A stretch of DNA of 64,000 bases from the NCBI RefSeq assembly GCF_031846245.1, contig NZ_JAVRIC010000002.1, positions 124,001 through 188,000 of the forward strand. The letters run 5' to 3'. The position numbers and the translations under genes are program-made. The DNA is from Banduia mediterranea. Lineage in GTDB: Bacteria > Pseudomonadota > Gammaproteobacteria > Nevskiales > Nevskiaceae. Positions 1-64,000 of this stretch are shown piece by piece. Position 1 is the stretch's first letter. Each line of letters starts with the position of its first letter. The notes beneath the pieces are model-generated. The model made no database searches. It had not been told where the DNA came from and worked only from the letters and a program-made list of their open reading frames with translations.

Positions 1-116
1 GGCTCGGTGACTCGGAAATGCAGCATTACGCCCCTTGCTGCCACGCTGTCCATGAATGCGGCACGCTGGCACAGCTGGAGCGCGCCGTCGACCGGCTGCT
101 ACACAGCGCCGCATAG
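1..116 (+). CDS. C-terminal tail of an unidentified protein (partial)
   Basis: Frame 3 is open from the window edge to a TAG stop at 114-116 and encodes 37 residues ending in an amphipathic stretch (AQLERAVDRLLHSAA). The amino-acid pattern and GC-rich third positions look like a genuine coding end, but the fragment is too short to recognise. The stop lies 22 bases before the tesB start, so the gene may be the preceding member of the same operon. An overlapping open frame starting at base 7 continues into tesB; I treat that as an upstream extension of the tesB frame without its own ribosome binding site. Confidence 0.4.
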   Translation, partial: LGDSEMQHYAPCCHAVHECGTLAQLERAVDRLLHSAA

Positions 117-138
117 CCTGGCATTGGAGCTCAGCCAC

Positions 139-1095
139 ATGAAGACCCCACCCCGCGCCAGCGATGACCCTGCCGAAACAGCGGTCCGCGAGGTGATCGA
201 CGCGCTCACGCTCGAACCGACCGGGCCGGACCGCTACCGCGTGCGGCCGCGCGAATTCGGGCGCCGCCGGCTGTTTGGTGGTCAGGTCTTCGCACAGAGC
301 CTGATGGCGGCCCAGCACAGCGCACCCGAACGCCCGCCGCATTCGGTGCACGCCTGCTTCCTGCTGCCCGGCACGCCCGATATTCCAGTGGACTTCGAGG
401 TCGAACGCGTCCGCGATGGCGGTGCGTTTTCCTGTCGGCACGTGCGGGCACTGCAGGGTGGTCGAGAGATCCTGACCATGTTCGTGTCCTGCCAGCGCCC
501 CGAAGCCGGATACGAGCATCAATGCCCCATGCCCGATGTGCCCGCGCCGGAAAGCCTGCGCAGCAGTGGCGAGCTGTTGCGCGAGTGGACCGCGCGCACC
601 GGGGAGATTCCGCATGCGATGCTGGAGACCAGCATGACCTTGCGCATGGGGCTGGAACTGCGACCGCTGGACCCGGAAGGCGTGTTCGGCACGCTGGTGC
701 GTCCACCGCAGAACGCGCACTGGTTCCGCATCTGCCGGAAAGTGCCGGTCGATCCCGCCCTGCATCGCGGCCTGCTGGCCTTTGCCAGCGACCTCGGCTT
801 TCTGGGTACTGCACTGCGCCCACACGGCAAGCCCTGGTTCGCACCCGACATCCAGCCGTCCACGATCGATCATTCGCTATGGCTGCACCGCTCCGTGCGC
901 GTCGACGACTGGCTGCTCTATGTGATGGACTCGCCGACAGCCCAAGGCGCGCGCGGCTTTGTGCGCGGCAGCATCTACGACCGCGCCGGCCGGCTCGTGG
1001 CCTCCACCGCGCAGGACGGCCTGCTACGCGATACCCGCTTGCGCCACAGCAACGCAACGCCACGTCCCACCCCGGTTACAGGAGCTTCGCTTTGA
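139..1095 (+). CDS. tesB: Acyl-CoA thioesterase II (TesB family)
   Basis: Cytoplasmic double-hotdog thioesterase (318 residues) that hydrolyses acyl-CoA to free acid and CoA. Family landmarks are in order: the first hotdog strand with FGGQVFAQSL, the D-containing ASDLGFLGTAL motif, the TIDHSLWLHR motif and the Gln of AQDGLLR, together the Asp/Thr/Gln catalytic set known from E. coli TesB. I start at ATG 139 because GGAG lies 9 bases upstream and homology begins soon after; the open frame reaches back to base 7 but without a ribosome site. The stop overlaps the TTG start of the next gene, so the two are translationally coupled. It would release CoA from stalled or branched acyl-CoAs. Confidence 0.9.
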   Translation: MKTPPRASDDPAETAVREVIDALTLEPTGPDRYRVRPREFGRRRLFGGQVFAQSLMAAQHSAPERPPHSVHACFLLPGTPDIPVDFEVERVRDGGAFSCRHVRALQGGREILTMFVSCQRPEAGYEHQCPMPDVPAPESLRSSGELLREWTARTGEIPHAMLETSMTLRMGLELRPLDPEGVFGTLVRPPQNAHWFRICRKVPVDPALHRGLLAFASDLGFLGTALRPHGKPWFAPDIQPSTIDHSLWLHRSVRVDDWLLYVMDSPTAQGARGFVRGSIYDRAGRLVASTAQDGLLRDTRLRHSNATPRPTPVTGASL

Positions 1096-2189
1096 ACACC
1101 AACCCCCTGCTCAGCGGCATTCGCGTACTGGACCTTTCGCGACTACTTCCCGGCCCCTTTGCCACCCTCTACCTCGCCCAGCTGGGCGCCGAAGTCATCA
1201 AGATCGAAGAACCCGGCATCGGCGATTACGCCCGCCAGATGCCCGGCTTGTTCGAACAGGTGAACCGCGGCAAAAAGTCCGTCGTGCTGGACCTGCGCGA
1301 ACCGGACGACGTCGAACGGTTCAAAGCAATGTCGGTTGAGGCCGATGTCGTTGTCGACACCTTCCGTCCGGATGTCATGCGCAAGCTCGGCTGCGACTAC
1401 GACACGCTCAAGGCACTCAACCCAAGGTTGGTCTACGCCGCACTCACCGGCTACGGTCACAGCGGTCCTTACCGCAACCGGCCCGGTCATGACATGAACT
1501 ATCGCGGCTACGCAGGTGAACTGGCGCAGAACGCGCCGCCTGACGGCACACCACTGGTCGGCGACTTCCAGGTCGCGGACCTCGCCGGTGGCGCGCTTTC
1601 CTGTGTGATCGGCATCCTCGCCGCGCTCAACGGCGTGCGGGCCAGCGGGCAGGGCTGTTTCGTCGACGTGGCGATGCTCGACTGCACGCTGGCGCTACAA
1701 GTCGCCACCCTCGCCGAGCTGCGCGACCGCGGCAAGGCGCCGCGCCCCGGCAGCGGGATGCTCTCCGGCGCGATGCCCAACTACAACGTCTACCAGTGCG
1801 CCGACGGTCGCCACCTCGCCCTGGGCGCCTTCGAGCACAAGTTCTTCGCCAATTTCTGTCGACTCGCTGACCGCGCCGACCTGCTCGAACTGCCTTACGC
1901 GCCGGGCGCCCAGGGTCAGCCGCTGCGTGAGGCCGTTGCGGCGCTCGTTGCCACGCGGACACGTGACGACTGGGAGGCCCTGATGGCCGACCAGGACACC
2001 TGCGCATCCGCAATCCTGAGCATGGATGAGGTGCTCCAGAACGCGCAGGTGTGCGCGCGCGAACTTGTGCAGTGGGACAACGGCAAGCCCGCCTTCGGCA
2101 TGCCGATCCGATTCGATGGTCAAGCCCGCCCCACACTCGGCCCCAGCCCCACACTCGGTCAGGATAACGAAACGCTGGCCGCTCGCTGA
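1092..2189 (+). CDS. Class III CoA-transferase family, alpha-methylacyl-CoA racemase-like
   Basis: 365-residue CaiB/BaiF-family protein. It carries GHDMNY, the histidine-containing motif of alpha-methylacyl-CoA racemases, and an Asp in LVGDF at the place of their second acid/base residue, so racemisation of (2R)/(2S)-methylacyl-CoA is more likely than CoA transfer (inference). Such an activity is required before branched chains or isoprenoid side chains can enter beta-oxidation. The start is TTG at 1092: AGGAG sits 8 bases upstream and the codon overlaps the tesB stop. The last 53 bases (from 2137) are inside the duplicated CYP153 unit, so a 17-codon remnant of this gene end recurs before the second P450. 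Confidence 0.82.
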   Translation: MNTNPLLSGIRVLDLSRLLPGPFATLYLAQLGAEVIKIEEPGIGDYARQMPGLFEQVNRGKKSVVLDLREPDDVERFKAMSVEADVVVDTFRPDVMRKLGCDYDTLKALNPRLVYAALTGYGHSGPYRNRPGHDMNYRGYAGELAQNAPPDGTPLVGDFQVADLAGGALSCVIGILAALNGVRASGQGCFVDVAMLDCTLALQVATLAELRDRGKAPRPGSGMLSGAMPNYNVYQCADGRHLALGAFEHKFFANFCRLADRADLLELPYAPGAQGQPLREAVAALVATRTRDDWEALMADQDTCASAILSMDEVLQNAQVCARELVQWDNGKPAFGMPIRFDGQARPTLGPSPTLGQDNETLAAR

Positions 2190-2231
2190 GCATGCCCGCG
2201 CACCAGCGCAGCGTTTTCTGCTACAGCACAC

Positions 2232-2247
2232 CCTATCCTTGGATAGG
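2232..2247. promoter_or_regulatory. Perfect inverted repeat upstream of CYP153 copy 1
   Basis: CCTATCC-TT-GGATAGG, arms of 7 bases, 145 bases before the P450 start. It may be the operator of the P450 promoter; an AT-rich CAATAATG about 22 bases downstream could be a -10 region, but no convincing -35 is seen. The convergent MalT/AlkS-like regulator is the obvious candidate ligand (inference). Confidence 0.55.
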
Positions 2248-2391
2248 TTCCGAAACGCCCCGCAGCGGCAATAATGTGAGCTGGACACCGCGGCGATATG
2301 TCGGGACGCGGTCGCAACGCAGGTCCGCGTCGAACACGCACCTGCCCCCGAGGCCCCGACCGTCAGTCACAGAAAAGCAGGAGGAGAGATC

Positions 2392-3654
2392 ATGGATGCA
2401 CAAACCCAGCTGCGGGCTGCCGCAGATCGCGCCTACTCGATGCCTTTGGAGCAGATCGACCCCAGCGATCCGACACTCCAGCAGGACGACACGCACGCGC
2501 CTTACTTCGCGCGGCTGCGCGAAGAAGACCCCATCCACCACACGGCCGATAGCCTGTTCGGACCGTTCTGGTCGGTGACGCGCTACGACGACATCATGCA
2601 CGTCGAAATGAATCCGCAGCTGTTCTCTTCGGACAGCCGCCGCGGCGGCATCGCCATCATGGACGGCAACGCGGCCGTATCGCTGCCGATGTTCATCGCC
2701 ATGGACCCGCCCAAGCACGACGTGCAGCGTAAGGTGGTCAGCCCGATCGTGGCTCCGGAAAACCTGGCGCGGATGTCGGGCCTGATCCGCCAGCGCACCG
2801 CCGACACGCTCGACAGTCTGCCGATCAACCAGACGTTCGACTGGGTTCCGTCGGTTTCGATCAACCTGACCACCAAGATGCTGGCGACCCTGTTCGACTT
2901 TCCGTTCGAGGAGCGGCAGCTGCTGACGTACTGGTCGGACGTGACCACCGCGCTGCCGGGCACGGGCGTCATCGACAGCGAAGAACATCGCATGGCCGAG
3001 CTGCGCAAGTGCGGCGAATACTTCCTGCGTCTGTGGAACGAGCGCGTCAACGCCGAACCCAAGCCCGATCTGATCTCGATGCTGGCGCATTCGGAGAAGA
3101 CGCGCAACATGCCGCCAGACGAGTATCTGGGCAATGTGCTGCTCCTGATCGTAGGTGGCAATGACACGACCCGGAACACGATGAGCGGCAGCGTGCTCGC
3201 GCTCAACCGCTTTCCGGACGAGTACCGCAAACTGTGCGCCAACCCGCAGCTGCTGGAGAGTACAGCAGTCCCCGAGTTCGTCCGCTGGCAGACACCTCTG
3301 GCCCATATGCGCCGCACCGCGACACAGGACACCGAACTGCACGGCAAGCGCATCCGCGCCGGCGAGAAGGTCGTGATGTGGTATGTCTCCAGCAACCGTG
3401 AACCGGGCAAGTTCAACGATCCCGGCAGCCTGCAACTCGACCGCGAGAATGCACGCCAGCATCAGTCCTTCGGCTTCGGCATCCATCGCTGCGTCGGAAA
3501 CCGTCTGGCGGAACTGCAGGTGCGCATCCTCTGGGAAGAGATCCTCAAGCGCTGGCCCGAGCCGGGGCAGATCGAGGTGATCGGCGAACCGCAGCGTCTG
3601 TGCAACCCGTTCGTTCGCGGCTACAGCTCGCTGCCGGTGCGCATCAACGCCTGA
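2392..3654 (+). CDS. Cytochrome P450, CYP153-like alkane/fatty-acid hydroxylase, copy 1
   Basis: 420-residue soluble bacterial P450 that inserts oxygen into a substrate C-H bond using electrons from a ferredoxin. Visible motifs: I-helix GGNDTTRNT, and the haem loop FGFGIHRCVG with the ligand Cys at residue 367. The C-terminal pattern (ILWEEILKRWPE, then FVRGYSSLPVRI) is what I associate with CYP153, a family of terminal alkane and fatty-acid omega-hydroxylases. ATG 2392 has GGAGGAGAG just upstream. It is followed by its [2Fe-2S] ferredoxin; no ferredoxin reductase gene lies in the window. Copy 2 is 37 bases short of 2.1 kb downstream and differs at about eight residues, mostly in the first half. 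Confidence 0.92.
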   Translation: MDAQTQLRAAADRAYSMPLEQIDPSDPTLQQDDTHAPYFARLREEDPIHHTADSLFGPFWSVTRYDDIMHVEMNPQLFSSDSRRGGIAIMDGNAAVSLPMFIAMDPPKHDVQRKVVSPIVAPENLARMSGLIRQRTADTLDSLPINQTFDWVPSVSINLTTKMLATLFDFPFEERQLLTYWSDVTTALPGTGVIDSEEHRMAELRKCGEYFLRLWNERVNAEPKPDLISMLAHSEKTRNMPPDEYLGNVLLLIVGGNDTTRNTMSGSVLALNRFPDEYRKLCANPQLLESTAVPEFVRWQTPLAHMRRTATQDTELHGKRIRAGEKVVMWYVSSNREPGKFNDPGSLQLDRENARQHQSFGFGIHRCVGNRLAELQVRILWEEILKRWPEPGQIEVIGEPQRLCNPFVRGYSSLPVRINA

Positions 3655-3661
3655 CCTGACC

Positions 3662-3687
3662 GGCGCCGGCCGCCGCCGGCCGGCGCC
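3662..3687 (+). promoter_or_regulatory. GC-rich intercistronic hairpin, copy 1
   Basis: GGCGCCGGCC, loop GCCGCC, GGCCGGCGCC: a perfect 10-base stem 7 bases after the P450 stop and about 107 bases before the ferredoxin start. There is no T-run, so it may protect the P450 3' end or reduce read-through into the ferredoxin gene rather than terminate fully. Confidence 0.55.
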
Positions 3688-3793
3688 GCGGCCACGAACA
3701 ACCGCCTTTCCGGCACCACAGCGAAGCCTGCAGGGCCTCAAAGGCATGATCGCCCCAAGGGCGCCGACTGCCGTTTTCTTTCACGGAGCCACA

Positions 3794-4111
3794 ATGAAAA
3801 TCACATACATCGACTACAACGGGACGCAACGGGACGTCGAAGTCGAGGCGGGCACCAACCTGCGCGACGCCGCACTGAACAACGCGATACCGGGCATCGA
3901 CGGCGACTGCGGCGGTGAATGCGCATGTGCCACCTGCCACGTTCGCGTGGACCCCGCCTGGCTGCCCAGACTGCCGACGATGGGTGATCAGGAAAAAATG
4001 ATGCTCGAGATGATGGACGACCGCGACGAACGGTCCCGCCTGGGTTGCCAGATCCACCTGAGCCCGGAGCTCGATGGCCTGGTCGTCCATACACCAATGG
4101 GGCAGCACTGA
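3794..4111 (+). CDS. [2Fe-2S] ferredoxin, putidaredoxin/adrenodoxin type, copy 1
   Basis: 105-residue electron carrier for the adjacent P450. Cluster ligands are Cys39, Cys45, Cys48 (CGGECACATC) and Cys85, the spacing of putidaredoxin. An extra Cys43 is present between the first two ligands. The ATG at 3794 is chosen over an upstream in-frame ATG at 3746 because homology starts with MKITYID and GGAG lies 7 bases before it. The protein is identical to copy 2. Its reductase must be supplied by a gene outside this window. Confidence 0.93.
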   Translation: MKITYIDYNGTQRDVEVEAGTNLRDAALNNAIPGIDGDCGGECACATCHVRVDPAWLPRLPTMGDQEKMMLEMMDDRDERSRLGCQIHLSPELDGLVVHTPMGQH

Positions 4112-4272
4112 AGCGCGCCCGGGACGGGGCTCTGTGCGCTTGAAACTGGCTGCTGAAAAAGCCCATCCCTGGACTGTTCGGCCCCAGCCCCACACTCGGT
4201 CAGGATAACGAAACGCTGGCCGCTCGCTGAGCATGCCCGCGCACCAGCGCAGCGCTTCCTGCTGCTGCACAC

Positions 4273-4288
4273 CCTATCCTTGGATAGG
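4273..4288. promoter_or_regulatory. Perfect inverted repeat upstream of CYP153 copy 2
   Basis: Exact repeat of the CCTATCC-TT-GGATAGG palindrome of copy 1, 141 bases before the second P450 start. Its retention means both copies carry the same presumptive operator and promoter. Confidence 0.55.
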
Positions 4289-4428
4289 TTCCGAAACGCC
4301 CCGCAGCGGCAATAATGTGAGCTGGGCACCGCGGCGATATGTCGGGACGCGGTCGCAACGCAGGTCCGCGTCGAACACGCACCTGCCCCCGAGGCCCCGA
4401 CCTTCAGTCACAGAAGCAGGAGAAGATC

Positions 4429-5691
4429 ATGGATACACAAACCCAGCTGCGGGCTGCCGCAGATCGCGCCTACTCGATGCCTTTGGAGCAGATCGACCCC
4501 AGCGACCCGACACTCCAGCAGGACGACACGCACGCGCCTTACTTCGCGCGGCTGCGCGAAGAAGACCCCATCCACCACACGGCCGATAGCCTGTTCGGAC
4601 CGTTCTGGTCGGTGACGCGCTACGACGACATCATGCACGTCGAAATGAATCCGCAGCTGTTCTCTTCGGACAGCCGCCGCGGCGGCATCATCATCATGGA
4701 CAGCAACGCGGCCGCATCGCTGCCGATGTTCATCGCCATGGACCCGCCCAAGCACGACGAGCAGCGTAAGGTGGTCAGCCCGGTCGTGGCTCCGGAAAAC
4801 CTGGCACGGATGTCGGGCCTGATCCGCCAGCGCACCGCCGACACGCTCGACAGTCTGCCGATCAACCAGACGTTCGACTGGGTTCCGTCGGTTTCGATCA
4901 ACCTGACCACCAAGATGCTGGCGACCCTGTTCGACTTTCCGTTCGAGGAGCGGCAGCTGCTGACGTACTGGTCGGACGTGACCACCGCGCTGCCGGGCAC
5001 GGGCGTCATCGACAGCGAAGAACATCGCATGGCCGAGCTGGGCAAGTGCAGCGAATACTTCCTGCGTCTGTGGAACGAGCGCGTCAACGCCGAACCCAAG
5101 CCCGATCTGATCTCGATGCTGGCGCATTCGGAGAAGACGCGCAACATGCCGCCAGACGAGTATCTGGGCAATGTGCTGCTCCTGATCGTAGGTGGCAATG
5201 ACACGACCCGGAACACGATGAGCGGCAGCGTGCTCGCGCTCAACCGCTTTCCGGACGAGTACCGCAAACTGTGCGCCAACCCGCAGCTGCTGGAGAGTAC
5301 AGCAGTCCCCGAGTTCGTCCGCTGGCAGACACCTCTGGCCCATATGCGCCGCACCGCGACACAGGACACCGAACTGCACGGCAAGCGCATCCGCGCCGGC
5401 GAGAAGGTCGTGATGTGGTATGTCTCCAGCAACCGTGAACCGGGCAAGTTCAACGATCCCGGCAGCCTGCAACTCGACCGCGAGAATGCACGCCAGCATC
5501 AGTCCTTCGGCTTCGGCATCCATCGCTGCGTCGGAAACCGTCTGGCGGAACTGCAGGTGCGCATCCTCTGGGAAGAGATCCTCAAGCGCTGGCCCGAGCC
5601 GGGGCAGATCGAGGTGATCGGCGAACCGCAGCGTCTGTGCAACCCGTTCGTTCGCGGCTACAGCTCGCTGCCGGTGCGCATCAACGCCTGA
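4429..5691 (+). CDS. Cytochrome P450, CYP153-like, copy 2
   Basis: 420-residue paralogue of the P450 at 2392 with the same I-helix (GGNDTTRNT) and haem-ligand loop (Cys367). Substitutions relative to copy 1, read by eye: residue 3 Ala to Thr; four changes in the IAIMDGNAAV/IIIMDSNAAA region; HDV to HDE; SPIV to SPVV; and LRKCGEY to LGKCSEY. Residues after about 220 look identical. Start ATG 4429 follows GCAGGAGAAG. The changed segment lies around the B-C/F region where P450 substrate contacts often occur, so a small specificity shift is possible but not shown. Confidence 0.92.
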   Translation: MDTQTQLRAAADRAYSMPLEQIDPSDPTLQQDDTHAPYFARLREEDPIHHTADSLFGPFWSVTRYDDIMHVEMNPQLFSSDSRRGGIIIMDSNAAASLPMFIAMDPPKHDEQRKVVSPVVAPENLARMSGLIRQRTADTLDSLPINQTFDWVPSVSINLTTKMLATLFDFPFEERQLLTYWSDVTTALPGTGVIDSEEHRMAELGKCSEYFLRLWNERVNAEPKPDLISMLAHSEKTRNMPPDEYLGNVLLLIVGGNDTTRNTMSGSVLALNRFPDEYRKLCANPQLLESTAVPEFVRWQTPLAHMRRTATQDTELHGKRIRAGEKVVMWYVSSNREPGKFNDPGSLQLDRENARQHQSFGFGIHRCVGNRLAELQVRILWEEILKRWPEPGQIEVIGEPQRLCNPFVRGYSSLPVRINA

Positions 5692-5698
5692 CCTGACC

Positions 5699-5724
5699 GG
5701 CGCCGGCCGCCGCCGGCCGGCGCC
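5699..5724 (+). promoter_or_regulatory. GC-rich intercistronic hairpin, copy 2
   Basis: Exact copy of the 10-base-stem hairpin at 3662-3687, again between the P450 stop and the ferredoxin gene. Confidence 0.55.
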
Positions 5725-5830
5725 GCGGCCACGAACAACCGCCTTTCCGGCACCACAGCGAAGCCTGCAGGGCCTCAAAGGCATGATCGCCCCAAGGGCG
5801 CCGACTGCCGTTTTCTTTCACGGAGCCACA

Positions 5831-6148
5831 ATGAAAATCACATACATCGACTACAACGGGACGCAACGGGACGTCGAAGTCGAGGCGGGCACCAACCTGC
5901 GCGACGCCGCACTGAACAACGCGATACCGGGCATCGACGGCGACTGCGGCGGTGAATGCGCATGTGCCACCTGCCACGTTCGCGTGGACCCCGCCTGGCT
6001 GCCCAGACTGCCGACGATGGGTGATCAGGAAAAAATGATGCTCGAGATGATGGACGACCGCGACGAACGGTCCCGCCTGGGTTGCCAGATCCACCTGAGC
6101 CCGGAGCTCGATGGCCTGGTCGTCCATACACCAATGGGGCAGCACTGA
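5831..6148 (+). CDS. [2Fe-2S] ferredoxin, putidaredoxin/adrenodoxin type, copy 2
   Basis: 105 residues, identical in protein sequence to the ferredoxin at 3794, with ligands Cys39, Cys45, Cys48 and Cys85. GGAG precedes ATG 5831. It would serve as electron donor for either P450 copy. It is the last gene of the + strand block; the LuxR-type regulator converges on it. Confidence 0.93.
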   Translation: MKITYIDYNGTQRDVEVEAGTNLRDAALNNAIPGIDGDCGGECACATCHVRVDPAWLPRLPTMGDQEKMMLEMMDDRDERSRLGCQIHLSPELDGLVVHTPMGQH

Positions 6149-6227
6149 AGCGCGCCCGGGACGGGGCTCTGTGCGCTTGAAACTGGCTGCTGAAAAAAGC
6201 CCATCCCTGGACTGTTCCAGGTCGCTC

Positions 6228-6286
6228 AGAAAAGACTTGACTTTTCTATGCGCCTGGCGATCAAGCGTTTAAGGCATTTGATCGCC
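6228..6286. terminator. Two inverted repeats in the convergent intergenic region
   Basis: AGAAAAG-N6-CTTTTCT (6228-6247) and GGCGATCAA-N13-TTGATCGCC (6256-6286) lie between the convergent ferredoxin and regulator genes. Position argues for bidirectional termination, but neither stem is followed by a clear T-run, so the role is uncertain. Confidence 0.4.
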
Positions 6287-6317
6287 GTTGACACATCCGT
6301 GTGCCATCCGCAGCCTG

Positions 6318-9026
6318 CTAAAGCAGCTTCAACACGCGCGCGCATGCCACAGCTTCCGTGCGGTTGCGCGCGCCGAGCTTGGCGTAGATGTTGTGCAGAT
6401 GCCATTTCACGGTGCCGACCGACACCAGCAGCGCCCGAGAGATGGCCTTGTTGGTCTGGCCCGAAGCCACCAGACCGAGAATGCGCAACTCCTGTGCACT
6501 CAGTTCACCGCACCGGCGTTCACCATCGACCGCCGTCGGTGCCGTCGTGCCCCCACCGAAGCCGGCGACAAGTTCCGTCAGGAAGGCATGCTCAGGGTTG
6601 GTCGGCGCCGCCGCGGCGGCGCCGACTTCCAGGTTCTCCAGCATCGAGCAGGCCAGGCGTTTGACCCGCGCCCCTTCGTCGAGAAACACCCTCAAATAGC
6701 GCTCCTTGGCAGCAAGGCCCAGCGCCTCGTGCAGCGCGCGGCGCGCCTCACGTTCCTCGCCCAGGGCAGACAAGGCCAGCGCCCGGAGTATCAGGGCGTC
6801 CAGGAAACGGAAGGCCAGCCGGCGGCTACGCGCACGCCGAATCGCCCGGTTTGCGGCGTTCAGTGTCTCTTCGGGCCGATTGTCCACGAGCGCTAGTCGT
6901 GCCTCGAGGTTGGCCCAGGCCACGACGCGTGCGATGGTCCTGGCCTCGGCGCCGTCAGCGGCGCCGTCCAGACACCGAAGCTGCTGCGCGAGGTGCTGCG
7001 CGCGCCCGCTATCTCCCTCGCGCAGCGCGAGCCGGAACTGCTCGATCCGCAGCTCGGTCGACAGTCGCGGAAAGCCTGAGGCGTCGGCAAACTCCATCCC
7101 TTCGTCGAGCAGGGCGTAGGCGTCGGCCCCGCGGTCCTCCAGCCACAGGATGCGGGCCATCGTCTGGTAGCCCGCGATCAGGGGGTCGACCGAACTCTGC
7201 TCCCGCAGATGGACCAGCGCCGAGTCCAACAGGCCTTTCGCCTCGTCGATGCGGTTGCGCTGGTAGCACATCGCCGCCATCTGTGCCCGCAGCATGAACA
7301 ATGCATGGGAGCGTACCCCCAAATGGCGCTCGACGTGGACCATCCCCCTGCGGCAGACCGCCATCGCCTGTTCCAGCTGGCCCTGCTTGGCGTACAGCGT
7401 GGCCAGCACCATGACGGTCCAGGCGATGCTGTAATGCCCGTCGGCTTTCAGAAACGCGCGCCAGGCGGCCTGCAGCTCGGTGATGCCGCGCTCGTAGTCG
7501 GCGACGGACTTGCACGCGAACCCGAGCGCGGTGTGCGCGACGCCCTTTTCGAAAGCATCGGCGCACGGATAGCTCCGCAACCAACGCTCGCTGCGTTCGA
7601 GAATGTCCTCGACGCGATCCGCCAGTGCGGCGTTTGCCAGATTCTGCAGTTCGAGCTCGCGCCGAATCCGTGGCGTGAAAGCTTCTGGATGCCGATCACA
7701 GTACTGCTCCAGCCTAGCGAGTTCGCGCTTCGAATCGTCGAAACGGTGTACGAAGCTCAGTGACCACGCTTTTTGGAGACCGATCTGAGGCCAGCGTTCG
7801 GCATGCGCCTCCGGCAGGCGGCGCAGCCAGCGCAGCAGCGTGGCGTGCCTGCCGCTCAGGCGCACCAGTTCCTCTGCACAGCTGGCGATCCAGGCCGCGG
7901 CCGACGACCAGTCACCCGCGTCAAGGGCCAGCGGAATCGCCGTTTCGGTGTCGCCCTGTCCAGCGAACCACTGTGCCGCCCGGGCCCGCAGGGCCGCCGG
8001 TGCGGCGGGGCTCTCATGGGCCAGACGCCGCAGCAGAAAATCGGCGAACAGTGGATGGTAGCGCCACCAGCGCCGCTCCTGATCCAAGGGAACAATGAAC
8101 AGGTTGCGTGCTTCGCAGACCTCCAGCATCGCCTGGCTGTGCATGCTGCCGGTCACGGCCCCGCACAGCTCAGCACACAGACGTGGCAGCACGGAGGTTT
8201 CCAGCAGAAAGGCCCGACTGTCCGCGTCCAGCGCGGACAGCACGGCCTCGCCGAAATAATCCTGGACATGCCGGTGGCTGCCGGTGAAATCGCGCAGCAC
8301 GTCGTCGGGCTCCGGACAGTCGCGAAGGGATACCGCCACAAGCTGCAGTCCGGCAGGCCAGCCTTGGAGCCGCTCCAGAAGGGCTTCGATGGCCTCTGGC
8401 GAGAGCGACAGACCGGCCTGTCGCTCAATCAGCGTCCGCCCCTCCGAAGCGGAAAGGCGGAGCACGTCCGTAGTGAATTCCAGCAGGCGTCCGCGCAGTC
8501 GCAGCTCGCTCAGAGCCAGCGCAGGCAGGCCACGACTGCCGACCACGAAGCTCACGTTGTCCGTCGCACGTGCCAGCAGCCGCAGGATCAGCTCCTGCGC
8601 CGACGGTTCCGAGATCAAGTGGAGGTCGTCGAGAAACACTGTGACGTGTTCTTCGGTGGACGCCAGCGCGCTGACCAGTATGTCGACGAGCGACCGACTG
8701 GACGTAGCGCCGCCAAAAGCGCCGGCCGGCTGCAGGGACCAAGCCGGGGACCGGCCCGTCGCAGACTCCACGGCGGCCAGAAGATGCGCGCCAAGCCTTA
8801 CCGGATCGTTGTCGGCATCGTCCAGATCCAACCATGCCAGGCGTTCGCCCGCTGCTTCGAGCAGGCGGTACCAGCGGATCATGGCGGTGGTCTTGCCATA
8901 GCCGGCCGGCCCCGCGAACAGAGCGAGCCGCCACAACCCTGCACACCAGTTCTGAGGCGGATCCAGCCGGGACCGGACGATGACCGCGGCGGCGGTCTGA
9001 GGCGGGTGGAGCTTGGCGGAAAGCAT
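6318..9026 (-). CDS. MalT/AlkS-like large ATP-binding LuxR-family regulator (LAL)
   Basis: 902-residue transcriptional activator. The N-terminal NTPase has a Walker A GPAGYGKT at residues 39-46 and a Walker B-like VFLDDLHL further on; a long helical, TPR-like middle follows; the last 60 residues form a LuxR-type helix-turn-helix (GQTNKAISRALLVSVGTVKWH). Length and architecture match MalT and AlkS; AlkS is the regulator of alkane genes in pseudomonads. It converges on the duplicated CYP153 genes, so it is the likely inducer-responsive activator of those genes (inference from context). ATG 9026 is the first codon giving the family-typical start (MLSAKLHPP). Confidence 0.88.
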   Translation of the reverse strand: MLSAKLHPPQTAAAVIVRSRLDPPQNWCAGLWRLALFAGPAGYGKTTAMIRWYRLLEAAGERLAWLDLDDADNDPVRLGAHLLAAVESATGRSPAWSLQPAGAFGGATSSRSLVDILVSALASTEEHVTVFLDDLHLISEPSAQELILRLLARATDNVSFVVGSRGLPALALSELRLRGRLLEFTTDVLRLSASEGRTLIERQAGLSLSPEAIEALLERLQGWPAGLQLVAVSLRDCPEPDDVLRDFTGSHRHVQDYFGEAVLSALDADSRAFLLETSVLPRLCAELCGAVTGSMHSQAMLEVCEARNLFIVPLDQERRWWRYHPLFADFLLRRLAHESPAAPAALRARAAQWFAGQGDTETAIPLALDAGDWSSAAAWIASCAEELVRLSGRHATLLRWLRRLPEAHAERWPQIGLQKAWSLSFVHRFDDSKRELARLEQYCDRHPEAFTPRIRRELELQNLANAALADRVEDILERSERWLRSYPCADAFEKGVAHTALGFACKSVADYERGITELQAAWRAFLKADGHYSIAWTVMVLATLYAKQGQLEQAMAVCRRGMVHVERHLGVRSHALFMLRAQMAAMCYQRNRIDEAKGLLDSALVHLREQSSVDPLIAGYQTMARILWLEDRGADAYALLDEGMEFADASGFPRLSTELRIEQFRLALREGDSGRAQHLAQQLRCLDGAADGAEARTIARVVAWANLEARLALVDNRPEETLNAANRAIRRARSRRLAFRFLDALILRALALSALGEEREARRALHEALGLAAKERYLRVFLDEGARVKRLACSMLENLEVGAAAAAPTNPEHAFLTELVAGFGGGTTAPTAVDGERRCGELSAQELRILGLVASGQTNKAISRALLVSVGTVKWHLHNIYAKLGARNRTEAVACARVLKLL

Positions 9027-9087
9027 GCCGTGGATCAGCAGCCCTGGAGCTCAGGGGCGGGCAAGTGCCGGTCGGGCGGCTCGCCGG

Positions 9088-10323
9088 CTAATGCCCCCCG
9101 AGCATCAAGAAGACCTGAAGCTCGCCGACCGCTGCGCCCAGGATGGCGCCGGCGATCACGACCAACATCTCGTTCTCCTTGAAGGCGGGGCGCAATACCG
9201 ATTCGAATTCCTCTGGGGACAATTTGTTCATCCGCGACAGGATCGTCGAATTGATGTCCAGTGCATCCAGCGCATACTGCTCGACCGTCTTCGACGCCTC
9301 CGGGATCAGATCGACGATACGCTGGGCCACCAGTTTGCGCAACTCTTCGTAGCGTTCATGGCCCAACGCCATGACCACCACGGGCTGGGTCCAGCCGAGC
9401 CGTTCGTCGATCGCATCACGCACCCGCCGGTGCACGAGCTCGACGATGCGATCCAGCGCCGGCCCGCGCAGCAGCTCTTCGATCATGTGGGCCGGCGTCA
9501 ACAGTTCGTTGGCCATCAGGCTTGCGTACTCACGGGCCACCTCGTCCTGGCGCGCAAGGAACTTGCCCTGGACAGTGAATCCCATGATCTTCTTGGGATA
9601 CAGCGGCCTGAACAGCAACTGCAGGGCCACCCAGTCGCTCACGAAACCGATCAGGCCACCGAACAGGGGCATCAGCAGCGGCTCGTGCCAGGTAATCCAG
9701 CAGCCCAGTTGCACCAGACCGATGCCCAGGCCGAACCAGAAGCCGATGTTGCGGAAAAAGCGCAGTTCCGGCCCGCCGACACGCCAGAAAATCTCGTTGA
9801 GCTTGGCCTTGTCGCGGATCAGGTTCTCCGTCACCACGCGGCGAATGTCGAAGTACTCGGTAACGTTGCCGGACGCCGAATTCCAGGACTCGACCACGAT
9901 GCCCGGAATCTCGCTCTGGTAGCGCTCGATCAGCCGGCGTCGCCAGGACAGCGGCATCCGCGTCCAGAACCCAGGGAAGTAGCTCTCACCGATCTCGCGT
10001 ATCAGCGACTCGGACGCCCGCATCAGCGGCTTCTGCAACTCCAGCATCATCCGGTCCGGATCCAGGCGCTCGAACAGCTCGTTGGAGTCGAGCAGGCGGG
10101 AGGCCATGAGATCCGCCGACAGCGCAGCGATCTTCTCCGCCTTGCGCGGCAGGATGCCCTGCCAGCCGAGCCACGGCCGGATGCCGACGAACTCCAGCGG
10201 CCGAAAAATCATCTGCACGGCCAGGGACTTGGTCACATAGCCGACCATCCCGGCGACCAAAGGGATCGCGAGATAAACCCACAAGTTCTCCTGCAACTCG
10301 GCAACCAGCCCCGAAAGGTTCAT
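9088..10323 (-). CDS. DUF445 family membrane protein
   Basis: 411 residues. A hydrophobic segment near residues 15-40 carries GYVTKSLAVQMIFRPLEF, the motif I associate with DUF445, and a related half-repeat occurs mid-protein (GFVSDWVALQLLFRPLYP) next to a second membrane span; a third span is at the C-terminus. The middle and end contain long charged helices. The molecular function of the family is unknown. It is encoded between the LuxR-type regulator and the large acyl-CoA operon, in the same direction as both, with about 87 bases before it that may hold its own promoter. Confidence 0.8.
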   Translation of the reverse strand: MNLSGLVAELQENLWVYLAIPLVAGMVGYVTKSLAVQMIFRPLEFVGIRPWLGWQGILPRKAEKIAALSADLMASRLLDSNELFERLDPDRMMLELQKPLMRASESLIREIGESYFPGFWTRMPLSWRRRLIERYQSEIPGIVVESWNSASGNVTEYFDIRRVVTENLIRDKAKLNEIFWRVGGPELRFFRNIGFWFGLGIGLVQLGCWITWHEPLLMPLFGGLIGFVSDWVALQLLFRPLYPKKIMGFTVQGKFLARQDEVAREYASLMANELLTPAHMIEELLRGPALDRIVELVHRRVRDAIDERLGWTQPVVVMALGHERYEELRKLVAQRIVDLIPEASKTVEQYALDALDINSTILSRMNKLSPEEFESVLRPAFKENEMLVVIAGAILGAAVGELQVFLMLGGH

Positions 10324-10410
10324 TGACTCTCCAAAATCATGCGGATTCCGAGGCGCTTGGGCGCAAATGCCGCACCTATCGAACCGAGTAGCATACCCAG
10401 CTTGGTCAGG

Positions 10411-11625
10411 TCATGGTGTACCGCAAAGGGCGATCCGCGCATCGATCAGACCGTCAATTTGCGTCGGGGAGTACTCCAGTGCCGCCAGCACCTCGCGCGT
10501 GTGTTGTCCGAGGCTGGGCGCGGCCGCCTGTGCCTTGCCCGGCGTGCGCGAGAGCTTGACGGGAACGCCCAGACCGCGCTGCCCGCCTTCGAGCGCGACG
10601 ACCATCTCGCGATGCCGCGTATGCGGGTGTTCGAGCACCTGCGGCAGTTGATTCACTGACCCTGCGGGTACGCCGGCCTTGAGCAGCGATTCACAAAGCG
10701 CCGCGGCATCATGCTGCGCCAGCAGTCCTTCGATTGAGGCCCGCAGCGTCTCCCGGTTGCGGTTGCGTTGCGCGTTGCCGACGTAGCGTGGGTCGGTCGC
10801 AAGCTCCGGCACGCCGACGAATTCACAGAACTTGCGAAACTGCCCGTCGTTGCCGATGCCCAGAAAAATATCGCCGCTCCGGGTGCTGAATTTGTCGTAG
10901 GGAACAACATTGGGATGTCCGCTGCCGACCAAGGCCGGCACCTGACCGTTGACGAACCAGTTTGCCGCGTGCGGATGCAGCAGGCCGACGGCGGTATCGA
11001 ACAGGGTCGTGTCAACGAACTGGCCAACACCCGAACGCTGCCGTTCCGCCAGCGCCAGCAGGATACCGATCACGGCGTTGAGCCCGGTCGCCATATCGAC
11101 GATGGGGATGCCGATGCGAGTCGGCCCGCTGGCCGGGTCGCCGTTGATGCTCATCAGGCCACCGATCGCCTGGGCAACGGCGTCGTATCCCGGTGCACCA
11201 CCCAGCGGTCCATCCGCGCCAAAGCCTGACACGCGGCAGTAGATCAGGCGGGGAAAGCGGTCTCGCAGCATTGCCTCGTAACCCAGCCCCCATTTCTCCA
11301 TCGTACCGGTCTTGAAGTTCTCCACCAGTACGTCGGCCTCGGCGAGCAGGCGCAGCACCACCTCGCGGCCTTGCGGCTTCGACAGGTCCAGCGCGATGTC
11401 GCGCTTGTTGCGGTTGACGCCGATGAAATACGAGGCGGTGCCGTCGACGAACGGCGGCCCCCAGGTCCGGGTTTCGTCGCCGCCGGGAGGCTCGACCTTG
11501 ATCACGTCGGCGCCGTGATCAGACAGGATCTGGGTGCAATACGGACCGCCCAGCACCCGCGACAGGTCAAGTACCTTCAGGCCGCTCAGGGAGCCTCCAC
11601 GGACCGGGAAGGGGGGCCAGCCCAT
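10411..11625 (-). CDS. Class III CoA-transferase (CaiB/BaiF family)
   Basis: 404 residues, typical length. N-terminal Rossmann-like region with GLKVLDLSRVLGGPYC and the later HGADVIKVEPPGG are family hallmarks; GYDAVAQA and an Asp in IPIVDMATG mark the active-site region of formyl-CoA-transferase-type members rather than of racemases. It would move CoA between an acyl donor and a free acid, activating substrate without ATP. Its ATG overlaps the TGA of the upstream dehydrogenase (TGATG), so it is translationally coupled and is the last gene of the 12-gene operon. The donor and acceptor cannot be deduced. Confidence 0.85.
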   Translation of the reverse strand: MGWPPFPVRGGSLSGLKVLDLSRVLGGPYCTQILSDHGADVIKVEPPGGDETRTWGPPFVDGTASYFIGVNRNKRDIALDLSKPQGREVVLRLLAEADVLVENFKTGTMEKWGLGYEAMLRDRFPRLIYCRVSGFGADGPLGGAPGYDAVAQAIGGLMSINGDPASGPTRIGIPIVDMATGLNAVIGILLALAERQRSGVGQFVDTTLFDTAVGLLHPHAANWFVNGQVPALVGSGHPNVVPYDKFSTRSGDIFLGIGNDGQFRKFCEFVGVPELATDPRYVGNAQRNRNRETLRASIEGLLAQHDAAALCESLLKAGVPAGSVNQLPQVLEHPHTRHREMVVALEGGQRGLGVPVKLSRTPGKAQAAAPSLGQHTREVLAALEYSPTQIDGLIDARIALCGTP

Positions 11626-12788
11626 CAGTAGGAGCGCGGAAGGCCCAAGACCTTCTCTCCGATGTAGTTAAGTACCATCTCGCGATTGAGTGGCGCGGTG
11701 CGCAGCAGGCGCACCATCGGGTAGAGATCGAACATGCCGTATTCCTTGGTGAAGCCGTTGCCGCCGAAGCACTGAATCGACGCGTCAACGGCGTGGATGC
11801 CCGCTTCGGCCGCAGCGTACTTGGCCATGTTGGCGTATTCGCCTGCCGGCAGGCGTCGGTCAAAGCTCCAGGCAGCCTTGTGTGTCATCAGGCCCGCCAT
11901 TTCGACTTCGGCGTGGGCAATCGCCAGCGGATGCTGCAAACCCTGGTAGGCGCCGATCGGCACCTTGTTGAACACCTTGCGTTCATTGGCGTATTCGACC
12001 GCCTTGCGCAACGCATACCGCCCGATGCCGACACACAGCGCGCTCAAGATAATCCGCTCGGGGTTGAGTGTGTCGAACAGGATCGTGAAACCTTTGTCTA
12101 CCGTGCCCAGCACGTCGGCCTCGTCGAACTCGACGTCGTCGAAGAACAGCATCCACTGCGACTCCGGCATCGGGATGCTGACCGGGATCACGGTCTTGCC
12201 GACGCCCTGCTTCTTCATGTCGAGGATGAACAGCGTAAAGCCGTCGGTCTTGCGCTCGACCTCGTCGTGCGCCCGCGTACGGGCCACCACCAGCGCGTAG
12301 TCGGAGGTGTCGGCGTCGGTGATGAAGGTCTTCTGCCCATTGAGCCGGAAACCCTTGCCGTCGCGCCGCGCCAACGTGGTGATCTCCATGGTGTTGGAGC
12401 CGGCATTGGGCTCGGTGATGGCGAAGCAGAACTTGATCTCGCCGCGGCAGGCCGCCGGCAGGTACTTCTGCTTCTGTTCCTCGCTGCCGTGCATCGCGAT
12501 CAGGGCCAGGGACATCGTCGAGCTGACGACCAGGCTCAGCAGCGGGATGCCGTTGTTGGACAGCCCCTCCATGAACAGGGCCATCTCCAGCATACCCTGG
12601 CCGCCGCCGCCGTAGGCCTCCGGCACCATCAGACCGAGAAAGCCGTCTGCGGCGATCCGCTCGAACAGTTCCTTGGGCGATTCGTGCTTTTCCGCATAGC
12701 TCATCCAGTAGCGGCGGTCGAATTCCTGTGCCACACGGTCGCCGTATTCCAGAATCATGCGCTGCTCGCTGCTCAACTCGAAATCCAT
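11625..12788 (-). CDS. Acyl-CoA dehydrogenase (operon 2, ACAD-1)
   Basis: 387-residue FAD enzyme introducing the alpha,beta double bond in acyl-CoA. Seen: ITEPNAGSN (flavin/substrate loop), LNGQKTFITDAD, and the C-terminal FGGNGFTKEYGMFDLYP. The ending LNYIGEKVLGLPRSY is nearly the same as that of the dehydrogenase at 21071 (SHIAEKVLGLPKSY), so these two are closer paralogues than the rest of the operon. The overlap with the next gene is one base. Substrate class is unknown; neighbours suggest branched or cyclic acyl-CoA. Confidence 0.88.
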   Translation of the reverse strand: MDFELSSEQRMILEYGDRVAQEFDRRYWMSYAEKHESPKELFERIAADGFLGLMVPEAYGGGGQGMLEMALFMEGLSNNGIPLLSLVVSSTMSLALIAMHGSEEQKQKYLPAACRGEIKFCFAITEPNAGSNTMEITTLARRDGKGFRLNGQKTFITDADTSDYALVVARTRAHDEVERKTDGFTLFILDMKKQGVGKTVIPVSIPMPESQWMLFFDDVEFDEADVLGTVDKGFTILFDTLNPERIILSALCVGIGRYALRKAVEYANERKVFNKVPIGAYQGLQHPLAIAHAEVEMAGLMTHKAAWSFDRRLPAGEYANMAKYAAAEAGIHAVDASIQCFGGNGFTKEYGMFDLYPMVRLLRTAPLNREMVLNYIGEKVLGLPRSY

Positions 12789-12878
12789 GGTGCTGTTACC
12801 TCGATTCTCGATTCAAGGAAGCCCGGGGTCCGCGGCGTTGTCTTGGGTGCCCGGGCAGTGGGGGAGAGATCCGGCGGG

Positions 12879-14039
12879 TCACCCGCGCTGGTTGAAGCGG
12901 CGCCCGACCAAAGCAGAGGTGATATTGGTTTTCTGGATGTCGATGGCGCCCCCGGCGATGCCCCAGCCCCAGCCGTCGCGCAGGCGCTGTTCCATCGGGT
13001 ACTGCCGGGAATAGCCATAGGCGCCCATGACCTGCAGGCCGTGGCCGCAGACCTCGCGCACCATCTGGTTGGCGAAGCACTTGGCGAGGCTGGACTCCAG
13101 CATCGACGGCAGGCCATGCTCGGCATTCTGCGCCGCTCGGTAGATCAGCAGGCGCGCCGCCTCGACGTTCATCGCCATCTCGGCGAGCTTGAGCTGCACC
13201 GCCTGGAAATCCACCAGTGGCTTGCCGAACTGCCGGCGCTCCTGCACGTAGGCCAGTGCGTCCTCGAGCGCGCCGGCGGCCAGACCCAGGCACATGGTCG
13301 AGTTACCGCAGCGCTCAAGATCGAAGGCCTCCATCAGCTTCTTGAAGCCCCCGGCCGGCACGATGATGTGGTCCGTCGGCACGCGCACATCGTCCAGAAT
13401 GATGTCGGCGCTGGGGATGCCGCGAAAACCCATCAGGGTCTCGCGCGCACCGAAGCTCACGCCGGTCTGCGTTTTCTCGACATAGACCGCGCCGATGCCG
13501 GCCGCTCCGGGTGCCTCGGACATGCGCGCGTAGACCACGTAGCCGCCGGAATGGCCGCCGCCGGAGGACCAGCGCTTCAGGCCGTTGACCACCACGCCCT
13601 CGCCGTCCGCGCGGGCCGTGGTCCGCAGGTCGGTGAGGGCCGAGCCCGCGTCCGGCTCGCTCATCGCCACCGCCACTACCAGTTCGCCGCGGCAGACGCG
13701 CGGAATCACGTGCTGGCGCAGGCTCTCCGGCGCGAAGTGCTCGATCGCCCGCACCGGTCCGACGCTGCTCTCGAACACCGGGAACGCCACTGCCGACGAG
13801 ACCTTGGCGAACTCCTCGATGACGATCAGCGCTTCGAGATTGCCCAACCCCAGCCCGCCGTACTGCGTGGCGACGTTGATGCCCAGGAAGCCCATTTCCG
13901 CGTAGCGCTTGAGCCAGGCGTCGGGCACCGGCTCGTGCTCCGCCTCCAGTTCGCGCGCCAGCTCCCTGAGTTCGCCGCGCGCGAACTTGCGCGCGGCGTC
14001 CTGCAGCGCGCGCTGCTCGTCGGTCAGTCGGAAGTCCAT
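12879..14039 (-). CDS. Acyl-CoA dehydrogenase (operon 2, ACAD-2)
   Basis: 386 residues with MSEPDAGSALTDLRT, MGFRGIPSADIILDDVRVP and a C-terminal GGAIDIQKTNI in the position where ACADs usually have GG(T/A)NEIQR. The substitution of the NEI triplet by IDI is noticeable. A 90-base gap separates it from ACAD-1, the largest inside this operon. It starts at ATG 14039, five bases after the stop of the crotonase gene. Its electrons would go to ETF, which is not encoded here. Confidence 0.87.
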   Translation of the reverse strand: MDFRLTDEQRALQDAARKFARGELRELARELEAEHEPVPDAWLKRYAEMGFLGINVATQYGGLGLGNLEALIVIEEFAKVSSAVAFPVFESSVGPVRAIEHFAPESLRQHVIPRVCRGELVVAVAMSEPDAGSALTDLRTTARADGEGVVVNGLKRWSSGGGHSGGYVVYARMSEAPGAAGIGAVYVEKTQTGVSFGARETLMGFRGIPSADIILDDVRVPTDHIIVPAGGFKKLMEAFDLERCGNSTMCLGLAAGALEDALAYVQERRQFGKPLVDFQAVQLKLAEMAMNVEAARLLIYRAAQNAEHGLPSMLESSLAKCFANQMVREVCGHGLQVMGAYGYSRQYPMEQRLRDGWGWGIAGGAIDIQKTNITSALVGRRFNQRG

Positions 14040-14044
14040 GGAGC

Positions 14045-14845
14045 CTACTGCGCCGAGGGAAACTTCGGCACACGCTTTTCACGCACGGCCTTGACGCCTT
14101 CAGGTGCGTCGTCGCCGAGGAAGCACAGCATCTCCATGGCCAGCGAGCTCTCGAAGATCGGCCGCGCCATGTTCATCCAGCCGTTGAGCGAGCGCTTGGT
14201 CAGGCGGATGGCCGGCTGACTGCCGGCGGCCAGCTTGTCGGCGACGGACAGCGCCTTTTCCATCAACTGTGCCCGCGGCACGCACTGGCTGACCAACCCG
14301 ATGCGCTCGGCTTCCTTGCCGTCGATGAACTCCGCAGTGAGCAGGTAGTACTTGGCCTTGGCCATGCCGCAGAGCAGCGGCCAGACGATGGCGGCATGGT
14401 CGCCCGCGCCGACGCCGAGCTTGACGTGCCCGTCGGTGATCTTGGCTTCTTCGGCCATGATGCTGATGTCGGCGAGCATCGCCACCGCCAGACCCGCACC
14501 GACCGCCACGCCGTTGATGGCGGAGATGACGACCTTTTCGCAATTCATGATGCTGTAAACCACGTCCGCGGCCTCCTGCATCACCACCGCGATTTCCTTG
14601 GGGTTGCCCACCATGTTGCTGATCCACTCCAGATCGCCGCCGGCAGAAAATGCGCGATCACCGGCTCCGGTGATGACCGCAACCCTGGTCTTGGGATCGT
14701 CGTTGACGACCTGCCAGATCTTGGTCAGCTCCCAGTGCAGTCGGGCATTGGTGGCATTCATCACCTCCGGCCGAGCGATGGTAATGACCAGCACGCCGTT
14801 GGCGCGGTGCTCGAACTTCAAGAACTCGAAATCGCTGTAGTTCAC
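14045..14845 (-). CDS. Crotonase-superfamily protein lacking both catalytic glutamates
   Basis: 266 residues of the enoyl-CoA hydratase/isomerase fold: [13 protein letters not shown] forms the oxyanion-hole region and [16 protein letters not shown] the second half. In true hydratases the latter reads GGG-x-E-L; here the Glu is Ala, and the second Glu (P-E-I region) is replaced within [14 protein letters not shown]. So simple hydration is doubtful; isomerase, hydrolase or decarboxylase activity is possible. Start codon is GTG 14845 with a strong GGAGGAACAGC immediately before it. It lies between ACAD-2 and the PaaI thioesterase in the same operon. Confidence 0.82.
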
Positions 14846-14872
14846 GCTGTTCCTCCAGAGAAATTGTGGGGG

Positions 14873-15301
14873 TCAAACGATGCGGTAGACCATCGTACCC
14901 GTGGCTACCAGACGGGCCGCCGCGGTGTCTTCGAAGACTTCCACGTCGCAAAAAATCAGTTCCTTACCTCGCCGCCGCACGTTGCCGATCGCTCGGATGG
15001 GCTCGCCCAGGGCAGCGCCGATGTAGTTGACGGTCAAGGTCACGGTGGAGGCCTTCATACCACGCGCGGGATCATGCCCGCACCAAGCCGACAGCGCGCC
15101 GGTAAGGTCGATCAGACTCGAAATGACGCCGCCGTGCAGCGCGTTGCCGCCCCCGCACAGCTCGGCGCGGTGGGGCAGCCGCACGACGGCACGGTCTCCC
15201 GCAGCCTCGAGCACCTCGATGCCGAGCAGCTTCTGGAAACCGATCTGCGGAAACATCTTGATCAGGGCAGCAAGCTGTGCTCCGGGGTCGGTTTGGGACA
15301 T
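14873..15301 (-). CDS. PaaI-family hotdog thioesterase
   Basis: 142 residues. The motif NALHGGVISSLIDLTGA is the PaaI/4HBT signature (HGG turn followed by the central helix with an acidic residue). The start is ATG 15301 with AGAGGAG 8 bases upstream; an in-frame ATG at 15340 would add 13 unconserved residues. Likely rescues CoA from dead-end intermediates of the surrounding beta-oxidation operon. Fifty-four bases separate it from the upstream MaoC gene. Confidence 0.85.
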   Translation of the reverse strand: MSQTDPGAQLAALIKMFPQIGFQKLLGIEVLEAAGDRAVVRLPHRAELCGGGNALHGGVISSLIDLTGALSAWCGHDPARGMKASTVTLTVNYIGAALGEPIRAIGNVRRRGKELIFCDVEVFEDTAAARLVATGTMVYRIV

Positions 15302-15355
15302 GCTAGGCACTCCTCTTCTTGACGAATGAATGACGGCCATTGCGCTCGGGCGCGC

Positions 15356-16219
15356 TCAGGCCGCGTGCAGCACGGCACGCCCGTTGCCGAGCACCACGGT
15401 GTTGTCGCGTGCCGCCACACGCGTGCGGAACGACCAAACGGCACCGTCCTGCCAGATGTCGGTGGTCAGCACATCGCCGGGATATACCGGCGCGGTGAAG
15501 CGCGCGTGGATCGCCGCCAGGCGCTCGGGCACGTAGCCGGCGGCCTTGAGCAGCGCGTGCCCGGCCACGCCCAGCGTGCACAGCCCGTGAAGTATCGGCC
15601 GCTCGAACTTTGCCGCCTGCGCTACCTTCGGCTCGGCGTGCAGCGGGTTGTAGTCGCCGGACAGGCGATACAGCAGCGCCTGCTGCGGCAGCGTCGGCAG
15701 CTCGATCGAGCGGTCGGGGGCGCGATCCGGCAGCGCATGCACCGGCGGCACCGGGCCCGTCGGACCGCCGAAACCGCCGTTGCCGCGGCAGAACGTGGTG
15801 CTGGGCAGGGAGGCGAGCAGCTCGCCGGTGGCGGCGTCGGTGAGCCTGCGCTCGGTATACACCAGCATGCCCTTGCCGGCACCCTTGTCGATGATCGAGG
15901 TGATGCGTGTGCGCCCGATCACCTCGCCTTCGGGCGGCGGCAGCTTGTGGATGACGATGCCCTGCTCGCCGTGGACCAGACGCACCCAGTCGATACCGGT
16001 GCCGGGCTCCTTCATCCAGAAGCCGGGATAACCGAGTACCACCGGGTAGGTCGGCAGCACCTGCAGCCCGTCCTCGTAGACGAAGCCGAGCTGACCGGCG
16101 TCCAGCGGATCCGCGCCCAGGCCCACGCCCAGGGCGTAGAGCATCGTGTCGCGCACCGTGTAGCGCTGGCGGACCTCCGGGATCGGCCAGTTCAGCAGCC
16201 GCTGGTAGTCGAATTCCAT
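15356..16219 (-). CDS. Two-domain MaoC-like (R)-specific enoyl-CoA hydratase
   Basis: 287 residues, the length of double-hotdog hydratase-2 enzymes (as in eukaryotic MFE-2 and mycobacterial steroid hydratases). The C-terminal domain has SGDYNPLHAEPK then FERPILHGLCTLG, containing the Asp/His pair that adds water to trans-2-enoyl-CoA to give (3R)-hydroxyacyl-CoA. It is followed in transcription order by the PaaI thioesterase and preceded by an MFE-2-type SDR, which would oxidise the (3R)-hydroxy product: together the two genes reproduce the two activities of an MFE-2. Confidence 0.88.
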   Translation of the reverse strand: MEFDYQRLLNWPIPEVRQRYTVRDTMLYALGVGLGADPLDAGQLGFVYEDGLQVLPTYPVVLGYPGFWMKEPGTGIDWVRLVHGEQGIVIHKLPPPEGEVIGRTRITSIIDKGAGKGMLVYTERRLTDAATGELLASLPSTTFCRGNGGFGGPTGPVPPVHALPDRAPDRSIELPTLPQQALLYRLSGDYNPLHAEPKVAQAAKFERPILHGLCTLGVAGHALLKAAGYVPERLAAIHARFTAPVYPGDVLTTDIWQDGAVWSFRTRVAARDNTVVLGNGRAVLHAA

Positions 16220-16229
16220 GGCCGGCTGC

Positions 16230-17150
16230 TCAGACCGGATCCCAGGAGAACACTTCGCCGGAGGTTTCGAGCGGGTAGAAATTGGACTTGAGCGCCGGCA
16301 GCGCGTGCTCGGCGATGGTCTGCGGCGTCCAGCCCTCGCCGCGGTGGATGCCGCGCAGCGGCCGTGGCTGGCTCATCAGGAAGATCTCGTTGGCGCGCAC
16401 CGCGAAGATCTGCCCGCTGACCTCGTGCGCGGCGTCGCTGGCCAGGAACACCGCCATCGGCGCGATCTTTCCGGCCTCCATTTTCTTGAGCTTCTCCACG
16501 CGCGCCTGCTGCTGCGGGGTCTCGGTGGGAATCGAGCCGATCATGCGGCTCCAGGCGAACGGCGAGATGCAGTTGGAGCGCACGTTGTAGCGCTTCATGT
16601 CCATCGCGATCTGTTTGGACAGCGAGGCGATGCCGAGCTTGGCCGCACCGTAGTTGGCCTGGCCGTAGTTGCCGATCAGACCCGAGGTCGAGGTCATGTG
16701 CACGTAGGCGCCCGAGCTCTGCGTCTTGAAATGCGGCGCAGCGGCGCGCGATACGTAGAAGCTGCCGTTGAGGTGCACGTCAATCACGGCGCGCCACTCG
16801 TCGACGCTCATGTTGAAGAAGAAGCGGTCACGCAGGATGCCGGCGTTGTTGACCACGGCATCGATGCGCCCGAAGCTGTCCATCGCGCACTGCACGATGC
16901 GACCCGCCGCCACCCAGTCCGACACGCTGTCGTAGCTGGCGACCGCGCGGCCGCCGCGGCTCTCGATCTCGCGCACCACTTCTGCAGCGGGCGTTTCACC
17001 GGATTCGCCGCCGTCCACCGACACGCCGAGGTCGTTGACGACCACGGCCGCGCCCTCGGCCGCCATCAGCAGGGCCATGTCGCGGCCGATGCCGCGGCCG
17101 GCGCCGGTGACAATCGCCACCTTGCCTTCCATCATTTTCTCAGTGCTCAT
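16230..17150 (-). CDS. SDR dehydrogenase, MFE-2-type (3R)-hydroxyacyl-CoA dehydrogenase-like
   Basis: 306 residues. Rossmann motif TGAGRGIG, NNAG in VVNNAGILRDRFFF, and catalytic Tyr/Lys in YGQANYGAAKLG. The VVNDLG element after the first helix is typical of the dehydrogenase domain of peroxisomal multifunctional enzyme 2. Start ATG 17150 is preferred to the TTG one codon earlier; GGAGAGCATTTTG precedes it. Partner of the MaoC hydratase 10 bases downstream. The C-terminal 60 residues after the SDR core are longer than in minimal SDRs. Confidence 0.86.
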   Translation of the reverse strand: MSTEKMMEGKVAIVTGAGRGIGRDMALLMAAEGAAVVVNDLGVSVDGGESGETPAAEVVREIESRGGRAVASYDSVSDWVAAGRIVQCAMDSFGRIDAVVNNAGILRDRFFFNMSVDEWRAVIDVHLNGSFYVSRAAAPHFKTQSSGAYVHMTSTSGLIGNYGQANYGAAKLGIASLSKQIAMDMKRYNVRSNCISPFAWSRMIGSIPTETPQQQARVEKLKKMEAGKIAPMAVFLASDAAHEVSGQIFAVRANEIFLMSQPRPLRGIHRGEGWTPQTIAEHALPALKSNFYPLETSGEVFSWDPV

Positions 17151-17171
17151 CAAAATGCTCTCCTTGGAGGC

Positions 17172-18323
17172 TCACAGGGTGGCGGCGGTGCCCAGCACCG
17201 CCGTGATCTGGCTCGACAGCACGCCGCCGTTGCCGTGGGCCACGGCCAGCTCGGCGCCACGAATCTGGCGCTCGCCGCACTCACCGCGCAGCTGGCGTAC
17301 CGCTTCGACGACGGTGAAGATGCCGTACATGCCCGGGTGGCAGCAGGACAGGCCGCCGCCGTTGGTGTTGACCGGCAGGCGCCCGCCCGGCGCGATAGCG
17401 CCGCCGCGGACGAAAGCTCCGCCCTCGCCCTTGGCGCAGAAGCCGAGGTCTTCGAGAAACAGAATGGTATTGATGGTGAACGCGTCGTAGAGCTCGACCA
17501 CGTCGACGTCCGCCGGCTTGACGCCGGCCATGGCGAACGCGCGCGGGCCGGACTCGGCGGCGGCGGTGGTGCTCAGATCGGGCAGGCAGGCGATCTGGCG
17601 GTGCCAGGTCGCTGCGGCGCAGCCCAGCACGTGGACCGGCGCCTTCGGAAAGTCGCGTGCGCGCTCGGCCCGCACCAGGATCACGGCACCGCCGCCGTCG
17701 GTGACCAGACAGCAGTCGAGCACCGACAGCGGGTCGGACACCATGCGCGCCGCCAGCACTTCGTCGATCGTCAGCGCCTCGCGCCGCAGCGCCTCGGGGT
17801 TGAGCTGCGCCCAGCGCCGCGCCGCGACCGCGACTTCCGCCAGGTCCTCGCGCCGGGTGCCGTATTCGTGCATGTGTCGCGCCGCGGCCAGCGCGTAGCT
17901 GGAGACCGGATAGCGCGGCTGGTACGGCGCCTCGTACGGCTGCTCCTCGCTCATCGACTTGAGCTTGCCCAGGCCGCTGCCCTGGTTGCTGCCGTAGCAG
18001 ATCAGCGCCACGTCGCACAGCCCGGCGTCCAGCGCCAGCGCCGCGTTGAGCAGATGGCCGACGAAGGACGAGCCGCCGACCATCGTGGAGTCGACGAACT
18101 TCGGTCGCAGGCCCAGGTACTCCGGAACCGAGAGCCCGGCGAGAAAGTGGTAGGACGAACCGGTGAACACGCCGTCCACGTCGCCCAGACGCAGTCCTGC
18201 GTCGGCCAGCGCACGGTGCACGGCCTCGCCCAGAATCTCGAGCGCAGTGCGACCCGGCGTCATTGGCACGCCGCCCAGCCCCACGCCGACGATGGCCGCC
18301 GAACCGCGCAGCTTATGCGTCAT
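17172..18323 (-). CDS. Thiolase-superfamily (lipid-transfer type) protein without active-site cysteines
   Basis: 383 residues with the thiolase fold of the SCP2/Ltp branch. Position 81-90 reads MVGGSSFVGH, where a Claisen thiolase would carry its acyl-accepting Cys; the second Cys position near the C-terminus reads HGNGG (residues 363-367). The conserved His329 within NTNGGGLSCCHPGMYG is kept. Loss of both cysteines with retention of the His is a feature of steroid side-chain aldolases such as mycobacterial Ltp2, which need a DUF35 partner; that partner is encoded directly upstream with an 11-base overlap. I infer carbon-carbon cleavage by retro-aldol chemistry, but the family is poorly characterised. 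Confidence 0.8.
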   Translation of the reverse strand: MTHKLRGSAAIVGVGLGGVPMTPGRTALEILGEAVHRALADAGLRLGDVDGVFTGSSYHFLAGLSVPEYLGLRPKFVDSTMVGGSSFVGHLLNAALALDAGLCDVALICYGSNQGSGLGKLKSMSEEQPYEAPYQPRYPVSSYALAAARHMHEYGTRREDLAEVAVAARRWAQLNPEALRREALTIDEVLAARMVSDPLSVLDCCLVTDGGGAVILVRAERARDFPKAPVHVLGCAAATWHRQIACLPDLSTTAAAESGPRAFAMAGVKPADVDVVELYDAFTINTILFLEDLGFCAKGEGGAFVRGGAIAPGGRLPVNTNGGGLSCCHPGMYGIFTVVEAVRQLRGECGERQIRGAELAVAHGNGGVLSSQITAVLGTAATL

Positions 18324-18723
18324 GGCTACCTCCAGCTGCTGCCTCGGGGCGGAAAACGAGCACCGCGTGGCCGTCGCTTCGGAGAATCCCGGCGCACACG
18401 CGCATGCCGATGCGCACCGCGTCCGGCGCGATGCCCTCGACGCGGCTCATCAGCTGCGGGCCTTCGTCGAGCGCGATGATCGAGACGTTGTAATCGCCGC
18501 CCTGCTTGGCCCGGCGCCGCACCGTGGTAGTCGAATAGACCGTGGCGCCGCCGCTGGGCGCGACCCAGGACAGCGCAGCGGCGCCGCAATGCGGGCACAG
18601 CACGCGCGGCATGAATACGTGCCGGCCGCAGGCGTCGCAGCGCTGGATCTCGAAGCGGCCCTGCGCCAGGCGCTCGGCGAACAGGGCATCAGGGCCGGGT
18701 CCGGTGAAAAGGACGTCGTTCAT
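18313..18723 (-). CDS. DUF35-type zinc-ribbon/OB-fold protein, thiolase partner
   Basis: 136 residues. Zinc ribbon ligands Cys29, Cys32, Cys43 and Cys46 (CDAC and CPHC) are followed by an OB-fold with TVYSTTTVRR. Such proteins form complexes with thiolase-like enzymes and bind the CoA end of the substrate. The gene overlaps the thiolase-like gene by 11 bases, so the two products are probably made in a fixed ratio and work as one complex. Confidence 0.88.
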   Translation of the reverse strand: MNDVLFTGPGPDALFAERLAQGRFEIQRCDACGRHVFMPRVLCPHCGAAALSWVAPSGGATVYSTTTVRRRAKQGGDYNVSIIALDEGPQLMSRVEGIAPDAVRIGMRVCAGILRSDGHAVLVFRPEAAAGGSHDA

Positions 18724-18736
18724 GGGGCGGGTTCGT

Positions 18737-19912
18737 TCAGGACTTCAGGCCGAGCAGCTGCGTGGCCAGGATATTGCGCTGGATTTCATTGGCACCGCCG
18801 TAGATCGTCGCCGGCCGCGAGTTGTAGTAGCTGGTCAGCCAGTCGAAGCTCTCGCCGTCGAGTTCGACGTCGCCGACCAGTCCGGCGGCGCTGCCGGCGG
18901 CTTCCAGCATCAGCTGGGCGATGCGCTGATAGTTCTCGGTGCCGATGATCTTGAGCATCGACACGTCCGGTCCCAGGGTTTCACCGCGGCGCACCTGGTC
19001 GGCGAAGCGCTCATAGAGCGCCATGTGATCGAGTAGATCGAGCTTGAGGCGGGCGTAGGCGTCCATGAACGCGGCGTCCGCCGTCAGACCGCGGTGCACG
19101 ATCAGCTCTTCCAGCCGCGCGATCGCGTACTGGCTCTGCTTGGGGCTGCCCAGGAAGATGCGCTCGAAACCCAGCAGCGCCTTGGCGATGGTCCAGCCGC
19201 GATTGAGCTCGCCGACGATGTTCTCGCGCGGCACGCGCACGTCGTGGAAGAAGCATTCGCAGAATTCCTCGTGCCCTGCGAGATTGCGGATCGGCCGGCG
19301 CTCGATACCCGGCGTGCTCATGTCCGCCAGCAGGAAGCTGATGCCCTCCTGCTTCTTGGCGCTCTTGTCGGTGCGCACCAGCAGGAAGATGTGGGTGGCA
19401 TCCTGCGCCAGCGTGGTCCAGGTCTTCTGGCCGTTGACCACGAAATGCTCGCCGTCGAGCACGGCCTCGGTGCGCAGGCTCGCCAGGTCGGAGCCGGCGT
19501 TGGGCTCCGAATAGCCCTGACACCAGATGTGCTCGCCGGACAGGATTTTCGGCAGGTAATACGCCTTCTGAGCTTCGCTGCCGTGCTGGATCAGCAAGGG
19601 ACCGACCATGGTGATACCCATGTCGGGCGCGCGCGCCACGCCGCGGCGCTCGCCCTCCTCGGTAAAGATCATCAGCTTGGCCGGCGACAGCCCCATGCCG
19701 CCGTACTCCACGGGCCAGGCCGGTGCCAGCCAGCCCTTCTTCGACAGCATCAGGTACCAGTCTCTGATCTGCGCCCAGCGCAGACGGGTCTTCGGATAGC
19801 GCAGATGTTCCGGGTACTGCTCGCGGAAGAATTGGCGCACCAGCAGACGAAAGTCCTCGTCGCTCAGTGCGTTCCAGTCTGTGGTGGCATTCATGTCTGT
19901 CGTGGCATTCAT
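18737..19912 (-). CDS. Acyl-CoA dehydrogenase (operon 2, ACAD-3, alpha-like subunit)
   Basis: 391 residues. Contains YSEPNAGSDLASL, VNGQKTWTTLAQDATH and C-terminal YGGANEIQRNI. It overlaps the preceding ACAD gene by four bases (ATGA), an arrangement seen for heteromeric alpha2beta2 dehydrogenases of steroid side-chain degradation, where the two subunits contribute different parts of one active site; heteromer formation here is inferred. The first 12 codons are a duplicated 18-base block (MNATTD twice), so a second possible start lies at 19894. No clear ribosome site precedes either, in keeping with coupling. Confidence 0.86.
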   Translation of the reverse strand: MNATTDMNATTDWNALSDEDFRLLVRQFFREQYPEHLRYPKTRLRWAQIRDWYLMLSKKGWLAPAWPVEYGGMGLSPAKLMIFTEEGERRGVARAPDMGITMVGPLLIQHGSEAQKAYYLPKILSGEHIWCQGYSEPNAGSDLASLRTEAVLDGEHFVVNGQKTWTTLAQDATHIFLLVRTDKSAKKQEGISFLLADMSTPGIERRPIRNLAGHEEFCECFFHDVRVPRENIVGELNRGWTIAKALLGFERIFLGSPKQSQYAIARLEELIVHRGLTADAAFMDAYARLKLDLLDHMALYERFADQVRRGETLGPDVSMLKIIGTENYQRIAQLMLEAAGSAAGLVGDVELDGESFDWLTSYYNSRPATIYGGANEIQRNILATQLLGLKS

Positions 19913-21054
19913 GATTCGGTGACGGATTGCAGAGGATTCAACGCCAGCCAGCGTTGACGGTGCAGGCGCGCGCCGCCCAGCCACGGCGCCAGTGCCAGGC
20001 TGCGATTCACGTACAGGCCGAGATCGTATTCGTCGGTCACGCCGATGCCGCCGTGCATCTGGATGGCCTCGCGCGCCGTGTGCATCGCGGCGTCGGCCGC
20101 GCGCGCCTTGGCGCGGCTGGCCAGGCTGGTGCGCCGTGCGGCGGGCGCCCCCGCGTCGAGCGCAGCGACCGCCTCCCTGACCGCGGCCTCGGTCAGCTCC
20201 TCCTGAAGCAGCAGGTCAACCTGCCGGTGCTGCAGCGCCTGGAAGCTGCCGATCGGTTTGCCGAACTGGACCCGCGTGCGCAGATACTCCAGCGTCATCG
20301 ACCGCATGCGGCGGATCAGTGCGAGCAACTCCACTGCGTTCATCACCAGCGTCTGGTCGAGCACGGCCGCCAGCCGGTCGGCGCCGAGCGGCATGGCCTC
20401 GTTCGCGCAAAGCCCATGGGCGCGCACGCGCGCCAGCGCCGTACCGTCGGCCTGCGGCTCCATCGACAGGTCCAGCCCCGCTGCCGACAGCGGCGCTTCG
20501 AACAGGACCGGACCGTTCTCGGTGCGCGCCACCAGCAGCCAGGTACTCGCACCGCTGCCCGGGCGCACGAATCGCGCTTCGCCCTCGACGATCCAGCCGT
20601 CCGCCGCGCGCCGTGCGCGGAAAGCCGGATACGCCGGGTCGAAACCGCCCTGCGTGTCCTGCCAGGCGCAAGCCGGCATCACGCTGCCATCGGCGATGCC
20701 GCTGAGCAGGGCATCACGCTGCGCGCCAGGAGCGGCTGCGTTCAGCAGTCCCGCCCCCAGAACGGCCACGGGCACAAAGGGCTCGGGCGCGAGCTGGGCC
20801 GACAATCCCTCCACAATCACGGCCGCCTCGGCGAAACCCAGACCGAAACCGCCCATCGACTCGGGAATCAACAGTCCGGTCCAGCCCTGTCCGGCCATCT
20901 CCGCCAGCATCGCCGCTTCAAACTCCGGATTCTCGCGCCGCAGCCGGCGCGCGCGCGCCAGTGGCAGACGCTTCGTCGCGAAGGCCTGGACACTGTCGGC
21001 CAGTAGGCGCAACTGGGCATCGCTGTCTGTATCGATCTCGACATTCGCCATCAT
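19909..21054 (-). CDS. Acyl-CoA dehydrogenase (operon 2, ACAD-4, beta-like subunit)
   Basis: 381 residues from ATG 21054 (a GTG at 21063 would add three). It has the ACAD fold with a weakly conserved N-terminal half and a clear C-terminal flavin-binding element IQMHGGIGVTDEYDLGLYVNR. The central TEP-type loop of normal ACADs is replaced by CAWQDTQGGFDPAYPAF, so this chain alone may be inactive. The stop overlaps the start of ACAD-3, supporting a heteromeric pair with that gene. Confidence 0.84.
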   Translation of the reverse strand: MMANVEIDTDSDAQLRLLADSVQAFATKRLPLARARRLRRENPEFEAAMLAEMAGQGWTGLLIPESMGGFGLGFAEAAVIVEGLSAQLAPEPFVPVAVLGAGLLNAAAPGAQRDALLSGIADGSVMPACAWQDTQGGFDPAYPAFRARRAADGWIVEGEARFVRPGSGASTWLLVARTENGPVLFEAPLSAAGLDLSMEPQADGTALARVRAHGLCANEAMPLGADRLAAVLDQTLVMNAVELLALIRRMRSMTLEYLRTRVQFGKPIGSFQALQHRQVDLLLQEELTEAAVREAVAALDAGAPAARRTSLASRAKARAADAAMHTAREAIQMHGGIGVTDEYDLGLYVNRSLALAPWLGGARLHRQRWLALNPLQSVTES

Positions 21055-21070
21055 GCTCGTCACTCGTCAG

Positions 21071-22237
21071 TCAGTAACTTTTCGGCAAGCCCAGCACCTT
21101 CTCGGCGATGTGGCTCAGGATCAGCTGCGGGCTGACCGGTGCGATTTTGAGGATCATCATTTCTCGCAGGTAGCGCTCGACGTGGTACTCGCGGGCATAG
21201 CCCATGCCGCCATGGGTGGCGACCGCGCGCGTGCAGGCGCGAAAGCCGGCCTCCGCAGCATGGAACTTGGCGGCGTTGGCGTCCGGCCCGCAGGGTTGAC
21301 CGCGGTCGTACTTCCAGGCCGCGCGGCGCGCCAGCAGCTCGGCGGCTTCCAGCTCGACCCAGCTTTCCGCCAGCGGGTGCTGGATCGCCTGGTTCTGGCC
21401 GATGGGGCGGTCGAACACGACCCGCTCACGGGCGTAGTCCGCGGCGCGCTGCAGGGCTGCCCGTCCCAGGCCCACCGCCTCCGAGGCAATCAGGATGCGC
21501 TCCGGATTGAGCCCGTGCAGGATGTACTCGAAGCCGCGCCCCTCCTCGCCGATGCGGTCTTCCTCGGCCACCGGCAGCCCGTCGATGGCCAGCTCGTTGG
21601 AGTCGACGCACTTGCGGCCCATCTTGTCGATCTCACGCACATCGACATGGCGGCGATCCAGCGGTGCATAAAAAAGCGTCATGCCGAGCGTCGGCTTGCT
21701 GCACTGCTCGATCGGCGTGGTGCGGGTGAGGATCAGGATGCGGTCGGCGACCTGGGCGGTGGATATCCAGATCTTGCGGCCGTACAGCCGATAACCACCC
21801 TTGACCCGCTCAGCGCGGGTCTTCAGGTGCGTGGTGTCGAGCCCCGCGTCCGGCTCGGTGACGCCAAAGCAGGCCTTTTGCTCGCCGCGCACCAGCGGCG
21901 GCAGGAAGCGCGCCTTCTGCTCCTCGCTGCCGAACATCACCACCGGCTGCAGGCCGAAGATGTTCATGTGGATGGCCGAGGCGCCCGACAGCCCGGCGCC
22001 GGACTCGGCAATGGTCTGCATCAGGATCGAGGCTTCGGTGATCCCCAGGCCGGAACCACCGTAAACCTGAGGAATGCACACGCCCAGCCAGCCGGCATCG
22101 GCCATCGCCCGATGAAAATCCAGGGGGAAACCACCGTGGCGATCCTTGTCAAGCCAGTAGCGGGCATCGAAACGGGCACAGAGCGCACGCACCGCGTCCT
22201 GGATGTTCCGATGCTGGTCGTCTGGCTGAAAGTCCAT
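21071..22237 (-). CDS. Acyl-CoA dehydrogenase (operon 2, ACAD-5, first gene)
   Basis: 388 residues; ATG 22237 is preceded by GGAG 7 bases away, whereas the long upstream extension of the frame has no homology. Motifs: TEPDAGLDTTHLKT, GRKIWISTAQ, THGGMGYAREYHVERYL. It is the first gene of the operon reading down to 10411 and lies 53 bases downstream of the CTAAC-N4-GTTNG operator at 22290. C-terminus resembles that of ACAD-1. Confidence 0.88.
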   Translation of the reverse strand: MDFQPDDQHRNIQDAVRALCARFDARYWLDKDRHGGFPLDFHRAMADAGWLGVCIPQVYGGSGLGITEASILMQTIAESGAGLSGASAIHMNIFGLQPVVMFGSEEQKARFLPPLVRGEQKACFGVTEPDAGLDTTHLKTRAERVKGGYRLYGRKIWISTAQVADRILILTRTTPIEQCSKPTLGMTLFYAPLDRRHVDVREIDKMGRKCVDSNELAIDGLPVAEEDRIGEEGRGFEYILHGLNPERILIASEAVGLGRAALQRAADYARERVVFDRPIGQNQAIQHPLAESWVELEAAELLARRAAWKYDRGQPCGPDANAAKFHAAEAGFRACTRAVATHGGMGYAREYHVERYLREMMILKIAPVSPQLILSHIAEKVLGLPKSY

Positions 22238-22289
22238 GCGGTGCTCCAGGGGGTCGGGTGCCTGCCGGCCGCCGATCTTCGATTCGTGT

Positions 22290-22303
22290 CTAACAAACGT
22301 TCG
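22290..22303. promoter_or_regulatory. CTAAC-N4-GTTNG operator-like site A
   Basis: CTAAC-AAAC-GTTCG, a near-symmetric inverted repeat 53 bases before the first codon of the 12-gene operon. Same pattern as sites at 26033, 31845 and 36951. Looks like a TetR-family operator; the half-site resembles that of fatty-acid-responsive PsrA-type repressors. Confidence 0.55.
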
Positions 22304-22409
22304 AGAGTCTACCCGACCGGCGGTGACCGCCGCAATGCTTGCGGGCACCCACGGCCCGCAGCGATGAAAATGAAGGAGGCGCGAACTGGCCCGCGTGCGC
22401 GGGGCTTGC

Positions 22410-23231
22410 CTACCGGCCGGTTCTTGTGGTCCGACCGGCCGCGCGCCGCCGAGCCGGCGAGGCACCGGTGGACGAGGAGCGCTCGGCCCCGTCCGGCACT
22501 TCCGTCCAGCGGATCAGGGAAATGTGTCCGTTGTCGTCCTCCGCCAGCGCCGTGCAGCTCTCCACCCAGTCCCCGCAGTTGTGGTACTGAATCCCGTGAA
22601 GCTCGCGGATCTCGGCATGATGGATATGCCCGCAGATGATGCCGTCGAAACCCCGCTGCCGGCAGGCGCGGGCAACCGCATGCTCGAACTCGGAAACAAA
22701 GTTCACGGCGCGCTTGGCTTGGTGCTTCGCATAGGCCGAAAGCGACCAATAGGGCATGCCGTAGCGCGCCCGGGCGAGGTTGATCCATTTGTTCGCCCGC
22801 ATCAGGAACTGGTAGGCGGAATCGCCCGCAATGGCCAGCCGCCGGTAGTGGCGCGTGATCATGTCGAACTCGTCGCCGTGGAGCACCAGCAGGCGCCGCC
22901 CGTCGGCAGTGTGATGAATCCCTTCGGTCGCGATGCTGATGTTGCCGAACCGCATGGCGTGATCAAGGTATCGACGGAGAAACTCGTCGTGGTTGCCAGC
23001 AATGTAGTACACCGCCGTGCCCTGTTCCGATTTCGACAGAATCCGGCGCACGACATTGGCGTGCGACTGCGGCCAGTACCAATCGGAACGCAGCCTCCAG
23101 CCATCGATGATGTCGCCGACCAGATACAGCCGCTCGCAGTCGTGGTGGACGAGAAACTCGTTCAGCCGGTCGGCCTGGCAGGCCGCGCGACCCAGATGAA
23201 CGTCCGAAATCCAGATGCTGCGGTAGTACAT
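22410..23231 (-). CDS. LpxH-like metallophosphatase (UDP-2,3-diacylglucosamine hydrolase family)
   Basis: 273 residues with all five calcineurin-type motifs: SDVHLG near the start, GDIIDGW, GNHDE, HGDEFD and GHIHHAE. These bind two metal ions. The family (COG2908) includes lipid A pathway hydrolases; whether this one acts on UDP-diacylglucosamine or another nucleotide-lipid is open. Start ATG 23231 (AAGGTG upstream) is preferred to a longer frame. The last 25 residues are Arg/Ser-rich and unconserved. It may be unrelated to the catabolic neighbours. Confidence 0.82.
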   Translation of the reverse strand: MYYRSIWISDVHLGRAACQADRLNEFLVHHDCERLYLVGDIIDGWRLRSDWYWPQSHANVVRRILSKSEQGTAVYYIAGNHDEFLRRYLDHAMRFGNISIATEGIHHTADGRRLLVLHGDEFDMITRHYRRLAIAGDSAYQFLMRANKWINLARARYGMPYWSLSAYAKHQAKRAVNFVSEFEHAVARACRQRGFDGIICGHIHHAEIRELHGIQYHNCGDWVESCTALAEDDNGHISLIRWTEVPDGAERSSSTGASPARRRAAGRTTRTGR

Positions 23232-23376
23232 GGTCACCTTTGCTTCTGTTTGGCATTGTCGCAGCATCAGAGTGAAGCAAGAGGCAAACCAACTGACGGA
23301 AGCAGGTGGAGGAACGCCACGGGTAGTCAGACCTGATCGCCCCCCCCGACCAGACCGATGGCGATCACATTATCCG

Positions 23377-24174
23377 TTATCCGCCACCGCCACCGGCCAA
23401 TGCGTGCTCACGGGCCTCGTCCTCTGCACGCGTCCACAGCTCGCGGGCAATGGGCGTATGCATTTCTTCCATGATATGCCCTACCAGTCCGACCGCTCGG
23501 GCAAACACACCGATGCCGCGGCAGGCGCGCCAGGGGATGCGCAGTTCGGAGCAGCAAGCACCGATCGCGCCGGTGGCGTTGATCGGCAGCACCTTGCCAT
23601 AGACCTCTGCGGCCTCTGCGGCGACAGACTGCATCAGCGCAATGTACGGGCCATCGAAGCCATTCTCCGCTGCCAGAGCGAACAGCCGTGGCGTCCGCGG
23701 GTCGATCGGCTTGTGCAGGGGGTGCCCGATCCCGGGGATGAGAGCCCCTCGCCTATGCCAGTCGGCGACGATGCGCGCGGCCAGCGCCCGCAGATCGCCC
23801 GGCGGCCGATGCGGATCCGGAATCGCCTCCTGCAGCAGGCGCGCCGAATCCTCGGTGGTGCCGACGAACACCGAACCCAGACCGCTCAGCCCTGCGGCCA
23901 CGGCGGCCTGAATCGATTCCGGCGCGCCGGTGAACGTCAGGCGTGCGGACAGGGCGCTGGGCGTGAGCCCGTGCTCGACGAGCGTCACCGCCAGGGCATT
24001 GAACAGGACTGATTCCCCGGAGGTCGGCATCCGCCCCATCATCTCGAGAAAAGCCATGTCGCCGAGGTTGATCCGGCCCAGCAGCTCGCCAGGCAGATCG
24101 TGACCGCGCACGACGATGCGGTCGGGTGTCGAATAACCCATTTCGGTAACGATGGCCCTGCGCTTGCGACTCAT
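23377..24174 (-). CDS. Citrate-synthase-fold protein (citryl-CoA lyase-like)
   Basis: 265 residues, about two thirds of a citrate synthase. GIGHPLHKPIDPR (His151, Asp158) corresponds to the GHRVYxxxDPR helix of citrate synthases. The catalytic Asp of their NVDFYSG motif is replaced: here NATGAIG (residues 199-205). It resembles proteins annotated as citryl-CoA lyases, for which I know of little biochemistry. A C-C bond cleavage or condensation on a CoA thioester is likely, but the substrate is unknown. ATG 24174 is used (GGAG 10 bases upstream). Last gene of a three-gene operon. Confidence 0.75.
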   Translation of the reverse strand: MSRKRRAIVTEMGYSTPDRIVVRGHDLPGELLGRINLGDMAFLEMMGRMPTSGESVLFNALAVTLVEHGLTPSALSARLTFTGAPESIQAAVAAGLSGLGSVFVGTTEDSARLLQEAIPDPHRPPGDLRALAARIVADWHRRGALIPGIGHPLHKPIDPRTPRLFALAAENGFDGPYIALMQSVAAEAAEVYGKVLPINATGAIGACCSELRIPWRACRGIGVFARAVGLVGHIMEEMHTPIARELWTRAEDEAREHALAGGGGG

Positions 24175-24206
24175 GCTGGTTTTTCTCCGGGACGGGGTGG
24201 TAGAAC

Positions 24207-24971
24207 TCAACGCTCGAACTGCGGTTTGCGTTTCTCGCGGAACGCGTTCACGCCTTCCCGGGCATCGGGCGTGAGGAACAGGAAGGGGAAGGCATCCCGG
24301 GCGGTGCGCAGATCGTCTCCACCCAGGCCCCGGTTAAAGAAAGACTTGGCCATGCGCACCGCCAGCGCCGGCTTGGCTGCGAGCTTTTCGGCCAGCGCCA
24401 ACGCCTCGGCCAGCAGGCGCTCGTGCGGCACCGCGCGCAGGGCGATGCCCAGGCGCACCGCTTCCTCGGCGCCGAGCGGCTCGCCGAGCATCGACATTTC
24501 CTTGGCCTTGGTCCGCCCCACGATCTCTGCAAGGCGGACGATCGCGAACCCTGGCAGCAGACCCAGCTGGATTTCCGGAACACCGAACCTTGCCCGCTCG
24601 GACGCCAGGATGAAATCACAAGCAATCGCCAGTTCGAAGCCTCCACCCAGGGCAAGCCCATTGACCGCTGCGACCAAAGGCTTGCTGCAGCGTTCCGGCA
24701 AGGCGAGAAAGTCAATAATCCCGTCGATGAACTGCTTGGCAGCAGCCGGCTCAAACTCCAGAGCCGAGATGTCGGCACCGGCGCAAAAGGCTTTGTCGCC
24801 ACTGCCTGTGATGACGCCGGCGCGGATCTGCGCATCGGCCTCAATGCGAGCCAGGCACTCGCTCAGACCCTGTCGGATGCCGCCGGAAAGCGCGTTGAGC
24901 TTGCCGGGTTCATCCAGGGTGACGAGTGCGACGGAACCGCGCTTTTCAAACTCGACGCTTCCGAATCTCAT
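24207..24971 (-). CDS. Enoyl-CoA hydratase (canonical crotonase)
   Basis: 254 residues. Both catalytic glutamates are present, in LGGGFELAIACD and VPEIQLGLLPG, and the oxyanion-hole segment is KAFCAGADISAL. It should hydrate trans-2-enoyl-CoA to (3S)-hydroxyacyl-CoA. ATG 24971 overlaps the stop of the alpha/beta hydrolase gene by four bases; the longer upstream frame is that gene's shadow. Thirty-two bases separate it from the citrate-synthase-like gene. Confidence 0.9.
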   Translation of the reverse strand: MRFGSVEFEKRGSVALVTLDEPGKLNALSGGIRQGLSECLARIEADAQIRAGVITGSGDKAFCAGADISALEFEPAAAKQFIDGIIDFLALPERCSKPLVAAVNGLALGGGFELAIACDFILASERARFGVPEIQLGLLPGFAIVRLAEIVGRTKAKEMSMLGEPLGAEEAVRLGIALRAVPHERLLAEALALAEKLAAKPALAVRMAKSFFNRGLGGDDLRTARDAFPFLFLTPDAREGVNAFREKRKPQFER

Positions 24972-25927
24972 GGGACATTCTCCACTGGGCGGGCTGGTGC
25001 GCCCTGCGCCGCTGGGCCGCCCGGCGCCGCAGCGGCGTCCTGCTGCGCTGGCGGGCCTTCCGGCGGTGCGGCTGCCTCCGCAGGTGCGACGGCACGGCGC
25101 AAAAAAGGTATCAGCTGCCCGGCCACGCCCTGCGGGTCGTCCGCATAGGGAAAATGCCCGCTGTCCGGCAGCAGCTGAATCTCCGCATCGGGGAACAGTT
25201 CGCGCTGCGTGAATGCGTAGCGAAAGGGCAGGAACAGATCCCGCTTGCCCCAGATCACCATGACGGGACAGCACAGTGCACGAAGCCCGGGCGCGAGCTC
25301 GTTGGCGAGCCTGGAAATGTCGGTGGCCCGATACAGCTTGAGCACCGCGCTGCGCGTGCCGTTGTCGTATTCGCGATACATACGTTCGACAAACGCATCA
25401 GGAAGGGGGCGGCGCGGACTGGACAGCCGCATCAGGGCGCGAAAAGCCCGGCGGGTGGTCAACTTCTGGAACAATTCCCCAACTGCCGGCAAACGCCAGA
25501 TGCGTGCGGCGAAGTGCCAGCGATAGCCTGGAATATAGCCGGTGTTGATCAGGCTCAGGCTGCCGACGGATTGCGGGTGTGCCGCCGCCCAGGCCAGCCC
25601 CCAGGGGCCGCCGAAATCGTGCAGCACCAGATGGGCGCGGCGAATACCCAGCGTCTCCAGAAACGCCCCGAGATGGGCTGCGTAGCCGCGCACGGTGTAG
25701 TCGAAATGCTCAGGCTTCTCGGCCTGCCCGAAGCCCGGCATGTCCGGCGCCACGGCGCGCGCGAAAGCTCCGGCGCGGCCGAGCAGCTCGGCCCAGTCCT
25801 GTCCGGAGCCGGGGTTGCCGTGGACGAACACGACGGCTTCCTCGGCGCGGCTGTCGCCGGCCTGCAGATACGGTGTGCGCACGCCCTCGACGACCTCTGT
25901 GCTGCTGTACGGGATGGCGGTCAGCAT
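24968..25927 (-). CDS. Alpha/beta hydrolase with Asp nucleophile (haloalkane dehalogenase/epoxide hydrolase type)
   Basis: 319 residues. Oxyanion motif HGNPG (36-40); nucleophile elbow LHDFGGPWG with Asp104 rather than Ser; acid Asp230 in GKRDLF; His258 in DSGHFP. An Asp nucleophile is used by haloalkane dehalogenases and epoxide hydrolases, so opening of an epoxide or removal of halide is likelier than ester hydrolysis. The last 35 residues form an Ala/Pro-rich tail of low complexity. First gene of a three-gene operon with crotonase and citrate-synthase-like genes; site C lies 106 bases upstream. Confidence 0.83.
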   Translation of the reverse strand: MLTAIPYSSTEVVEGVRTPYLQAGDSRAEEAVVFVHGNPGSGQDWAELLGRAGAFARAVAPDMPGFGQAEKPEHFDYTVRGYAAHLGAFLETLGIRRAHLVLHDFGGPWGLAWAAAHPQSVGSLSLINTGYIPGYRWHFAARIWRLPAVGELFQKLTTRRAFRALMRLSSPRRPLPDAFVERMYREYDNGTRSAVLKLYRATDISRLANELAPGLRALCCPVMVIWGKRDLFLPFRYAFTQRELFPDAEIQLLPDSGHFPYADDPQGVAGQLIPFLRRAVAPAEAAAPPEGPPAQQDAAAAPGGPAAQGAPARPVENVP

Positions 25928-26268
25928 GACCGAGTCTCCTCTGGTGAAGGCGCGATCCGGCTTCCGGCGCCGACCTCGGCAAGCACCGGCGCTGCCGTTC
26001 GCCGTCTGCGCGCGATCGTCGCGCTCCTGTACCTAACTACCGTTAGACAGTATCATAGCAACTGACATTCGGATCAACCGGATCTTTTCCCCCTTGCATG
26101 ATGCGCCGACCCTCGTCCCGTGCCTCGCTGTCCAACAGGCGGCCTGCCGCAATCCTTGCGCGACTCGCCTGCTCCACAGCGATTCGCGTTTGCCGCCTGC
26201 CGTAGTCACCCGGCCTTAGGCGTCCCTTCGCGCCCGCTCGCCGCGGCGCGCCGGACTGCTACCACACC
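25928..26268. other. Divergent intergenic region with operator-like site C
   Basis: 341 bases between the - strand hydrolase operon and the + strand permease. It contains the site at 26033-26046 near its centre; the 3' two hundred bases toward the permease show no gene or clear promoter. A TATCAT at 26051 could serve as a + strand -10. Confidence 0.6.
26033..26046. promoter_or_regulatory. CTAAC-N4-GTTNG operator-like site C
   Basis: CTAAC-TACC-GTTAG, a perfect inverted repeat with 5-base arms, extended by CTGT on the left and ACAG on the right. It is the most symmetric of the four related sites and lies 106 bases before the start of the hydrolase operon. Confidence 0.6.
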
Positions 26269-27213
26269 ATGAATACTTTCGCCACAGGGACCGTCTTGGA
26301 GTCCGACTACCGGGCCGGCGTCGTGCTGGCCGGCGTCGGCGCGGTACTGCTGTCGGGCAAGGTCGTGCTGGTCAAGCTGCTCTATCAGTACGGCATCGAC
26401 GCGATCGACGTGCTCGCGCTGAGGATGCTCACGGCGCTTCCTCTGTTCGGCGCCGTGGTGCTGTGGACCTGGAGGACGCCGCCGCGTCCGACCAGGGCTG
26501 ATCTGCTGCGCATCGGGGGTCTTGGCTTTCTGGGCTACTACGTCGCCAGCATGCTGGATCTGATCGGCCTGCAATACGTCAGCGCCGGCCTCGAACGGAT
26601 GATCCTGTTCCTGACGCCGAGCTTCGTGCTGCTAATCGGTATCGTTTTCCAGGGACGGCGTGTCTGCGGCCGGCAATGGCTGTCTCTTGCGATGGCCTAC
26701 GGCGGCATCGCGCTGGTCGTTCTCCACGATCTGCACCTCTTCGGCGGCAGCCGGACCATTGCGCTGGGCTCGGCGCTGATCGCACTGAGCGCCGTGCTGT
26801 ATGCCACCTATCTGGTGCTGAGCGAGGACCTGATGCTACGGCTGGGCGCGATGCGGTTTGTCGCGCAGACCATGTGCGTGTCCAGCCTGCTGGGTCTGTT
26901 GCAGTACCCGATCCTCCGCCCCGTCGCGTTCCTCGCCGAGCTGCCCGCCGCGGTCTGGTGGCTGGCGCTGGCCAACGGCCTGATCTGCACGGCTCTGCCG
27001 GTCTTCCTGACGATGATCGCCGTGCGTCGGATCGGTGCGGGCGCGGCGGCGCAGGCCGGCATGATCGGACCGGCGAGCACGCTCATGCTGGCGGCCGCCG
27101 TGCTGGGCGAGGCGATCACGCCGATCCAGGTGCTCGGCACAGCCCTGGTGACAGGCGGCGTGCTGACGCTGGGCTCCATCCGGAGGCTACCGCCGATCGA
27201 ACCCCGCCCGTAG
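26269..27213 (+). CDS. EamA/DMT-family transporter
   Basis: 314 residues with about ten hydrophobic segments and two internal EamA halves; each half ends with a glycine-rich span (the second with IGPASTLMLAAAVLGEAI, typical of the family). Inner-membrane drug/metabolite-type permease of unknown substrate. ATG 26269 begins a plausible N-terminus; the ribosome site is weak. Divergent from the hydrolase operon, so export of a pathway metabolite is conceivable. Confidence 0.85.
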   Translation: MNTFATGTVLESDYRAGVVLAGVGAVLLSGKVVLVKLLYQYGIDAIDVLALRMLTALPLFGAVVLWTWRTPPRPTRADLLRIGGLGFLGYYVASMLDLIGLQYVSAGLERMILFLTPSFVLLIGIVFQGRRVCGRQWLSLAMAYGGIALVVLHDLHLFGGSRTIALGSALIALSAVLYATYLVLSEDLMLRLGAMRFVAQTMCVSSLLGLLQYPILRPVAFLAELPAAVWWLALANGLICTALPVFLTMIAVRRIGAGAAAQAGMIGPASTLMLAAAVLGEAITPIQVLGTALVTGGVLTLGSIRRLPPIEPRP

Positions 27214-27352
27214 CGCTCATCTGAACTCGGCCGGGCGGTAGCCGACCCGGCGCACTTCTTGCTGCCTGGCGCATGCCTTGTCGCAGGAGCCCTCACAAAG
27301 ACTTTCGCCCCTTCCTCTCCACCCACAAACCTCAACCCAAGGAACTACTGCA

Positions 27353-28258
27353 GTGCATTCTTCCCCTTCCCGCCCCCGAACCACCATATCCCCGAAGTGC
27401 TTCCTCGGTGCCCTGGTCCTGAGTTGCTGCTCGGCCCTGGCGGCCTGCGGCTCGGACTCCTCGTCCGCCGAAAGCGAACCGGCATCTTCCGAGACGCCGA
27501 TGTCGCGCGCCGATCTCGGATGCACCGGCGCCAGTGGGCCACTGGACAGCCTGCAGGCCTCGCTCGCAGACCGCCTGTACACCGGGCTGGCCGCTGTGCC
27601 GGGCGGCACGGCGGATCCCGCAGCGCTAACGGCGCTGGTGACTGATGTCCTGGACCTTGTGGACGCGCTGGCCGCGGGCGCCGGCTCGCTGGCCGCCGTG
27701 CGCAACGGCGGCGACCCGAGCCTGGCGGCTCCCGTCTACCATCAGCTCTTGTGCGTCACTGCCGGGCTCGGCGAGCTGGTGCTGTCAGCGAGTCTCGCCG
27801 CGACCACGCCGCTCACCGAGCTGCCCGTCCTGCACGAACTGCTCGACACTCTGGTCACTGTCCAGAACTCCCTATTGCTGGGCGTGCGCAACCTGCCGAA
27901 TGTGGCCAACCCTGAACAGCTCGCCACCGACCTCGGTTATGCCACGCAGACGCTGGCCGGCGTCGTGGCTGGACTGGCGACCTCGGCTTCCATACTGCCG
28001 GGAGGCGCTGCGAGCGCCGTGCTGATGCCGGTCTCGGTGCTGCTGCTCGATATCACGGCGGCGTTCAATGCCTTGGGCAATGGGGACACGCAGGCATTCG
28101 CGCAGTTGTTGCTCGACTCCGTCCCCCATCTCGTCGAGGGCCTCGCGCAAAGTCTGGGTCCGATCGGCATCGTCCTGACCGGCGTGATCGGACTGCTGAG
28201 CCCAGTACTCGACGCACTCGCCGGATTGGTCGGCGGGCTGCTGGGCATCTTGCTTTGA
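27353..28258 (+). CDS. Predicted lipoprotein, Leu/Ala/Gly-rich, unknown function
   Basis: 301 residues from a GTG start preceded by AAGGAA. A hydrophobic stretch ends in the lipobox SALAAC, with Cys32 as the lipidated residue, followed by a Ser/Glu/Ala linker of some 20 residues. The rest is a succession of hydrophobic helices rich in Leu, Ala, Val and Gly (for example LGPIGIVLTGVIGLLSPVLD near the end) with few charged residues. I do not recognise the family. A frame extending back to 27278 lacks a ribosome site. It follows the permease by 139 bases. Confidence 0.65.
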   Translation: MHSSPSRPRTTISPKCFLGALVLSCCSALAACGSDSSSAESEPASSETPMSRADLGCTGASGPLDSLQASLADRLYTGLAAVPGGTADPAALTALVTDVLDLVDALAAGAGSLAAVRNGGDPSLAAPVYHQLLCVTAGLGELVLSASLAATTPLTELPVLHELLDTLVTVQNSLLLGVRNLPNVANPEQLATDLGYATQTLAGVVAGLATSASILPGGAASAVLMPVSVLLLDITAAFNALGNGDTQAFAQLLLDSVPHLVEGLAQSLGPIGIVLTGVIGLLSPVLDALAGLVGGLLGILL

Positions 28259-28293
28259 TCTGTCGATCTGGCTCCGGGGCTCGCCCGGCCCTT

Positions 28294-28321
28294 CGGAAGC
28301 GGCGCAGCGCGCCGCTTTCCG
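28294..28321. terminator. Bidirectional hairpin between convergent genes
   Basis: CGGAAGCGGCGC-AGC-GCGCCGCTTTCCG: a 12-base stem with one bulge, 36 bases after the lipoprotein stop and before the convergent monooxygenase end. No long T-run, but the position and strength suit a terminator. Confidence 0.55.
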
Positions 28322-28403
28322 GAGCGGCCGCGGCACAAGTCCACCGCGCGGGGACGCGCAAGGCAGCGGCCGGATGCTTCCCGGGCCATCCTTGCGCGCC
28401 GGC

Positions 28404-29924
28404 TCAAGCCGCCTGGGGCGTCCGCGACAGCTCGAAGTCTTCCAGACGCGGCCGCGCCAGCAAGGCGTTGAACTCGCGCGGCCGGCGCGGCCAGACCTCC
28501 GGAAGCCCGTCCTTGCCGATGTACCAGTTCTGGCAACCGGTAACCCATACCGTGCCCGCCATGTTGCGCCGCAGGCCCTCGCAGAAGGCGTCGGTGGCGG
28601 CCCGGGTCGGAGCCAGGGTGTCGAATTCACCGCGCCGGTACAGCGCGATGCACTGCGTGACGTAGTCGACCAAGGCTTCGGTATAGAGGATCACGGAGCC
28701 ATTGGCCAGCGGACTGTGCGGTCCGCCGAGCAGAAAGAAGTTCGGAAATCCGGGAATCGCCAGACTGCAGTACGCGTGAGGCCCACGCGCCTCCCAGGCC
28801 GCGCTGAGCGTTTGCCCCTGCGCGTTGGTCAGCTCCATTGGGCGCACGTATTCGTGCGTCTTGAAGCCAGTCGCCAGGATCAGCACATCCAGCGGATGGG
28901 TCCGGCCGTCCTGGGTCACGACTCCCTCCGGCACGATGCGCTCGATTCCGTCGGTCACCAGTTCCACGGTGGAGCGCTGCATCGCCTCGTAATACTCCCA
29001 GGACATGATGATGCGCTTGCACATCGGCTGGTAGTCCGGCGTCAGCCGCCGTCGCAGCTCCGGGTCGCGCACGCGCCGCAGGTTCCAGTGGCAGGCGGCC
29101 TCGACCAGGCGCCGCTGGATGCCGGGCCGGATCATCGCGCGCGAGAACAGCGCGTCGAAAAGTTCGTCGTACACCCGGTAGGCGAAGCGTGCCAGTCCGG
29201 GGAACTCGGTGACCAGCTCGCGCTCGACCAGCGGATACTCGCGGTCCGGTAGCGGGAACACCCACTGGGCGGTGCGCTGGAACACCTTGAGCTGGCAAGG
29301 CAGCCGCGAGACTGAGCAGGTGATCTGCGCGCCGGTGGACCCAGTGCCGATCATACCGATGCGCTTGCCGTGGAGATCGACGCTGTCGTCCCAGCGCGCG
29401 GAATGGAAGCGGGCGCCGGCAAAGCTATCGAGCCCAGGGATCTCCGGTTCGCGCGGGTGATGCAGGAAGCCGCAGGCGGCGATCAAAAACTCCGCGCTGT
29501 CCTCGCGTCCGCTGCGCAGGCGCAACTGCCAGCGACGGCCATCGAAGTGGGCGTCGACGCCCTCTTCGCCGAAGATGATGTGACGACGCAGGTCGTACTT
29601 GTCGGCGACACGTCTCAGGTAGTTCTGGATTTCGGGGCCGCGCGCAAAGCGGTGCTGCCAGTCGGGATTGGGTTCGAAGCTGTAAGTGTAGTAGTGCGCC
29701 GGCACATCGCAGGCAAGGCCCGGGTAGCGATTCTCCCGCCAGGTGCCACCCACTTCCGTGGCCTTTTCGTAGATGGTGAAGTTCTCGATGCCTGCCCGGC
29801 GCAGACGGATACCGGTCAGCAGACCGGACATGCCGGCGCCCAGGATGATGATTCTCGGCGTGCGAAGTGCGGAGCCGCAGTGCTCGCCTGGCGCGAACGA
29901 AGGGGCTGGGACAGGGGCGTTCAT
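28404..29924 (-). CDS. Baeyer-Villiger monooxygenase (flavin-dependent)
   Basis: 506 residues. FAD Rossmann GAGMSG at 29-34, the BVMO fingerprint FAGARFHSARWD at 168-179 (FxGxxxHxxxW[P/D]) and the NADPH Rossmann GTGSTG at 193-198. It inserts oxygen next to a carbonyl, turning a ketone into an ester or a cyclic ketone into a lactone, using NADPH and O2. Its start overlaps the stop of an HSL-type esterase gene by four bases, so monooxygenase and esterase form one module: ketone to ester to alcohol plus acid. Substrate (alkanone, cycloalkanone or steroid ketone) is not readable from sequence. Confidence 0.92.
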   Translation of the reverse strand: MNAPVPAPSFAPGEHCGSALRTPRIIILGAGMSGLLTGIRLRRAGIENFTIYEKATEVGGTWRENRYPGLACDVPAHYYTYSFEPNPDWQHRFARGPEIQNYLRRVADKYDLRRHIIFGEEGVDAHFDGRRWQLRLRSGREDSAEFLIAACGFLHHPREPEIPGLDSFAGARFHSARWDDSVDLHGKRIGMIGTGSTGAQITCSVSRLPCQLKVFQRTAQWVFPLPDREYPLVERELVTEFPGLARFAYRVYDELFDALFSRAMIRPGIQRRLVEAACHWNLRRVRDPELRRRLTPDYQPMCKRIIMSWEYYEAMQRSTVELVTDGIERIVPEGVVTQDGRTHPLDVLILATGFKTHEYVRPMELTNAQGQTLSAAWEARGPHAYCSLAIPGFPNFFLLGGPHSPLANGSVILYTEALVDYVTQCIALYRRGEFDTLAPTRAATDAFCEGLRRNMAGTVWVTGCQNWYIGKDGLPEVWPRRPREFNALLARPRLEDFELSRTPQAA

Positions 29925-30853
29925 ATGGCAACTCCTGATGGGGTGGGCGCAGATACCGTAGCATGTATGGGCCGTGCCAACGCCGCAGCCAGAAACCCGC
30001 CCAGTTCGGCAATCGATCGATCGGCCTCTGCGAGCACACCGGCCTGGAGCTGGAAATCATGCCACAAGCCTTCCCAGACCCGCCGGCGAACCGGGACGCC
30101 GGCTGCGCGAAGACGGGATTCGAGACGGGCGGCGTCGCTGAAAAGAACCTCCTCGCTACCCACATGAATCAAGGTCTCCGACAGGCCGCCAAGCTCGGCG
30201 AACAGCGCCGAAACGCGCGGATCGGCTAAACTGGAGCCGGCATAGTGCCGCGCGGCATACGCCAGCCAGGCGTGGCCGAGCAGAGGATCGCGCGCCGCAT
30301 GGGTCACCATGCTCAAACCCGAGAGCGTCAGATCCACCCACGGCGAAATCAGGGCCAGTGCGCGCGGCGCCGCGAGCCCCTGATCGCGAGCCCTCACCGC
30401 CATGGCCAGGGCCAGACCGCCGCCGGCGGAATCCCCGGCCAGCGCCACCGCCTCGTGCGAGCGCGTCAGCGCTCCCCAGGCCTCCAGCACATCGTCCAGC
30501 GCCGCCGGCGCCGGGTGCTCGGGGGCGAGGCGGTAGTCGACGACGAAGCATTCGCAGCCTGCGGCCCGCGCCAGATGCGACACCAAGCCCGCATGCGTGG
30601 CCGGCGAGCCGAGCACGTAACCGCCGCCGTGCAGATACATCAGGGCGCGGCCCGGCGGCGCCGACTCCGGAATCAGGCGGCGCGTCAGCACGCCGCCCAA
30701 GTAGTGCTCGACATCGCGCACGCCCGCGGCGCGTGGAAACGCGCGGGCGGCCAGGCCAATGTAGCTGCGCTGAACCAGCAGCGGCACCTGCGGCGAAAAC
30801 ACCGGCCGCAGGCCCAGGCGCGTAACCAAACGCAATCCGCTGCGCATCAGCAT
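29921..30853 (-). CDS. Alpha/beta hydrolase-3 (HSL family) esterase
   Basis: 310 residues. HGGG oxyanion motif at 75-78 and nucleophile GDSAGG with Ser142 define the hormone-sensitive-lipase family; the distal His is in LWHDFQ. It should hydrolyse esters or lactones. It is transcribed just ahead of the BVMO with an ATGA overlap, so the probable substrate is the BVMO product. N-terminus has a basic amphipathic stretch but no signal peptide. Confidence 0.9.
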   Translation of the reverse strand: MLMRSGLRLVTRLGLRPVFSPQVPLLVQRSYIGLAARAFPRAAGVRDVEHYLGGVLTRRLIPESAPPGRALMYLHGGGYVLGSPATHAGLVSHLARAAGCECFVVDYRLAPEHPAPAALDDVLEAWGALTRSHEAVALAGDSAGGGLALAMAVRARDQGLAAPRALALISPWVDLTLSGLSMVTHAARDPLLGHAWLAYAARHYAGSSLADPRVSALFAELGGLSETLIHVGSEEVLFSDAARLESRLRAAGVPVRRRVWEGLWHDFQLQAGVLAEADRSIAELGGFLAAALARPIHATVSAPTPSGVAI

Positions 30854-30893
30854 GATGTTCTCGATCCGATCATCGTGTCAGGCATGGGCGGGC

Positions 30894-31793
30894 TCAGTGG
30901 GCGGAAGCGACCTTCATCAGCAGGCCGATCTCCTCCATGGCGTTTTTCGGCAGCACGAACTGCGAAACGTCGCGGATCGTATCGAGATGATCCCGCACGT
31001 CCTCCGGCGACAGCCCGGGATTGTAGTACCCGGGGACAGCCCCCACGAAGACCCGGCCGACGCGGCCGCCGCCGCAACTGTAGATCTCACCGCTGACGTC
31101 GCACGATTCGTGCGCCAGATAGGCCACTACCGGAGTCACTTGCTCCGGGTTGAGCTTGTCGGCCATCGGCCCCAACAGCTCCTCGGTCATCCGAGTACGG
31201 GCCGCAGGCGCAATGACGTTGACCTTGACGTTGGCCTTGGCACCCTCGATCGCGGCAGCGTGCGAAAACCCGACGATTCCCATCTTCGCCGCCCCATAGT
31301 TCGTCTGACCGAAGTTGCCGAACAACCCCGCAGCCGACGTGGTGTTGACGATGCGACCGTAGCCCTGTCCGAGCATGTGGTTCCAGGCGGCGCGCGTGCA
31401 CCAGATCGTGCCGTAGAGGTGCACGTCGATGACTGGCCGGATCTCGGCCTCTGAGGCGTTCTTCAATGCCTTGTCGCGGAGAATGCCGGCGTTATTGACC
31501 AGAATGTCCACGCGTCCAAAGGACTCGATGGCCGAGCCGATGATCGCCTGAGCGCCGGCCTCCGATGACACCGAGTCATAGTTGGGTATGGCCTGTCCAC
31601 CGGCCGCCTTGATTTCGTCACAGACTTTTTGCGCCGGAGTTTGAGAGGCACCGCTGCCGTCGGTGGCACCGCCAAGATCGTTCACCACCACCTTAGCGCC
31701 CCGGGAAGCCAGAAATAGAGCATGACTGCGTCCCAGCCCCTGCCCTGCCCCGGTCACTACCGCCACTTTCCCTTCATAACGCAGCTCGCCCAT
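30894..31793 (-). CDS. SDR dehydrogenase, MFE-2-type
   Basis: 299 residues; TGAGQGLG, VVVNDLGG, LVNNAGILRDK and the catalytic NYGAAKMG. Closely similar in layout to the SDR at 16230 and to the (3R)-hydroxyacyl-CoA dehydrogenase domain of MFE-2; mycobacterial hydroxysteroid-type members also belong here. ATG 31793 follows GGAGAAGAAGAAG. Site D and a good promoter lie immediately upstream. Forty bases separate it from the esterase gene, so it may head the esterase-BVMO transcript. Confidence 0.87.
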   Translation of the reverse strand: MGELRYEGKVAVVTGAGQGLGRSHALFLASRGAKVVVNDLGGATDGSGASQTPAQKVCDEIKAAGGQAIPNYDSVSSEAGAQAIIGSAIESFGRVDILVNNAGILRDKALKNASEAEIRPVIDVHLYGTIWCTRAAWNHMLGQGYGRIVNTTSAAGLFGNFGQTNYGAAKMGIVGFSHAAAIEGAKANVKVNVIAPAARTRMTEELLGPMADKLNPEQVTPVVAYLAHESCDVSGEIYSCGGGRVGRVFVGAVPGYYNPGLSPEDVRDHLDTIRDVSQFVLPKNAMEEIGLLMKVASAH

Positions 31794-31831
31794 CTTCTTC
31801 TTCTCCTCACTCGCTTAGTTCGGCTCAACGG

Positions 31832-31860
31832 ATTATTCGACTATCTAACGATAGTTTGAA
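31832..31860 (-). promoter_or_regulatory. Promoter with embedded CTAAC-N4-GTTNG site D
   Basis: On the - strand TTCAAA (31855-31860), a 17-base spacer, then AATAAT (31832-31837). The inverted repeat CTAAC-GATA-GTTTG at 31845-31858 overlaps the spacer and the -35, and a second symmetry CTATC-TAAC-GATAG covers 31841-31854. A bound protein would block RNA polymerase; repression of the SDR/esterase/BVMO genes is inferred. Confidence 0.6.
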
Positions 31861-32103
31861 TACTTATAATACTAAGCTAGTGCTCGACACAAGTCGAACC
31901 AGTCGGTCGTACCACCCCAGGGCCGCAAATCCGGCGGCACCCCGAAGGGGCGGGGTTGTTTTGACGCATCGCTGCGCCAAGACAACCTCCGTCACAGCGA
32001 CGGCCATAGCGTTAACATCCCCTACGCCCCGAGAGGTGGGAATGCGCCCGCGGGCCGAGCGCGGCGCCGCAGACCGGCTCATGCCGCATTGACCGAACCG
32101 AGT

Positions 32104-32137
32104 GCCGGGACGCCGCCAAGCGGCGCAGCGCCCCGGC
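32104..32137 (-). terminator. GC-rich hairpin after SDR gene
   Basis: GCCGGG and CGCCGC pair with GCGGCG and CCCGGC around a short bulge, 21 bases after the stop of the SDR at 32159. No T-run follows, so termination strength is uncertain. Confidence 0.45.
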
Positions 32138-32158
32138 AACGTGCTTGCCATCCCGACT

Positions 32159-33079
32159 TCAGGCAGCCAGATCCGATTTCTCGGTGCTCGAAGCGGGCAC
32201 GCTGGCCGCCTTTTTCGGCCTGCCAGAGTCGGACTTTGCGGCTTGGCGATTGCCGTATTGCGGATTAATCGCCTTGCGGAATCGATTCATGAACTGCGCG
32301 TTGAACGCCTCTGCCAGCGTCGGCGCGGTGCGCTTGAAAGCGTCCATGAGATAGGTTTCCGGCGTTACCAGCACGCGCATCCTGTTCGACTCGATAGCGG
32401 CGACGATCTTGTTGGCCACCAGCGAGGGCGGACGGCCGTAGCGCTCGAACCACTCGACCATGCGGCCCTGCAGCGCGGTATCCACCACCTTGCTGGCCTT
32501 GGCGATGTTGGTGCGGATCATGCCCGGATGCACGGAGGTGACGCCGATGTTGCGCCCGGCAAGCTCTGCCCGCAGCGACTCCGAGAACCCGCGCACGGCA
32601 AACTTGGTGGTGCCGTAGGACACCATGCCCGGCGTGGAGATGATGCCGGCGAGGCTGGAGATGTTGACGATGTGGCCCTCGCCGGCCTTGAGCATCAGCG
32701 GCAGGAAGAACTTGGAGCCGTACACCACGCCCCAGAGGTTGATGTCGACAACCTTGCGGAAGTCGTCCAGATTGCTGTCGACAAAGTCGTCCAGGATGCC
32801 GATGCCGGCGTTGTTGACCACGATGTGGGCTCGACCGTGCAGCCTCTCGACCTCGGCCGCGAAGGTTTTCATGGCTTCCTGATCGGCCACGTTTACCTGG
32901 TGGCAACTGACCATCCCGCCCGCCGCTGCGATCATTCGTGCGGTTTCCTCCATGCCGGACTGGTCGATGTCCGCCAGCACCAGCACCGCGCCTCTTTCCG
33001 CCAGCGCAACACTGGTTGCGCGCCCGATGCCGCTACCTGCTCCGGTCACAACAGCGATCCGATCTGCAATCGTTTTCAT
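32159..33079 (-). CDS. Short-chain dehydrogenase/reductase with basic C-terminal tail
   Basis: 306 residues. TGAGSGIG, NNAGIGILDDF, Ser in NISSLAG and SYGTTKFA give a complete SDR catalytic set. After the core comes a 50-residue extension ending in a Lys/Ser-rich segment (SDSGRPKKAASVPASS). ATG 33079 is preceded by AAGGAG. The sequence type (LRAELAGRNIGVTSVHPGMI) is that of broad-specificity alcohol/ketone SDRs; substrate unknown. Confidence 0.85.
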   Translation of the reverse strand: MKTIADRIAVVTGAGSGIGRATSVALAERGAVLVLADIDQSGMEETARMIAAAGGMVSCHQVNVADQEAMKTFAAEVERLHGRAHIVVNNAGIGILDDFVDSNLDDFRKVVDINLWGVVYGSKFFLPLMLKAGEGHIVNISSLAGIISTPGMVSYGTTKFAVRGFSESLRAELAGRNIGVTSVHPGMIRTNIAKASKVVDTALQGRMVEWFERYGRPPSLVANKIVAAIESNRMRVLVTPETYLMDAFKRTAPTLAEAFNAQFMNRFRKAINPQYGNRQAAKSDSGRPKKAASVPASSTEKSDLAA

Positions 33080-33127
33080 GTCTCTAGATCTCCTTTTAGC
33101 GTTTTGAAGCGATGGCGGACGGCGCCT

Positions 33128-33895
33128 TCAGCACGCCGTGTGACCGCCGTCGACCACCAGGTCCGACCCCGTCATGAAGCTGGACTCGTCGGAGGCCAGG
33201 AACAGGATCGCGTTGGCGATCTCGCGCGGCAGGCCCAGCCGGCCCATCGGCACGCGCGCCATCAGCGCCTGATGGAACTGCTGCGCCATCTCCGCGCCCA
33301 GCCCACCGATGGCGTTACCCACCATCGGCGTTTCGATGAAGCCCGGGCAGACGCAGTTGATACGGATGCCGTAACCGGCCCGGGCGCAGTGGATGGCGGC
33401 CGATTTGGAGAACATGCGCACGCCGCCCTTGGCCGCGTTGTAGGCCAGCGCGAAGGACTCGCCGATCAGGCCCTCGATGGAGGCCAGGTTGATGATCGAG
33501 CCGCCGCCGCACCCCTTCATGCGCTCGACCGACTTCTGCGTGCCCGTCATCACCGCGGTGAGGTTGATCTCGATGGTGCGCGCCCAGTCCTTGGGCGTGC
33601 AGGTCTCGATGTCGCCCATCTGCACGATGCCGGCGTTGTTCACCGTCACGTCCAGCCCACCCCAGCGCGCATGGATGGCGTCGAGCACCGCGTCCCAGCG
33701 CGCCACGTCGGTCACGTCCTGCTGCAGGAAGGCCGCACGCCCGCCCAGGCGCGCGGCCTGGGCTTCACCGGCCTGCGCGTTGATGTCGGTGAGCATCACC
33801 TGCGCGCCGGTCTCGATCAGCCGCTCCGCCGTGGCCAGGCCAATGCCCTGCGCCGCACCGGTGACCAGGCACACCTTGTTATCCATCCTGTTCAT
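33128..33895 (-). CDS. Short-chain dehydrogenase/reductase
   Basis: 255 residues of classical SDR: TGAAQGIG, TVNNAGI, NLASIEG and AYNAAKGG, ending in the typical GGHTAC. Resembles 3-oxoacyl reductase/hydroxysteroid dehydrogenase-type enzymes; substrate unknown. ATG 33895 has GGAG upstream; an internal ATG three codons later is possible. Forty-eight bases after its stop the next SDR begins. Confidence 0.86.
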   Translation of the reverse strand: MNRMDNKVCLVTGAAQGIGLATAERLIETGAQVMLTDINAQAGEAQAARLGGRAAFLQQDVTDVARWDAVLDAIHARWGGLDVTVNNAGIVQMGDIETCTPKDWARTIEINLTAVMTGTQKSVERMKGCGGGSIINLASIEGLIGESFALAYNAAKGGVRMFSKSAAIHCARAGYGIRINCVCPGFIETPMVGNAIGGLGAEMAQQFHQALMARVPMGRLGLPREIANAILFLASDESSFMTGSDLVVDGGHTAC

Positions 33896-33910
33896 GTCGC
33901 TCTCGCTCCT

Positions 33911-34066
33911 TAATGTGAATCACGCGCGGCGTGATGCTGCCGACCTACCCTCGCCCGCTTGCTTGCGGGAGAGGGGACCGCTCGCGAATGCGAGCGGTGG
34001 GTGAGGGCAACGGCCATGCCGCAGGCGATTCATTCTGCCAGGTGCTGCTTGTGCGGCATGGCCGTT
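33911..34066 (+). repeat. REP-like intergenic repeat, copy A
   Basis: 156 bases between two SDR genes that match 57115-57267 in inverted orientation with only scattered differences. Contains the hairpin ACCGCTCGC-GAAT-GCGAGCGGT (33977-33998) and a second stem around CTCGCCCGC/GCGGGAGAG. Two copies in 64 kb imply a dispersed element of the chromosome. Confidence 0.8.
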
Positions 34067-34088
34067 GGATCGGTGGTGCGCACAGCAC

Positions 34089-34916
34089 TCACTGCGCAGT
34101 CATGCCTGAGTCCACCATCTGCTCTGAGCCGGTGGTCTTGCGCGAGGCGTCGCTGGCCAGGAACAGCACCGCGTTCGCCACGTCGCGCGGCTCGGCGATG
34201 CCGACCGGGTGCGCCATGGCCATGGCCGCATCCGCCGTGGCGGCATCCGGCACCATGCCCAGGCGCACCATGCCGCCCATCACGCTGTCACCCATCGGCG
34301 TCTTGACGATGCCCGGATGCACGGAGTTGATGCGGATGCCGGTCTTGAGCGCGGCGCACTCAACCGCCGTGGCCTTCGTCAGCAGCCGCACCGCGCCCTT
34401 CGAGGCGCAGTACGCGGACAGGCCGGGCGTGCCGATGAAGCCTGCCGCCGACGACAGGTTGACGATACTGCCCCCGCGGCCCGCCGCGCCGCCCGGCCGC
34501 ATGGCACGCACCGCGTGCTTGATGCCGAGGAACACGCCGTCCACGTTGACCGTCATAATCCGGCGGAATTCCTCCAGCGTCGTGTCGGTCACGAAGCTCA
34601 TCGACTCCACGCCGGCGTTGTTGACCAGCACATCCAGCCCGCCCAGTCGCGCCACGGTCTGCGCGATGACCTGTTCCCAGTGATCCTCGCGCGTCACGTC
34701 CTGCACCATCGATACCGCACTTCCGCCGGCCGAGCCGATCTGCGCCGCCACCTGTTCTACACCGGCGGAGTCGATGTCGGTCAGCATCACGGCCGCCCCC
34801 GCGGCGGACAGCGTGCGCGCCACCTCCGCGCCAATGCCACGCCCGGCGCCGGTCACCAGCGCCACCTTGCCCGACAGGGAAAATGCGCCGTGACCCGGCG
34901 CTGCATTACTGCTCAT
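34089..34916 (-). CDS. Short-chain dehydrogenase/reductase
   Basis: 275 residues. TGAGRGIG, LVNNAGVESM, NLSSAAG and AYCASKGA. The start ATG 34916 has GAGGAG 8 bases upstream; the much longer upstream frame is a shadow of the methyltransferase gene. Has the SDR layout of 20-beta/3-alpha hydroxysteroid dehydrogenases and cyclohexanol-type dehydrogenases; function unassigned. Confidence 0.86.
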   Translation of the reverse strand: MSSNAAPGHGAFSLSGKVALVTGAGRGIGAEVARTLSAAGAAVMLTDIDSAGVEQVAAQIGSAGGSAVSMVQDVTREDHWEQVIAQTVARLGGLDVLVNNAGVESMSFVTDTTLEEFRRIMTVNVDGVFLGIKHAVRAMRPGGAAGRGGSIVNLSSAAGFIGTPGLSAYCASKGAVRLLTKATAVECAALKTGIRINSVHPGIVKTPMGDSVMGGMVRLGMVPDAATADAAMAMAHPVGIAEPRDVANAVLFLASDASRKTTGSEQMVDSGMTAQ

Positions 34917-34980
34917 AAAACGTCTCCTCAATGAGGGTTGTCTGGTTTTGGGTGCGAATTTTGGGTGCGAACGGTCGCAG

Positions 34981-35835
34981 TCAGATCGCGGACGACGGCG
35001 CCGCCACGCGCGCCTCGACGACCCGCACGCTGCGCGAAATGCCCGTTGCGTCGCCCAGGGCCTCGGCATGGTCGCCGGGGTCCAGCAAGCGCGCGTCCGC
35101 AAAGCCGCATTCGCGCAGCGCCTGCTCTGCGGCGGACGTCTGCGCGAAATGCAGATGGACCTTGCCACGCACGAAGGCCGACAGGAAATGGATGAACGGC
35201 GTCGCCCCCTTGCCTCCAACGTCCGAGGACAGGAACAGGTCGGACCAGTAGGCGCCGCAGGAGAAGCCGGCGAGCTCCTTCGCAAAGCGCCGCCACATGC
35301 CGCGCACGGCCGCCTCGGAAAAGTAATTGACCAAGCCTTCCGTGACGATGGCCATTCCGCGGCTGCGGTCAAGGCCCGCGCACAGGGCCGACAGGCTCAG
35401 CGGCCCCTCGTCCGCGAGGGCGTCGAACGCGACCACGCGATGCCCCGGCGAAGCCCCCATTTTTTTCAGGGCCGCGCGCTTGAGCGCCGCCATGCCGGGC
35501 AGGTCGGCCTCGATGTACTCGATCCGATCACCGAAACGCTGCTTGAAACGCCATCCTCGCGGCGACAGCCCAGCCGCGATCTCCACGACCTGCGTGATCG
35601 CGCCGCTCTCGACGGCCTGGACCAGTCGGGCGTCGATCAGCCGGTGCCGGGTCAGCAGAAACTGGTCGACATCCGGGACGCCGGCCCGCCGCGCCACGCG
35701 CACCACGGGTTGCAGCAGCGTATACATGGCGCGCCCGCGGAAACTCTCCAGCGCACGGTGCGAAAGGCCGTTGCGCGCCCAGACCATACCGGTGTAGTGC
35801 GCGGTGGGGCTGATACGGGAATCGCTCGACGACAT
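34981..35835 (-). CDS. Class I methyltransferase of the leucine carboxyl methyltransferase (PPM1/LCMT) family
   Basis: 284 residues. VVEIAAGLSPRG is the glycine-rich SAM-binding loop, EADLPG the acidic end of strand 2, and IVTEGLVNYF the family-typical LCMT motif. Bacterial members methylate carboxyl or other groups of mostly unknown small molecules. Strong AGGAGG precedes ATG 35835. It lies 64 bases upstream of an SDR in the same direction; a methyltransferase in an otherwise oxidative cluster is unexpected. Confidence 0.82.
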   Translation of the reverse strand: MSSSDSRISPTAHYTGMVWARNGLSHRALESFRGRAMYTLLQPVVRVARRAGVPDVDQFLLTRHRLIDARLVQAVESGAITQVVEIAAGLSPRGWRFKQRFGDRIEYIEADLPGMAALKRAALKKMGASPGHRVVAFDALADEGPLSLSALCAGLDRSRGMAIVTEGLVNYFSEAAVRGMWRRFAKELAGFSCGAYWSDLFLSSDVGGKGATPFIHFLSAFVRGKVHLHFAQTSAAEQALRECGFADARLLDPGDHAEALGDATGISRSVRVVEARVAAPSSAI

Positions 35836-36059
35836 GGCACCGTCCTCCTGTTTGTCGGGTCAGAACGGTCCGGCACGCGACCGGCAACGCTCGGTGTACC
35901 CTTTTCTTTTGTCGTGAGTAGCGCGGTTACGCACTTCTCGCGAAGCGGATCATCGCAGGGTCTCGATCCCGACGCCAGCCAGTCAGTAACCGGTCCCGAT
36001 GGCCAGGGCGCCACCCGGCTGCCAGGGCGGCCTGGACCGTCTCCCTTTACGCGCGCCGG

Positions 36060-36845
36060 CTACGGGCTGCCGGACGCCACCGCGTGCAGCAGTCGCTGCA
36101 CGCCCTCCTCCACCGCCAGCCGGGCCTGATGCTGCGGATGATGGCCCACCCCCGGCAGGGCAGCCACCTCGATTCGCGTGCGGGCATGGGCGATCAGCGC
36201 CTGCGCGCTCGGTCGCCAGCCGTATTCGTCGTCCTGCCCGAACAGCGCTTGGACCGGACACCGCACCGCGGCGATCTGCGCGCTCATGTCCCAGGTGGAC
36301 GATTCGGGGGCCGTCCAGGCGTCGTACCAGCCCCAGAACATGGCGTCGGTGTTGTCACCGTGATGGCGGCGCAGGCGCTCGTTGAGCCCGCCCGATTCAA
36401 AGGCCGTCTTGGCCTGGGTCATGGCCTGGATCATGGCGGGCTCCAGCGCCACCGTCGGGGCGCAGGCCATCACGCCCACCACCGTTTCCGGGTGGGCTGC
36501 CGCTGCCAGAATGCCCATGGCCCCACCGTCGCTGTGGCCCAGAATCAGCGCCTGACCGACGCCGCAGGCGCCCAGCACCTCCTCGAACGCCGGACCGGAC
36601 TCCTCGTGGCGGTACACCAGCCGCCGCCTTTCGGCCAGCTTCTCAGACCGGCCGTGACCGTATCGGTCATAGGACACCACCGGCAGGCCGGTGAGCACGT
36701 GCAGGCGCTCCGGCAGGTCTTTCCAGGTGCTGGTGCAATCCAGCCCACCGTGCATCAGCACCCAGGCCGGCGCGTCGGCCTGCACATCGCCCCACTGGCT
36801 GACGGCCAGACGGCGACCGCGGGCATTGATATCGAAGGATTTCAT
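36060..36845 (-). CDS. Alpha/beta hydrolase, serine nucleophile
   Basis: 261 residues. HGGLDCTSTW near residue 32 (oxyanion), nucleophile elbow GHSDGG with Ser105, acid Asp in FGQDDEYG and His in GVGHHPQHQ. Ser-type hydrolase of the esterase/C-C hydrolase class. Its promoter region is shared with the divergent + strand operon and contains site B. Between its stop and the methyltransferase gene are about 220 bases without a recognisable gene. Confidence 0.85.
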   Translation of the reverse strand: MKSFDINARGRRLAVSQWGDVQADAPAWVLMHGGLDCTSTWKDLPERLHVLTGLPVVSYDRYGHGRSEKLAERRRLVYRHEESGPAFEEVLGACGVGQALILGHSDGGAMGILAAAAHPETVVGVMACAPTVALEPAMIQAMTQAKTAFESGGLNERLRRHHGDNTDAMFWGWYDAWTAPESSTWDMSAQIAAVRCPVQALFGQDDEYGWRPSAQALIAHARTRIEVAALPGVGHHPQHQARLAVEEGVQRLLHAVASGSP

Positions 36846-36940
36846 GGTCTACAGGGTCCTGACTCGCGATCGCCGGAGAAGCGACGGCCTGTGCGGCTTG
36901 CGGATCGTCCACGCACGGCGGACGACCTCCCGCGTGGAGC

Positions 36941-36971
36941 TTGACTCAGTCTAACGTTTGTTTGGTATGAT
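36941..36971 (+). promoter_or_regulatory. Divergent-region promoter with CTAAC-N4-GTTNG site B
   Basis: TTGACT (36941-36946), 19-base spacer, TATGAT (36966-36971) on the + strand, about 90 bases before the first gene of the Liu/Atu-like operon. The inverted repeat CTAAC-GTTT-GTTTG (36951-36964) lies wholly between the two elements, an arrangement suited to repression. It is also 106 bases upstream of the divergent hydrolase. Confidence 0.6.
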
Positions 36972-37060
36972 ATTCAAGCTCGGTTCGCCTCCGGCCCGGC
37001 GAATCATCCGGCACTGCAGGCCGGCACCCCACTCCGACGAAGCACACCACGAGTATCAGC

Positions 37061-38227
37061 ATGATCCTCACCGACGAACAACGCGCCCTGCGCGAATCCG
37101 CCCGCCGCTTCGCTGAAAAGAAGCTGCTCCCGGATTACCAGAAGCGCGAACGCTCCGAGCGGCTGGACCGCGATCTGGTGCGAGAGATGGGCGAGCTGGG
37201 CCTGATCGCGCCCGACATGCCCGAACAGTTCGGCGGCCTGGGCGCCAGCGGGCTGAGCACCGGCATCGTGATCGAGCAGATCGGCTGGGGCGACATCAAC
37301 GTGAGCTACGTGCCGCTGATGGCCTCGCTCACCGGCAAGGTGCTGGCCGCGCACGCGCGCCCCGAGATCGCAGAGCGCTGGCTGCCGGCGATGATCCGCG
37401 GCGAGAAGATCACTGCGCTGGGGCTCACCGAGCCGCGCGGCGGCTCGGATGCCGCCAACCTCGTGCTCAAGGCGCGCCGCGATGGTGACCAGTACGTGCT
37501 CAGCGGCGAGAAGACTTCGATCAGCTTCGCCGATCAGGCCGACGCCATCGTGCTGTTCGCCCGCACCGGCACGGTGGAGGATGGTGCCCGCGGCGTCAGT
37601 GCCTTCCTGGTGCCGCTGGACCTGCCGGGCATCCAACGCACGCATTTCAACGACTCCGGCAGCCGCATCATCGGCCGCGGCTCGGTGTTCTTCGATGATG
37701 TGCGCATCCCCGCCAACCATCTGCTTGGCGACGAGGGAAAGGGTTTCATCCAGGTGATGCAGGGTTTCGACTACAGCCGCGTGCTGATCGCGCTGCAATG
37801 CATCGGCTCAGCCCAGGCATCGCTGGACGAGGCCTGGGCCTACACCAAGGAACGCATGGCCTTCGGCGCGCCGCTGGCGCAGTACCAGGGCGTGAGCTTC
37901 CCGCTGGCCGAGTACGATACGCTGCTCGACGCCGCGCGCCAGCTCAGCTACCACGCGCTGGAGTTGCGCGACCACGGCGAGGCGCACACCGCCGAGGCGG
38001 CGATGGTGAAGTGGCTCGCCCCCAAGACTGCGGTCGACACCATCCACCAGTGCTTGCTGACCTTCGGCCACTACGGCTGGTCCATGGACCTGCCTCACCA
38101 GCAGCGCCTGCGCGACGTGATGGGCCTGGAAATCGGCGACGGCACCGCGCAGGTGATGAAGCTGATCGTGGCGCGCGAGCGCGTCGGCCGCGTCGTCGTG
38201 CAGTACGCCAAGGACGGCAAGAAATGA
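37061..38227 (+). CDS. Acyl-CoA dehydrogenase, cyclic/branched-chain type (operon 7, first gene)
   Basis: 388 residues. TEPRGGSDAANLVLKA, SGEKTSISFADQAD and a C-terminal LGLEIGDGTAQVMKLIVARE. The ending and the GDINVSYVPL segment remind me of cyclohexanecarboxyl-CoA dehydrogenases; isovaleryl- or citronellyl-type dehydrogenases are alternatives given the carboxylase downstream. It is the first gene after site B and overlaps the crotonase start by four bases. Confidence 0.86.
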   Translation: MILTDEQRALRESARRFAEKKLLPDYQKRERSERLDRDLVREMGELGLIAPDMPEQFGGLGASGLSTGIVIEQIGWGDINVSYVPLMASLTGKVLAAHARPEIAERWLPAMIRGEKITALGLTEPRGGSDAANLVLKARRDGDQYVLSGEKTSISFADQADAIVLFARTGTVEDGARGVSAFLVPLDLPGIQRTHFNDSGSRIIGRGSVFFDDVRIPANHLLGDEGKGFIQVMQGFDYSRVLIALQCIGSAQASLDEAWAYTKERMAFGAPLAQYQGVSFPLAEYDTLLDAARQLSYHALELRDHGEAHTAEAAMVKWLAPKTAVDTIHQCLLTFGHYGWSMDLPHQQRLRDVMGLEIGDGTAQVMKLIVARERVGRVVVQYAKDGKK

Positions 38228-39009
38228 GCGCACCGGTCCTTGTCAGCGCCGACGGCGCCGTCGGCATCCTGGAGTTGGCGCGGCCGGACAAGTTCAACTG
38301 TCTGTCGATGGCGACCTGGCGCCTGATCGGCGAATCGCTGGCGAGCTTCGAGGAGCCGGGCTCGGGCGTGCGCGTGGTGCTGATTCGCGCCCAGGGCAAG
38401 CACTTCTGCACTGGTGCGGACCTGGACGAGGTGCAGGGCCTGCGCGCCGACCGCGCCGGACTGGACAGCTTCCTGCACAGCGGCCACGACGTGCTGCGCG
38501 CCATGGAGGCCAGTCCGCTGCCGATCGTCGCCGCCTGCCAGGGGCTGTGCCTCGCCGGCGGGCTGGAACTCATGCTCGGCTGCGATACGGTGTTCGCAGC
38601 GCGCGGGGCGCGCTTCGGCGACCAGCACGCGCAGTTCGGCCTGATACCGGGCTGGGGTGGCAGCCAGCGCCTCACCCGCCTGGTCGGCCTGCGTCGCGCC
38701 ATGGACCTGTTCTGCAGCGCGCGCTGGCTGGAGGCCGATACCGCGCTGGCCTGGGGCCTGGTCAACGAGGTGGTGGACACCGAAGCCCTGCACGAACACG
38801 CGCTGGCCTGGTGCCGCACCGCGGCCACGCGCAGCGCCTCGGGGCTTGCAGCCATGAAGCGCTTGGCGCGCGAGGGTTTGGACCAGCCGCTGGCTCAGGG
38901 GCTGGCGCTGGAAATCGCGCTCGCCGTCGACGCGCTGCAGGACACCGACGTCAGCGAGGGCCTGGCCGCGTTCCAGGCGCGCCGCACGCCGGCGTTCAAG
39001 GCGCGCTGA
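38224..39009 (+). CDS. Enoyl-CoA hydratase family protein with one altered catalytic acid
   Basis: 261 residues. HFCTGADLDEV forms the oxyanion-hole segment; the first Glu is kept in LAGGLELMLGCD but the second, usually PEI-x-LG-x-x-P, reads QHAQFGLIP, placing His at that site. Related changes are known in crotonases with unusual substrates. By position it could hydrate the 3-methylglutaconyl- or isohexenylglutaconyl-type product of the carboxylase (inference). Overlaps the ACAD gene (ATGA). Confidence 0.85.
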   Translation: MSAPVLVSADGAVGILELARPDKFNCLSMATWRLIGESLASFEEPGSGVRVVLIRAQGKHFCTGADLDEVQGLRADRAGLDSFLHSGHDVLRAMEASPLPIVAACQGLCLAGGLELMLGCDTVFAARGARFGDQHAQFGLIPGWGGSQRLTRLVGLRRAMDLFCSARWLEADTALAWGLVNEVVDTEALHEHALAWCRTAATRSASGLAAMKRLAREGLDQPLAQGLALEIALAVDALQDTDVSEGLAAFQARRTPAFKAR

Positions 39010-39037
39010 AACCCACTTTGCTTCTTTTTCAGAATCG

Positions 39038-40645
39038 ATGAGCATCCTGAATTCGCGCGTTTCGCCGCGCAGTGACAGCTTCACCCTGAACCAAGCGGCC
39101 TATGCCGAGCGCATCGCGCGCCTGCACGCTCTGCGCGCCGCGGCGCGTGCCGGCGGCTCCGAGAAGATGCGCTCCAAGCACCTGGCGCGGAACAAGGTGC
39201 TGCCGCGCGACCGCATCGAACTGCTGGTGGACCCTGGCTCGCCGTTCCTGGAACTGGGCGAGCTGATCGGCGACGGCCACTATGACGGCGTGCCGCCGGG
39301 TGCGGGCATCATCACCGGCGTGGGCCTCGTCAGCGGCCGACCGTGCATGATCATCGCCAATGACGCCACGGTGAAGGGCGGCACCTACTTCGGGCTCACC
39401 TGCAAGAAGCACGTGCGTGCACAGACCTTCGCCTGGCAGCACCGGCTTCCCTGCATCACGCTGGTGGACAGCGGCGGCGCCTTCCTGCCGGACATGGCCA
39501 ACATCTTTCCTGACGATGGCCAGTTCGGCTCCATCTTCCACAACCAGATCGGCATGTCCGGCGACGGCATCCCGCAGATCGCGGTGGTGATGGGCCCCTG
39601 CACTGCAGGTGGCGCCTACATCCCGGCGCTGTGCGACGAAGTGGTGATCGTGCGCGGCCAGGGCTACATGTACCTGGGCGGCCCGGAACTCACCTACGCC
39701 GCCACCAGCGAGGTGGTGGACAACGAGACCCTCGGCGGTGCGGCCATGCACTGCGGCAAGAGCGGTGTGACCGACCACATCGCCGAGGACGACCGCCACG
39801 CGCTGCTGATCGCCCGCAACATCGTGCGCGAACTGGGCCAGGCGCCGGCCTCGCGCCGCCGCCAGGAGCCTGCGCGGCCGCCGCGCTTCGACCCGGCGGA
39901 GATCTACGGTATCGTCTCGCGAGATCCGAAATTCCCTACCGACACGCGCGAGATCCTCGCGCGCCTGGTCGACGACAGCGAGTTCCAGGAGTTCAAGCCG
40001 CTCTACGGCGAGACCCTGCTGACCGGCTTCGCGCGCATTCACGGCTACGAGATCGGCATCCTGGCCAGCAACGGCGTGCTGTTCCCGGAAAGCGCGATGA
40101 AGGGCACGCACTTCATCAACCTGTGCTGCCAGCGCGACATCCCGCTGCTGTTCGTCAGCGACGTCACCGGCTTCATGGTCGGCAAGGACGTGGAGCAGGT
40201 GGGCATCGCCAAGCACGGCGCCAAGATGATCACCGCGATGAGCTCGGCGCGCGTGCCCAAGTACACACTCAACATCGGGGCCGCATACGGTGCCGGCTAT
40301 CTGGCCATGTGCGGCCGGCCGTTCAAGCCCACCGCGATGTTCGCCTGGCCCAACGGCCGCTCCGCGATCATGGGTCCCGACCAGGCGGCGATGGTGCTGG
40401 CGATGGTACGCGAGGCCAACCTCAAGGCTGCGGGCAAGACCTGGACCGCCGAGGAACAGGAGGCCTTCAAGGCGCCGACGCGCAAGATCTACGAAGACTT
40501 CCAGGGCGCGCACAACTTCGCCAGCCACGGCTGGATCGACGGCGTGATCGACCCCCTGGAAACCCGCGCCACGCTCGCGCTGCTGCTCGAACTCGCCGCC
40601 CGCGTGCCGGCGCGCGAGACGCACTTCGGCGTGTTCCGCTTCTGA
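39038..40645 (+). CDS. Acyl-CoA carboxylase beta subunit (carboxyltransferase)
   Basis: 535 residues, the size of methylcrotonyl-/geranyl-CoA carboxylase beta subunits. Two crotonase-like halves with GPCTAGGAYIPALCDE and GAAYGAGYLAMCGR (oxyanion/CoA-binding loops), GGTYFGLTCKKHVRAQ and a final FGVFRF. It transfers carboxyl from carboxybiotin to an unsaturated acyl-CoA. The TGATG overlap with the next gene couples it to the biotin-carrying subunit. Which of 3-methylcrotonyl-, geranyl- or another 3-methyl-enoyl-CoA is used cannot be told. Confidence 0.9.
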   Translation: MSILNSRVSPRSDSFTLNQAAYAERIARLHALRAAARAGGSEKMRSKHLARNKVLPRDRIELLVDPGSPFLELGELIGDGHYDGVPPGAGIITGVGLVSGRPCMIIANDATVKGGTYFGLTCKKHVRAQTFAWQHRLPCITLVDSGGAFLPDMANIFPDDGQFGSIFHNQIGMSGDGIPQIAVVMGPCTAGGAYIPALCDEVVIVRGQGYMYLGGPELTYAATSEVVDNETLGGAAMHCGKSGVTDHIAEDDRHALLIARNIVRELGQAPASRRRQEPARPPRFDPAEIYGIVSRDPKFPTDTREILARLVDDSEFQEFKPLYGETLLTGFARIHGYEIGILASNGVLFPESAMKGTHFINLCCQRDIPLLFVSDVTGFMVGKDVEQVGIAKHGAKMITAMSSARVPKYTLNIGAAYGAGYLAMCGRPFKPTAMFAWPNGRSAIMGPDQAAMVLAMVREANLKAAGKTWTAEEQEAFKAPTRKIYEDFQGAHNFASHGWIDGVIDPLETRATLALLLELAARVPARETHFGVFRF

Positions 40646-42660
40646 TGCCTGCCGCCATGAAACCCATCCGCAAGGTCCTGATCGCCAACCGCGGCGAGAT
40701 CGCCTGCCGCATCGCCCGTACCTGCCGCCGCCTGGGTATGGCCGTGGCCGGCGTGCATTCCAGCGCCGACGCGCGCGCACGCCACGTGCGCGAGATCGGC
40801 GAATCCCACCTCATCGGCGATGCCGCGCCCGCGGCAAGCTATCTGAACGTCGAGGCCATCGTGTCCGCCGCGCAGCGTGCCGGGGCAGACGCCATTCACC
40901 CCGGCTACGGCTTCGTCTCGGAGAACCCGGCCTTCGTGCGCGCGGTCGAGGCCGCCGGGCTGGTGTTCGTCGGCCCCACCGCCGAGACCATGGAGCGCCT
41001 CGGCGGCAAGGCCTCGGCCAAGCGCGAGGCGCAGAAGCTCGGCATCCCCACCGTGCCGGGCGATACCATCGGCCTGTCCGACCCCGCGCGCGTCGCGGCG
41101 ACGGTACGCGACTGCGGCCTGCCGGCGTTGCTCAAGGCCGTGGCCGGCGGCGGCGGCCGCGGCATGGCGCTGATCGAAACGCTCGACGGTCTCGACACGC
41201 GCATCGACAGCGCCATGCGCGAGGCCGCACAGGCCTTCGGCAGCGGCGAGATGATCGTGGAGCGCTACCTGCCCGAGGTGCGGCACATCGAGGTGCAGGT
41301 CGCTGGCGATGGCCAGGGCCAGGCGATCCACCTGTTCGAGCGCGAATGCTCGCTGCAGCGCCGCCACCAGAAGGTGATCGAGGAAGCGCCGTCCGCGGGC
41401 CTGGAACCGGGCCTGCGCGCGCGCATCCTGGAGGACGCGCGCCGCCTCGCCGCCGCCCTGCGCTACCGCGGCCTGGGTACGGTGGAGTTCATCGTCGCAG
41501 GCGCGGACTACTACTTCCTGGAGGTCAACCCGCGCCTGCAGGTCGAGCACCCGGTCACGGAGGAAGTCACCGGGCTGGATCTGGTGGAACTGCAGCTGCG
41601 CATCGCCGCCACCGGCTCGCTGGGCCTGACGCAGGAGCAGGTGCAGGTGCAGGGCCATGCTTTCGAGGTACGCATCTACGCCGAAGACACCGACGCCGGC
41701 TTTCTGCCCGGCGCCGGTCAGCTGCACTGGCTGCACTTTCCGGAGGCGCTGCTGCGCGTGGAGAGCGGCGTGGATTCCGGCGACGAGATCACGCCATTCT
41801 ACGACCCCATGATCGCCAAGCTGATCAGCCGCGGCGACACCCGCGCCGAAGCGCTGGAGCGCCTGAGCGCAGGTCTGGCCACTACCGACGTCGTGGGCCT
41901 GACCACCAACGTCGGCTTCCTGCGCACCCTGCTGGCCTGGCCGGAAACGGTGCAGGGCCGCATGCACACCCGGCTGATCGACCAGCGCTGGGCGCCCGGC
42001 GCGGCTGCCGCGCCGGTGGTGTCGGACGAGGCGCTGGCCGCCGTGGCGCTGGACTGGCTGCGCCGCGAGCGCGCGCGCTGCGACTGGGGCGTGTGGACAC
42101 GAGCCGAGTTCAGCGGCTGGCGCACGCGCGCCGGCGCGCACGCGCCATCCACCCAGCCGGCGGTGATCCTGGGCGTATCCGGCCGCAGCTGCGCGGTGCA
42201 CTTCTCTGCGCCCGACGCCAGCGGCATCATCACGCTGCGCCTCGTGGAACCGGAACGCGACCGGACGCTGCGCGCACGCCTTGCGCCGGCCGGCGACAGT
42301 GCTGTGCGCCTGGAGACGGAAACGTTGACGCGCGAGCTGCGCCTGTTCGTGGACGCAAGCGCCACCCTGGTGCACGATGCGCAGGGCAGCTGGCGCGTGG
42401 ACACCACTCCGCCCCTGGCGGCGGCTGCCGCCGCGTCGGTTGCGGAAAGCGCGCTCAAGGCGCCCATGATGGGCAAGGTCGTGGCCGTGCTCGCCGCCGA
42501 GGGCGACACCGTGAGCGCGGGCCAGACGGTGATCGTGCTTGAATCGATGAAGATGGAGCTGCAGGTGCTGGCCGAGCGCGGCGGCCGGCTCGGCGCGCTG
42601 CGCTGTGCCCCGGGCGACATGGTCGGCCGTGGGGACGTGTTATGCGAAGTCGGCGACTGA
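40645..42660 (+). CDS. Acyl-CoA carboxylase alpha subunit (biotin carboxylase plus BCCP)
   Basis: 671 residues. N-terminal biotin carboxylase with KVLIANRGEIACR and HPGYGFVSEN, ATP-grasp glycine loop AGGGGRGM, and EVNPRLQVEHPVTEE; a variable middle domain (about 450-580); and a biotinyl domain whose ESMKMEL motif places biotin on Lys636. It uses ATP and bicarbonate to carboxylate biotin. Start taken at the ATG overlapping the beta-subunit stop; a second ATG four codons later is possible. Corresponds to LiuD/AtuF in Pseudomonas nomenclature. Confidence 0.92.
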   Translation: MPAAMKPIRKVLIANRGEIACRIARTCRRLGMAVAGVHSSADARARHVREIGESHLIGDAAPAASYLNVEAIVSAAQRAGADAIHPGYGFVSENPAFVRAVEAAGLVFVGPTAETMERLGGKASAKREAQKLGIPTVPGDTIGLSDPARVAATVRDCGLPALLKAVAGGGGRGMALIETLDGLDTRIDSAMREAAQAFGSGEMIVERYLPEVRHIEVQVAGDGQGQAIHLFERECSLQRRHQKVIEEAPSAGLEPGLRARILEDARRLAAALRYRGLGTVEFIVAGADYYFLEVNPRLQVEHPVTEEVTGLDLVELQLRIAATGSLGLTQEQVQVQGHAFEVRIYAEDTDAGFLPGAGQLHWLHFPEALLRVESGVDSGDEITPFYDPMIAKLISRGDTRAEALERLSAGLATTDVVGLTTNVGFLRTLLAWPETVQGRMHTRLIDQRWAPGAAAAPVVSDEALAAVALDWLRRERARCDWGVWTRAEFSGWRTRAGAHAPSTQPAVILGVSGRSCAVHFSAPDASGIITLRLVEPERDRTLRARLAPAGDSAVRLETETLTRELRLFVDASATLVHDAQGSWRVDTTPPLAAAAAASVAESALKAPMMGKVVAVLAAEGDTVSAGQTVIVLESMKMELQVLAERGGRLGALRCAPGDMVGRGDVLCEVGD

Positions 42661-42721
42661 TCGCCCCCCACACCCCCGCGTCCGCGGAGCGAATACGCGG
42701 AACGAACAGAGGAGCATCCCG

Positions 42722-43711
42722 ATGAGCGATTTCCCCAAGAAGGTCGAATTCCACGAGGAAGGCGTGCGCGAGGGCTTCCAGATAGAGCCCGTCACCTACC
42801 CGCGCGCGCAGCGCGTAGCCCTGCTCGACGCACTGTCGGAAACCGGGCTGGCGCAGATTCAGGTCGGTTCGCTGGTCAATCCGCGCAAGGTGCCGCAGAT
42901 GGCCGACACGCTGGAGCTGTTCGCCGAAATCAAGAAGAACCCCAAGGTGCGCTACACCCTGCTGTGGCTCAACGAGTCCGGCTACCAGAAGTCGCGCGCG
43001 GTGCAAGGCGCGTTCAACCATGCGCCGCTGATGTACTACCTCACCGACGCCTTCGCCATGCGCAACAACAACCGCACGGCAGCGGACATGCGCGCCGAGC
43101 AGGAGGTGTGGCTGGACCGCTACCTGGCCGACGGCGCGATGGTGCAAAAGGTCTACGTGATGACGGCCTGGGGCTGCAATCTGGGCGGGCCGGTGTCGCT
43201 GGAAACCGTGACCGACGCCTTCAAGCATGCCATCGGCCTGTTCCGCGCGCGCAAGCTGCCGATTCCGCCGCTGTACCTGGCGGACACCATGGGCTGGGCC
43301 AGTCCGGAAGAAGTCAAGCGCCGCGTCGGCGCGGTGCGCGAGTTGGCCCCGGAAGCCAGAATCGGCCTGCACCTGCACGACACCCGCGGCCTGGGCGGCG
43401 CCAACGTCTACGCCGCGCTGTCGATGGGCGTGACCCTGTTCGACGCCTCGGTCGCCGGCCTGGGCGGATGCCCCTTCGCCGGGCACAAGGCACGCCAGAC
43501 ATCTGGCAACATCTGCACCGAGGACATGGTGTTCCTCTGCCACGAACTGGGCATCGAGACCGGCATCGACCTGGAGAAACTCATTGAGGCCTCGCGCATG
43601 GCCGAGGACATCATCGGCCGACCGCTGATGGGCCGCGTGATGCACAGCGGCTCGCTCAAGGCCTTTCGCGAGGGCAAGGCTGCCGACAGCGCCTGTGTGT
43701 CGGTGCCCTGA
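42722..43711 (+). CDS. HMG-CoA lyase-like enzyme
   Basis: 329 residues of the HMGL/DRE-TIM fold. Metal-binding LHLHDTRGLG and the signature GLGGCPFAGHKA, in which normal HMG-CoA lyases have GGCPYAPGASGN; the segment here is GGCPFAGHKARQTSGN, i.e. three residues longer in the catalytic loop. It cleaves 3-hydroxy-3-methylglutaryl-CoA-like compounds by retro-aldol reaction. With the carboxylase and crotonase upstream this completes the carboxylate-hydrate-cleave sequence that removes a beta-methyl branch as acetate or acetoacetate. Strong AGAGGAG before ATG 42722. Confidence 0.87.
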   Translation: MSDFPKKVEFHEEGVREGFQIEPVTYPRAQRVALLDALSETGLAQIQVGSLVNPRKVPQMADTLELFAEIKKNPKVRYTLLWLNESGYQKSRAVQGAFNHAPLMYYLTDAFAMRNNNRTAADMRAEQEVWLDRYLADGAMVQKVYVMTAWGCNLGGPVSLETVTDAFKHAIGLFRARKLPIPPLYLADTMGWASPEEVKRRVGAVRELAPEARIGLHLHDTRGLGGANVYAALSMGVTLFDASVAGLGGCPFAGHKARQTSGNICTEDMVFLCHELGIETGIDLEKLIEASRMAEDIIGRPLMGRVMHSGSLKAFREGKAADSACVSVP

Positions 43712-43730
43712 GCACCGATTGTTCGGAATT

Positions 43731-43743
43731 CACTGTAACAGTG
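43731..43743. promoter_or_regulatory. Perfect palindrome before SDR gene
   Basis: CACTGT-A-ACAGTG, 27 bases before the ATG of the SDR at 43771. Differs from the CTAAC sites. Could be a second operator for an internal promoter within the operon; no matching -35/-10 pair is obvious. Confidence 0.4.
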
Positions 43744-43770
43744 CAACACACTGGAAAACGTCATAAGGTC

Positions 43771-44523
43771 ATGGGGCGCGTACAGGACAAGGTGGTTCTG
43801 ATTTCGGGCGGCGCCATGGGCATGGGCCGCGCGCACGGCGAGCTGCTGGCCCGCGAAGGCGCCAAAGTCATTCTCGCCGACGTCAACGCCAAGGCCGGCG
43901 AAGAAACCGCCGCGGCCATCTGCGCCGCCGGCGGCAAGGCCGAGTTCGCCAGCCTCGACGTGACCAGCGAGGCGCAGTGGCAGCAGGTGGTGGACGGCAT
44001 CGTGGCCCGCCACGGCCACATCAACGTGCTGGTCAACAACGCCGGCATCCTGCTGTCCAAGAGCCTGATGGACACCAGCACGGCGGAGTGGGACCGCGTG
44101 TTCGACGTCAACGTGCGCGGTATGTTCTTCGGCACGCGTGCGGCGGTGCCGGCCATGCAGAAGGCCGGCGGCGGCTCGATTATCAACATCTCGTCGATCT
44201 ACGGCATCATCGGCGCGCCCATGGCCACGGCCTACCAGGCGTCCAAGGGCGCGGTGCGGCTGATGTCCAAGAGCTGCGCGGTGGACCTCTCGCCGTTCAA
44301 CATCCGCGTCAATTCCGTGCACCCCGGCGTGATCGACACGCCGATGACCAAGGATCTGCTCTCGCAGCCGCAATTCCGCGAAGCCGCGCTCGCGCTGACG
44401 CTCATGCGCCGACCGGCGCGGCCCGACGAGGTCTCACAGGCCGTGCTGTTCCTGGCCTCGGACGAATCGTCCTATGTCGTCGGCGCGGAACTCGTCGTCG
44501 ACGGCGGCTACACCACGATGTGA
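43771..44523 (+). CDS. Short-chain dehydrogenase/reductase (AtuB-like position)
   Basis: 250 residues; SGGAMGMG in place of the usual TGAxxGIG, LVNNAGIL, NISSIYG and AYQASKGA. Complete Ser/Tyr/Lys set. ATG 43771 has AAGG upstream; a GTG at 43741 would add ten residues. It lies where atuB sits in the pseudomonad terpene cluster, but equally resembles hydroxysteroid/secondary-alcohol dehydrogenases; the assignment is by context only. Confidence 0.85.
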   Translation: MGRVQDKVVLISGGAMGMGRAHGELLAREGAKVILADVNAKAGEETAAAICAAGGKAEFASLDVTSEAQWQQVVDGIVARHGHINVLVNNAGILLSKSLMDTSTAEWDRVFDVNVRGMFFGTRAAVPAMQKAGGGSIINISSIYGIIGAPMATAYQASKGAVRLMSKSCAVDLSPFNIRVNSVHPGVIDTPMTKDLLSQPQFREAALALTLMRRPARPDEVSQAVLFLASDESSYVVGAELVVDGGYTTM

Positions 44524-44546
44524 CCCCATAACCCCCGCCAAACGAA

Positions 44547-45692
44547 ATGAACGATCTGCCGTTTCTCACTGAAGACCACGAGCGCTTCCGCGACACGCTG
44601 CGCCGTTTCATCCAGACCGAGGTCGTACCCCACGCCGAGAGCTGGGAGGACGCCGGCAAGGTGCCGCGCGAGGTGCTGCGCCAGCTCGGCGAGCTGGGCT
44701 ATCTGGGCATCCGCTATCCCGCCACCTACGGCGGCGCCGAGCTGGACACGGTCTACAGCGCCATCCTGGCCGAGGAGCTCGGCCGCTCGACCTTCGGCGG
44801 CTTCGCGGTCACCGTGCTGGTGCACACCGACATGGCCTCGCCGCACCTGGGCAATTTCGGCAACGCCGAGCAGCTCGCGCGCTGGATGCCGGGCATCATC
44901 GCCGGCAAGACCATCTGCGCGGTGGCCGTGACCGAGCCCGACGCCGGCTCCGACGTGGCTGGCATCAAGGCCCGCGCGGTGCGCGACGGCGATCACTACG
45001 TGCTCACCGGCACCAAGATGTTCATCACCAACGGCGTGCACGGCGACCTGTACTTCGTCGGCGTCAAGACCGATACCAGCGTCAAGGGCTCGCGCGGCAT
45101 CTCGATCTTCGCCGTGGAGAAGGGCACGCCCGGCTTCAGCGTGGGCCGCAGCCTGAAAAAGACCGGCTGGCTGTGTTCGGACACCGCCGAACTGGTGTTC
45201 GACCAGTGCCGCGTGCCCGCCGCCAACCTGATCGGCGGCGAGCACAAGGGGTTCTACTCGATCATGCGCAACTTCCAGAACGAGCGCATCGTGCTTGGCG
45301 CACAGGCCATGGGTGAGGCGCAGCAGGCGCTGGATCTCACCGTGGACTACGTGCGCAACCGCAAGGCCTTCGGCGGTGTGCTGTGGGATAAGCAGGCCAT
45401 CCGCCAGCGCCTGGCGATGCTCTCCGCCAAGGTCGCGGCCGGGCGCCAGCTCGCCTACCACTCTGCCAGGCTGGACGCGCAGGGCCACGAATGCGTCAAG
45501 GAAGTCTCGATGGTCAAGGCCTACTGTGGCGAGCTGGTCAACGAGGTCATGTACACCTGCCAGCAGTTCCACGGCGGCATGAGCTACGTGCGCGAGACCG
45601 CCATCGAGCGCATGGCGCGCGACGCGCGCATCCAAGCCATCGGCGGCGGCGCCACCGAGGTCATGCTCGAAGAGGTCGCCAAGCGCCTGTGA
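44547..45692 (+). CDS. Acyl-CoA dehydrogenase, long-chain/citronellyl type
   Basis: 381 residues. VTEPDAGSDVAGIKA, LTGTKMFITNG, KTGWLCSDTAELVF and the C-terminal HGGMSYVRETAIERMARDAR with IGGGATEVML. A canonical active ACAD; second dehydrogenase of the operon, suggesting two successive or alternative desaturation steps. Twenty-three bases after the SDR stop; ribosome site weak. Confidence 0.88.
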   Translation: MNDLPFLTEDHERFRDTLRRFIQTEVVPHAESWEDAGKVPREVLRQLGELGYLGIRYPATYGGAELDTVYSAILAEELGRSTFGGFAVTVLVHTDMASPHLGNFGNAEQLARWMPGIIAGKTICAVAVTEPDAGSDVAGIKARAVRDGDHYVLTGTKMFITNGVHGDLYFVGVKTDTSVKGSRGISIFAVEKGTPGFSVGRSLKKTGWLCSDTAELVFDQCRVPAANLIGGEHKGFYSIMRNFQNERIVLGAQAMGEAQQALDLTVDYVRNRKAFGGVLWDKQAIRQRLAMLSAKVAAGRQLAYHSARLDAQGHECVKEVSMVKAYCGELVNEVMYTCQQFHGGMSYVRETAIERMARDARIQAIGGGATEVMLEEVAKRL

Positions 45693-45810
45693 ACGCCAAT
45701 CGAGCGCTTACCGGGATCGACTGGCACTGCGCCTCGGCCACCGGAGTGGCGGCATCCAAACATTTGTTCCCAATCCTTCCCATGCAACTCTCGAAAACTC
45801 TTCCTACGAC

Positions 45811-46272
45811 ATGACCAACCCTACCCGCCCCGAGGCCTGGAACCAGTTCCTGGCCATCGCGCCCTACACCGGGCTGCTGAACATGGAGGCCGTCTCCGCC
45901 GCCGATGCCGGCTGTGTCATCGCCCTGCCCTACCGCGAGGATCTGATCGGCGATCCCGACCGCGGCGTGCTGCATGGCGGCGCCATCACCGCTCTCATGG
46001 ATGTGTGCTTCGGCTTCTCGGTCTATTTCCGGATCAGGGAGTTCGTGCCCATGGCCACACTGGATTTGCGAATCGACTACCTGCGCCCGGCCCAGCCACA
46101 CTCCAAGGTGTACGCATCCGCGAGCTGTTACAAGCTGACCCAGGAACTGGCCTTCGTCCGTGGTCATGCCTACGACGAGGATCCGGAGCAACCGATCTCG
46201 ACCGGCGTCGGCATCTTCATACTTACCTCCGGCAAGCCGGCCTTCACCGAACAGAAAGTTGTGTCCGCATGA
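45811..46272 (+). CDS. PaaI-family hotdog thioesterase (first of a pair)
   Basis: 153 residues; GVLHGGAITALMDVCFGF is the hotdog HGG motif with an acidic residue in the following helix. It overlaps the next thioesterase gene by four bases. The two proteins share about the same length and layout but low identity, so they may form a heteromer or have different acyl preferences. Confidence 0.85.
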   Translation: MTNPTRPEAWNQFLAIAPYTGLLNMEAVSAADAGCVIALPYREDLIGDPDRGVLHGGAITALMDVCFGFSVYFRIREFVPMATLDLRIDYLRPAQPHSKVYASASCYKLTQELAFVRGHAYDEDPEQPISTGVGIFILTSGKPAFTEQKVVSA

Positions 46273-46700
46273 GCCTCACCGAGACCCTCGCCGACATCCG
46301 CGCGCGCGCCGACTGGGCCGCCTTGGCGCAGGCTCTGCCCTTTGCCCGCACGCTGGGCCTGCGCGTTGATGTGCGCGGCGAGTCCTTCACCTGCGTCATG
46401 CCGTTCAACCAAAAGCTCATCGGTAATCCGGCGTTGCCGGCTCTGCACGGGGGCGCCATCGGCGGCTATCTGGAGTGCACTGGCATCCTGCACCTGCTAT
46501 GGAGCACCCAGGCCACGGCGGTTCCAAAGACCATCGACTTCAGCATCGACTATCTGCTCTCCGGCCGTCCGCAGGACACCTATGCCCATGTCTATACGGT
46601 CAAGCTGGGCCGGCGCGTGAGCAATCTGCGGATCGAGGCCTGGCAGACCACTCCGGACAAGCCGATCGCCGTGGCGATAATGAACGTGCTGATGCGCTGA
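46269..46700 (+). CDS. PaaI-family hotdog thioesterase (second of a pair)
   Basis: 143 residues; PALHGGAIGGYLECTGIL carries the HGG motif with Glu in the helix. ATG 46269 overlaps the stop of the first thioesterase. Paired hotdog genes like this recur in Gammaproteobacteria next to fatty-acid operons; function beyond acyl-CoA hydrolysis is unknown. Confidence 0.83.
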   Translation: MSLTETLADIRARADWAALAQALPFARTLGLRVDVRGESFTCVMPFNQKLIGNPALPALHGGAIGGYLECTGILHLLWSTQATAVPKTIDFSIDYLLSGRPQDTYAHVYTVKLGRRVSNLRIEAWQTTPDKPIAVAIMNVLMR

Positions 46701-46740
46701 GATCCGCGCCAAGCCACAGCAATCTTCGAGGAGGCTTTTT

Positions 46741-47601
46741 GTGAAATACCAATCCATCTACCATCCCGAGCTGTTCAAGGGCCAAACCATCATCGTCACC
46801 GGCGGTGGCAGCGGCATCGGCCGCTGCACGGCGCACGAGCTGGCCAGCCTGGGCGCCACCGTGGCCATCGTCGGCCGCAAGGTCGAAAAGCTGGACAGGG
46901 TGAAGGAAGAAATCACGGCGGTCGGCGGACGCGTGAGCTGCCATGCCTGCGACATCCGCGAAGAGTCGCTCGTCCGGCAGATGATGGCCGATGTCATCGC
47001 CCGCCATGGGGGCATCGACGGCCTGGTCAACAACGCCGGTGGGCAATACCCGTCGCAGCTCAAGGATCTCAGCACCAAGGGCTGGGAAGCGGTGATCCGC
47101 AACAATCTCACCGGCGGCTTCATTGTTGCGCGCGAGGCCTACAACCAGTGGATGGCGACACACGGCGGCAGCATCGTCAACATCATCGCCGACATCTGGG
47201 GCGGCATGCCGACGATGGCGCATACCGGCGCGGCCCGCGCCGGTATGCTCAACTTCACCGAAACGGCCGCCTGCGAGTGGGCCCATTCCGGCGTTCGCGT
47301 CAACGCGGTGGCGCCCGGCTGGATCGCCTCCAGCGGCTTCGATACCTATGATGCGCCCATGCAGGCCGAACTGCGGCGACTCAAGGAGAAGGTGCCACTC
47401 GGCCGCTACGGCAACGAGGCCGAGGTCTCCGCCGCGATCGTCTTTCTGCTGTCGCCGGGCGCGGCCTTCGTCACCGGCTCCTGCGTGCGCGTTGACGGCG
47501 GCGTGCCCAACGCGCGGCACACCTGGAAACCGGTGCCCACCGACCGCTCCAAACCATTCGACGGCTTCCCCTTGGCCACCTTGCCCGAGTGTCTGCAATG
47601 A
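46741..47601 (+). CDS. SDR of the trans-2-enoyl-CoA reductase/AtuG type
   Basis: 286 residues, GTG start with GAGGAGGC upstream. TGGGSGIG, VNNAGGQYPS, and in the catalytic region HTGAARAGM: the SDR Tyr is His and the Lys is Arg. This pattern is seen in peroxisomal trans-2-enoyl-CoA reductase (PECR) and in AtuG, so it is a subfamily trait rather than decay. It may reduce an enoyl- or dienoyl-CoA. C-terminus has an extra 35 residues (RHTWKPVPTDRSKPF). Overlaps the transglutaminase-like gene (ATGA). Confidence 0.85.
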   Translation: MKYQSIYHPELFKGQTIIVTGGGSGIGRCTAHELASLGATVAIVGRKVEKLDRVKEEITAVGGRVSCHACDIREESLVRQMMADVIARHGGIDGLVNNAGGQYPSQLKDLSTKGWEAVIRNNLTGGFIVAREAYNQWMATHGGSIVNIIADIWGGMPTMAHTGAARAGMLNFTETAACEWAHSGVRVNAVAPGWIASSGFDTYDAPMQAELRRLKEKVPLGRYGNEAEVSAAIVFLLSPGAAFVTGSCVRVDGGVPNARHTWKPVPTDRSKPFDGFPLATLPECLQ

Positions 47602-48305
47602 GTCCTGACGACGACCTCAAGCGCTTTCTGGTTCCCAGCCCGCATGTGAACAGCGATCACCCGGGTATCCGCGCGTTCGCTGCGAGGGTCACCGACGGCC
47701 TTGCCGGACCGCGCGAGCGGGCCGTGGCACTGTACCAGGCCGTGCGCGACGGCTTCCGCTACGATCCCTACGCGATCGAAATGTCCGGACGCTGCCTGAT
47801 GGCCAGCCGGGTATTCGAATCAGGGGCCGGCTTTTGCATCGGCAAGGCCACTTTGCTGTCTGCCGCCTGCCGCGCCGTGGGCATTCCTGCACGCCAGCGG
47901 TTTGCCGATGTCCGAAACCATCTGACCAGCCCACGCCTGCGCGAGATGATGGGCACTGACCAGTTTGTATACCACGGTTACAACGAGGTGTGGATAGACG
48001 GACGTTGGCGCAAGTGCACCCCGGCCTTCAACAAGAGCCTGTGCGACAAAGCCGGCATCCGGGTGCTCGACTTTGACGGCATCGAGGACTCGGTGTTTCA
48101 CCCGATCGACCTCTCCGGCCGTCAGCACATGGAGTACCTGCACGACCGCGGCAGCCATGTCGACGTGCCAGTGAACGACATCTTCGCGACCTGGCAGCAG
48201 GTCTATCCGGGCATGGCGGACTGGACCATCGCAGGCACGAGCGGAGACTTCGAGCAAGAGGCGCGGGCTCCGGCGGATGCCGACACGCGCCGGGCCGCAA
48301 CGTAA
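47598..48305 (+). CDS. Transglutaminase-like protein
   Basis: 235 residues. GAGFCIGKATLLSAACRAVGIPAR provides the catalytic Cys80, and HGYNEVW the His127; the usual third residue Asp is replaced in KCTPAFN. The fold hydrolyses or transfers peptide/amide bonds, but bacterial members of this short cytoplasmic type have no known substrate. Its start overlaps the stop of the PECR-like SDR, so it belongs to the acyl-CoA operon, where such an activity is unexpected. Confidence 0.8.
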   Translation: MSPDDDLKRFLVPSPHVNSDHPGIRAFAARVTDGLAGPRERAVALYQAVRDGFRYDPYAIEMSGRCLMASRVFESGAGFCIGKATLLSAACRAVGIPARQRFADVRNHLTSPRLREMMGTDQFVYHGYNEVWIDGRWRKCTPAFNKSLCDKAGIRVLDFDGIEDSVFHPIDLSGRQHMEYLHDRGSHVDVPVNDIFATWQQVYPGMADWTIAGTSGDFEQEARAPADADTRRAAT

Positions 48306-48540
48306 GAGCCGCCTCACCATGCCCAGCATGGTCAGTCTGCATCCCGCACACGGTTTCGGGCACCATCAAGCCGGCACCCGCCTGTCCCGTGGCGGGCGCG
48401 CTGAGCCCCGGCGTCAGCCTCAAGGACATCACGGACGCCGGGCGCATCGAACCGCTCACCGGCGTCGCCGCCGTCAAGGCGTGCCGGTAAACCTGCCGAC
48501 TTCAGGCCGAGCCACGCTTCCGTTACAGTCTTAACCGCCC
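48306..48540 (+). other. Intergenic stretch with possible coding remnant
   Basis: 235 bases. One frame ends at 48490 with a protein-like stretch (SLKDITDAGRIEPLTGVAAV) but has no start codon or ribosome site. It may be the end of a degraded gene. No promoter for the following gene is evident. Confidence 0.3.
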
Positions 48541-49914
48541 ATGAAACCCCTCTCCCTGATCGACAACATCATGCTGTTCATGGAGCGGCCTGCCCAACCG
48601 ATGCACGTCGGCGCACTGTGCCTGTTCAGACCGCCCGCGGACGCCCCGCCTGACTTCGTATCCCGGCTTGCCGAGCGGCTGCGGCAATCCACCACGACCG
48701 CGCCCCCGTTTAACCGTCGGGTAGTCCGGCATCTGGGCATCCGATTCTGGGAGGAATCGGCGGACTTCGACCTGGCGCAACACTTCGTGCACCTGGCCCT
48801 GCCCCAGCCGGGGCGCATCCGCGAGCTGCTGGCCATGATTTCCCGCATGCACGCGGCCCACCTCGACCGCGCTTATCCGCTGTGGCGGGCTTATCTCATC
48901 GAGGGGCTCGAGGACGGCCGCATCGCGCTCTACGCCAAGATTCACCATGCGATGGCGGACGGCGTGTCCGGCATCCGGCTGCTGACCCAGGCAATGGCGG
49001 CGAGCGCGGAAGATTCGCTGGCCATGCCAGCGCCCTGGGAATTGCACACGCCGAAAGGCGGACGGCGCAGCTTGCCTGTACCGACCTCGGCCCTGCGCAG
49101 CATGGAGGCACTGCGCGCCTTGACGCGCGAGGGTGTCACCGGCGTCCGGCCCGTCTTTGCGCGCATGAAGCAGACCCTGCGCGATCAGCGCGGCGGCCAC
49201 CCGGACTGCGTGGGCAGCCTGCAGGCACCGCCGAGCATCTTCAACCGGAACATCAGCGGCTCGCGGCGCTTCGCCGCACAGTCCTACGCGGCGGCACGGT
49301 TCAAGGCCGTGGCGCGCCGCTTCGACGCCACATCAAACGACGTTGTTCTCGCTGCCTGCGGCGGTGCACTGCGTCGCTACCTGCTGGCACTCGGCGAACT
49401 CCCGGACCGCCCTCTGATCGCCGCCGTACCCGTCTCCACGCGCCGCGACAACCGCGACTCCGGCAACGAGATCGCGTTCGCGCTCAGTCATCTGGGCACC
49501 CACATCGCCGAGCCCGCACCACGCCTGCGCGCGGTCAAGGCCTGCATGGACTACAACAAGGCCGTGCTTCGGACCCTCAAGCCCGCCCAGCTTCTGGCCT
49601 ATGAGGGCCTCATGTTCGCGCCCGGGGCGCTCAACCTGCTCACCGGCCTGCATCGCCAGCGGGCGATCGTCAATCTGGTGATTTCCTATGTCCGGGCTCC
49701 CCGCCGGCCTCTGTACTGGCAGGGCTGCGCACTCCACGGGCTTTACCCGGTGTCCCTGATCATCGACGGCGTCGCCCTCAACATCACGCTGACCGCGCGC
49801 GGCGATGCCCTCGACTTCGGGCTGATCGGCTGTCGCAAGACCCTCCCCCACCTGCAGCGGCTGCTCGACGATCTGGAGGCCAGCATCAGCGAGCTGGAAA
49901 CGGCCACGCCATGA
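48541..49914 (+). CDS. Wax ester synthase/diacylglycerol acyltransferase (WS/DGAT)
   Basis: 457 residues. Catalytic HHAMADG at 135-141 (HHxxxDG), PLWRAYLIEG before it, NISGSRRFA and, later, the ND motif region ATSNDVVLAACGGALR. It esterifies acyl-CoA with a fatty alcohol or diacylglycerol, producing storage wax or triacylglycerol. Typical of hydrocarbon-degrading marine and soil Gammaproteobacteria and of actinobacteria. It would draw on acyl-CoA and alcohols produced by the CYP153 and BVMO branches (inference). Confidence 0.93.
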   Translation: MKPLSLIDNIMLFMERPAQPMHVGALCLFRPPADAPPDFVSRLAERLRQSTTTAPPFNRRVVRHLGIRFWEESADFDLAQHFVHLALPQPGRIRELLAMISRMHAAHLDRAYPLWRAYLIEGLEDGRIALYAKIHHAMADGVSGIRLLTQAMAASAEDSLAMPAPWELHTPKGGRRSLPVPTSALRSMEALRALTREGVTGVRPVFARMKQTLRDQRGGHPDCVGSLQAPPSIFNRNISGSRRFAAQSYAAARFKAVARRFDATSNDVVLAACGGALRRYLLALGELPDRPLIAAVPVSTRRDNRDSGNEIAFALSHLGTHIAEPAPRLRAVKACMDYNKAVLRTLKPAQLLAYEGLMFAPGALNLLTGLHRQRAIVNLVISYVRAPRRPLYWQGCALHGLYPVSLIIDGVALNITLTARGDALDFGLIGCRKTLPHLQRLLDDLEASISELETATP

Positions 49915-50055
49915 CCGGCGGGCTGTCGCTTGCATTGCTCTCGCCAGTTGCGGTAGTTTATGCGTAGTGGCGCTCCGCACCACCTGTTCTCGGTCGCATG
50001 CGGACTGCATGAACGCGGTCGCGCCCGGACTTTGGCTTGCATCAGGAGATTCAAG

Positions 50056-50970
50056 ATGGCACTGGCAAACCGGCATATCGGCTACGACGAAGTCGAGCCG
50101 CGCGATCTGCGCTTCAACCTCAACACGGATGTACCCCGCTACTGGATCAACGGCGATCCCTGGACCACGCACTTCTTCAACTCCATCATGGCAGCGGTTC
50201 CCGACGGGGAGCGCTGGGTCATGCAGTGCGTGCGGCGCAGCCTCACCCAGCTCAAGGACGAGGCCGTACGCAAGGCCGGCATCGGCTTCATCAAGCAGGA
50301 GCACTACCACGCGCGCGAGCACGACGAAATGAATCATGCCCTCATCGAACAGGGCGTGCCGCTGGACGTGGTCGAACGCAACTTCAAGCTGATCCGCGCA
50401 GCGCTGGAGAGGCTCACGCCGCCGAGCATGCACCTGTCCATGATGGCCTCGTTCGAGCACTTCACGGCGACAATGGCCTCGGTCTTCATCGATCGCCCCG
50501 ACATGCTGGACGAATCCGATCCGCGCGTCGCGGCGATGCTGTACTGGCATTTCGTCGAGGAAACCGAGCACAAGTCGGTCACGTTCGACGTGTTCCAGGA
50601 CGCCGTCGGCAGCTACCCGCAGCGGGTTCTCGGCATGCTGATCGCGAGCGCCATCTTTCTGCCGATGGTGGAGAGCCACATGATCTACCTGGCCTGGAAG
50701 GACCGGCAGCTAAGCAACTGGCGATCGGCGCTGCGCTGCCTGAACACGCAGTTCGGCCGCAATGGCGTATTCACCCGACTGCTGGGTCACTACTTCCCTT
50801 ACTACAGCAAGAACTTCCATCCGTGGGACGACGACAATCGCACCAAGATTCACGTCTGGAAGAAGGCGTTCGCCGCCACCGGCGACACCCGGTTGGCCTA
50901 CGAAGCGTTCCGCCAGTCGGTAGGGCTGCCGGCACGGGCCGAGACCACCGCCGCAATGGCGGCGGCTTAA
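50056..50970 (+). CDS. PF10118-type predicted metal-dependent protein
   Basis: 304 residues. Metal-ligand-like clusters EHYHAREHDEMNH, FEHFTATMA and WHFVEETEHKS (E-x-x-H repeated in helices) suggest a ferritin-like di-metal site, so a hydrolase or di-iron oxidase is conceivable. The C-terminal half has a hydrophobic helix (MLIASAIFLPMVESHMIYLA). Family members are named predicted metal-dependent hydrolases but lack a known reaction. Good ribosome site (AGGAG) before ATG 50056. Confidence 0.78.
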   Translation: MALANRHIGYDEVEPRDLRFNLNTDVPRYWINGDPWTTHFFNSIMAAVPDGERWVMQCVRRSLTQLKDEAVRKAGIGFIKQEHYHAREHDEMNHALIEQGVPLDVVERNFKLIRAALERLTPPSMHLSMMASFEHFTATMASVFIDRPDMLDESDPRVAAMLYWHFVEETEHKSVTFDVFQDAVGSYPQRVLGMLIASAIFLPMVESHMIYLAWKDRQLSNWRSALRCLNTQFGRNGVFTRLLGHYFPYYSKNFHPWDDDNRTKIHVWKKAFAATGDTRLAYEAFRQSVGLPARAETTAAMAAA

Positions 50971-51086
50971 GGCAGTCGGGCCGGGTCACGGATCGCCGAG
51001 ACTCGCCCCCCATCCCAGCCTGGGAGGCCCGTAGCCGGGAAAAATGATCCCGGCCGGGCACTGCGTCGAGGAGGCCTTCAAACGTA

Positions 51087-51839
51087 ATGCTCAAAAACTC
51101 GATCAACGTACTCTCTTCGCTAACTGCGTCCCTGGCCGAGGCCGGGCGTGGTGTCCGAATCGGCGCGACGGGTCCCCGCCCGGCAGAGCTGCTCGTTCTC
51201 TATGACCGGGAGAACTGCCCTTACTGCCGCCGCGTCCGGCAGACGCTGACCGAGCTCGACCTGGACGTTTTCATCAAGCCTTTCCCGCAGGGGGCCGAGC
51301 GATTCCGAACCGAGCTGCTGAAGCTGGGCGGCAGGCTTCAGGTTCCCTTCCTCGTCGATCCCAACACGGGCAGCGCGCTGTACGAGTCCGAGGACATCGT
51401 CGCCTACCTCCACCAGCATTACGGCGGCGCGGTGGCGTCGACGCGAAGGTTCTTCGACCGCGCCGGGTCGTTCGGCGCATCGCTGATACGGCTGCGCCAT
51501 GGATCGCGGCGGCGCGCGGCCGCCAACGCCCCGCCCGAGCCGCTCGAACTCTACAGTTTCGAGACCAGTCCCTTCGCGCGTATCGTTCGCGAGCGCCTCT
51601 GCGAGCTTGAGATACCCTACATCGTGCGCAATTGCGGACGAACGACAGGCTCGGACTGGATCCCGCCGCCGCTGCGCGCCCGTATGGCAGCCGATTACGC
51701 GCCAACACAGCGCAACCGGCGCCAGCTCGTGGAAAAAGCCGGCCGGGTCGCAGTCCCGTACCTGCTGGACCCGAACACCGGCGTCGAATTGTTCGAATCG
51801 GCTGCCATTACGGCATACCTCGAACGGACTTACGGCTGA
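51087..51839 (+). CDS. Tandem glutaredoxin/GST-N-like domain protein
   Basis: 250 residues with two thioredoxin-fold halves. The first has the redox motif CPYC (44-47) and VPFLVDPNTG; the second has SPFAR at the equivalent place and VPYLLDPNTG, so only the first half can do dithiol chemistry. Each half ends with an ESxxIxxYL helix. Found near lipid and P450 genes in related bacteria in my recollection; role unknown, perhaps glutathione-dependent handling of oxidised lipids. Confidence 0.8.
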   Translation: MLKNSINVLSSLTASLAEAGRGVRIGATGPRPAELLVLYDRENCPYCRRVRQTLTELDLDVFIKPFPQGAERFRTELLKLGGRLQVPFLVDPNTGSALYESEDIVAYLHQHYGGAVASTRRFFDRAGSFGASLIRLRHGSRRRAAANAPPEPLELYSFETSPFARIVRERLCELEIPYIVRNCGRTTGSDWIPPPLRARMAADYAPTQRNRRQLVEKAGRVAVPYLLDPNTGVELFESAAITAYLERTYG

Positions 51840-51967
51840 ATCGCGGGTGTGGAACGCCCGGAAACGACGAGGATGAGGCAGAATATGCGCGCAAGCACGC
51901 GGCGCTGCGATCGTCTGCTGCCCGCGGCGACACGGAAATCACACAGAATCGACAGGGAAGCGACATC

Positions 51968-52384
51968 ATGCAGAGATTGCAGATCATCGAAAACGTGCAG
52001 CTCCCGCCCGAGGAGATGTTCGCGAGGCTGGCGGACCACGAGAATCTCGGCAAGGCTCTGGGCGTGCCCGTCAAGCGGATCCGCGACGGAGAAGGCAGCG
52101 TCAACGGTGTGGGATCGGTCCGGACGATGGCCTTCTGGCCGCTGGATTTCGACGAGACCATCACTGCCTTCGATCCGCCCCGGCGGATCGAGTATTCGGT
52201 GAGCCGCGGTTCACCGTTGCGTCAGCATAGCGCGGTGATTCTCCTGTCTCCCCGCGGCGCCGGGACAGAAGTGAGCTGGAGCGTCAGTTTCGCCTCCGCG
52301 ATTCCCCTGGCCGGCCGGCTGCTCAGGATGGTGATGCGCCTTGCGCTCACGCACGGCATACGCAAGCTGGCGGCAAATCCATAG
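51968..52384 (+). CDS. SRPBCC (START-like) ligand-binding protein
   Basis: 138 residues, polyketide-cyclase/START fold: an N-terminal beta strand (LQIIENVQLPPEEMFARLAD), the central FDETITAFDPPRRIEY and a long C-terminal helix (LAGRLLRMVMRLALTHG). Such proteins bind hydrophobic ligands in a cavity. ATG 51968 has AGGGAAG upstream; the frame continuing from the glutaredoxin-like gene is not coding. Confidence 0.78.
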   Translation: MQRLQIIENVQLPPEEMFARLADHENLGKALGVPVKRIRDGEGSVNGVGSVRTMAFWPLDFDETITAFDPPRRIEYSVSRGSPLRQHSAVILLSPRGAGTEVSWSVSFASAIPLAGRLLRMVMRLALTHGIRKLAANP

Positions 52385-52425
52385 CGGACCTGAAATCCAC
52401 AGCGGACCTGTGATACCGTAGGTCA

Positions 52426-53235
52426 ATGGCTTTCAATGTCCGCAGCGTTATCGACGTGGTCGAGAAATTTCCCTACCGGATGGCTGAGCTGGTCGACCGC
52501 AGCGGCGCCAGCCGCGAAGCCGTGCGCTACTACATTCGCGAGGGCTTGCTGCCGCCGCCGCGGCGCACGGCCAGGAACATGGCTTGGTACTCTGACCGGC
52601 ACCTGGAGTTGATCAAGCTGATCCGGGTACTGCAGGAAGAACAGTTTCTGCCGCTCAAGGCGATCAAGTCACTGCTCAACGACGACCGCGAATTCGAGTT
52701 CACCCCGCGGCAGCGCGAGATCTTCGCCAGCGTCCGTGCCGAAATCGAAACGCAGGCGCGGCGTGAGATGCCGCGGCCGCCCGGCCGCAAGCTGGCGACC
52801 ACGATCGGCCTGAGCGACGAGGATTACAAGGCCATCGTGGCGATGGGGCTGGTGCGCAGCGGCGATGCCCCGCTGAGCCGCGACGAGGAGGAACTGCTTC
52901 GCCAGTTCGCGACGCTCAGACAAAGCGGCATGACCAAGGCACGCGGCTTCACACCGAATCACATCGAGGTTGTGCAGGCGGCTGCGGACCTCTTATTCGA
53001 TCAAGAGCTGCGCATATTTCAAGTGCTGCTGAAAAACCTGCGCGACGACGAAATCCCGGGCCTGATGGAACGCACGGTACCCGCCATCAATCGCATCTTC
53101 GGCCTGCTCCACGAACGCAAACTCCGCGCTTTCGTCTCTCGGTTTGCCGAGGAACGGTGGGGCACACCGACAAACGAAGATCGCCGGGAGCCGCCGCCTC
53201 GCCGAAAGCGTCGCACGGCCTCTTCTGCCAGCTGA
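52426..53235 (+). CDS. MerR-family transcriptional regulator
   Basis: 269 residues. N-terminal winged helix (MAELVDRSGASREAVRYYIR, then GLLPPPRRTARN with YSDRHLELIKLI) followed by a long helical dimerisation and sensor region; no Cys cluster, so it is not a metal sensor of classical type. Basic C-terminal tail. It could regulate the preceding lipid genes or the envelope cluster that converges on it. LiuR, the leucine/isovalerate regulator of Proteobacteria, is also MerR type but shorter. Confidence 0.85.
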   Translation: MAFNVRSVIDVVEKFPYRMAELVDRSGASREAVRYYIREGLLPPPRRTARNMAWYSDRHLELIKLIRVLQEEQFLPLKAIKSLLNDDREFEFTPRQREIFASVRAEIETQARREMPRPPGRKLATTIGLSDEDYKAIVAMGLVRSGDAPLSRDEEELLRQFATLRQSGMTKARGFTPNHIEVVQAAADLLFDQELRIFQVLLKNLRDDEIPGLMERTVPAINRIFGLLHERKLRAFVSRFAEERWGTPTNEDRREPPPRRKRRTASSAS

Positions 53236-53263
53236 GGCACTGCGCCCGGGCGGGGTACGCTGA

Positions 53264-53280
53264 GCGGCGGCGCCCGCCGC
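53264..53280. terminator. Hairpin between convergent genes
   Basis: GCGGCGG-CGC-CCGCCGC between the MerR stop and the YCF48-like stop. Surrounding GC-rich repeats make several foldings possible; T-rich stretch (TTTCGCTGTTTC) follows 20 bases later on the + strand. Confidence 0.45.
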
Positions 53281-53308
53281 CGCCCGCCGCGCCCGTTTCG
53301 CTGTTTCT

Positions 53309-54373
53309 CTATCGCCCCCCTGGAACAGCGATGCGGTGTATGCCGCGATCTGTCGCAGCATAAAGCTGGCCTTTCCAGAAGAGCAGTGCCGTAAAGACGG
53401 TGGACTGTTCCAGCCCCGGTTCCACCGGTGCAGGCAGAGGCACGGGATCCCTTTTCGGCGGCTCCTGCCCCCCCGCTTCCACCGGCACAGGCAGAGACAC
53501 GGGATCCCTTACCGACTCCAGAACCACCAGCGCAGCACCGCTGCCGGCGGCGGCCACGAAACGAGTCTCATTTAGCTGCGCAAGACCAAACAGTGACTTG
53601 TCCGTGCCAGTCTCCACGACCTGCCACTGGGGGTCGCGAAGATCGGCAACCTCGAAAGCATTGCCACGCATACCTACGGCCAGCAGTCCATGCGCGCCAA
53701 CCGCAACGGCCGCATACAAGGATCCTTCATAGGGCTCGGCAAGCACCGTCCAGGCGTGTGCATCCGGCGAGGTTGCGACCAGTCCTGCCTCGCCCACCAG
53801 CGCAAAGCTACCGTCTCCCAGCCGGAGCATCGCATTCATATGCGCCGCACGCTCGCTCAGCGCGGGATCAGCGAGATCCGCCCAGGTCTTCCCGCCATCG
53901 GCTGTGATGCGAAACAAACCGTAGGCACCGATTGCGTATCCCTTCCGCTGGTCGGCGAAGAACACATCCATGAACGGATCGCTTCCTCTCGGCCCGTACG
54001 CCTGAACGGTCCAGCTTATACCGCCGTCCGTCGTGCCGAGAATACTTGCATCATGCCCAACAGCCCAGCCGCGATCATCGTCTACGAAGTACACCGCATT
54101 GAGCATCGAATCTACCGGCGACTGGACCTGTGTCCATTCGACGCCGTCGTCCGACCGCAGAATAATGCCCCGCTCTCCGACAGCCACCATTGCCTGCCCC
54201 GCGGCCGCCAGATCGTTGATCTGCGCCTGCGTTGCAAGCGGCGCCATCTCTGCCGGTTTGGGCTCGCCGCCTTCAGCGGTATTCGACCAAGCGCGCCCCA
54301 CTCCGACGAGGAGTAGCGCCGCAAAAACCACTCGGCCGATTGCTGTACCCACAAACCTATTAACGAACATCAT
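53309..54373 (-). CDS. YCF48-like beta-propeller protein (envelope cluster)
   Basis: 354 residues. N-terminal signal/anchor (RVVFAALLLVGVGRAW), then repeated bladed units such as GWAVGHDASILGTTDGG and GYAIGAYGLFRITADGGKTW that are characteristic of YCF48/photosystem-stability-like and BNR repeats. Predicted periplasmic. In many Gammaproteobacteria this protein is encoded next to an RND transporter and DUF1302/DUF1329 proteins, as here, and is likely a periplasmic accessory. Near the C-terminus a 19-residue Pro-rich unit is duplicated (see repeat). Start ATG 54373 has GAGAG upstream. Confidence 0.85.
   Translation of the reverse strand: MMFVNRFVGTAIGRVVFAALLLVGVGRAWSNTAEGGEPKPAEMAPLATQAQINDLAAAGQAMVAVGERGIILRSDDGVEWTQVQSPVDSMLNAVYFVDDDRGWAVGHDASILGTTDGGISWTVQAYGPRGSDPFMDVFFADQRKGYAIGAYGLFRITADGGKTWADLADPALSERAAHMNAMLRLGDGSFALVGEAGLVATSPDAHAWTVLAEPYEGSLYAAVAVGAHGLLAVGMRGNAFEVADLRDPQWQVVETGTDKSLFGLAQLNETRFVAAAGSGAALVVLESVRDPVSLPVPVEAGGQEPPKRDPVPLPAPVEPGLEQSTVFTALLFWKGQLYAATDRGIHRIAVPGGR
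53420..53510 (-). repeat. 57-base-period tandem repeat inside the YCF48-like gene
   Basis: 34-base blocks at 53420 and 53477 differ at only a few bases. They encode two Pro/Val-rich segments (RDPVSLPVPVEAG and RDPVPLPAPVEPG), a linker between the propeller and the last strand. Confidence 0.75.
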
Positions 54374-54463
54374 GTCTTGCTCTCTTTCAGTGGGGTGCCG
54401 CTCGACAGCGGCAGGTCCTGGCACCGACACCCGGTACGGTCCGGCTGTAAAACGGATGTTGAT

Positions 54464-57076
54464 TTATGCCTGCGACGAGGTAGCCGGTTCAGAAACCTGC
54501 TTCTTACCTTCGCGCGGCCCTCGCAGCAAAAATGCGGCAAAGGACGGCATGATGAAAATCGCCGCTACAGCGTTTGCAATGAACATCACCGTCATCAGGA
54601 TTCCCATGTCCACCTGGAACTGCAGGCCGGACAGCATCCACGTGGCCACACTCGCCGACAAGGCCAAGGCCGTGAAGACCACCGCCTTGCCCGTCTGTCC
54701 GAGCGCGTCGGTGTATGCCTCTCGCATGGCCATACCGTGCTCCTTGACATTCTCTTCGAGCACGGAATAGATATAAATGCCGTAGTCGACGCCAATACCC
54801 GCGGCAAACGCAACCGTCGCAATGTTTGAAACCTTGACCCCGATTTCCAGGAACACCATCACGGAATACGTGAAGACCGACACCGCTGCAAGTGGCGCCA
54901 AGATGCAGATGACGCTCACAAGACTTCTGAACGACACCCACAGGCTCACCGCGATCGCGACGAACAGCCACAACAGTACGGTAAACTCGGTTTCCTCGAC
55001 CACATCGTTCGCGGCGGCCATGACTCCCACGTTGCCGGTCGCCAACTTGAAAGTGACTGGCGAGTCCTCCGGCATTTCAGCCACAAATGCCTCAAATGAC
55101 TCGATGACGGAATCGATGGTCTCTGCCTTGTGATCTGCTGTAAAGACGAACAGCGGCATTGCGCTGCAATCGGTATTCAACAGACCCGTCGAACTCGGAA
55201 ATGGCTGGACCGTCACCACCAGAGCACCGGGCTCTCTGGGAAGGACATTCCAGGCCGGGTTGTTTTCGTTGTAGGCATTGAAAACCATCTTCTGCATATG
55301 TGGCAGCGACAGCGTCGACTGCACACCAGGCGTATTCTCCATCCGCCATGCGAGACGGTCGATCATGCTCACGACGGAATAATCGATGCAGCCATCCGCC
55401 GAACCTTCTGCAATGATCTTCAGCACGTCCACACCGATCGTGAAATTGCTGACGATCGCATCTGTATCCAGGTTGTAGCGAGAGTCCGGCCGAAGCTCTG
55501 GCGTACCCTGGTGCAGCTCGCCAATCGCCAAGTCTCGATTGATGTACTCTGAAACACCCCAGGCCAAAGCCGTTGCCGCCAGTACGACTGCGGCCTGCCG
55601 CTTGAGAACCATATAGGATGCCACGCGCCAGAGGGGCTGCAGCGCCGCATCCCTGCGCAGCTGGTGCCGCTGGAACTTCTCCGGGTTACGTATCGGCACG
55701 AACGACAGCAGGCACGGCAGCAGCACCTTCTTGCAGATCACCACCGCGAACAGACCAAAGCAGGCGTTGATCGCCATTTCCTGCACGATGCCGATTGGAA
55801 TCAGCAGCAAGGTGCCGAAGCCGATGAAATTTGTCACCAGCGCGGTAAGTCCGGGGATGACCAGGCGCTTATAGGTTCCCATTGCCGCGTCGTAACTGTT
55901 CAGCCTCTTGTTCGCCGCCTCCAGAAGCCAGAAATTCGTGATCTGAATTCCATGAGAGACGCTGATCGCAATAACGAGGAACGGCACCAAAATCGCGAAC
56001 GGATCAAGTCCGTATCCGAACAGGTGCAGCATGCCAAGCTCCCAGACCACGGCCAGAAGACCACAAGACAATGGCAGAAAGGCCACCAGCCAGGAGCCGG
56101 TGTACATCCAGAGCACGATCCACACCAGCAGAATAGTCAGGCCGAAAAATCCCACCACTTCGGCTGCCTTGTCGCCGATGTCGCCAACAATCTTCGCGAA
56201 GCCGATGATGTGGATATCAACCGACTCGTTGTAATCCGGATTGTCGATCTCAGAGACTGCCAGGTCGCGTCCGCTCAACTCGGTAGTCGCAACATTGCCG
56301 CTTTCATCCTTGTACTGGACATCGACATCAGAGAAGTCGAACAGCAGCCCCCTCGGATCGCTGTACGTGGTTTTCACGACTTCCCCCGCCTCTAGCGGGG
56401 GAAGATCGCTCTTGAGCCGCAGTTCCCACATCTTGGGGCTGGTGAAACGCTGCCTGATCTGCTCGAGTCTATCCGCCGTTTCGAAATAATCGAGCTTCTC
56501 GTCGGTGACTGGATCGCGCTCCAACAGCTCGCCGAAAATCATCGCGCCGCGCTCGTCGTTGGCGACCAGGCGGCCGACCACGCCCGCCTTTTCCACGTTG
56601 CGCCGGACTCCTTCGAGCATTTCCGGGGTGGGGGTGAAGTCCGCCGGCACCACGTTGCCGCCCCGGAAGCCCTCCTCCACGACCTCCAGGTAGCGCACAT
56701 CGGGCGTCATGATCGAGCTCACTCGGGAGCGATCCATGCCGGGCAGAAAGAACATGGCATCCGTCGCTTTGCGCAGCGTATCCATGAACGCAGGCTCATA
56801 GATATCGCCGTTGCCCTCCTTCTGCATCACGGCGAACAGCACGAGGTTGGCCCCTCCGAATTCGCGCTGGTACTCTTTGAACACTTCGATGTACGGATGC
56901 CCGAGCGGTAGCTGCTTCTCGAAGCCCGCGTCCAACCGCAGCTGGGTCGCCTGCCAGCCGAGAAACAGCGTGGCCAGCGTGAGCACAATGAGCAGTCGCG
57001 CCCGCTTGTGGAAAATGATCGGTACGGTGACATCCACATACCATTTCGCAAAACCGCCTTTGACCTCACCGTGCAT
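54464..57076 (-). CDS. RND/MMPL-family exporter (envelope cluster)
   Basis: 870 residues. Two homologous halves, each with one leading span, a large periplasmic loop and a block of five spans; PFLVIAISVSHGIQ and FAAGIGVDYGIYIYSVLEEN are the proton-relay-type spans of the MMPL/HAE2-like branch. ATG 57076 with GGAG 7 bases upstream is preferred to the adjacent TTG. Would drive transfer of a hydrophobic substrate across or out of the inner membrane, with the YCF48 protein 90 bases downstream. Base composition is visibly less GC-rich than the catabolic operons. Confidence 0.9.
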   Translation of the reverse strand: MHGEVKGGFAKWYVDVTVPIIFHKRARLLIVLTLATLFLGWQATQLRLDAGFEKQLPLGHPYIEVFKEYQREFGGANLVLFAVMQKEGNGDIYEPAFMDTLRKATDAMFFLPGMDRSRVSSIMTPDVRYLEVVEEGFRGGNVVPADFTPTPEMLEGVRRNVEKAGVVGRLVANDERGAMIFGELLERDPVTDEKLDYFETADRLEQIRQRFTSPKMWELRLKSDLPPLEAGEVVKTTYSDPRGLLFDFSDVDVQYKDESGNVATTELSGRDLAVSEIDNPDYNESVDIHIIGFAKIVGDIGDKAAEVVGFFGLTILLVWIVLWMYTGSWLVAFLPLSCGLLAVVWELGMLHLFGYGLDPFAILVPFLVIAISVSHGIQITNFWLLEAANKRLNSYDAAMGTYKRLVIPGLTALVTNFIGFGTLLLIPIGIVQEMAINACFGLFAVVICKKVLLPCLLSFVPIRNPEKFQRHQLRRDAALQPLWRVASYMVLKRQAAVVLAATALAWGVSEYINRDLAIGELHQGTPELRPDSRYNLDTDAIVSNFTIGVDVLKIIAEGSADGCIDYSVVSMIDRLAWRMENTPGVQSTLSLPHMQKMVFNAYNENNPAWNVLPREPGALVVTVQPFPSSTGLLNTDCSAMPLFVFTADHKAETIDSVIESFEAFVAEMPEDSPVTFKLATGNVGVMAAANDVVEETEFTVLLWLFVAIAVSLWVSFRSLVSVICILAPLAAVSVFTYSVMVFLEIGVKVSNIATVAFAAGIGVDYGIYIYSVLEENVKEHGMAMREAYTDALGQTGKAVVFTALALSASVATWMLSGLQFQVDMGILMTVMFIANAVAAIFIMPSFAAFLLRGPREGKKQVSEPATSSQA

Positions 57077-57429
57077 CAAATTTCTCCAGGTACCCGAAAA
57101 ACAATAGAAGTACTAACGGCCCTGCCGCCAAGCGGGCACCACCCCGCAGAATGAATCCGCTGCGGCATGGCCGTTCCCCTCACCCACCGTTCGCATTCGC
57201 GAGCGGTCCCCTCTCCCGCAAGCGGGCGAGGGGAGGTCGGCATCACGCCGCAGCGTGATTCACGTTAAATCTGCGCAAGTTAAATCTACGCAAGGGTCGA
57301 CAGCACTGAAGCCAGTATGACGTTCAAGGGTGACGCAAGCGTGGGATCAGATCCTGCGCTTAGCGCCACTGCTTTACGTGAGCTTTGTCCTACTGCCATC
57401 AATATTCATGCGACGCCGATGCAGCGCGA
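57077..57429. other. Intergenic region upstream of RND gene
   Basis: 353 bases between the RND start and the lipoprotein stop. Holds REP-like copy B (57115-57267); the remaining 160 bases show a short direct repeat (TTAAATCTGCGCAAG, TTAAATCTACGCAAG at about 57265 and 57281) and no gene. Confidence 0.6.
57115..57267 (-). repeat. REP-like intergenic repeat, copy B
   Basis: Inverted copy of 33911-34066. Same two hairpins, including one around GCATTCGCGAGCGG. Located between the RND gene and the lipoprotein gene, where it could stabilise or insulate transcripts. Confidence 0.8.
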
Positions 57430-58122
57430 TCACCCTCCATCATTGACGCAGACCTCAAGCACGCGCAACGCATTGAGCACCTGCAGGCCTCCGCCGAAAT
57501 CCAGTCGTACCTCATCGAAAGGCGCGCCGACCTTGACCCCGACAAATCGCGACGAAGCTACCGATGGCGTGAGCAGGAGGGACGGAAGGTCCAGCAGACT
57601 CAAGGCAATGGGAACATTGGCTTCTTCGAGCGCCGTCGATTCCTGTTCCTCGCCGTTGAGGAACGTGGTGATAGTGGCATTCTGGTTGAGGGCAATCGTC
57701 AGCGGAATCGCGTCGTCTTCGCCCGCGACGGAGAACGCGACCATCGCGCCGATCGGATGCACGCGCGCCGTGTCGAACACGGACACGTAAGCCGTCCCGG
57801 CCACCGCCACAGGCACATTGAGCGTTGCCCCCGTCGCGGGATCCTCGTCGACAACCGCCTCGGCATCCATGACGGAGCACAGCACACAGACGCCGGCAAT
57901 GCCGCTCTCCAGCAAAGCCCGCGGCGCCTGCAGGGGCTCATACGCGTTGCCTGGGGCGCACTGCTCCGGCACCGACGCAAACCCGGAGCCAGCGCCGCCG
58001 TTGGGACTGTCCGGATCGCTGCAGCCCGCCAGTGATGCGCCAAGGATAGCGGCGGCGACAAGGCTTACCGAGCTCCAGGACCGCCGCTGCGGCGCCGGTG
58101 AACACAAATTCATATTCGTCAT
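57430..58122 (-). CDS. DUF1302-associated lipoprotein a, unknown function
   Basis: 230 residues. Signal with lipobox SLAGC (Cys34). The mature part has a Cys-x-x-Cys (CVLC) in a segment ESGIAGVCVLCSVMDAEAVV, then a beta-rich body (AVAGTAYVSVFDTARVHPIG, ITTFLNGEEQES). It shares this layout and many residues with lipoprotein b at 62764; both are encoded directly after a DUF1302 gene. I know no family name. ATG 58122 has GGGGGAACG upstream, 15 bases after the DUF1302a stop. Probably attached to outer or inner membrane facing the periplasm and part of the same machine. Confidence 0.75.
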   Translation of the reverse strand: MTNMNLCSPAPQRRSWSSVSLVAAAILGASLAGCSDPDSPNGGAGSGFASVPEQCAPGNAYEPLQAPRALLESGIAGVCVLCSVMDAEAVVDEDPATGATLNVPVAVAGTAYVSVFDTARVHPIGAMVAFSVAGEDDAIPLTIALNQNATITTFLNGEEQESTALEEANVPIALSLLDLPSLLLTPSVASSRFVGVKVGAPFDEVRLDFGGGLQVLNALRVLEVCVNDGG

Positions 58123-58137
58123 GTGTCGTTCCCCCGA

Positions 58138-60675
58138 TCAGAACTGGTACTTGATGTAGAAGCCGAGATTGTCTCGATCAGCCATCAGGTTATTGTGGCC
58201 TGCCCCCCCGTAAAGGTTGTAGGCGACGTTGAAGGACAGCGCCTTTTCGTAGCGGACCTCCACGACCGTGGTCAGCGAGTAGCGTCCCTCCACGAAGTTG
58301 AAGTGCGGCGCCGGCGAGTTGCCGTGGATGTCGTGCTGCCAGAGAAACAGCGGGGAAATGCTGATTGACGGTAAGACAGACTCGTACAGAATGCGGCCAA
58401 CGACCTTGTAACCCCAGGAAAACGCGTCCGCGAAGGCATCGCGCGGCGCCTGCCAGGGGTTGAAGCGGATACCGTCCGGCCCGATGGTGCAGGCGATGTT
58501 GGTGGAACAGGCCTGGCGCGAGCCGTCGGCGCCACTGCCATCGGCGCCAGCCGAGGCGTGCGTGTATGCGGTGAGCGGACCCTCGATCTGCAACTCGTCG
58601 AAGTCCGGCATGTTCAGCACATGTGTGGCGGCGACTTCGTAGATGAAGAGCACCTGGTCGGCGCCGATCAACTTCGAAGGCCAGTCAGAGCGGCTGTACA
58701 GTCGCGTCGCGCCGAGATTGTACTGCAGCACGTCGAATTCTTCCCAGCCCCGGATCCGCTGATTCGGCCCTGGTTCATCGCCCAGACTTCCGCCGCGATA
58801 CGGCACGAGAAAGCTGGGAAACGCACGCGCGGGACTGGGCACCCCGGCGAGCAGCAGGAACGCGGTATCGTTGAAATACGGGTTGCCATTGGCATCCGTC
58901 GCATCGCCGGTGTCGTAGACGTAGTACTGCCCCGTCGTGTTCTGCCCGTTGCCCCCCGGAACGCCCGGACTGTTCTCGTCGTAACCCACCGCCGCGACCG
59001 TGCCGTCGCAGCCGTCGCTGGGGTCATTGCAATGACCCAGCGTCGGCTGCATTGCCGCGAACAGCACATCGACCAGCGAGACCTGCAAGGGCAGATTGGG
59101 TCGATAGGCGACTTCACCCTGGAAGGAATAATCGCCATAGGTGGTGTTGAAGCTGAGCCCGAACATCTTGAGATCTTCGGGGTAGGTGAGCTGCACATTG
59201 GCCGTATCGAGCGGGATGATTTCGCTGTCGGGCTTGCCCGGCTGCGGGACCAGCAGGTTCAGCACACCCGTAACGGCATCCAGTGGCGTGCCATCGATAC
59301 CTAGCGTGTTCAGAACCTCCGGCCGCGCGCTCAGAATGCCCGCGAGGTCCGTCACGGCCTGTAACGGGGCGCCCGGGTAACCGTTGGCCACGAGATTCAG
59401 GTTGGGACAGAGCGTGAGGATATCAAACGTATTGTTGGCATTGCGCCCCTCCGGGTTGCCGGCCGCCCGCATGCAGCTTGCGTTGGTGGAATAGCCGTCC
59501 ACATACGGCAGCTTGGAATGGTAGTTCATGAAGTAGAATCCGAACTCGGTGCCGTAGTTCAGGTCCGAGAAGTACTTCAGGCTGATACCATACTCCCCGC
59601 CGTCCCGCGCCTCGTCATCGCGCAGCCGGCCCACGCTCAGCGTCGTCATCGAAACCAGGCCGAACGGATTGGAGATCCTGGTTCCCATCTGATCGAGGTC
59701 GTCGGTCGCCTGGCCGAAGCTGGCGTTCAGACGATCCGGACCCAGATTGTTCGTTCCCGCGTCGAGAAACGAATAAAAAGTCCCCGGCGCAGGGATCTCC
59801 ACCGGCCTCCATTCGAAGGCGTAGTGCGCCTGCAGGCTCAGCGAGCTCGTCAGGTTGACGAAGACATTCGCCATGTTGACCGGAATGAACAAGTCCTCAA
59901 GCAGGGCGTTGCCCAGCCGGTAGATATTGTTGGCATTGACCGGATTGGCCTGCGACAGACTGTTGACGATCGCCGCCGTACTTTCACCCCAGTTGACCAC
60001 CTGCTTGCCGACGCGTAGCAACACGTCCCTATCCATCAGGGTGAATGGAACGGTGAGATGCAGATCGAGCAGCTCGTAAAAAAGATACTCGTCCGCAATG
60101 TTGTCCGGGCGCTTCTCCCGCACCAGGGTGCCACTGGTGAGTACATCGCCGTAGTAGCGGTTTCCGTACGGGTCTCCGCGGGTGGCCACCTGGTCGTAGT
60201 TGTCCGGCGTCGTCTTGTTCGGGTAGGTCTCGACAAAGTCGTAGTTGACCGGGTCGTAGAGGCCGCGCCCGCGCACGAAAAGCTCCATATCCCCAAACCC
60301 GAACTTGACGTCGGTGTTCAGCACAATCGGAGCCTGGACGATGTCGCCCTTGTCGTAGTTGAGATTGCCGTTGTCGAAATTCATCGACGCCTGCCCCGGC
60401 GCGTCGCGCAGGTGCGCCGCGGGATAGCTTTGGTCGCGGATGACGCCCTGACACAGCTGATAGGTTCCAGCACAAACGTCTGGGTTCAGGTTGGACTTGC
60501 CGACAAGATAATCGGCGCGGTCGTGCAACCGCCATTGCGCCCCAGCGGTCAACGTGTTGTTCAAAATGGCGTTGATGTCCTCGCCAAACAAATCAAAGCT
60601 GAACTCGCGTGCGCTGCCGCTCGCTGACCACAGTGCCAGGCTCGCGGCGCACGCGATTATCCACTTGTTCCTCAT
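58138..60675 (-). CDS. DUF1302 outer-membrane protein a
   Basis: 845 residues with a cleavable signal peptide (CAASLALWSASGSAR). Early motif LNNTLTAGAQWR and MNFDNGNLNYDKGDIVQ are typical of DUF1302; GKQVVNWGES is the strongest family marker. The chain ends in IKYQF, the aromatic C-terminus recognised by the BAM machinery, so a beta-barrel in the outer membrane is likely. It is longer than the 500-650 residues I associate with the family, the extra length falling in Gly/Asn/Asp-rich loops (about 390-720). Partner genes: lipoprotein a downstream, DUF1329 upstream. Confidence 0.88.
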   Translation of the reverse strand: MRNKWIIACAASLALWSASGSAREFSFDLFGEDINAILNNTLTAGAQWRLHDRADYLVGKSNLNPDVCAGTYQLCQGVIRDQSYPAAHLRDAPGQASMNFDNGNLNYDKGDIVQAPIVLNTDVKFGFGDMELFVRGRGLYDPVNYDFVETYPNKTTPDNYDQVATRGDPYGNRYYGDVLTSGTLVREKRPDNIADEYLFYELLDLHLTVPFTLMDRDVLLRVGKQVVNWGESTAAIVNSLSQANPVNANNIYRLGNALLEDLFIPVNMANVFVNLTSSLSLQAHYAFEWRPVEIPAPGTFYSFLDAGTNNLGPDRLNASFGQATDDLDQMGTRISNPFGLVSMTTLSVGRLRDDEARDGGEYGISLKYFSDLNYGTEFGFYFMNYHSKLPYVDGYSTNASCMRAAGNPEGRNANNTFDILTLCPNLNLVANGYPGAPLQAVTDLAGILSARPEVLNTLGIDGTPLDAVTGVLNLLVPQPGKPDSEIIPLDTANVQLTYPEDLKMFGLSFNTTYGDYSFQGEVAYRPNLPLQVSLVDVLFAAMQPTLGHCNDPSDGCDGTVAAVGYDENSPGVPGGNGQNTTGQYYVYDTGDATDANGNPYFNDTAFLLLAGVPSPARAFPSFLVPYRGGSLGDEPGPNQRIRGWEEFDVLQYNLGATRLYSRSDWPSKLIGADQVLFIYEVAATHVLNMPDFDELQIEGPLTAYTHASAGADGSGADGSRQACSTNIACTIGPDGIRFNPWQAPRDAFADAFSWGYKVVGRILYESVLPSISISPLFLWQHDIHGNSPAPHFNFVEGRYSLTTVVEVRYEKALSFNVAYNLYGGAGHNNLMADRDNLGFYIKYQF

Positions 60676-61109
60676 CTCGATCTCCCCTCAGAGTGTCTCG
60701 TCTCTCACACCAGTAACCTTGCACAGCCTCAGAAGAACAGCCTCGACCGTCAGTAGGCAACGCCAGGAGCGCTGCTCGCCATTTATACTTTATTGAATTC
60801 TTATGGTTTATTGACTTCTGGAGGTCACTCGCCCTTCTGCGAGGCGTGCCCCAAACATTCCCAGCCGCTGCAAACGGAGCCTGGGCCACCACCACATCCA
60901 CAAAATTACGTCGACGAAAGGTTTCCGTCAAGCGACGAACGGGGGTTGCCTGTCGGACGACCGCCGTATTGACCAGCGTCTTGCAAAGCCACCCCAGCCG
61001 ACCGTGACCGTAGCCCCCTTGGACTGCCCGCCTCACATAGATTGCGGCATGAGCAACCCAAGGGGGATCTGACCCTTAGCTGGTGACCAGCACTTGCAGC
61101 CTTGGTGTC
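60676..61109. other. Intergenic region between DUF1329 and DUF1302a
   Basis: 434 bases. Contains a candidate promoter at 60903-60931 for DUF1302a and an AT-rich patch at about 60780-60825. A 147-codon open frame crosses it on the - strand but has no homology I recognise and runs into the DUF1302 signal region, so I do not call it. Confidence 0.55.
60903..60931 (-). promoter_or_regulatory. Candidate sigma-70 promoter for DUF1302a
   Basis: On the - strand TTGACG (60931-60926), 17-base spacer, TAATTT (60908-60903). About 230 bases upstream of the DUF1302a start, giving a long leader. Confidence 0.45.
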
Positions 61110-62471
61110 CTACTTGGCCGTTCTTTGCTGAATGCTTGAGGGTTCGAAATAGCTGTCCCTGTAGTCAACCGACCCGTCGTTAGGCTGGTCCTCATTGACC
61201 ATCGCAGTCACAAAATAACGTCCGCTGTTGAAGTGATAGATCACTTCCGGAATCGTCGTGCTGGCCATGACATTCGAGGCGTAGATCAGATGCCCCTCTT
61301 GAAACTGCATTAGCTGCCCTTCGTGGTCATAGTTGTCGCGCGCCACGATATTCCAGCTGTCCTCGTCAATATAGAAGCGGATCTTCGCGAAGGTGTGGCG
61401 CAGGTTCGGCAGGTTTTCGGCCTCGACCACCCAGACGCGGTGCAGTTCGTAGCGCGGCAGGTCCGGGTTGACGTGCTTGGGGCGGGCAATGTCGGCGTAC
61501 TTGATCTTGTTGCCGGCGATCTTGTAGGAGTTATAGGGAATGTACATCTCGCGCTTGCCAAGCAGCTTCCACGTGTAGCGCTCGAGCACGCCGTTGAACA
61601 TGTCCACCTGGTCGTAGAACTGGTGGCCATCCGTGCCCTCGTAGGGGTTGTCGCAGCACACCGCCGGCGCTCGACGGATACGCTTGATCGCGGGTGAGTA
61701 AAGCCAGGCCGAGCGGCCCTGCGGCCCCGTGCCGGCTTTTTCGTGGGCGAGAATGAAGGTGCCCGCCAGACGCGGCGGCGCCACCGTCTCGGAAATGTAC
61801 TTGATCGACGGCACACCGGGCTTGAGCTCCAGCGGCGGATCAATTTGCGGATTGTTGTAGTAAAACTTGACCTCTTCGATGATCTTCGTCATCGTGAACG
61901 TGCCGTCTAGCTGCACGATCATCTGGTTGTTGTATCGCTCGAACGCGTTGCCGCGATACTTCATCTTGTGATTCCAGATCGGCTCGGCGCCCGACTGCGG
62001 AATCGGGAAAGGTATACCCAAGAATGCGCCCTTCGGCTCGTCTACGGACTCAAGTGTTGCTTTGGCAGCGTTGACAATCGAGCCATCGAGAATTTCCTTG
62101 GGGAAGTTCGCGATGCGGTGCGTCGGATAGACATTCATCCGGTAGGAGTCTGGATAGCGCTTCAGCAACTCCTTGTGCCCCTCGGTCATCTTGTCCGCGT
62201 ACTTCTCCAGGTTGGCCGCGCTGATGGTGAACAACGGTTTTTCCGATTCTATGTCGGGATAGCTCGGCCAGAAACCCTTGAGCGGACCATTCTGCGGCCT
62301 TGGCTTCCATTCAGGGATGGAACCATCTTCGTTCCCCGCCCTGATTGCGCCCACCGGCGTCAGTTCCTTTCCGAGCTTGGCTACTTCCTCGGGGGGAGCC
62401 TTGGCCATGGCCGGCAACGCGACCGCCAAGCTCAGCGATGCCCAACATACACTCTTGAGTATTCTCCGCAC
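61110..62471 (-). CDS. DUF1329 family periplasmic/outer-membrane protein
   Basis: 453 residues from a GTG start with GAGGAG 8 bases upstream; the in-frame extension to 62558 lacks a ribosome site. Signal peptide VCWASLSLAVALPAMAKA. Family hallmarks: AGNEDGSIPEW near residue 55, KYPDSYRMNVYPTHR-like segment (RYPDSYRMNVYPTHR) and WLYSPAIKRIRRAP, with CCDNPYEGTDGH. The fold resembles LolA/LolB-like lipid carriers in my understanding of DUF1329; a role as a carrier of hydrophobic molecules through the periplasm to the DUF1302 barrel is inferred. Confidence 0.88.
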   Translation of the reverse strand: MRRILKSVCWASLSLAVALPAMAKAPPEEVAKLGKELTPVGAIRAGNEDGSIPEWKPRPQNGPLKGFWPSYPDIESEKPLFTISAANLEKYADKMTEGHKELLKRYPDSYRMNVYPTHRIANFPKEILDGSIVNAAKATLESVDEPKGAFLGIPFPIPQSGAEPIWNHKMKYRGNAFERYNNQMIVQLDGTFTMTKIIEEVKFYYNNPQIDPPLELKPGVPSIKYISETVAPPRLAGTFILAHEKAGTGPQGRSAWLYSPAIKRIRRAPAVCCDNPYEGTDGHQFYDQVDMFNGVLERYTWKLLGKREMYIPYNSYKIAGNKIKYADIARPKHVNPDLPRYELHRVWVVEAENLPNLRHTFAKIRFYIDEDSWNIVARDNYDHEGQLMQFQEGHLIYASNVMASTTIPEVIYHFNSGRYFVTAMVNEDQPNDGSVDYRDSYFEPSSIQQRTAK

Positions 62472-62763
62472 GAAACAATCTCCTCTCTTGAGATAATTGC
62501 GCATTAAGGTAATTGCGTAATGGCAATGATTGCAACTGTCCGCCCCCTCACGCAACACGCTTCACGCAAGCGGCAAGCCTGACAGCTTTGGTTTCTACCG
62601 AATGTTTGATAGGGACGCTTTTTTACGCGAACCACGCGCGAAACGCAATAGGCCGCCCGGCAGCCGGCCTCTCGGCGTCAAGCGGAGATCCACACCTCTG
62701 CCGTGCGTTGTGCGCGTTCCCGCAACCCTCCACCGGGACCCGCTGGTGAGTGGCCTACGGCTT
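62472..62763. other. Intergenic region between lipoprotein b and DUF1329
   Basis: 292 bases. Includes the direct repeat above and a hairpin AGGCCG-N9-CGGCCT (62650-62670) that may end the DUF1302b-lipoprotein b transcript. No gene seen. Confidence 0.5.
62491..62517. promoter_or_regulatory. 11-base direct repeat upstream of DUF1329
   Basis: AGATAATTGCG and AGGTAATTGCG, 16 bases apart, just 20 bases before the GTG start. Could be a regulator site or part of the promoter; TTGCAA further upstream is a possible -35. Confidence 0.4.
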
Positions 62764-63477
62764 CTACGAGCCGCCGCTCAGACAGATGGCATACACCCGC
62801 AGGCTGTTGAGCAGGTTGACGGCGCCGCCGAAATCGAGGCGCACCTGGTCGAACTCGCGCCCGGCGACCAGGCCGACATAGCGCGTGGCCAGGTTGGGCG
62901 CAGGCGGCAGCAACGCCGGCACGTTCAGGATTTGCAATGCGATGGGCGGGCTGCCTTCGGAAGCGCGCGTTGACTCCTGTTCCTGGCCACCCAGAAAGGT
63001 CGTGATCGTGGTCTGCTGCCCGACGGCCACCGTCAGCGGCACTGCGCCGTCGTCTGCGGCCACCAGAAAGCCAACCTGTGCACCCGCGGGATTGACCCGC
63101 GCGCTGTCAAACACCGAGACGAAAGCCGTGCCCGCCAGCCCCAGCCCGACCTGCATCGTCGCATGGTTTTGCAGATCCTGGTCGACCACTGCGTTTGCAT
63201 CGACGACCCGGCAGCCGACGCAACCGCCGGCGATTCCCGACTCGACAACCGCGCGCGGCGCCAGCAATGGCGCAAACTGCCGTCCGGGTGCGCAGGACTC
63301 GGGCGCCGAGATCGAAGTGCTGCCATGTGTGGGGTCGTCCGGGTTGTTGCCGCAGCCCGCCAAGGCTGCCGACAACGCGAGCGCCCCCGCCTGAAGCAAC
63401 CGGTGTGTGGGCGTGTGCGCCGACGGTGGCCGGCTGTTGTCGCTCGGTACGCTTGGCCAAGTATGCATGTTCATCAT
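62764..63477 (-). CDS. DUF1302-associated lipoprotein b, unknown function
   Basis: 237 residues. Lipobox ALAGC with Cys42 after an unusually long N-region. Mature part parallels lipoprotein a: CAPGRQFAPLLAPRAVVESG, Cys-x-x-Cys as CVGC, VVDANAVVDQD, TAFVSVFDSARVNPAG and ITTFLGGQEQEST. The gene begins three bases after the DUF1302b stop, so translation is coupled; no ribosome site is visible. Same order and orientation as the DUF1302a/lipoprotein a pair, which marks the two pairs as duplicates. Confidence 0.75.
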   Translation of the reverse strand: MMNMHTWPSVPSDNSRPPSAHTPTHRLLQAGALALSAALAGCGNNPDDPTHGSTSISAPESCAPGRQFAPLLAPRAVVESGIAGGCVGCRVVDANAVVDQDLQNHATMQVGLGLAGTAFVSVFDSARVNPAGAQVGFLVAADDGAVPLTVAVGQQTTITTFLGGQEQESTRASEGSPPIALQILNVPALLPPAPNLATRYVGLVAGREFDQVRLDFGGAVNLLNSLRVYAICLSGGS

Positions 63478-63480
63478 CGC

Positions 63481-64000
63481 TCAGAATTGATACTTGATGT
63501 AGAAGCCGAGATTGTCGCGGTCCGCCAACAGGTTGTTGGCGCCCGCGCCGCCATAGAGGTTGTAGCTGATGTTGAACGACAGTGCCTTCTCGTAGCGCAT
63601 TTCGATCACCGACGTCAGCGAGTACCGACCTTCCACGAAGTTGAAGTGCGGCGCCGGCGAGTTGCCGTGGATGTCGTGCTGCCACAGAAAGAGCGGCGCG
63701 ATGCTGATTGACGGCCAGACCGACTCGTAAAGAATGCGTGCGACGACGCGATAGCCCCAGGAGAAGGCATCGGCGAAGGCATCTCTTGGCGCTTGATAGG
63801 GATTGAACCTGATGCCATCCGGGCCAACCGTGCAGGCGATGTTGGTGGAGCAGGCCAACCGGGAACCGTCGGCACCGCTGCCCTCGGCGCCGGCGGAGGC
63901 ATGGGTATAGGCGGTCAGCGGTCCTTCGATCTGCAACTCATCGAACGCGGGGAAATCGAGTACATGGGTCGCAGCCAACTCGTACACCATGAGCACCTGG
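63481..64000 (-). CDS. DUF1302 outer-membrane protein b (partial, C-terminal 173 residues)
   Basis: The window edge cuts the gene; the visible end is colinear with DUF1302a and differs at about 19 of 167 aligned residues by eye. It keeps FLWQHDIHGNSPAPHFNF and the terminal IKYQF barrel signal. It is therefore a close paralogue within the same locus. The start lies beyond base 64000. Confidence 0.88.
   Translation of the reverse strand, partial: QVLMVYELAATHVLDFPAFDELQIEGPLTAYTHASAGAEGSGADGSRLACSTNIACTVGPDGIRFNPYQAPRDAFADAFSWGYRVVARILYESVWPSISIAPLFLWQHDIHGNSPAPHFNFVEGRYSLTSVIEMRYEKALSFNISYNLYGGAGANNLLADRDNLGFYIKYQF

Follow-up and report, generated by a model that had tools for sequence, protein, structure and literature searches.

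Each of two DUF1302 genes in Banduia mediterranea is followed by a lipoprotein gene, a rare addition to a known transport system

Little is understood of the gene clusters for DUF1302, DUF1329 and RND proteins that are found in degraders of hydrocarbons and lipids. In Pseudomonas putida, PP_0765 (DUF1302) and PP_0766 (DUF1329) are required for the use of Tween 20; one modelled complex joins these two proteins, and a second joins DUF1329 to PP_2018/PP_2019 (PMC10866462). In Castellaniella defragrans, deletion of ameABCD lowered monoterpene tolerance and raised dye accumulation in de-energised cells (PMC6394551). A benzene-degrading Desulfobacterota strain has DUF1329, YCF48 and MMPL genes in a 'nanopod' cluster, and the passage of that article which cites Shetty et al. 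links a Delftia acidovorans DUF1329 protein to the 'nanopod' (PMC13101534).

The locus described here shares with AmeABCD and with the P. putida set (PP_0765/PP_0766/PP_2018/PP_2019) a DUF1302 protein, a LolA-like DUF1329 protein, an RND-type protein and a further periplasmic protein; both described sets are tied to hydrophobic compounds (monoterpenes and Tween 20) (PMC6394551, PMC10866462). All four core parts of an AmeABCD-like system (DUF1302, DUF1329, RND/MMPL and YCF48/BNR) are present in the cluster. It differs in having a lipoprotein partner, which is undescribed for either set, in having more than the one DUF1302 that they have per set, and in its gene order. As the P. putida proteins (PMC10866462) and C. 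defragrans AmeABCD (PMC6394551) illustrate, the transport core functions elsewhere without the lipoprotein. The 'nanopod' cluster also has a DUF1329, YCF48 and MMPL set linked to hydrocarbon metabolism, but no reported member of the lipoprotein domain family outlined below (PMC13101534).

The window is the whole stretch of 64,000 nucleotides that was analysed. Its relevant features, and those just beyond its edge, are the following.

48541-49914: WS/DGAT
49960-50970, plus strand: PF10118 hydrolase, convergent neighbour
51087-51839, plus strand: GST, convergent neighbour
about 51917-52384, plus strand: SRPBCC-like gene, convergent neighbour
52426-53235, plus strand: MerR regulator, convergent neighbour
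53309..54430, minus strand: YCF48/BNR-type periplasmic protein (PF14870, E 1.7e-17)
54464..57079, minus strand: RND/MMPL inner-membrane transporter, 871 aa, HAE3-like (PF03176, E 5e-18)
57430..58122, minus strand: lipoprotein B (LpB), 230 aa, with a domain that has no Pfam or NCBIfam family
58138..60675, minus strand: DUF1302-B, long-form outer-membrane barrel, 845 aa (Pfam PF06980, E 7.6e-143)
61110..62558, minus strand: DUF1329-B, periplasmic LolA-like protein (PF07044, E 1.1e-119; LolA_like, 7.4e-9)
62764..63477, minus strand: lipoprotein A (LpA), 237 aa, with the same domain as LpB
63481..64000, minus strand: DUF1302-A, C-terminal part in the window; the whole gene extends to about 66054 (L005:13482-16055 in the contig)
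about 66171-67817 (L005:16172-17818), beyond the window edge: DUF1329-A, upstream of DUF1302-A

On the minus strand, the genes are ordered as PF10118-like hydrolase, SDR, alpha/beta hydrolase, DUF1329-A, DUF1302-A and LpA, followed by DUF1329-B, DUF1302-B, LpB, RND and YCF48. A sequence-only reading of the locus had described two DUF1302 genes, each with a lipoprotein gene 3-15 bases on, and a cluster completed by DUF1329, RND and YCF48 genes; the gene positions agree with the former, and Pfam matches for each of the three families with the latter. The best NCBIfam match of the RND/MMPL transporter, TIGR00921, is under the cut-off (115.9 bits against 351.9). LpA starts 3 bases past the stop codon of DUF1302-A, and this junction, TGAGCGATGATG, looks coupled. 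LpB starts 15 bases past the stop codon of DUF1302-B, and the gap contains a GGGGGA stretch. Promoter and terminator scans for the operon ends gave counts no better than chance. The same reading had proposed a duplicated DUF1302-lipoprotein pair. The duplication is real, but because a second DUF1329 gene lies just beyond the window edge, the repeated unit consists of three genes (DUF1329-DUF1302-Lp) and is larger than proposed.

The window also contains P450-ferredoxin pairs and genes for an acyl-CoA dehydrogenase and a carboxylase, in addition to WS/DGAT. This gene content is compatible with hydrocarbon or lipid metabolism.

The two lipoproteins are about 51-54% identical (54% over 198 aa, E 3e-71), so that their resemblance is not due to chance. 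They have a common layout, as had been described, since the lipobox and the motifs CxxC, ESGIAG, VSVFD and TTF were found in both. LpB has a signal peptide with the lipobox LAGC (Cys34), a linker up to about residue 53, and a C-terminal domain (residues 54-230) with C55, the CxxC pair (C79/C82) and C225. In LpA, the lipobox LAGC ends at Cys42. The residue at position +2 is serine in LpB (LAGC-S) and glycine in LpA (LAGC-G), and neither has Asp there; we infer an outer-membrane location.

DUF1302-B is about 86-87% identical to the copy from Solimonas sp. SE-A11 and 77% identical to DUF1302-A, which in turn is 80% identical to an Algiphilus copy. The lipoproteins follow suit in the same comparison (65% for LpB and Solimonas, 60% for LpA and Algiphilus, 51% for LpA and LpB). 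A recent tandem duplication was thus rejected, as each DUF1302 and each lipoprotein is nearer to the copy of another genus than to its own neighbour. The parsimony-informative sites favour the grouping {B,Solimonas | A,Algiphilus} by 51 versus 9 versus 5 for DUF1302 and by 17 versus 1 versus 2 for the lipoprotein, and 1000/1000 site bootstraps recover it for either protein; these bootstraps are four-taxon, and co-inheritance is concluded from four sequences. DUF1329 backs the grouping in only 730/1000 site bootstraps and seems to track the DUF1302-lipoprotein pairs less strictly. In a FastTree of DUF1302 with outgroups, B joins Solimonas with support 1.0, and A joins this pair at only 0.68. 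One branching order common to DUF1302 and the lipoprotein indicates two old pairs that were passed on as pairs, and these appear to have split before the genera Banduia, Solimonas and Algiphilus separated. Two diverged pairs are compatible with two specificities, in line with the earlier suggestion that two pairs allow two substrates.

When 85 genomes of the order were searched with a profile of this lipoprotein subfamily, only four genes exceeded 380 bits, and the next match had 93 bits. They are found in three genomes (twice in B. mediterranea, once each in Solimonas sp. SE-A11 and an Algiphilus MAG), and all four are directly behind a DUF1302 gene in DUF1329-DUF1302-Lp-RND-YCF48 clusters. 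A scan of a species-level genome collection found the same two other organisms and no more. Both of these relatives also retain the MerR and SRPBCC genes. No close WS/DGAT gene lies beside their lipoprotein clusters in the fetched stretches, and a reading as wax-ester export, suggested by the WS/DGAT gene of Banduia, was rejected as this neighbour is not conserved. As the subfamily always follows DUF1302 and has a tree topology in common with it, a fixed barrel-lipoprotein pair is likely. It is quite improbable that the lipoprotein is an ordinary adhesin-type passenger of the cluster which does no work for DUF1302. Such a role would suit a branch as rare as the DUF1302-linked one within an abundant domain family mostly unlinked to DUF1302 (see below), but in three genera, and in each of the two duplicated units, the gene has been retained behind DUF1302; it is 3-15 bases from DUF1302 in the Banduia genome and has the same tree.

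DUF1302 itself is present in 58/58 genomes of the taxonomic family, frequently in 10-20 copies. A lipoprotein of the DUF1302-linked branch was not found adjacent in any of 40 further DUF1302-centred stretches, and no different lipoprotein of note occupies its slot within 700 bases in other DUF1302 loci. Twenty DUF1302 genes in these stretches have YCF48 as the next gene, mostly in the order RND-DUF1329-DUF1302-YCF48. The next-closest DUF1302 (66% identical, genome G033) lies in a syntenic cluster that retains the alpha/beta hydrolase, DUF1329, PF10118 hydrolase, GST, SRPBCC, MerR and acyl-CoA genes; lipoprotein, RND and YCF48 genes are all missing from this stretch. Since relatives have DUF1302 clusters that are devoid of it, the lipoprotein is an accessory. 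The earlier view of it as a part of DUF1302/DUF1329/RND/YCF48 systems in general does not hold, given the 20 loci with YCF48 after DUF1302 and no lipoprotein and the syntenic cluster around the nearest lipoprotein-less DUF1302, and a universal role was rejected in view of the 40 further loci. The direct pair, known from three genomes, probably stems from a single recruitment event.

These operons also bear on the proposal that the lipoprotein docks the barrel to the DUF1329/RND part. A periplasm-side adaptor would be consistent with the fixed spot beside DUF1302 in the same cluster as RND and YCF48, with the co-inheritance with DUF1302, and with default Lol sorting, which leaves proteobacterial lipoproteins facing the periplasm. 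However, an adaptor is not required, as the operons of 20 relatives have no such gene, and the predicted DUF1302-DUF1329 complex was published without any lipoprotein (PMC10866462).

According to profile matches, the lipoprotein domain (about 170 aa) is a member of a large family that has no Pfam or NCBIfam name. Both LpA and LpB match the profile of this family over about 170 aa, including the CxxC, TTxLxG and PFDxxRL stretches. The profile has matches in 52/58 genomes of the taxonomic family, in 5/369 genomes of a class sample and in 5/398 of a phylum sample (own genome included). Searches of Pfam, NCBIfam and PHROGs matched no family, solved structures searched by sequence gave no convincing relative, relatives of the lipoprotein were not found in viral contigs, and a SlipAM search of the own genome was empty, its control likewise giving no signal. 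A Parabacteroides plasmid protein (P0001, a single sequence) has four copies of the domain (best domain 5e-22; 0 matches in 200 shuffles), so the family of lipoprotein tip domains outlined here also occurs in a Bacteroidota repeat protein. Contrary to the earlier view of a new layout, the B. mediterranea genome has the domain three more times, in two Big_2-carrying proteins elsewhere. Most family members are located away from DUF1302. The search for homologues beside DUF1302 genes thus has a divided outcome, positive for the subfamily (4/4 genes in three genera) and negative for most of the domain family.

The domain occurs in short lipoproteins, in lipoproteins encoded by tandem genes and in proteins 500-1200 aa long. 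It is C-terminal in 81/83 host ORFs, and a simple rule detects a lipobox in 68/83 of them versus 206/2016 (10%) of ORFs of at least 200 aa. The +2 residue of these 68 is G, A or S in 58 and Asp in 1. Of 101 unique domains, 92 have both of the cysteines C79 and C82, 9 have neither and none has a single one; being gained and lost together, they are compatible with a disulfide. In genus g9, the gene behind that of an OmpA-type barrel encodes a diverged member without the CxxC. Nine genomes have a diverged CxxC-less member 1.5-2 kb from a DUF1302 gene, according to coordinates or fetched loci; the OmpA-type gene itself was checked for part of these genomes. At other loci, the OmpA-lipoprotein pair occurs with no DUF1302 nearby. 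The repeated tie to outer-membrane barrels (OmpA-type included), the position immediately downstream of DUF1302 and the pairwise co-inheritance could also be accounted for by a lipoprotein which folds with or plugs DUF1302, comparable to LptE with LptD. This is decidedly unlikely, as the close DUF1302 (66%) and 20 others do without the lipoprotein and the family's architecture of linker and tip is unlike a plug.

An isolated domain model, computed from a four-sequence alignment, has a mean pLDDT of 50 and a pTM of 0.54; the full-length lipoprotein model (pLDDT 42.5) was unusable. With the domain model, Foldseek retrieved CBM32/CBM29/APC10-like folds (best E 3.4e-3, probability 1.0) in a list rich in galactose-binding-like domains. 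VIA-align paired it with the fucose lectin (fucolectin) domain of lectinolysin (Z 10.7 over 120 residues at 2.8 A, on a scale where models lacking a match usually score 7 to 8), and galactose-binding, lectin and carbohydrate-binding folds top its list. Going by this model, the domain likely adopts a lectin/discoidin-like beta-sandwich fold, from which sugar binding would be a guess. Pfam searches gave no F5/8 type C (PF00754) match to the domain, a PF00754 search of the own genome had no match, and hhalign against the F5/8 type C domains of relatives gave a probability of 0.3 (no similarity). F5/8 type C membership by sequence was rejected as the profile comparison had no match. The C-terminal tip position and the probable lectin-like fold favour ligand or surface binding over docking to DUF1329/RND, and most family members either form the tip of a larger lipoprotein or stand alone, at a distance from DUF1302. 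We therefore consider the adaptor unlikely.

We give an even chance to the reading that an outer-membrane lectin-like lipoprotein was taken on as an accessory to the two DUF1302 barrels, and not as a bridge to RND. Lectin/discoidin-like domains would sit at the tips of lipoproteins, some behind Big_2 domains, and one branch of the family would have been co-opted as the barrel's dedicated accessory. The lipoprotein would be translated straight after the barrel and anchored alongside it by its lipid, with a linker of about 20 residues keeping the domain near, and perhaps in contact with, DUF1302. At the barrel mouth, the domain would most likely bind a glycan, a lipid head group or an amphipathic substrate, and might capture or release cargo or fix a glycan or lipid there. 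The transport core (RND, DUF1329, DUF1302 and YCF48) would operate without it. One RND/YCF48 set would serve the two diverged pairs, for which different ligands are probable. That a rare accessory lipoprotein tracks the barrel hints at DUF1302 as the specificity-bearing part, and the lipoprotein offers a handle for finding the ligand.

Two kinds of known system are comparable to the lipoprotein and its pairing. Discoidin, F5/8 type C, CBM32 and CBM47 domains resemble its domain in that the low-confidence model aligns across the whole domain (Z 10.7) and in having cysteines close to both domain ends; its stretch VVDxDxxTxAT seems to resemble the discoidin stretch DGN..T. They are unlike it in that there is no sequence-profile match to PF00754. 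TbpA/TbpB and SusC/SusD are encoded by adjacent, co-inherited genes for a barrel and a lipoprotein, the latter being the ligand-catching partner. We know of no sequence relation between these pairs and DUF1302 with its lipoprotein, nor of any TonB-dependence of DUF1302. The likeness is one of adjacency and co-inheritance, an analogy only. It is tempting to speculate, although we hold this to be on the doubtful side, that DUF1302 and a dedicated, surface-facing lectin-like lipoprotein pick a hydrophobic ligand in the manner of SusCD or TbpAB, in two versions with one RND/YCF48 set. Compared with the described DUF1302 systems, the lipoprotein amounts to a small and rare extension of a transport system already known, rather than its missing universal component.

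The window carries a tandem pair of P450-ferredoxin cassettes (2201-6217), with a regulator gene adjoining them, and a wax ester synthase/DGAT gene close to the DUF1302 cluster:

2392-3654, P450, first cassette
3746-4111, ferredoxin-like protein, first cassette
4339-5691, P450, second cassette
5783-6148, ferredoxin-like protein, second cassette
6318-9026, MalT/LuxR-type regulator
48541-49914, wax ester synthase/DGAT (TIGR02946, 434 bits, over the cut-off)

The two cassettes are 98.8% identical over 1980 bp, and their duplication is thus recent. The P450s may be CYP153. No close wax ester synthase/DGAT was found in the stretches fetched beside the two further lipoprotein-bearing clusters (Solimonas, Algiphilus).

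DUF1302 is strongly expanded in the bacterial family of the host, with up to 36 candidate places per genome. A second type of duplication occurs in other genomes of this family (loci L114, L127 and L135), which have the gene order RND-DUF1329-DUF1302-YCF48-DUF1302. The second barrel, behind YCF48, is devoid of a lipoprotein.

The lipoprotein domain also has other hosts. In genus g5, genes or domains of the lipoprotein family form tandem arrays of two to four (L053, L056, L057, L059 and L063), and DUF1302 is not found near these arrays. Four copies are present in a plasmid protein from Parabacteroides distasonis:

L112:3809-8416, four-copy protein

This protein has no matches in Pfam or NCBIfam, and its neighbours are a row of hypothetical genes. 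At L106, L108, L109 and L090 (at about 9-12 kb), an OmpA-type barrel gene (Pfam-confirmed in L106 and L108) is directly followed by a lipoprotein-family member lacking the CxxC pair, and this gene pair is kept across several genera.
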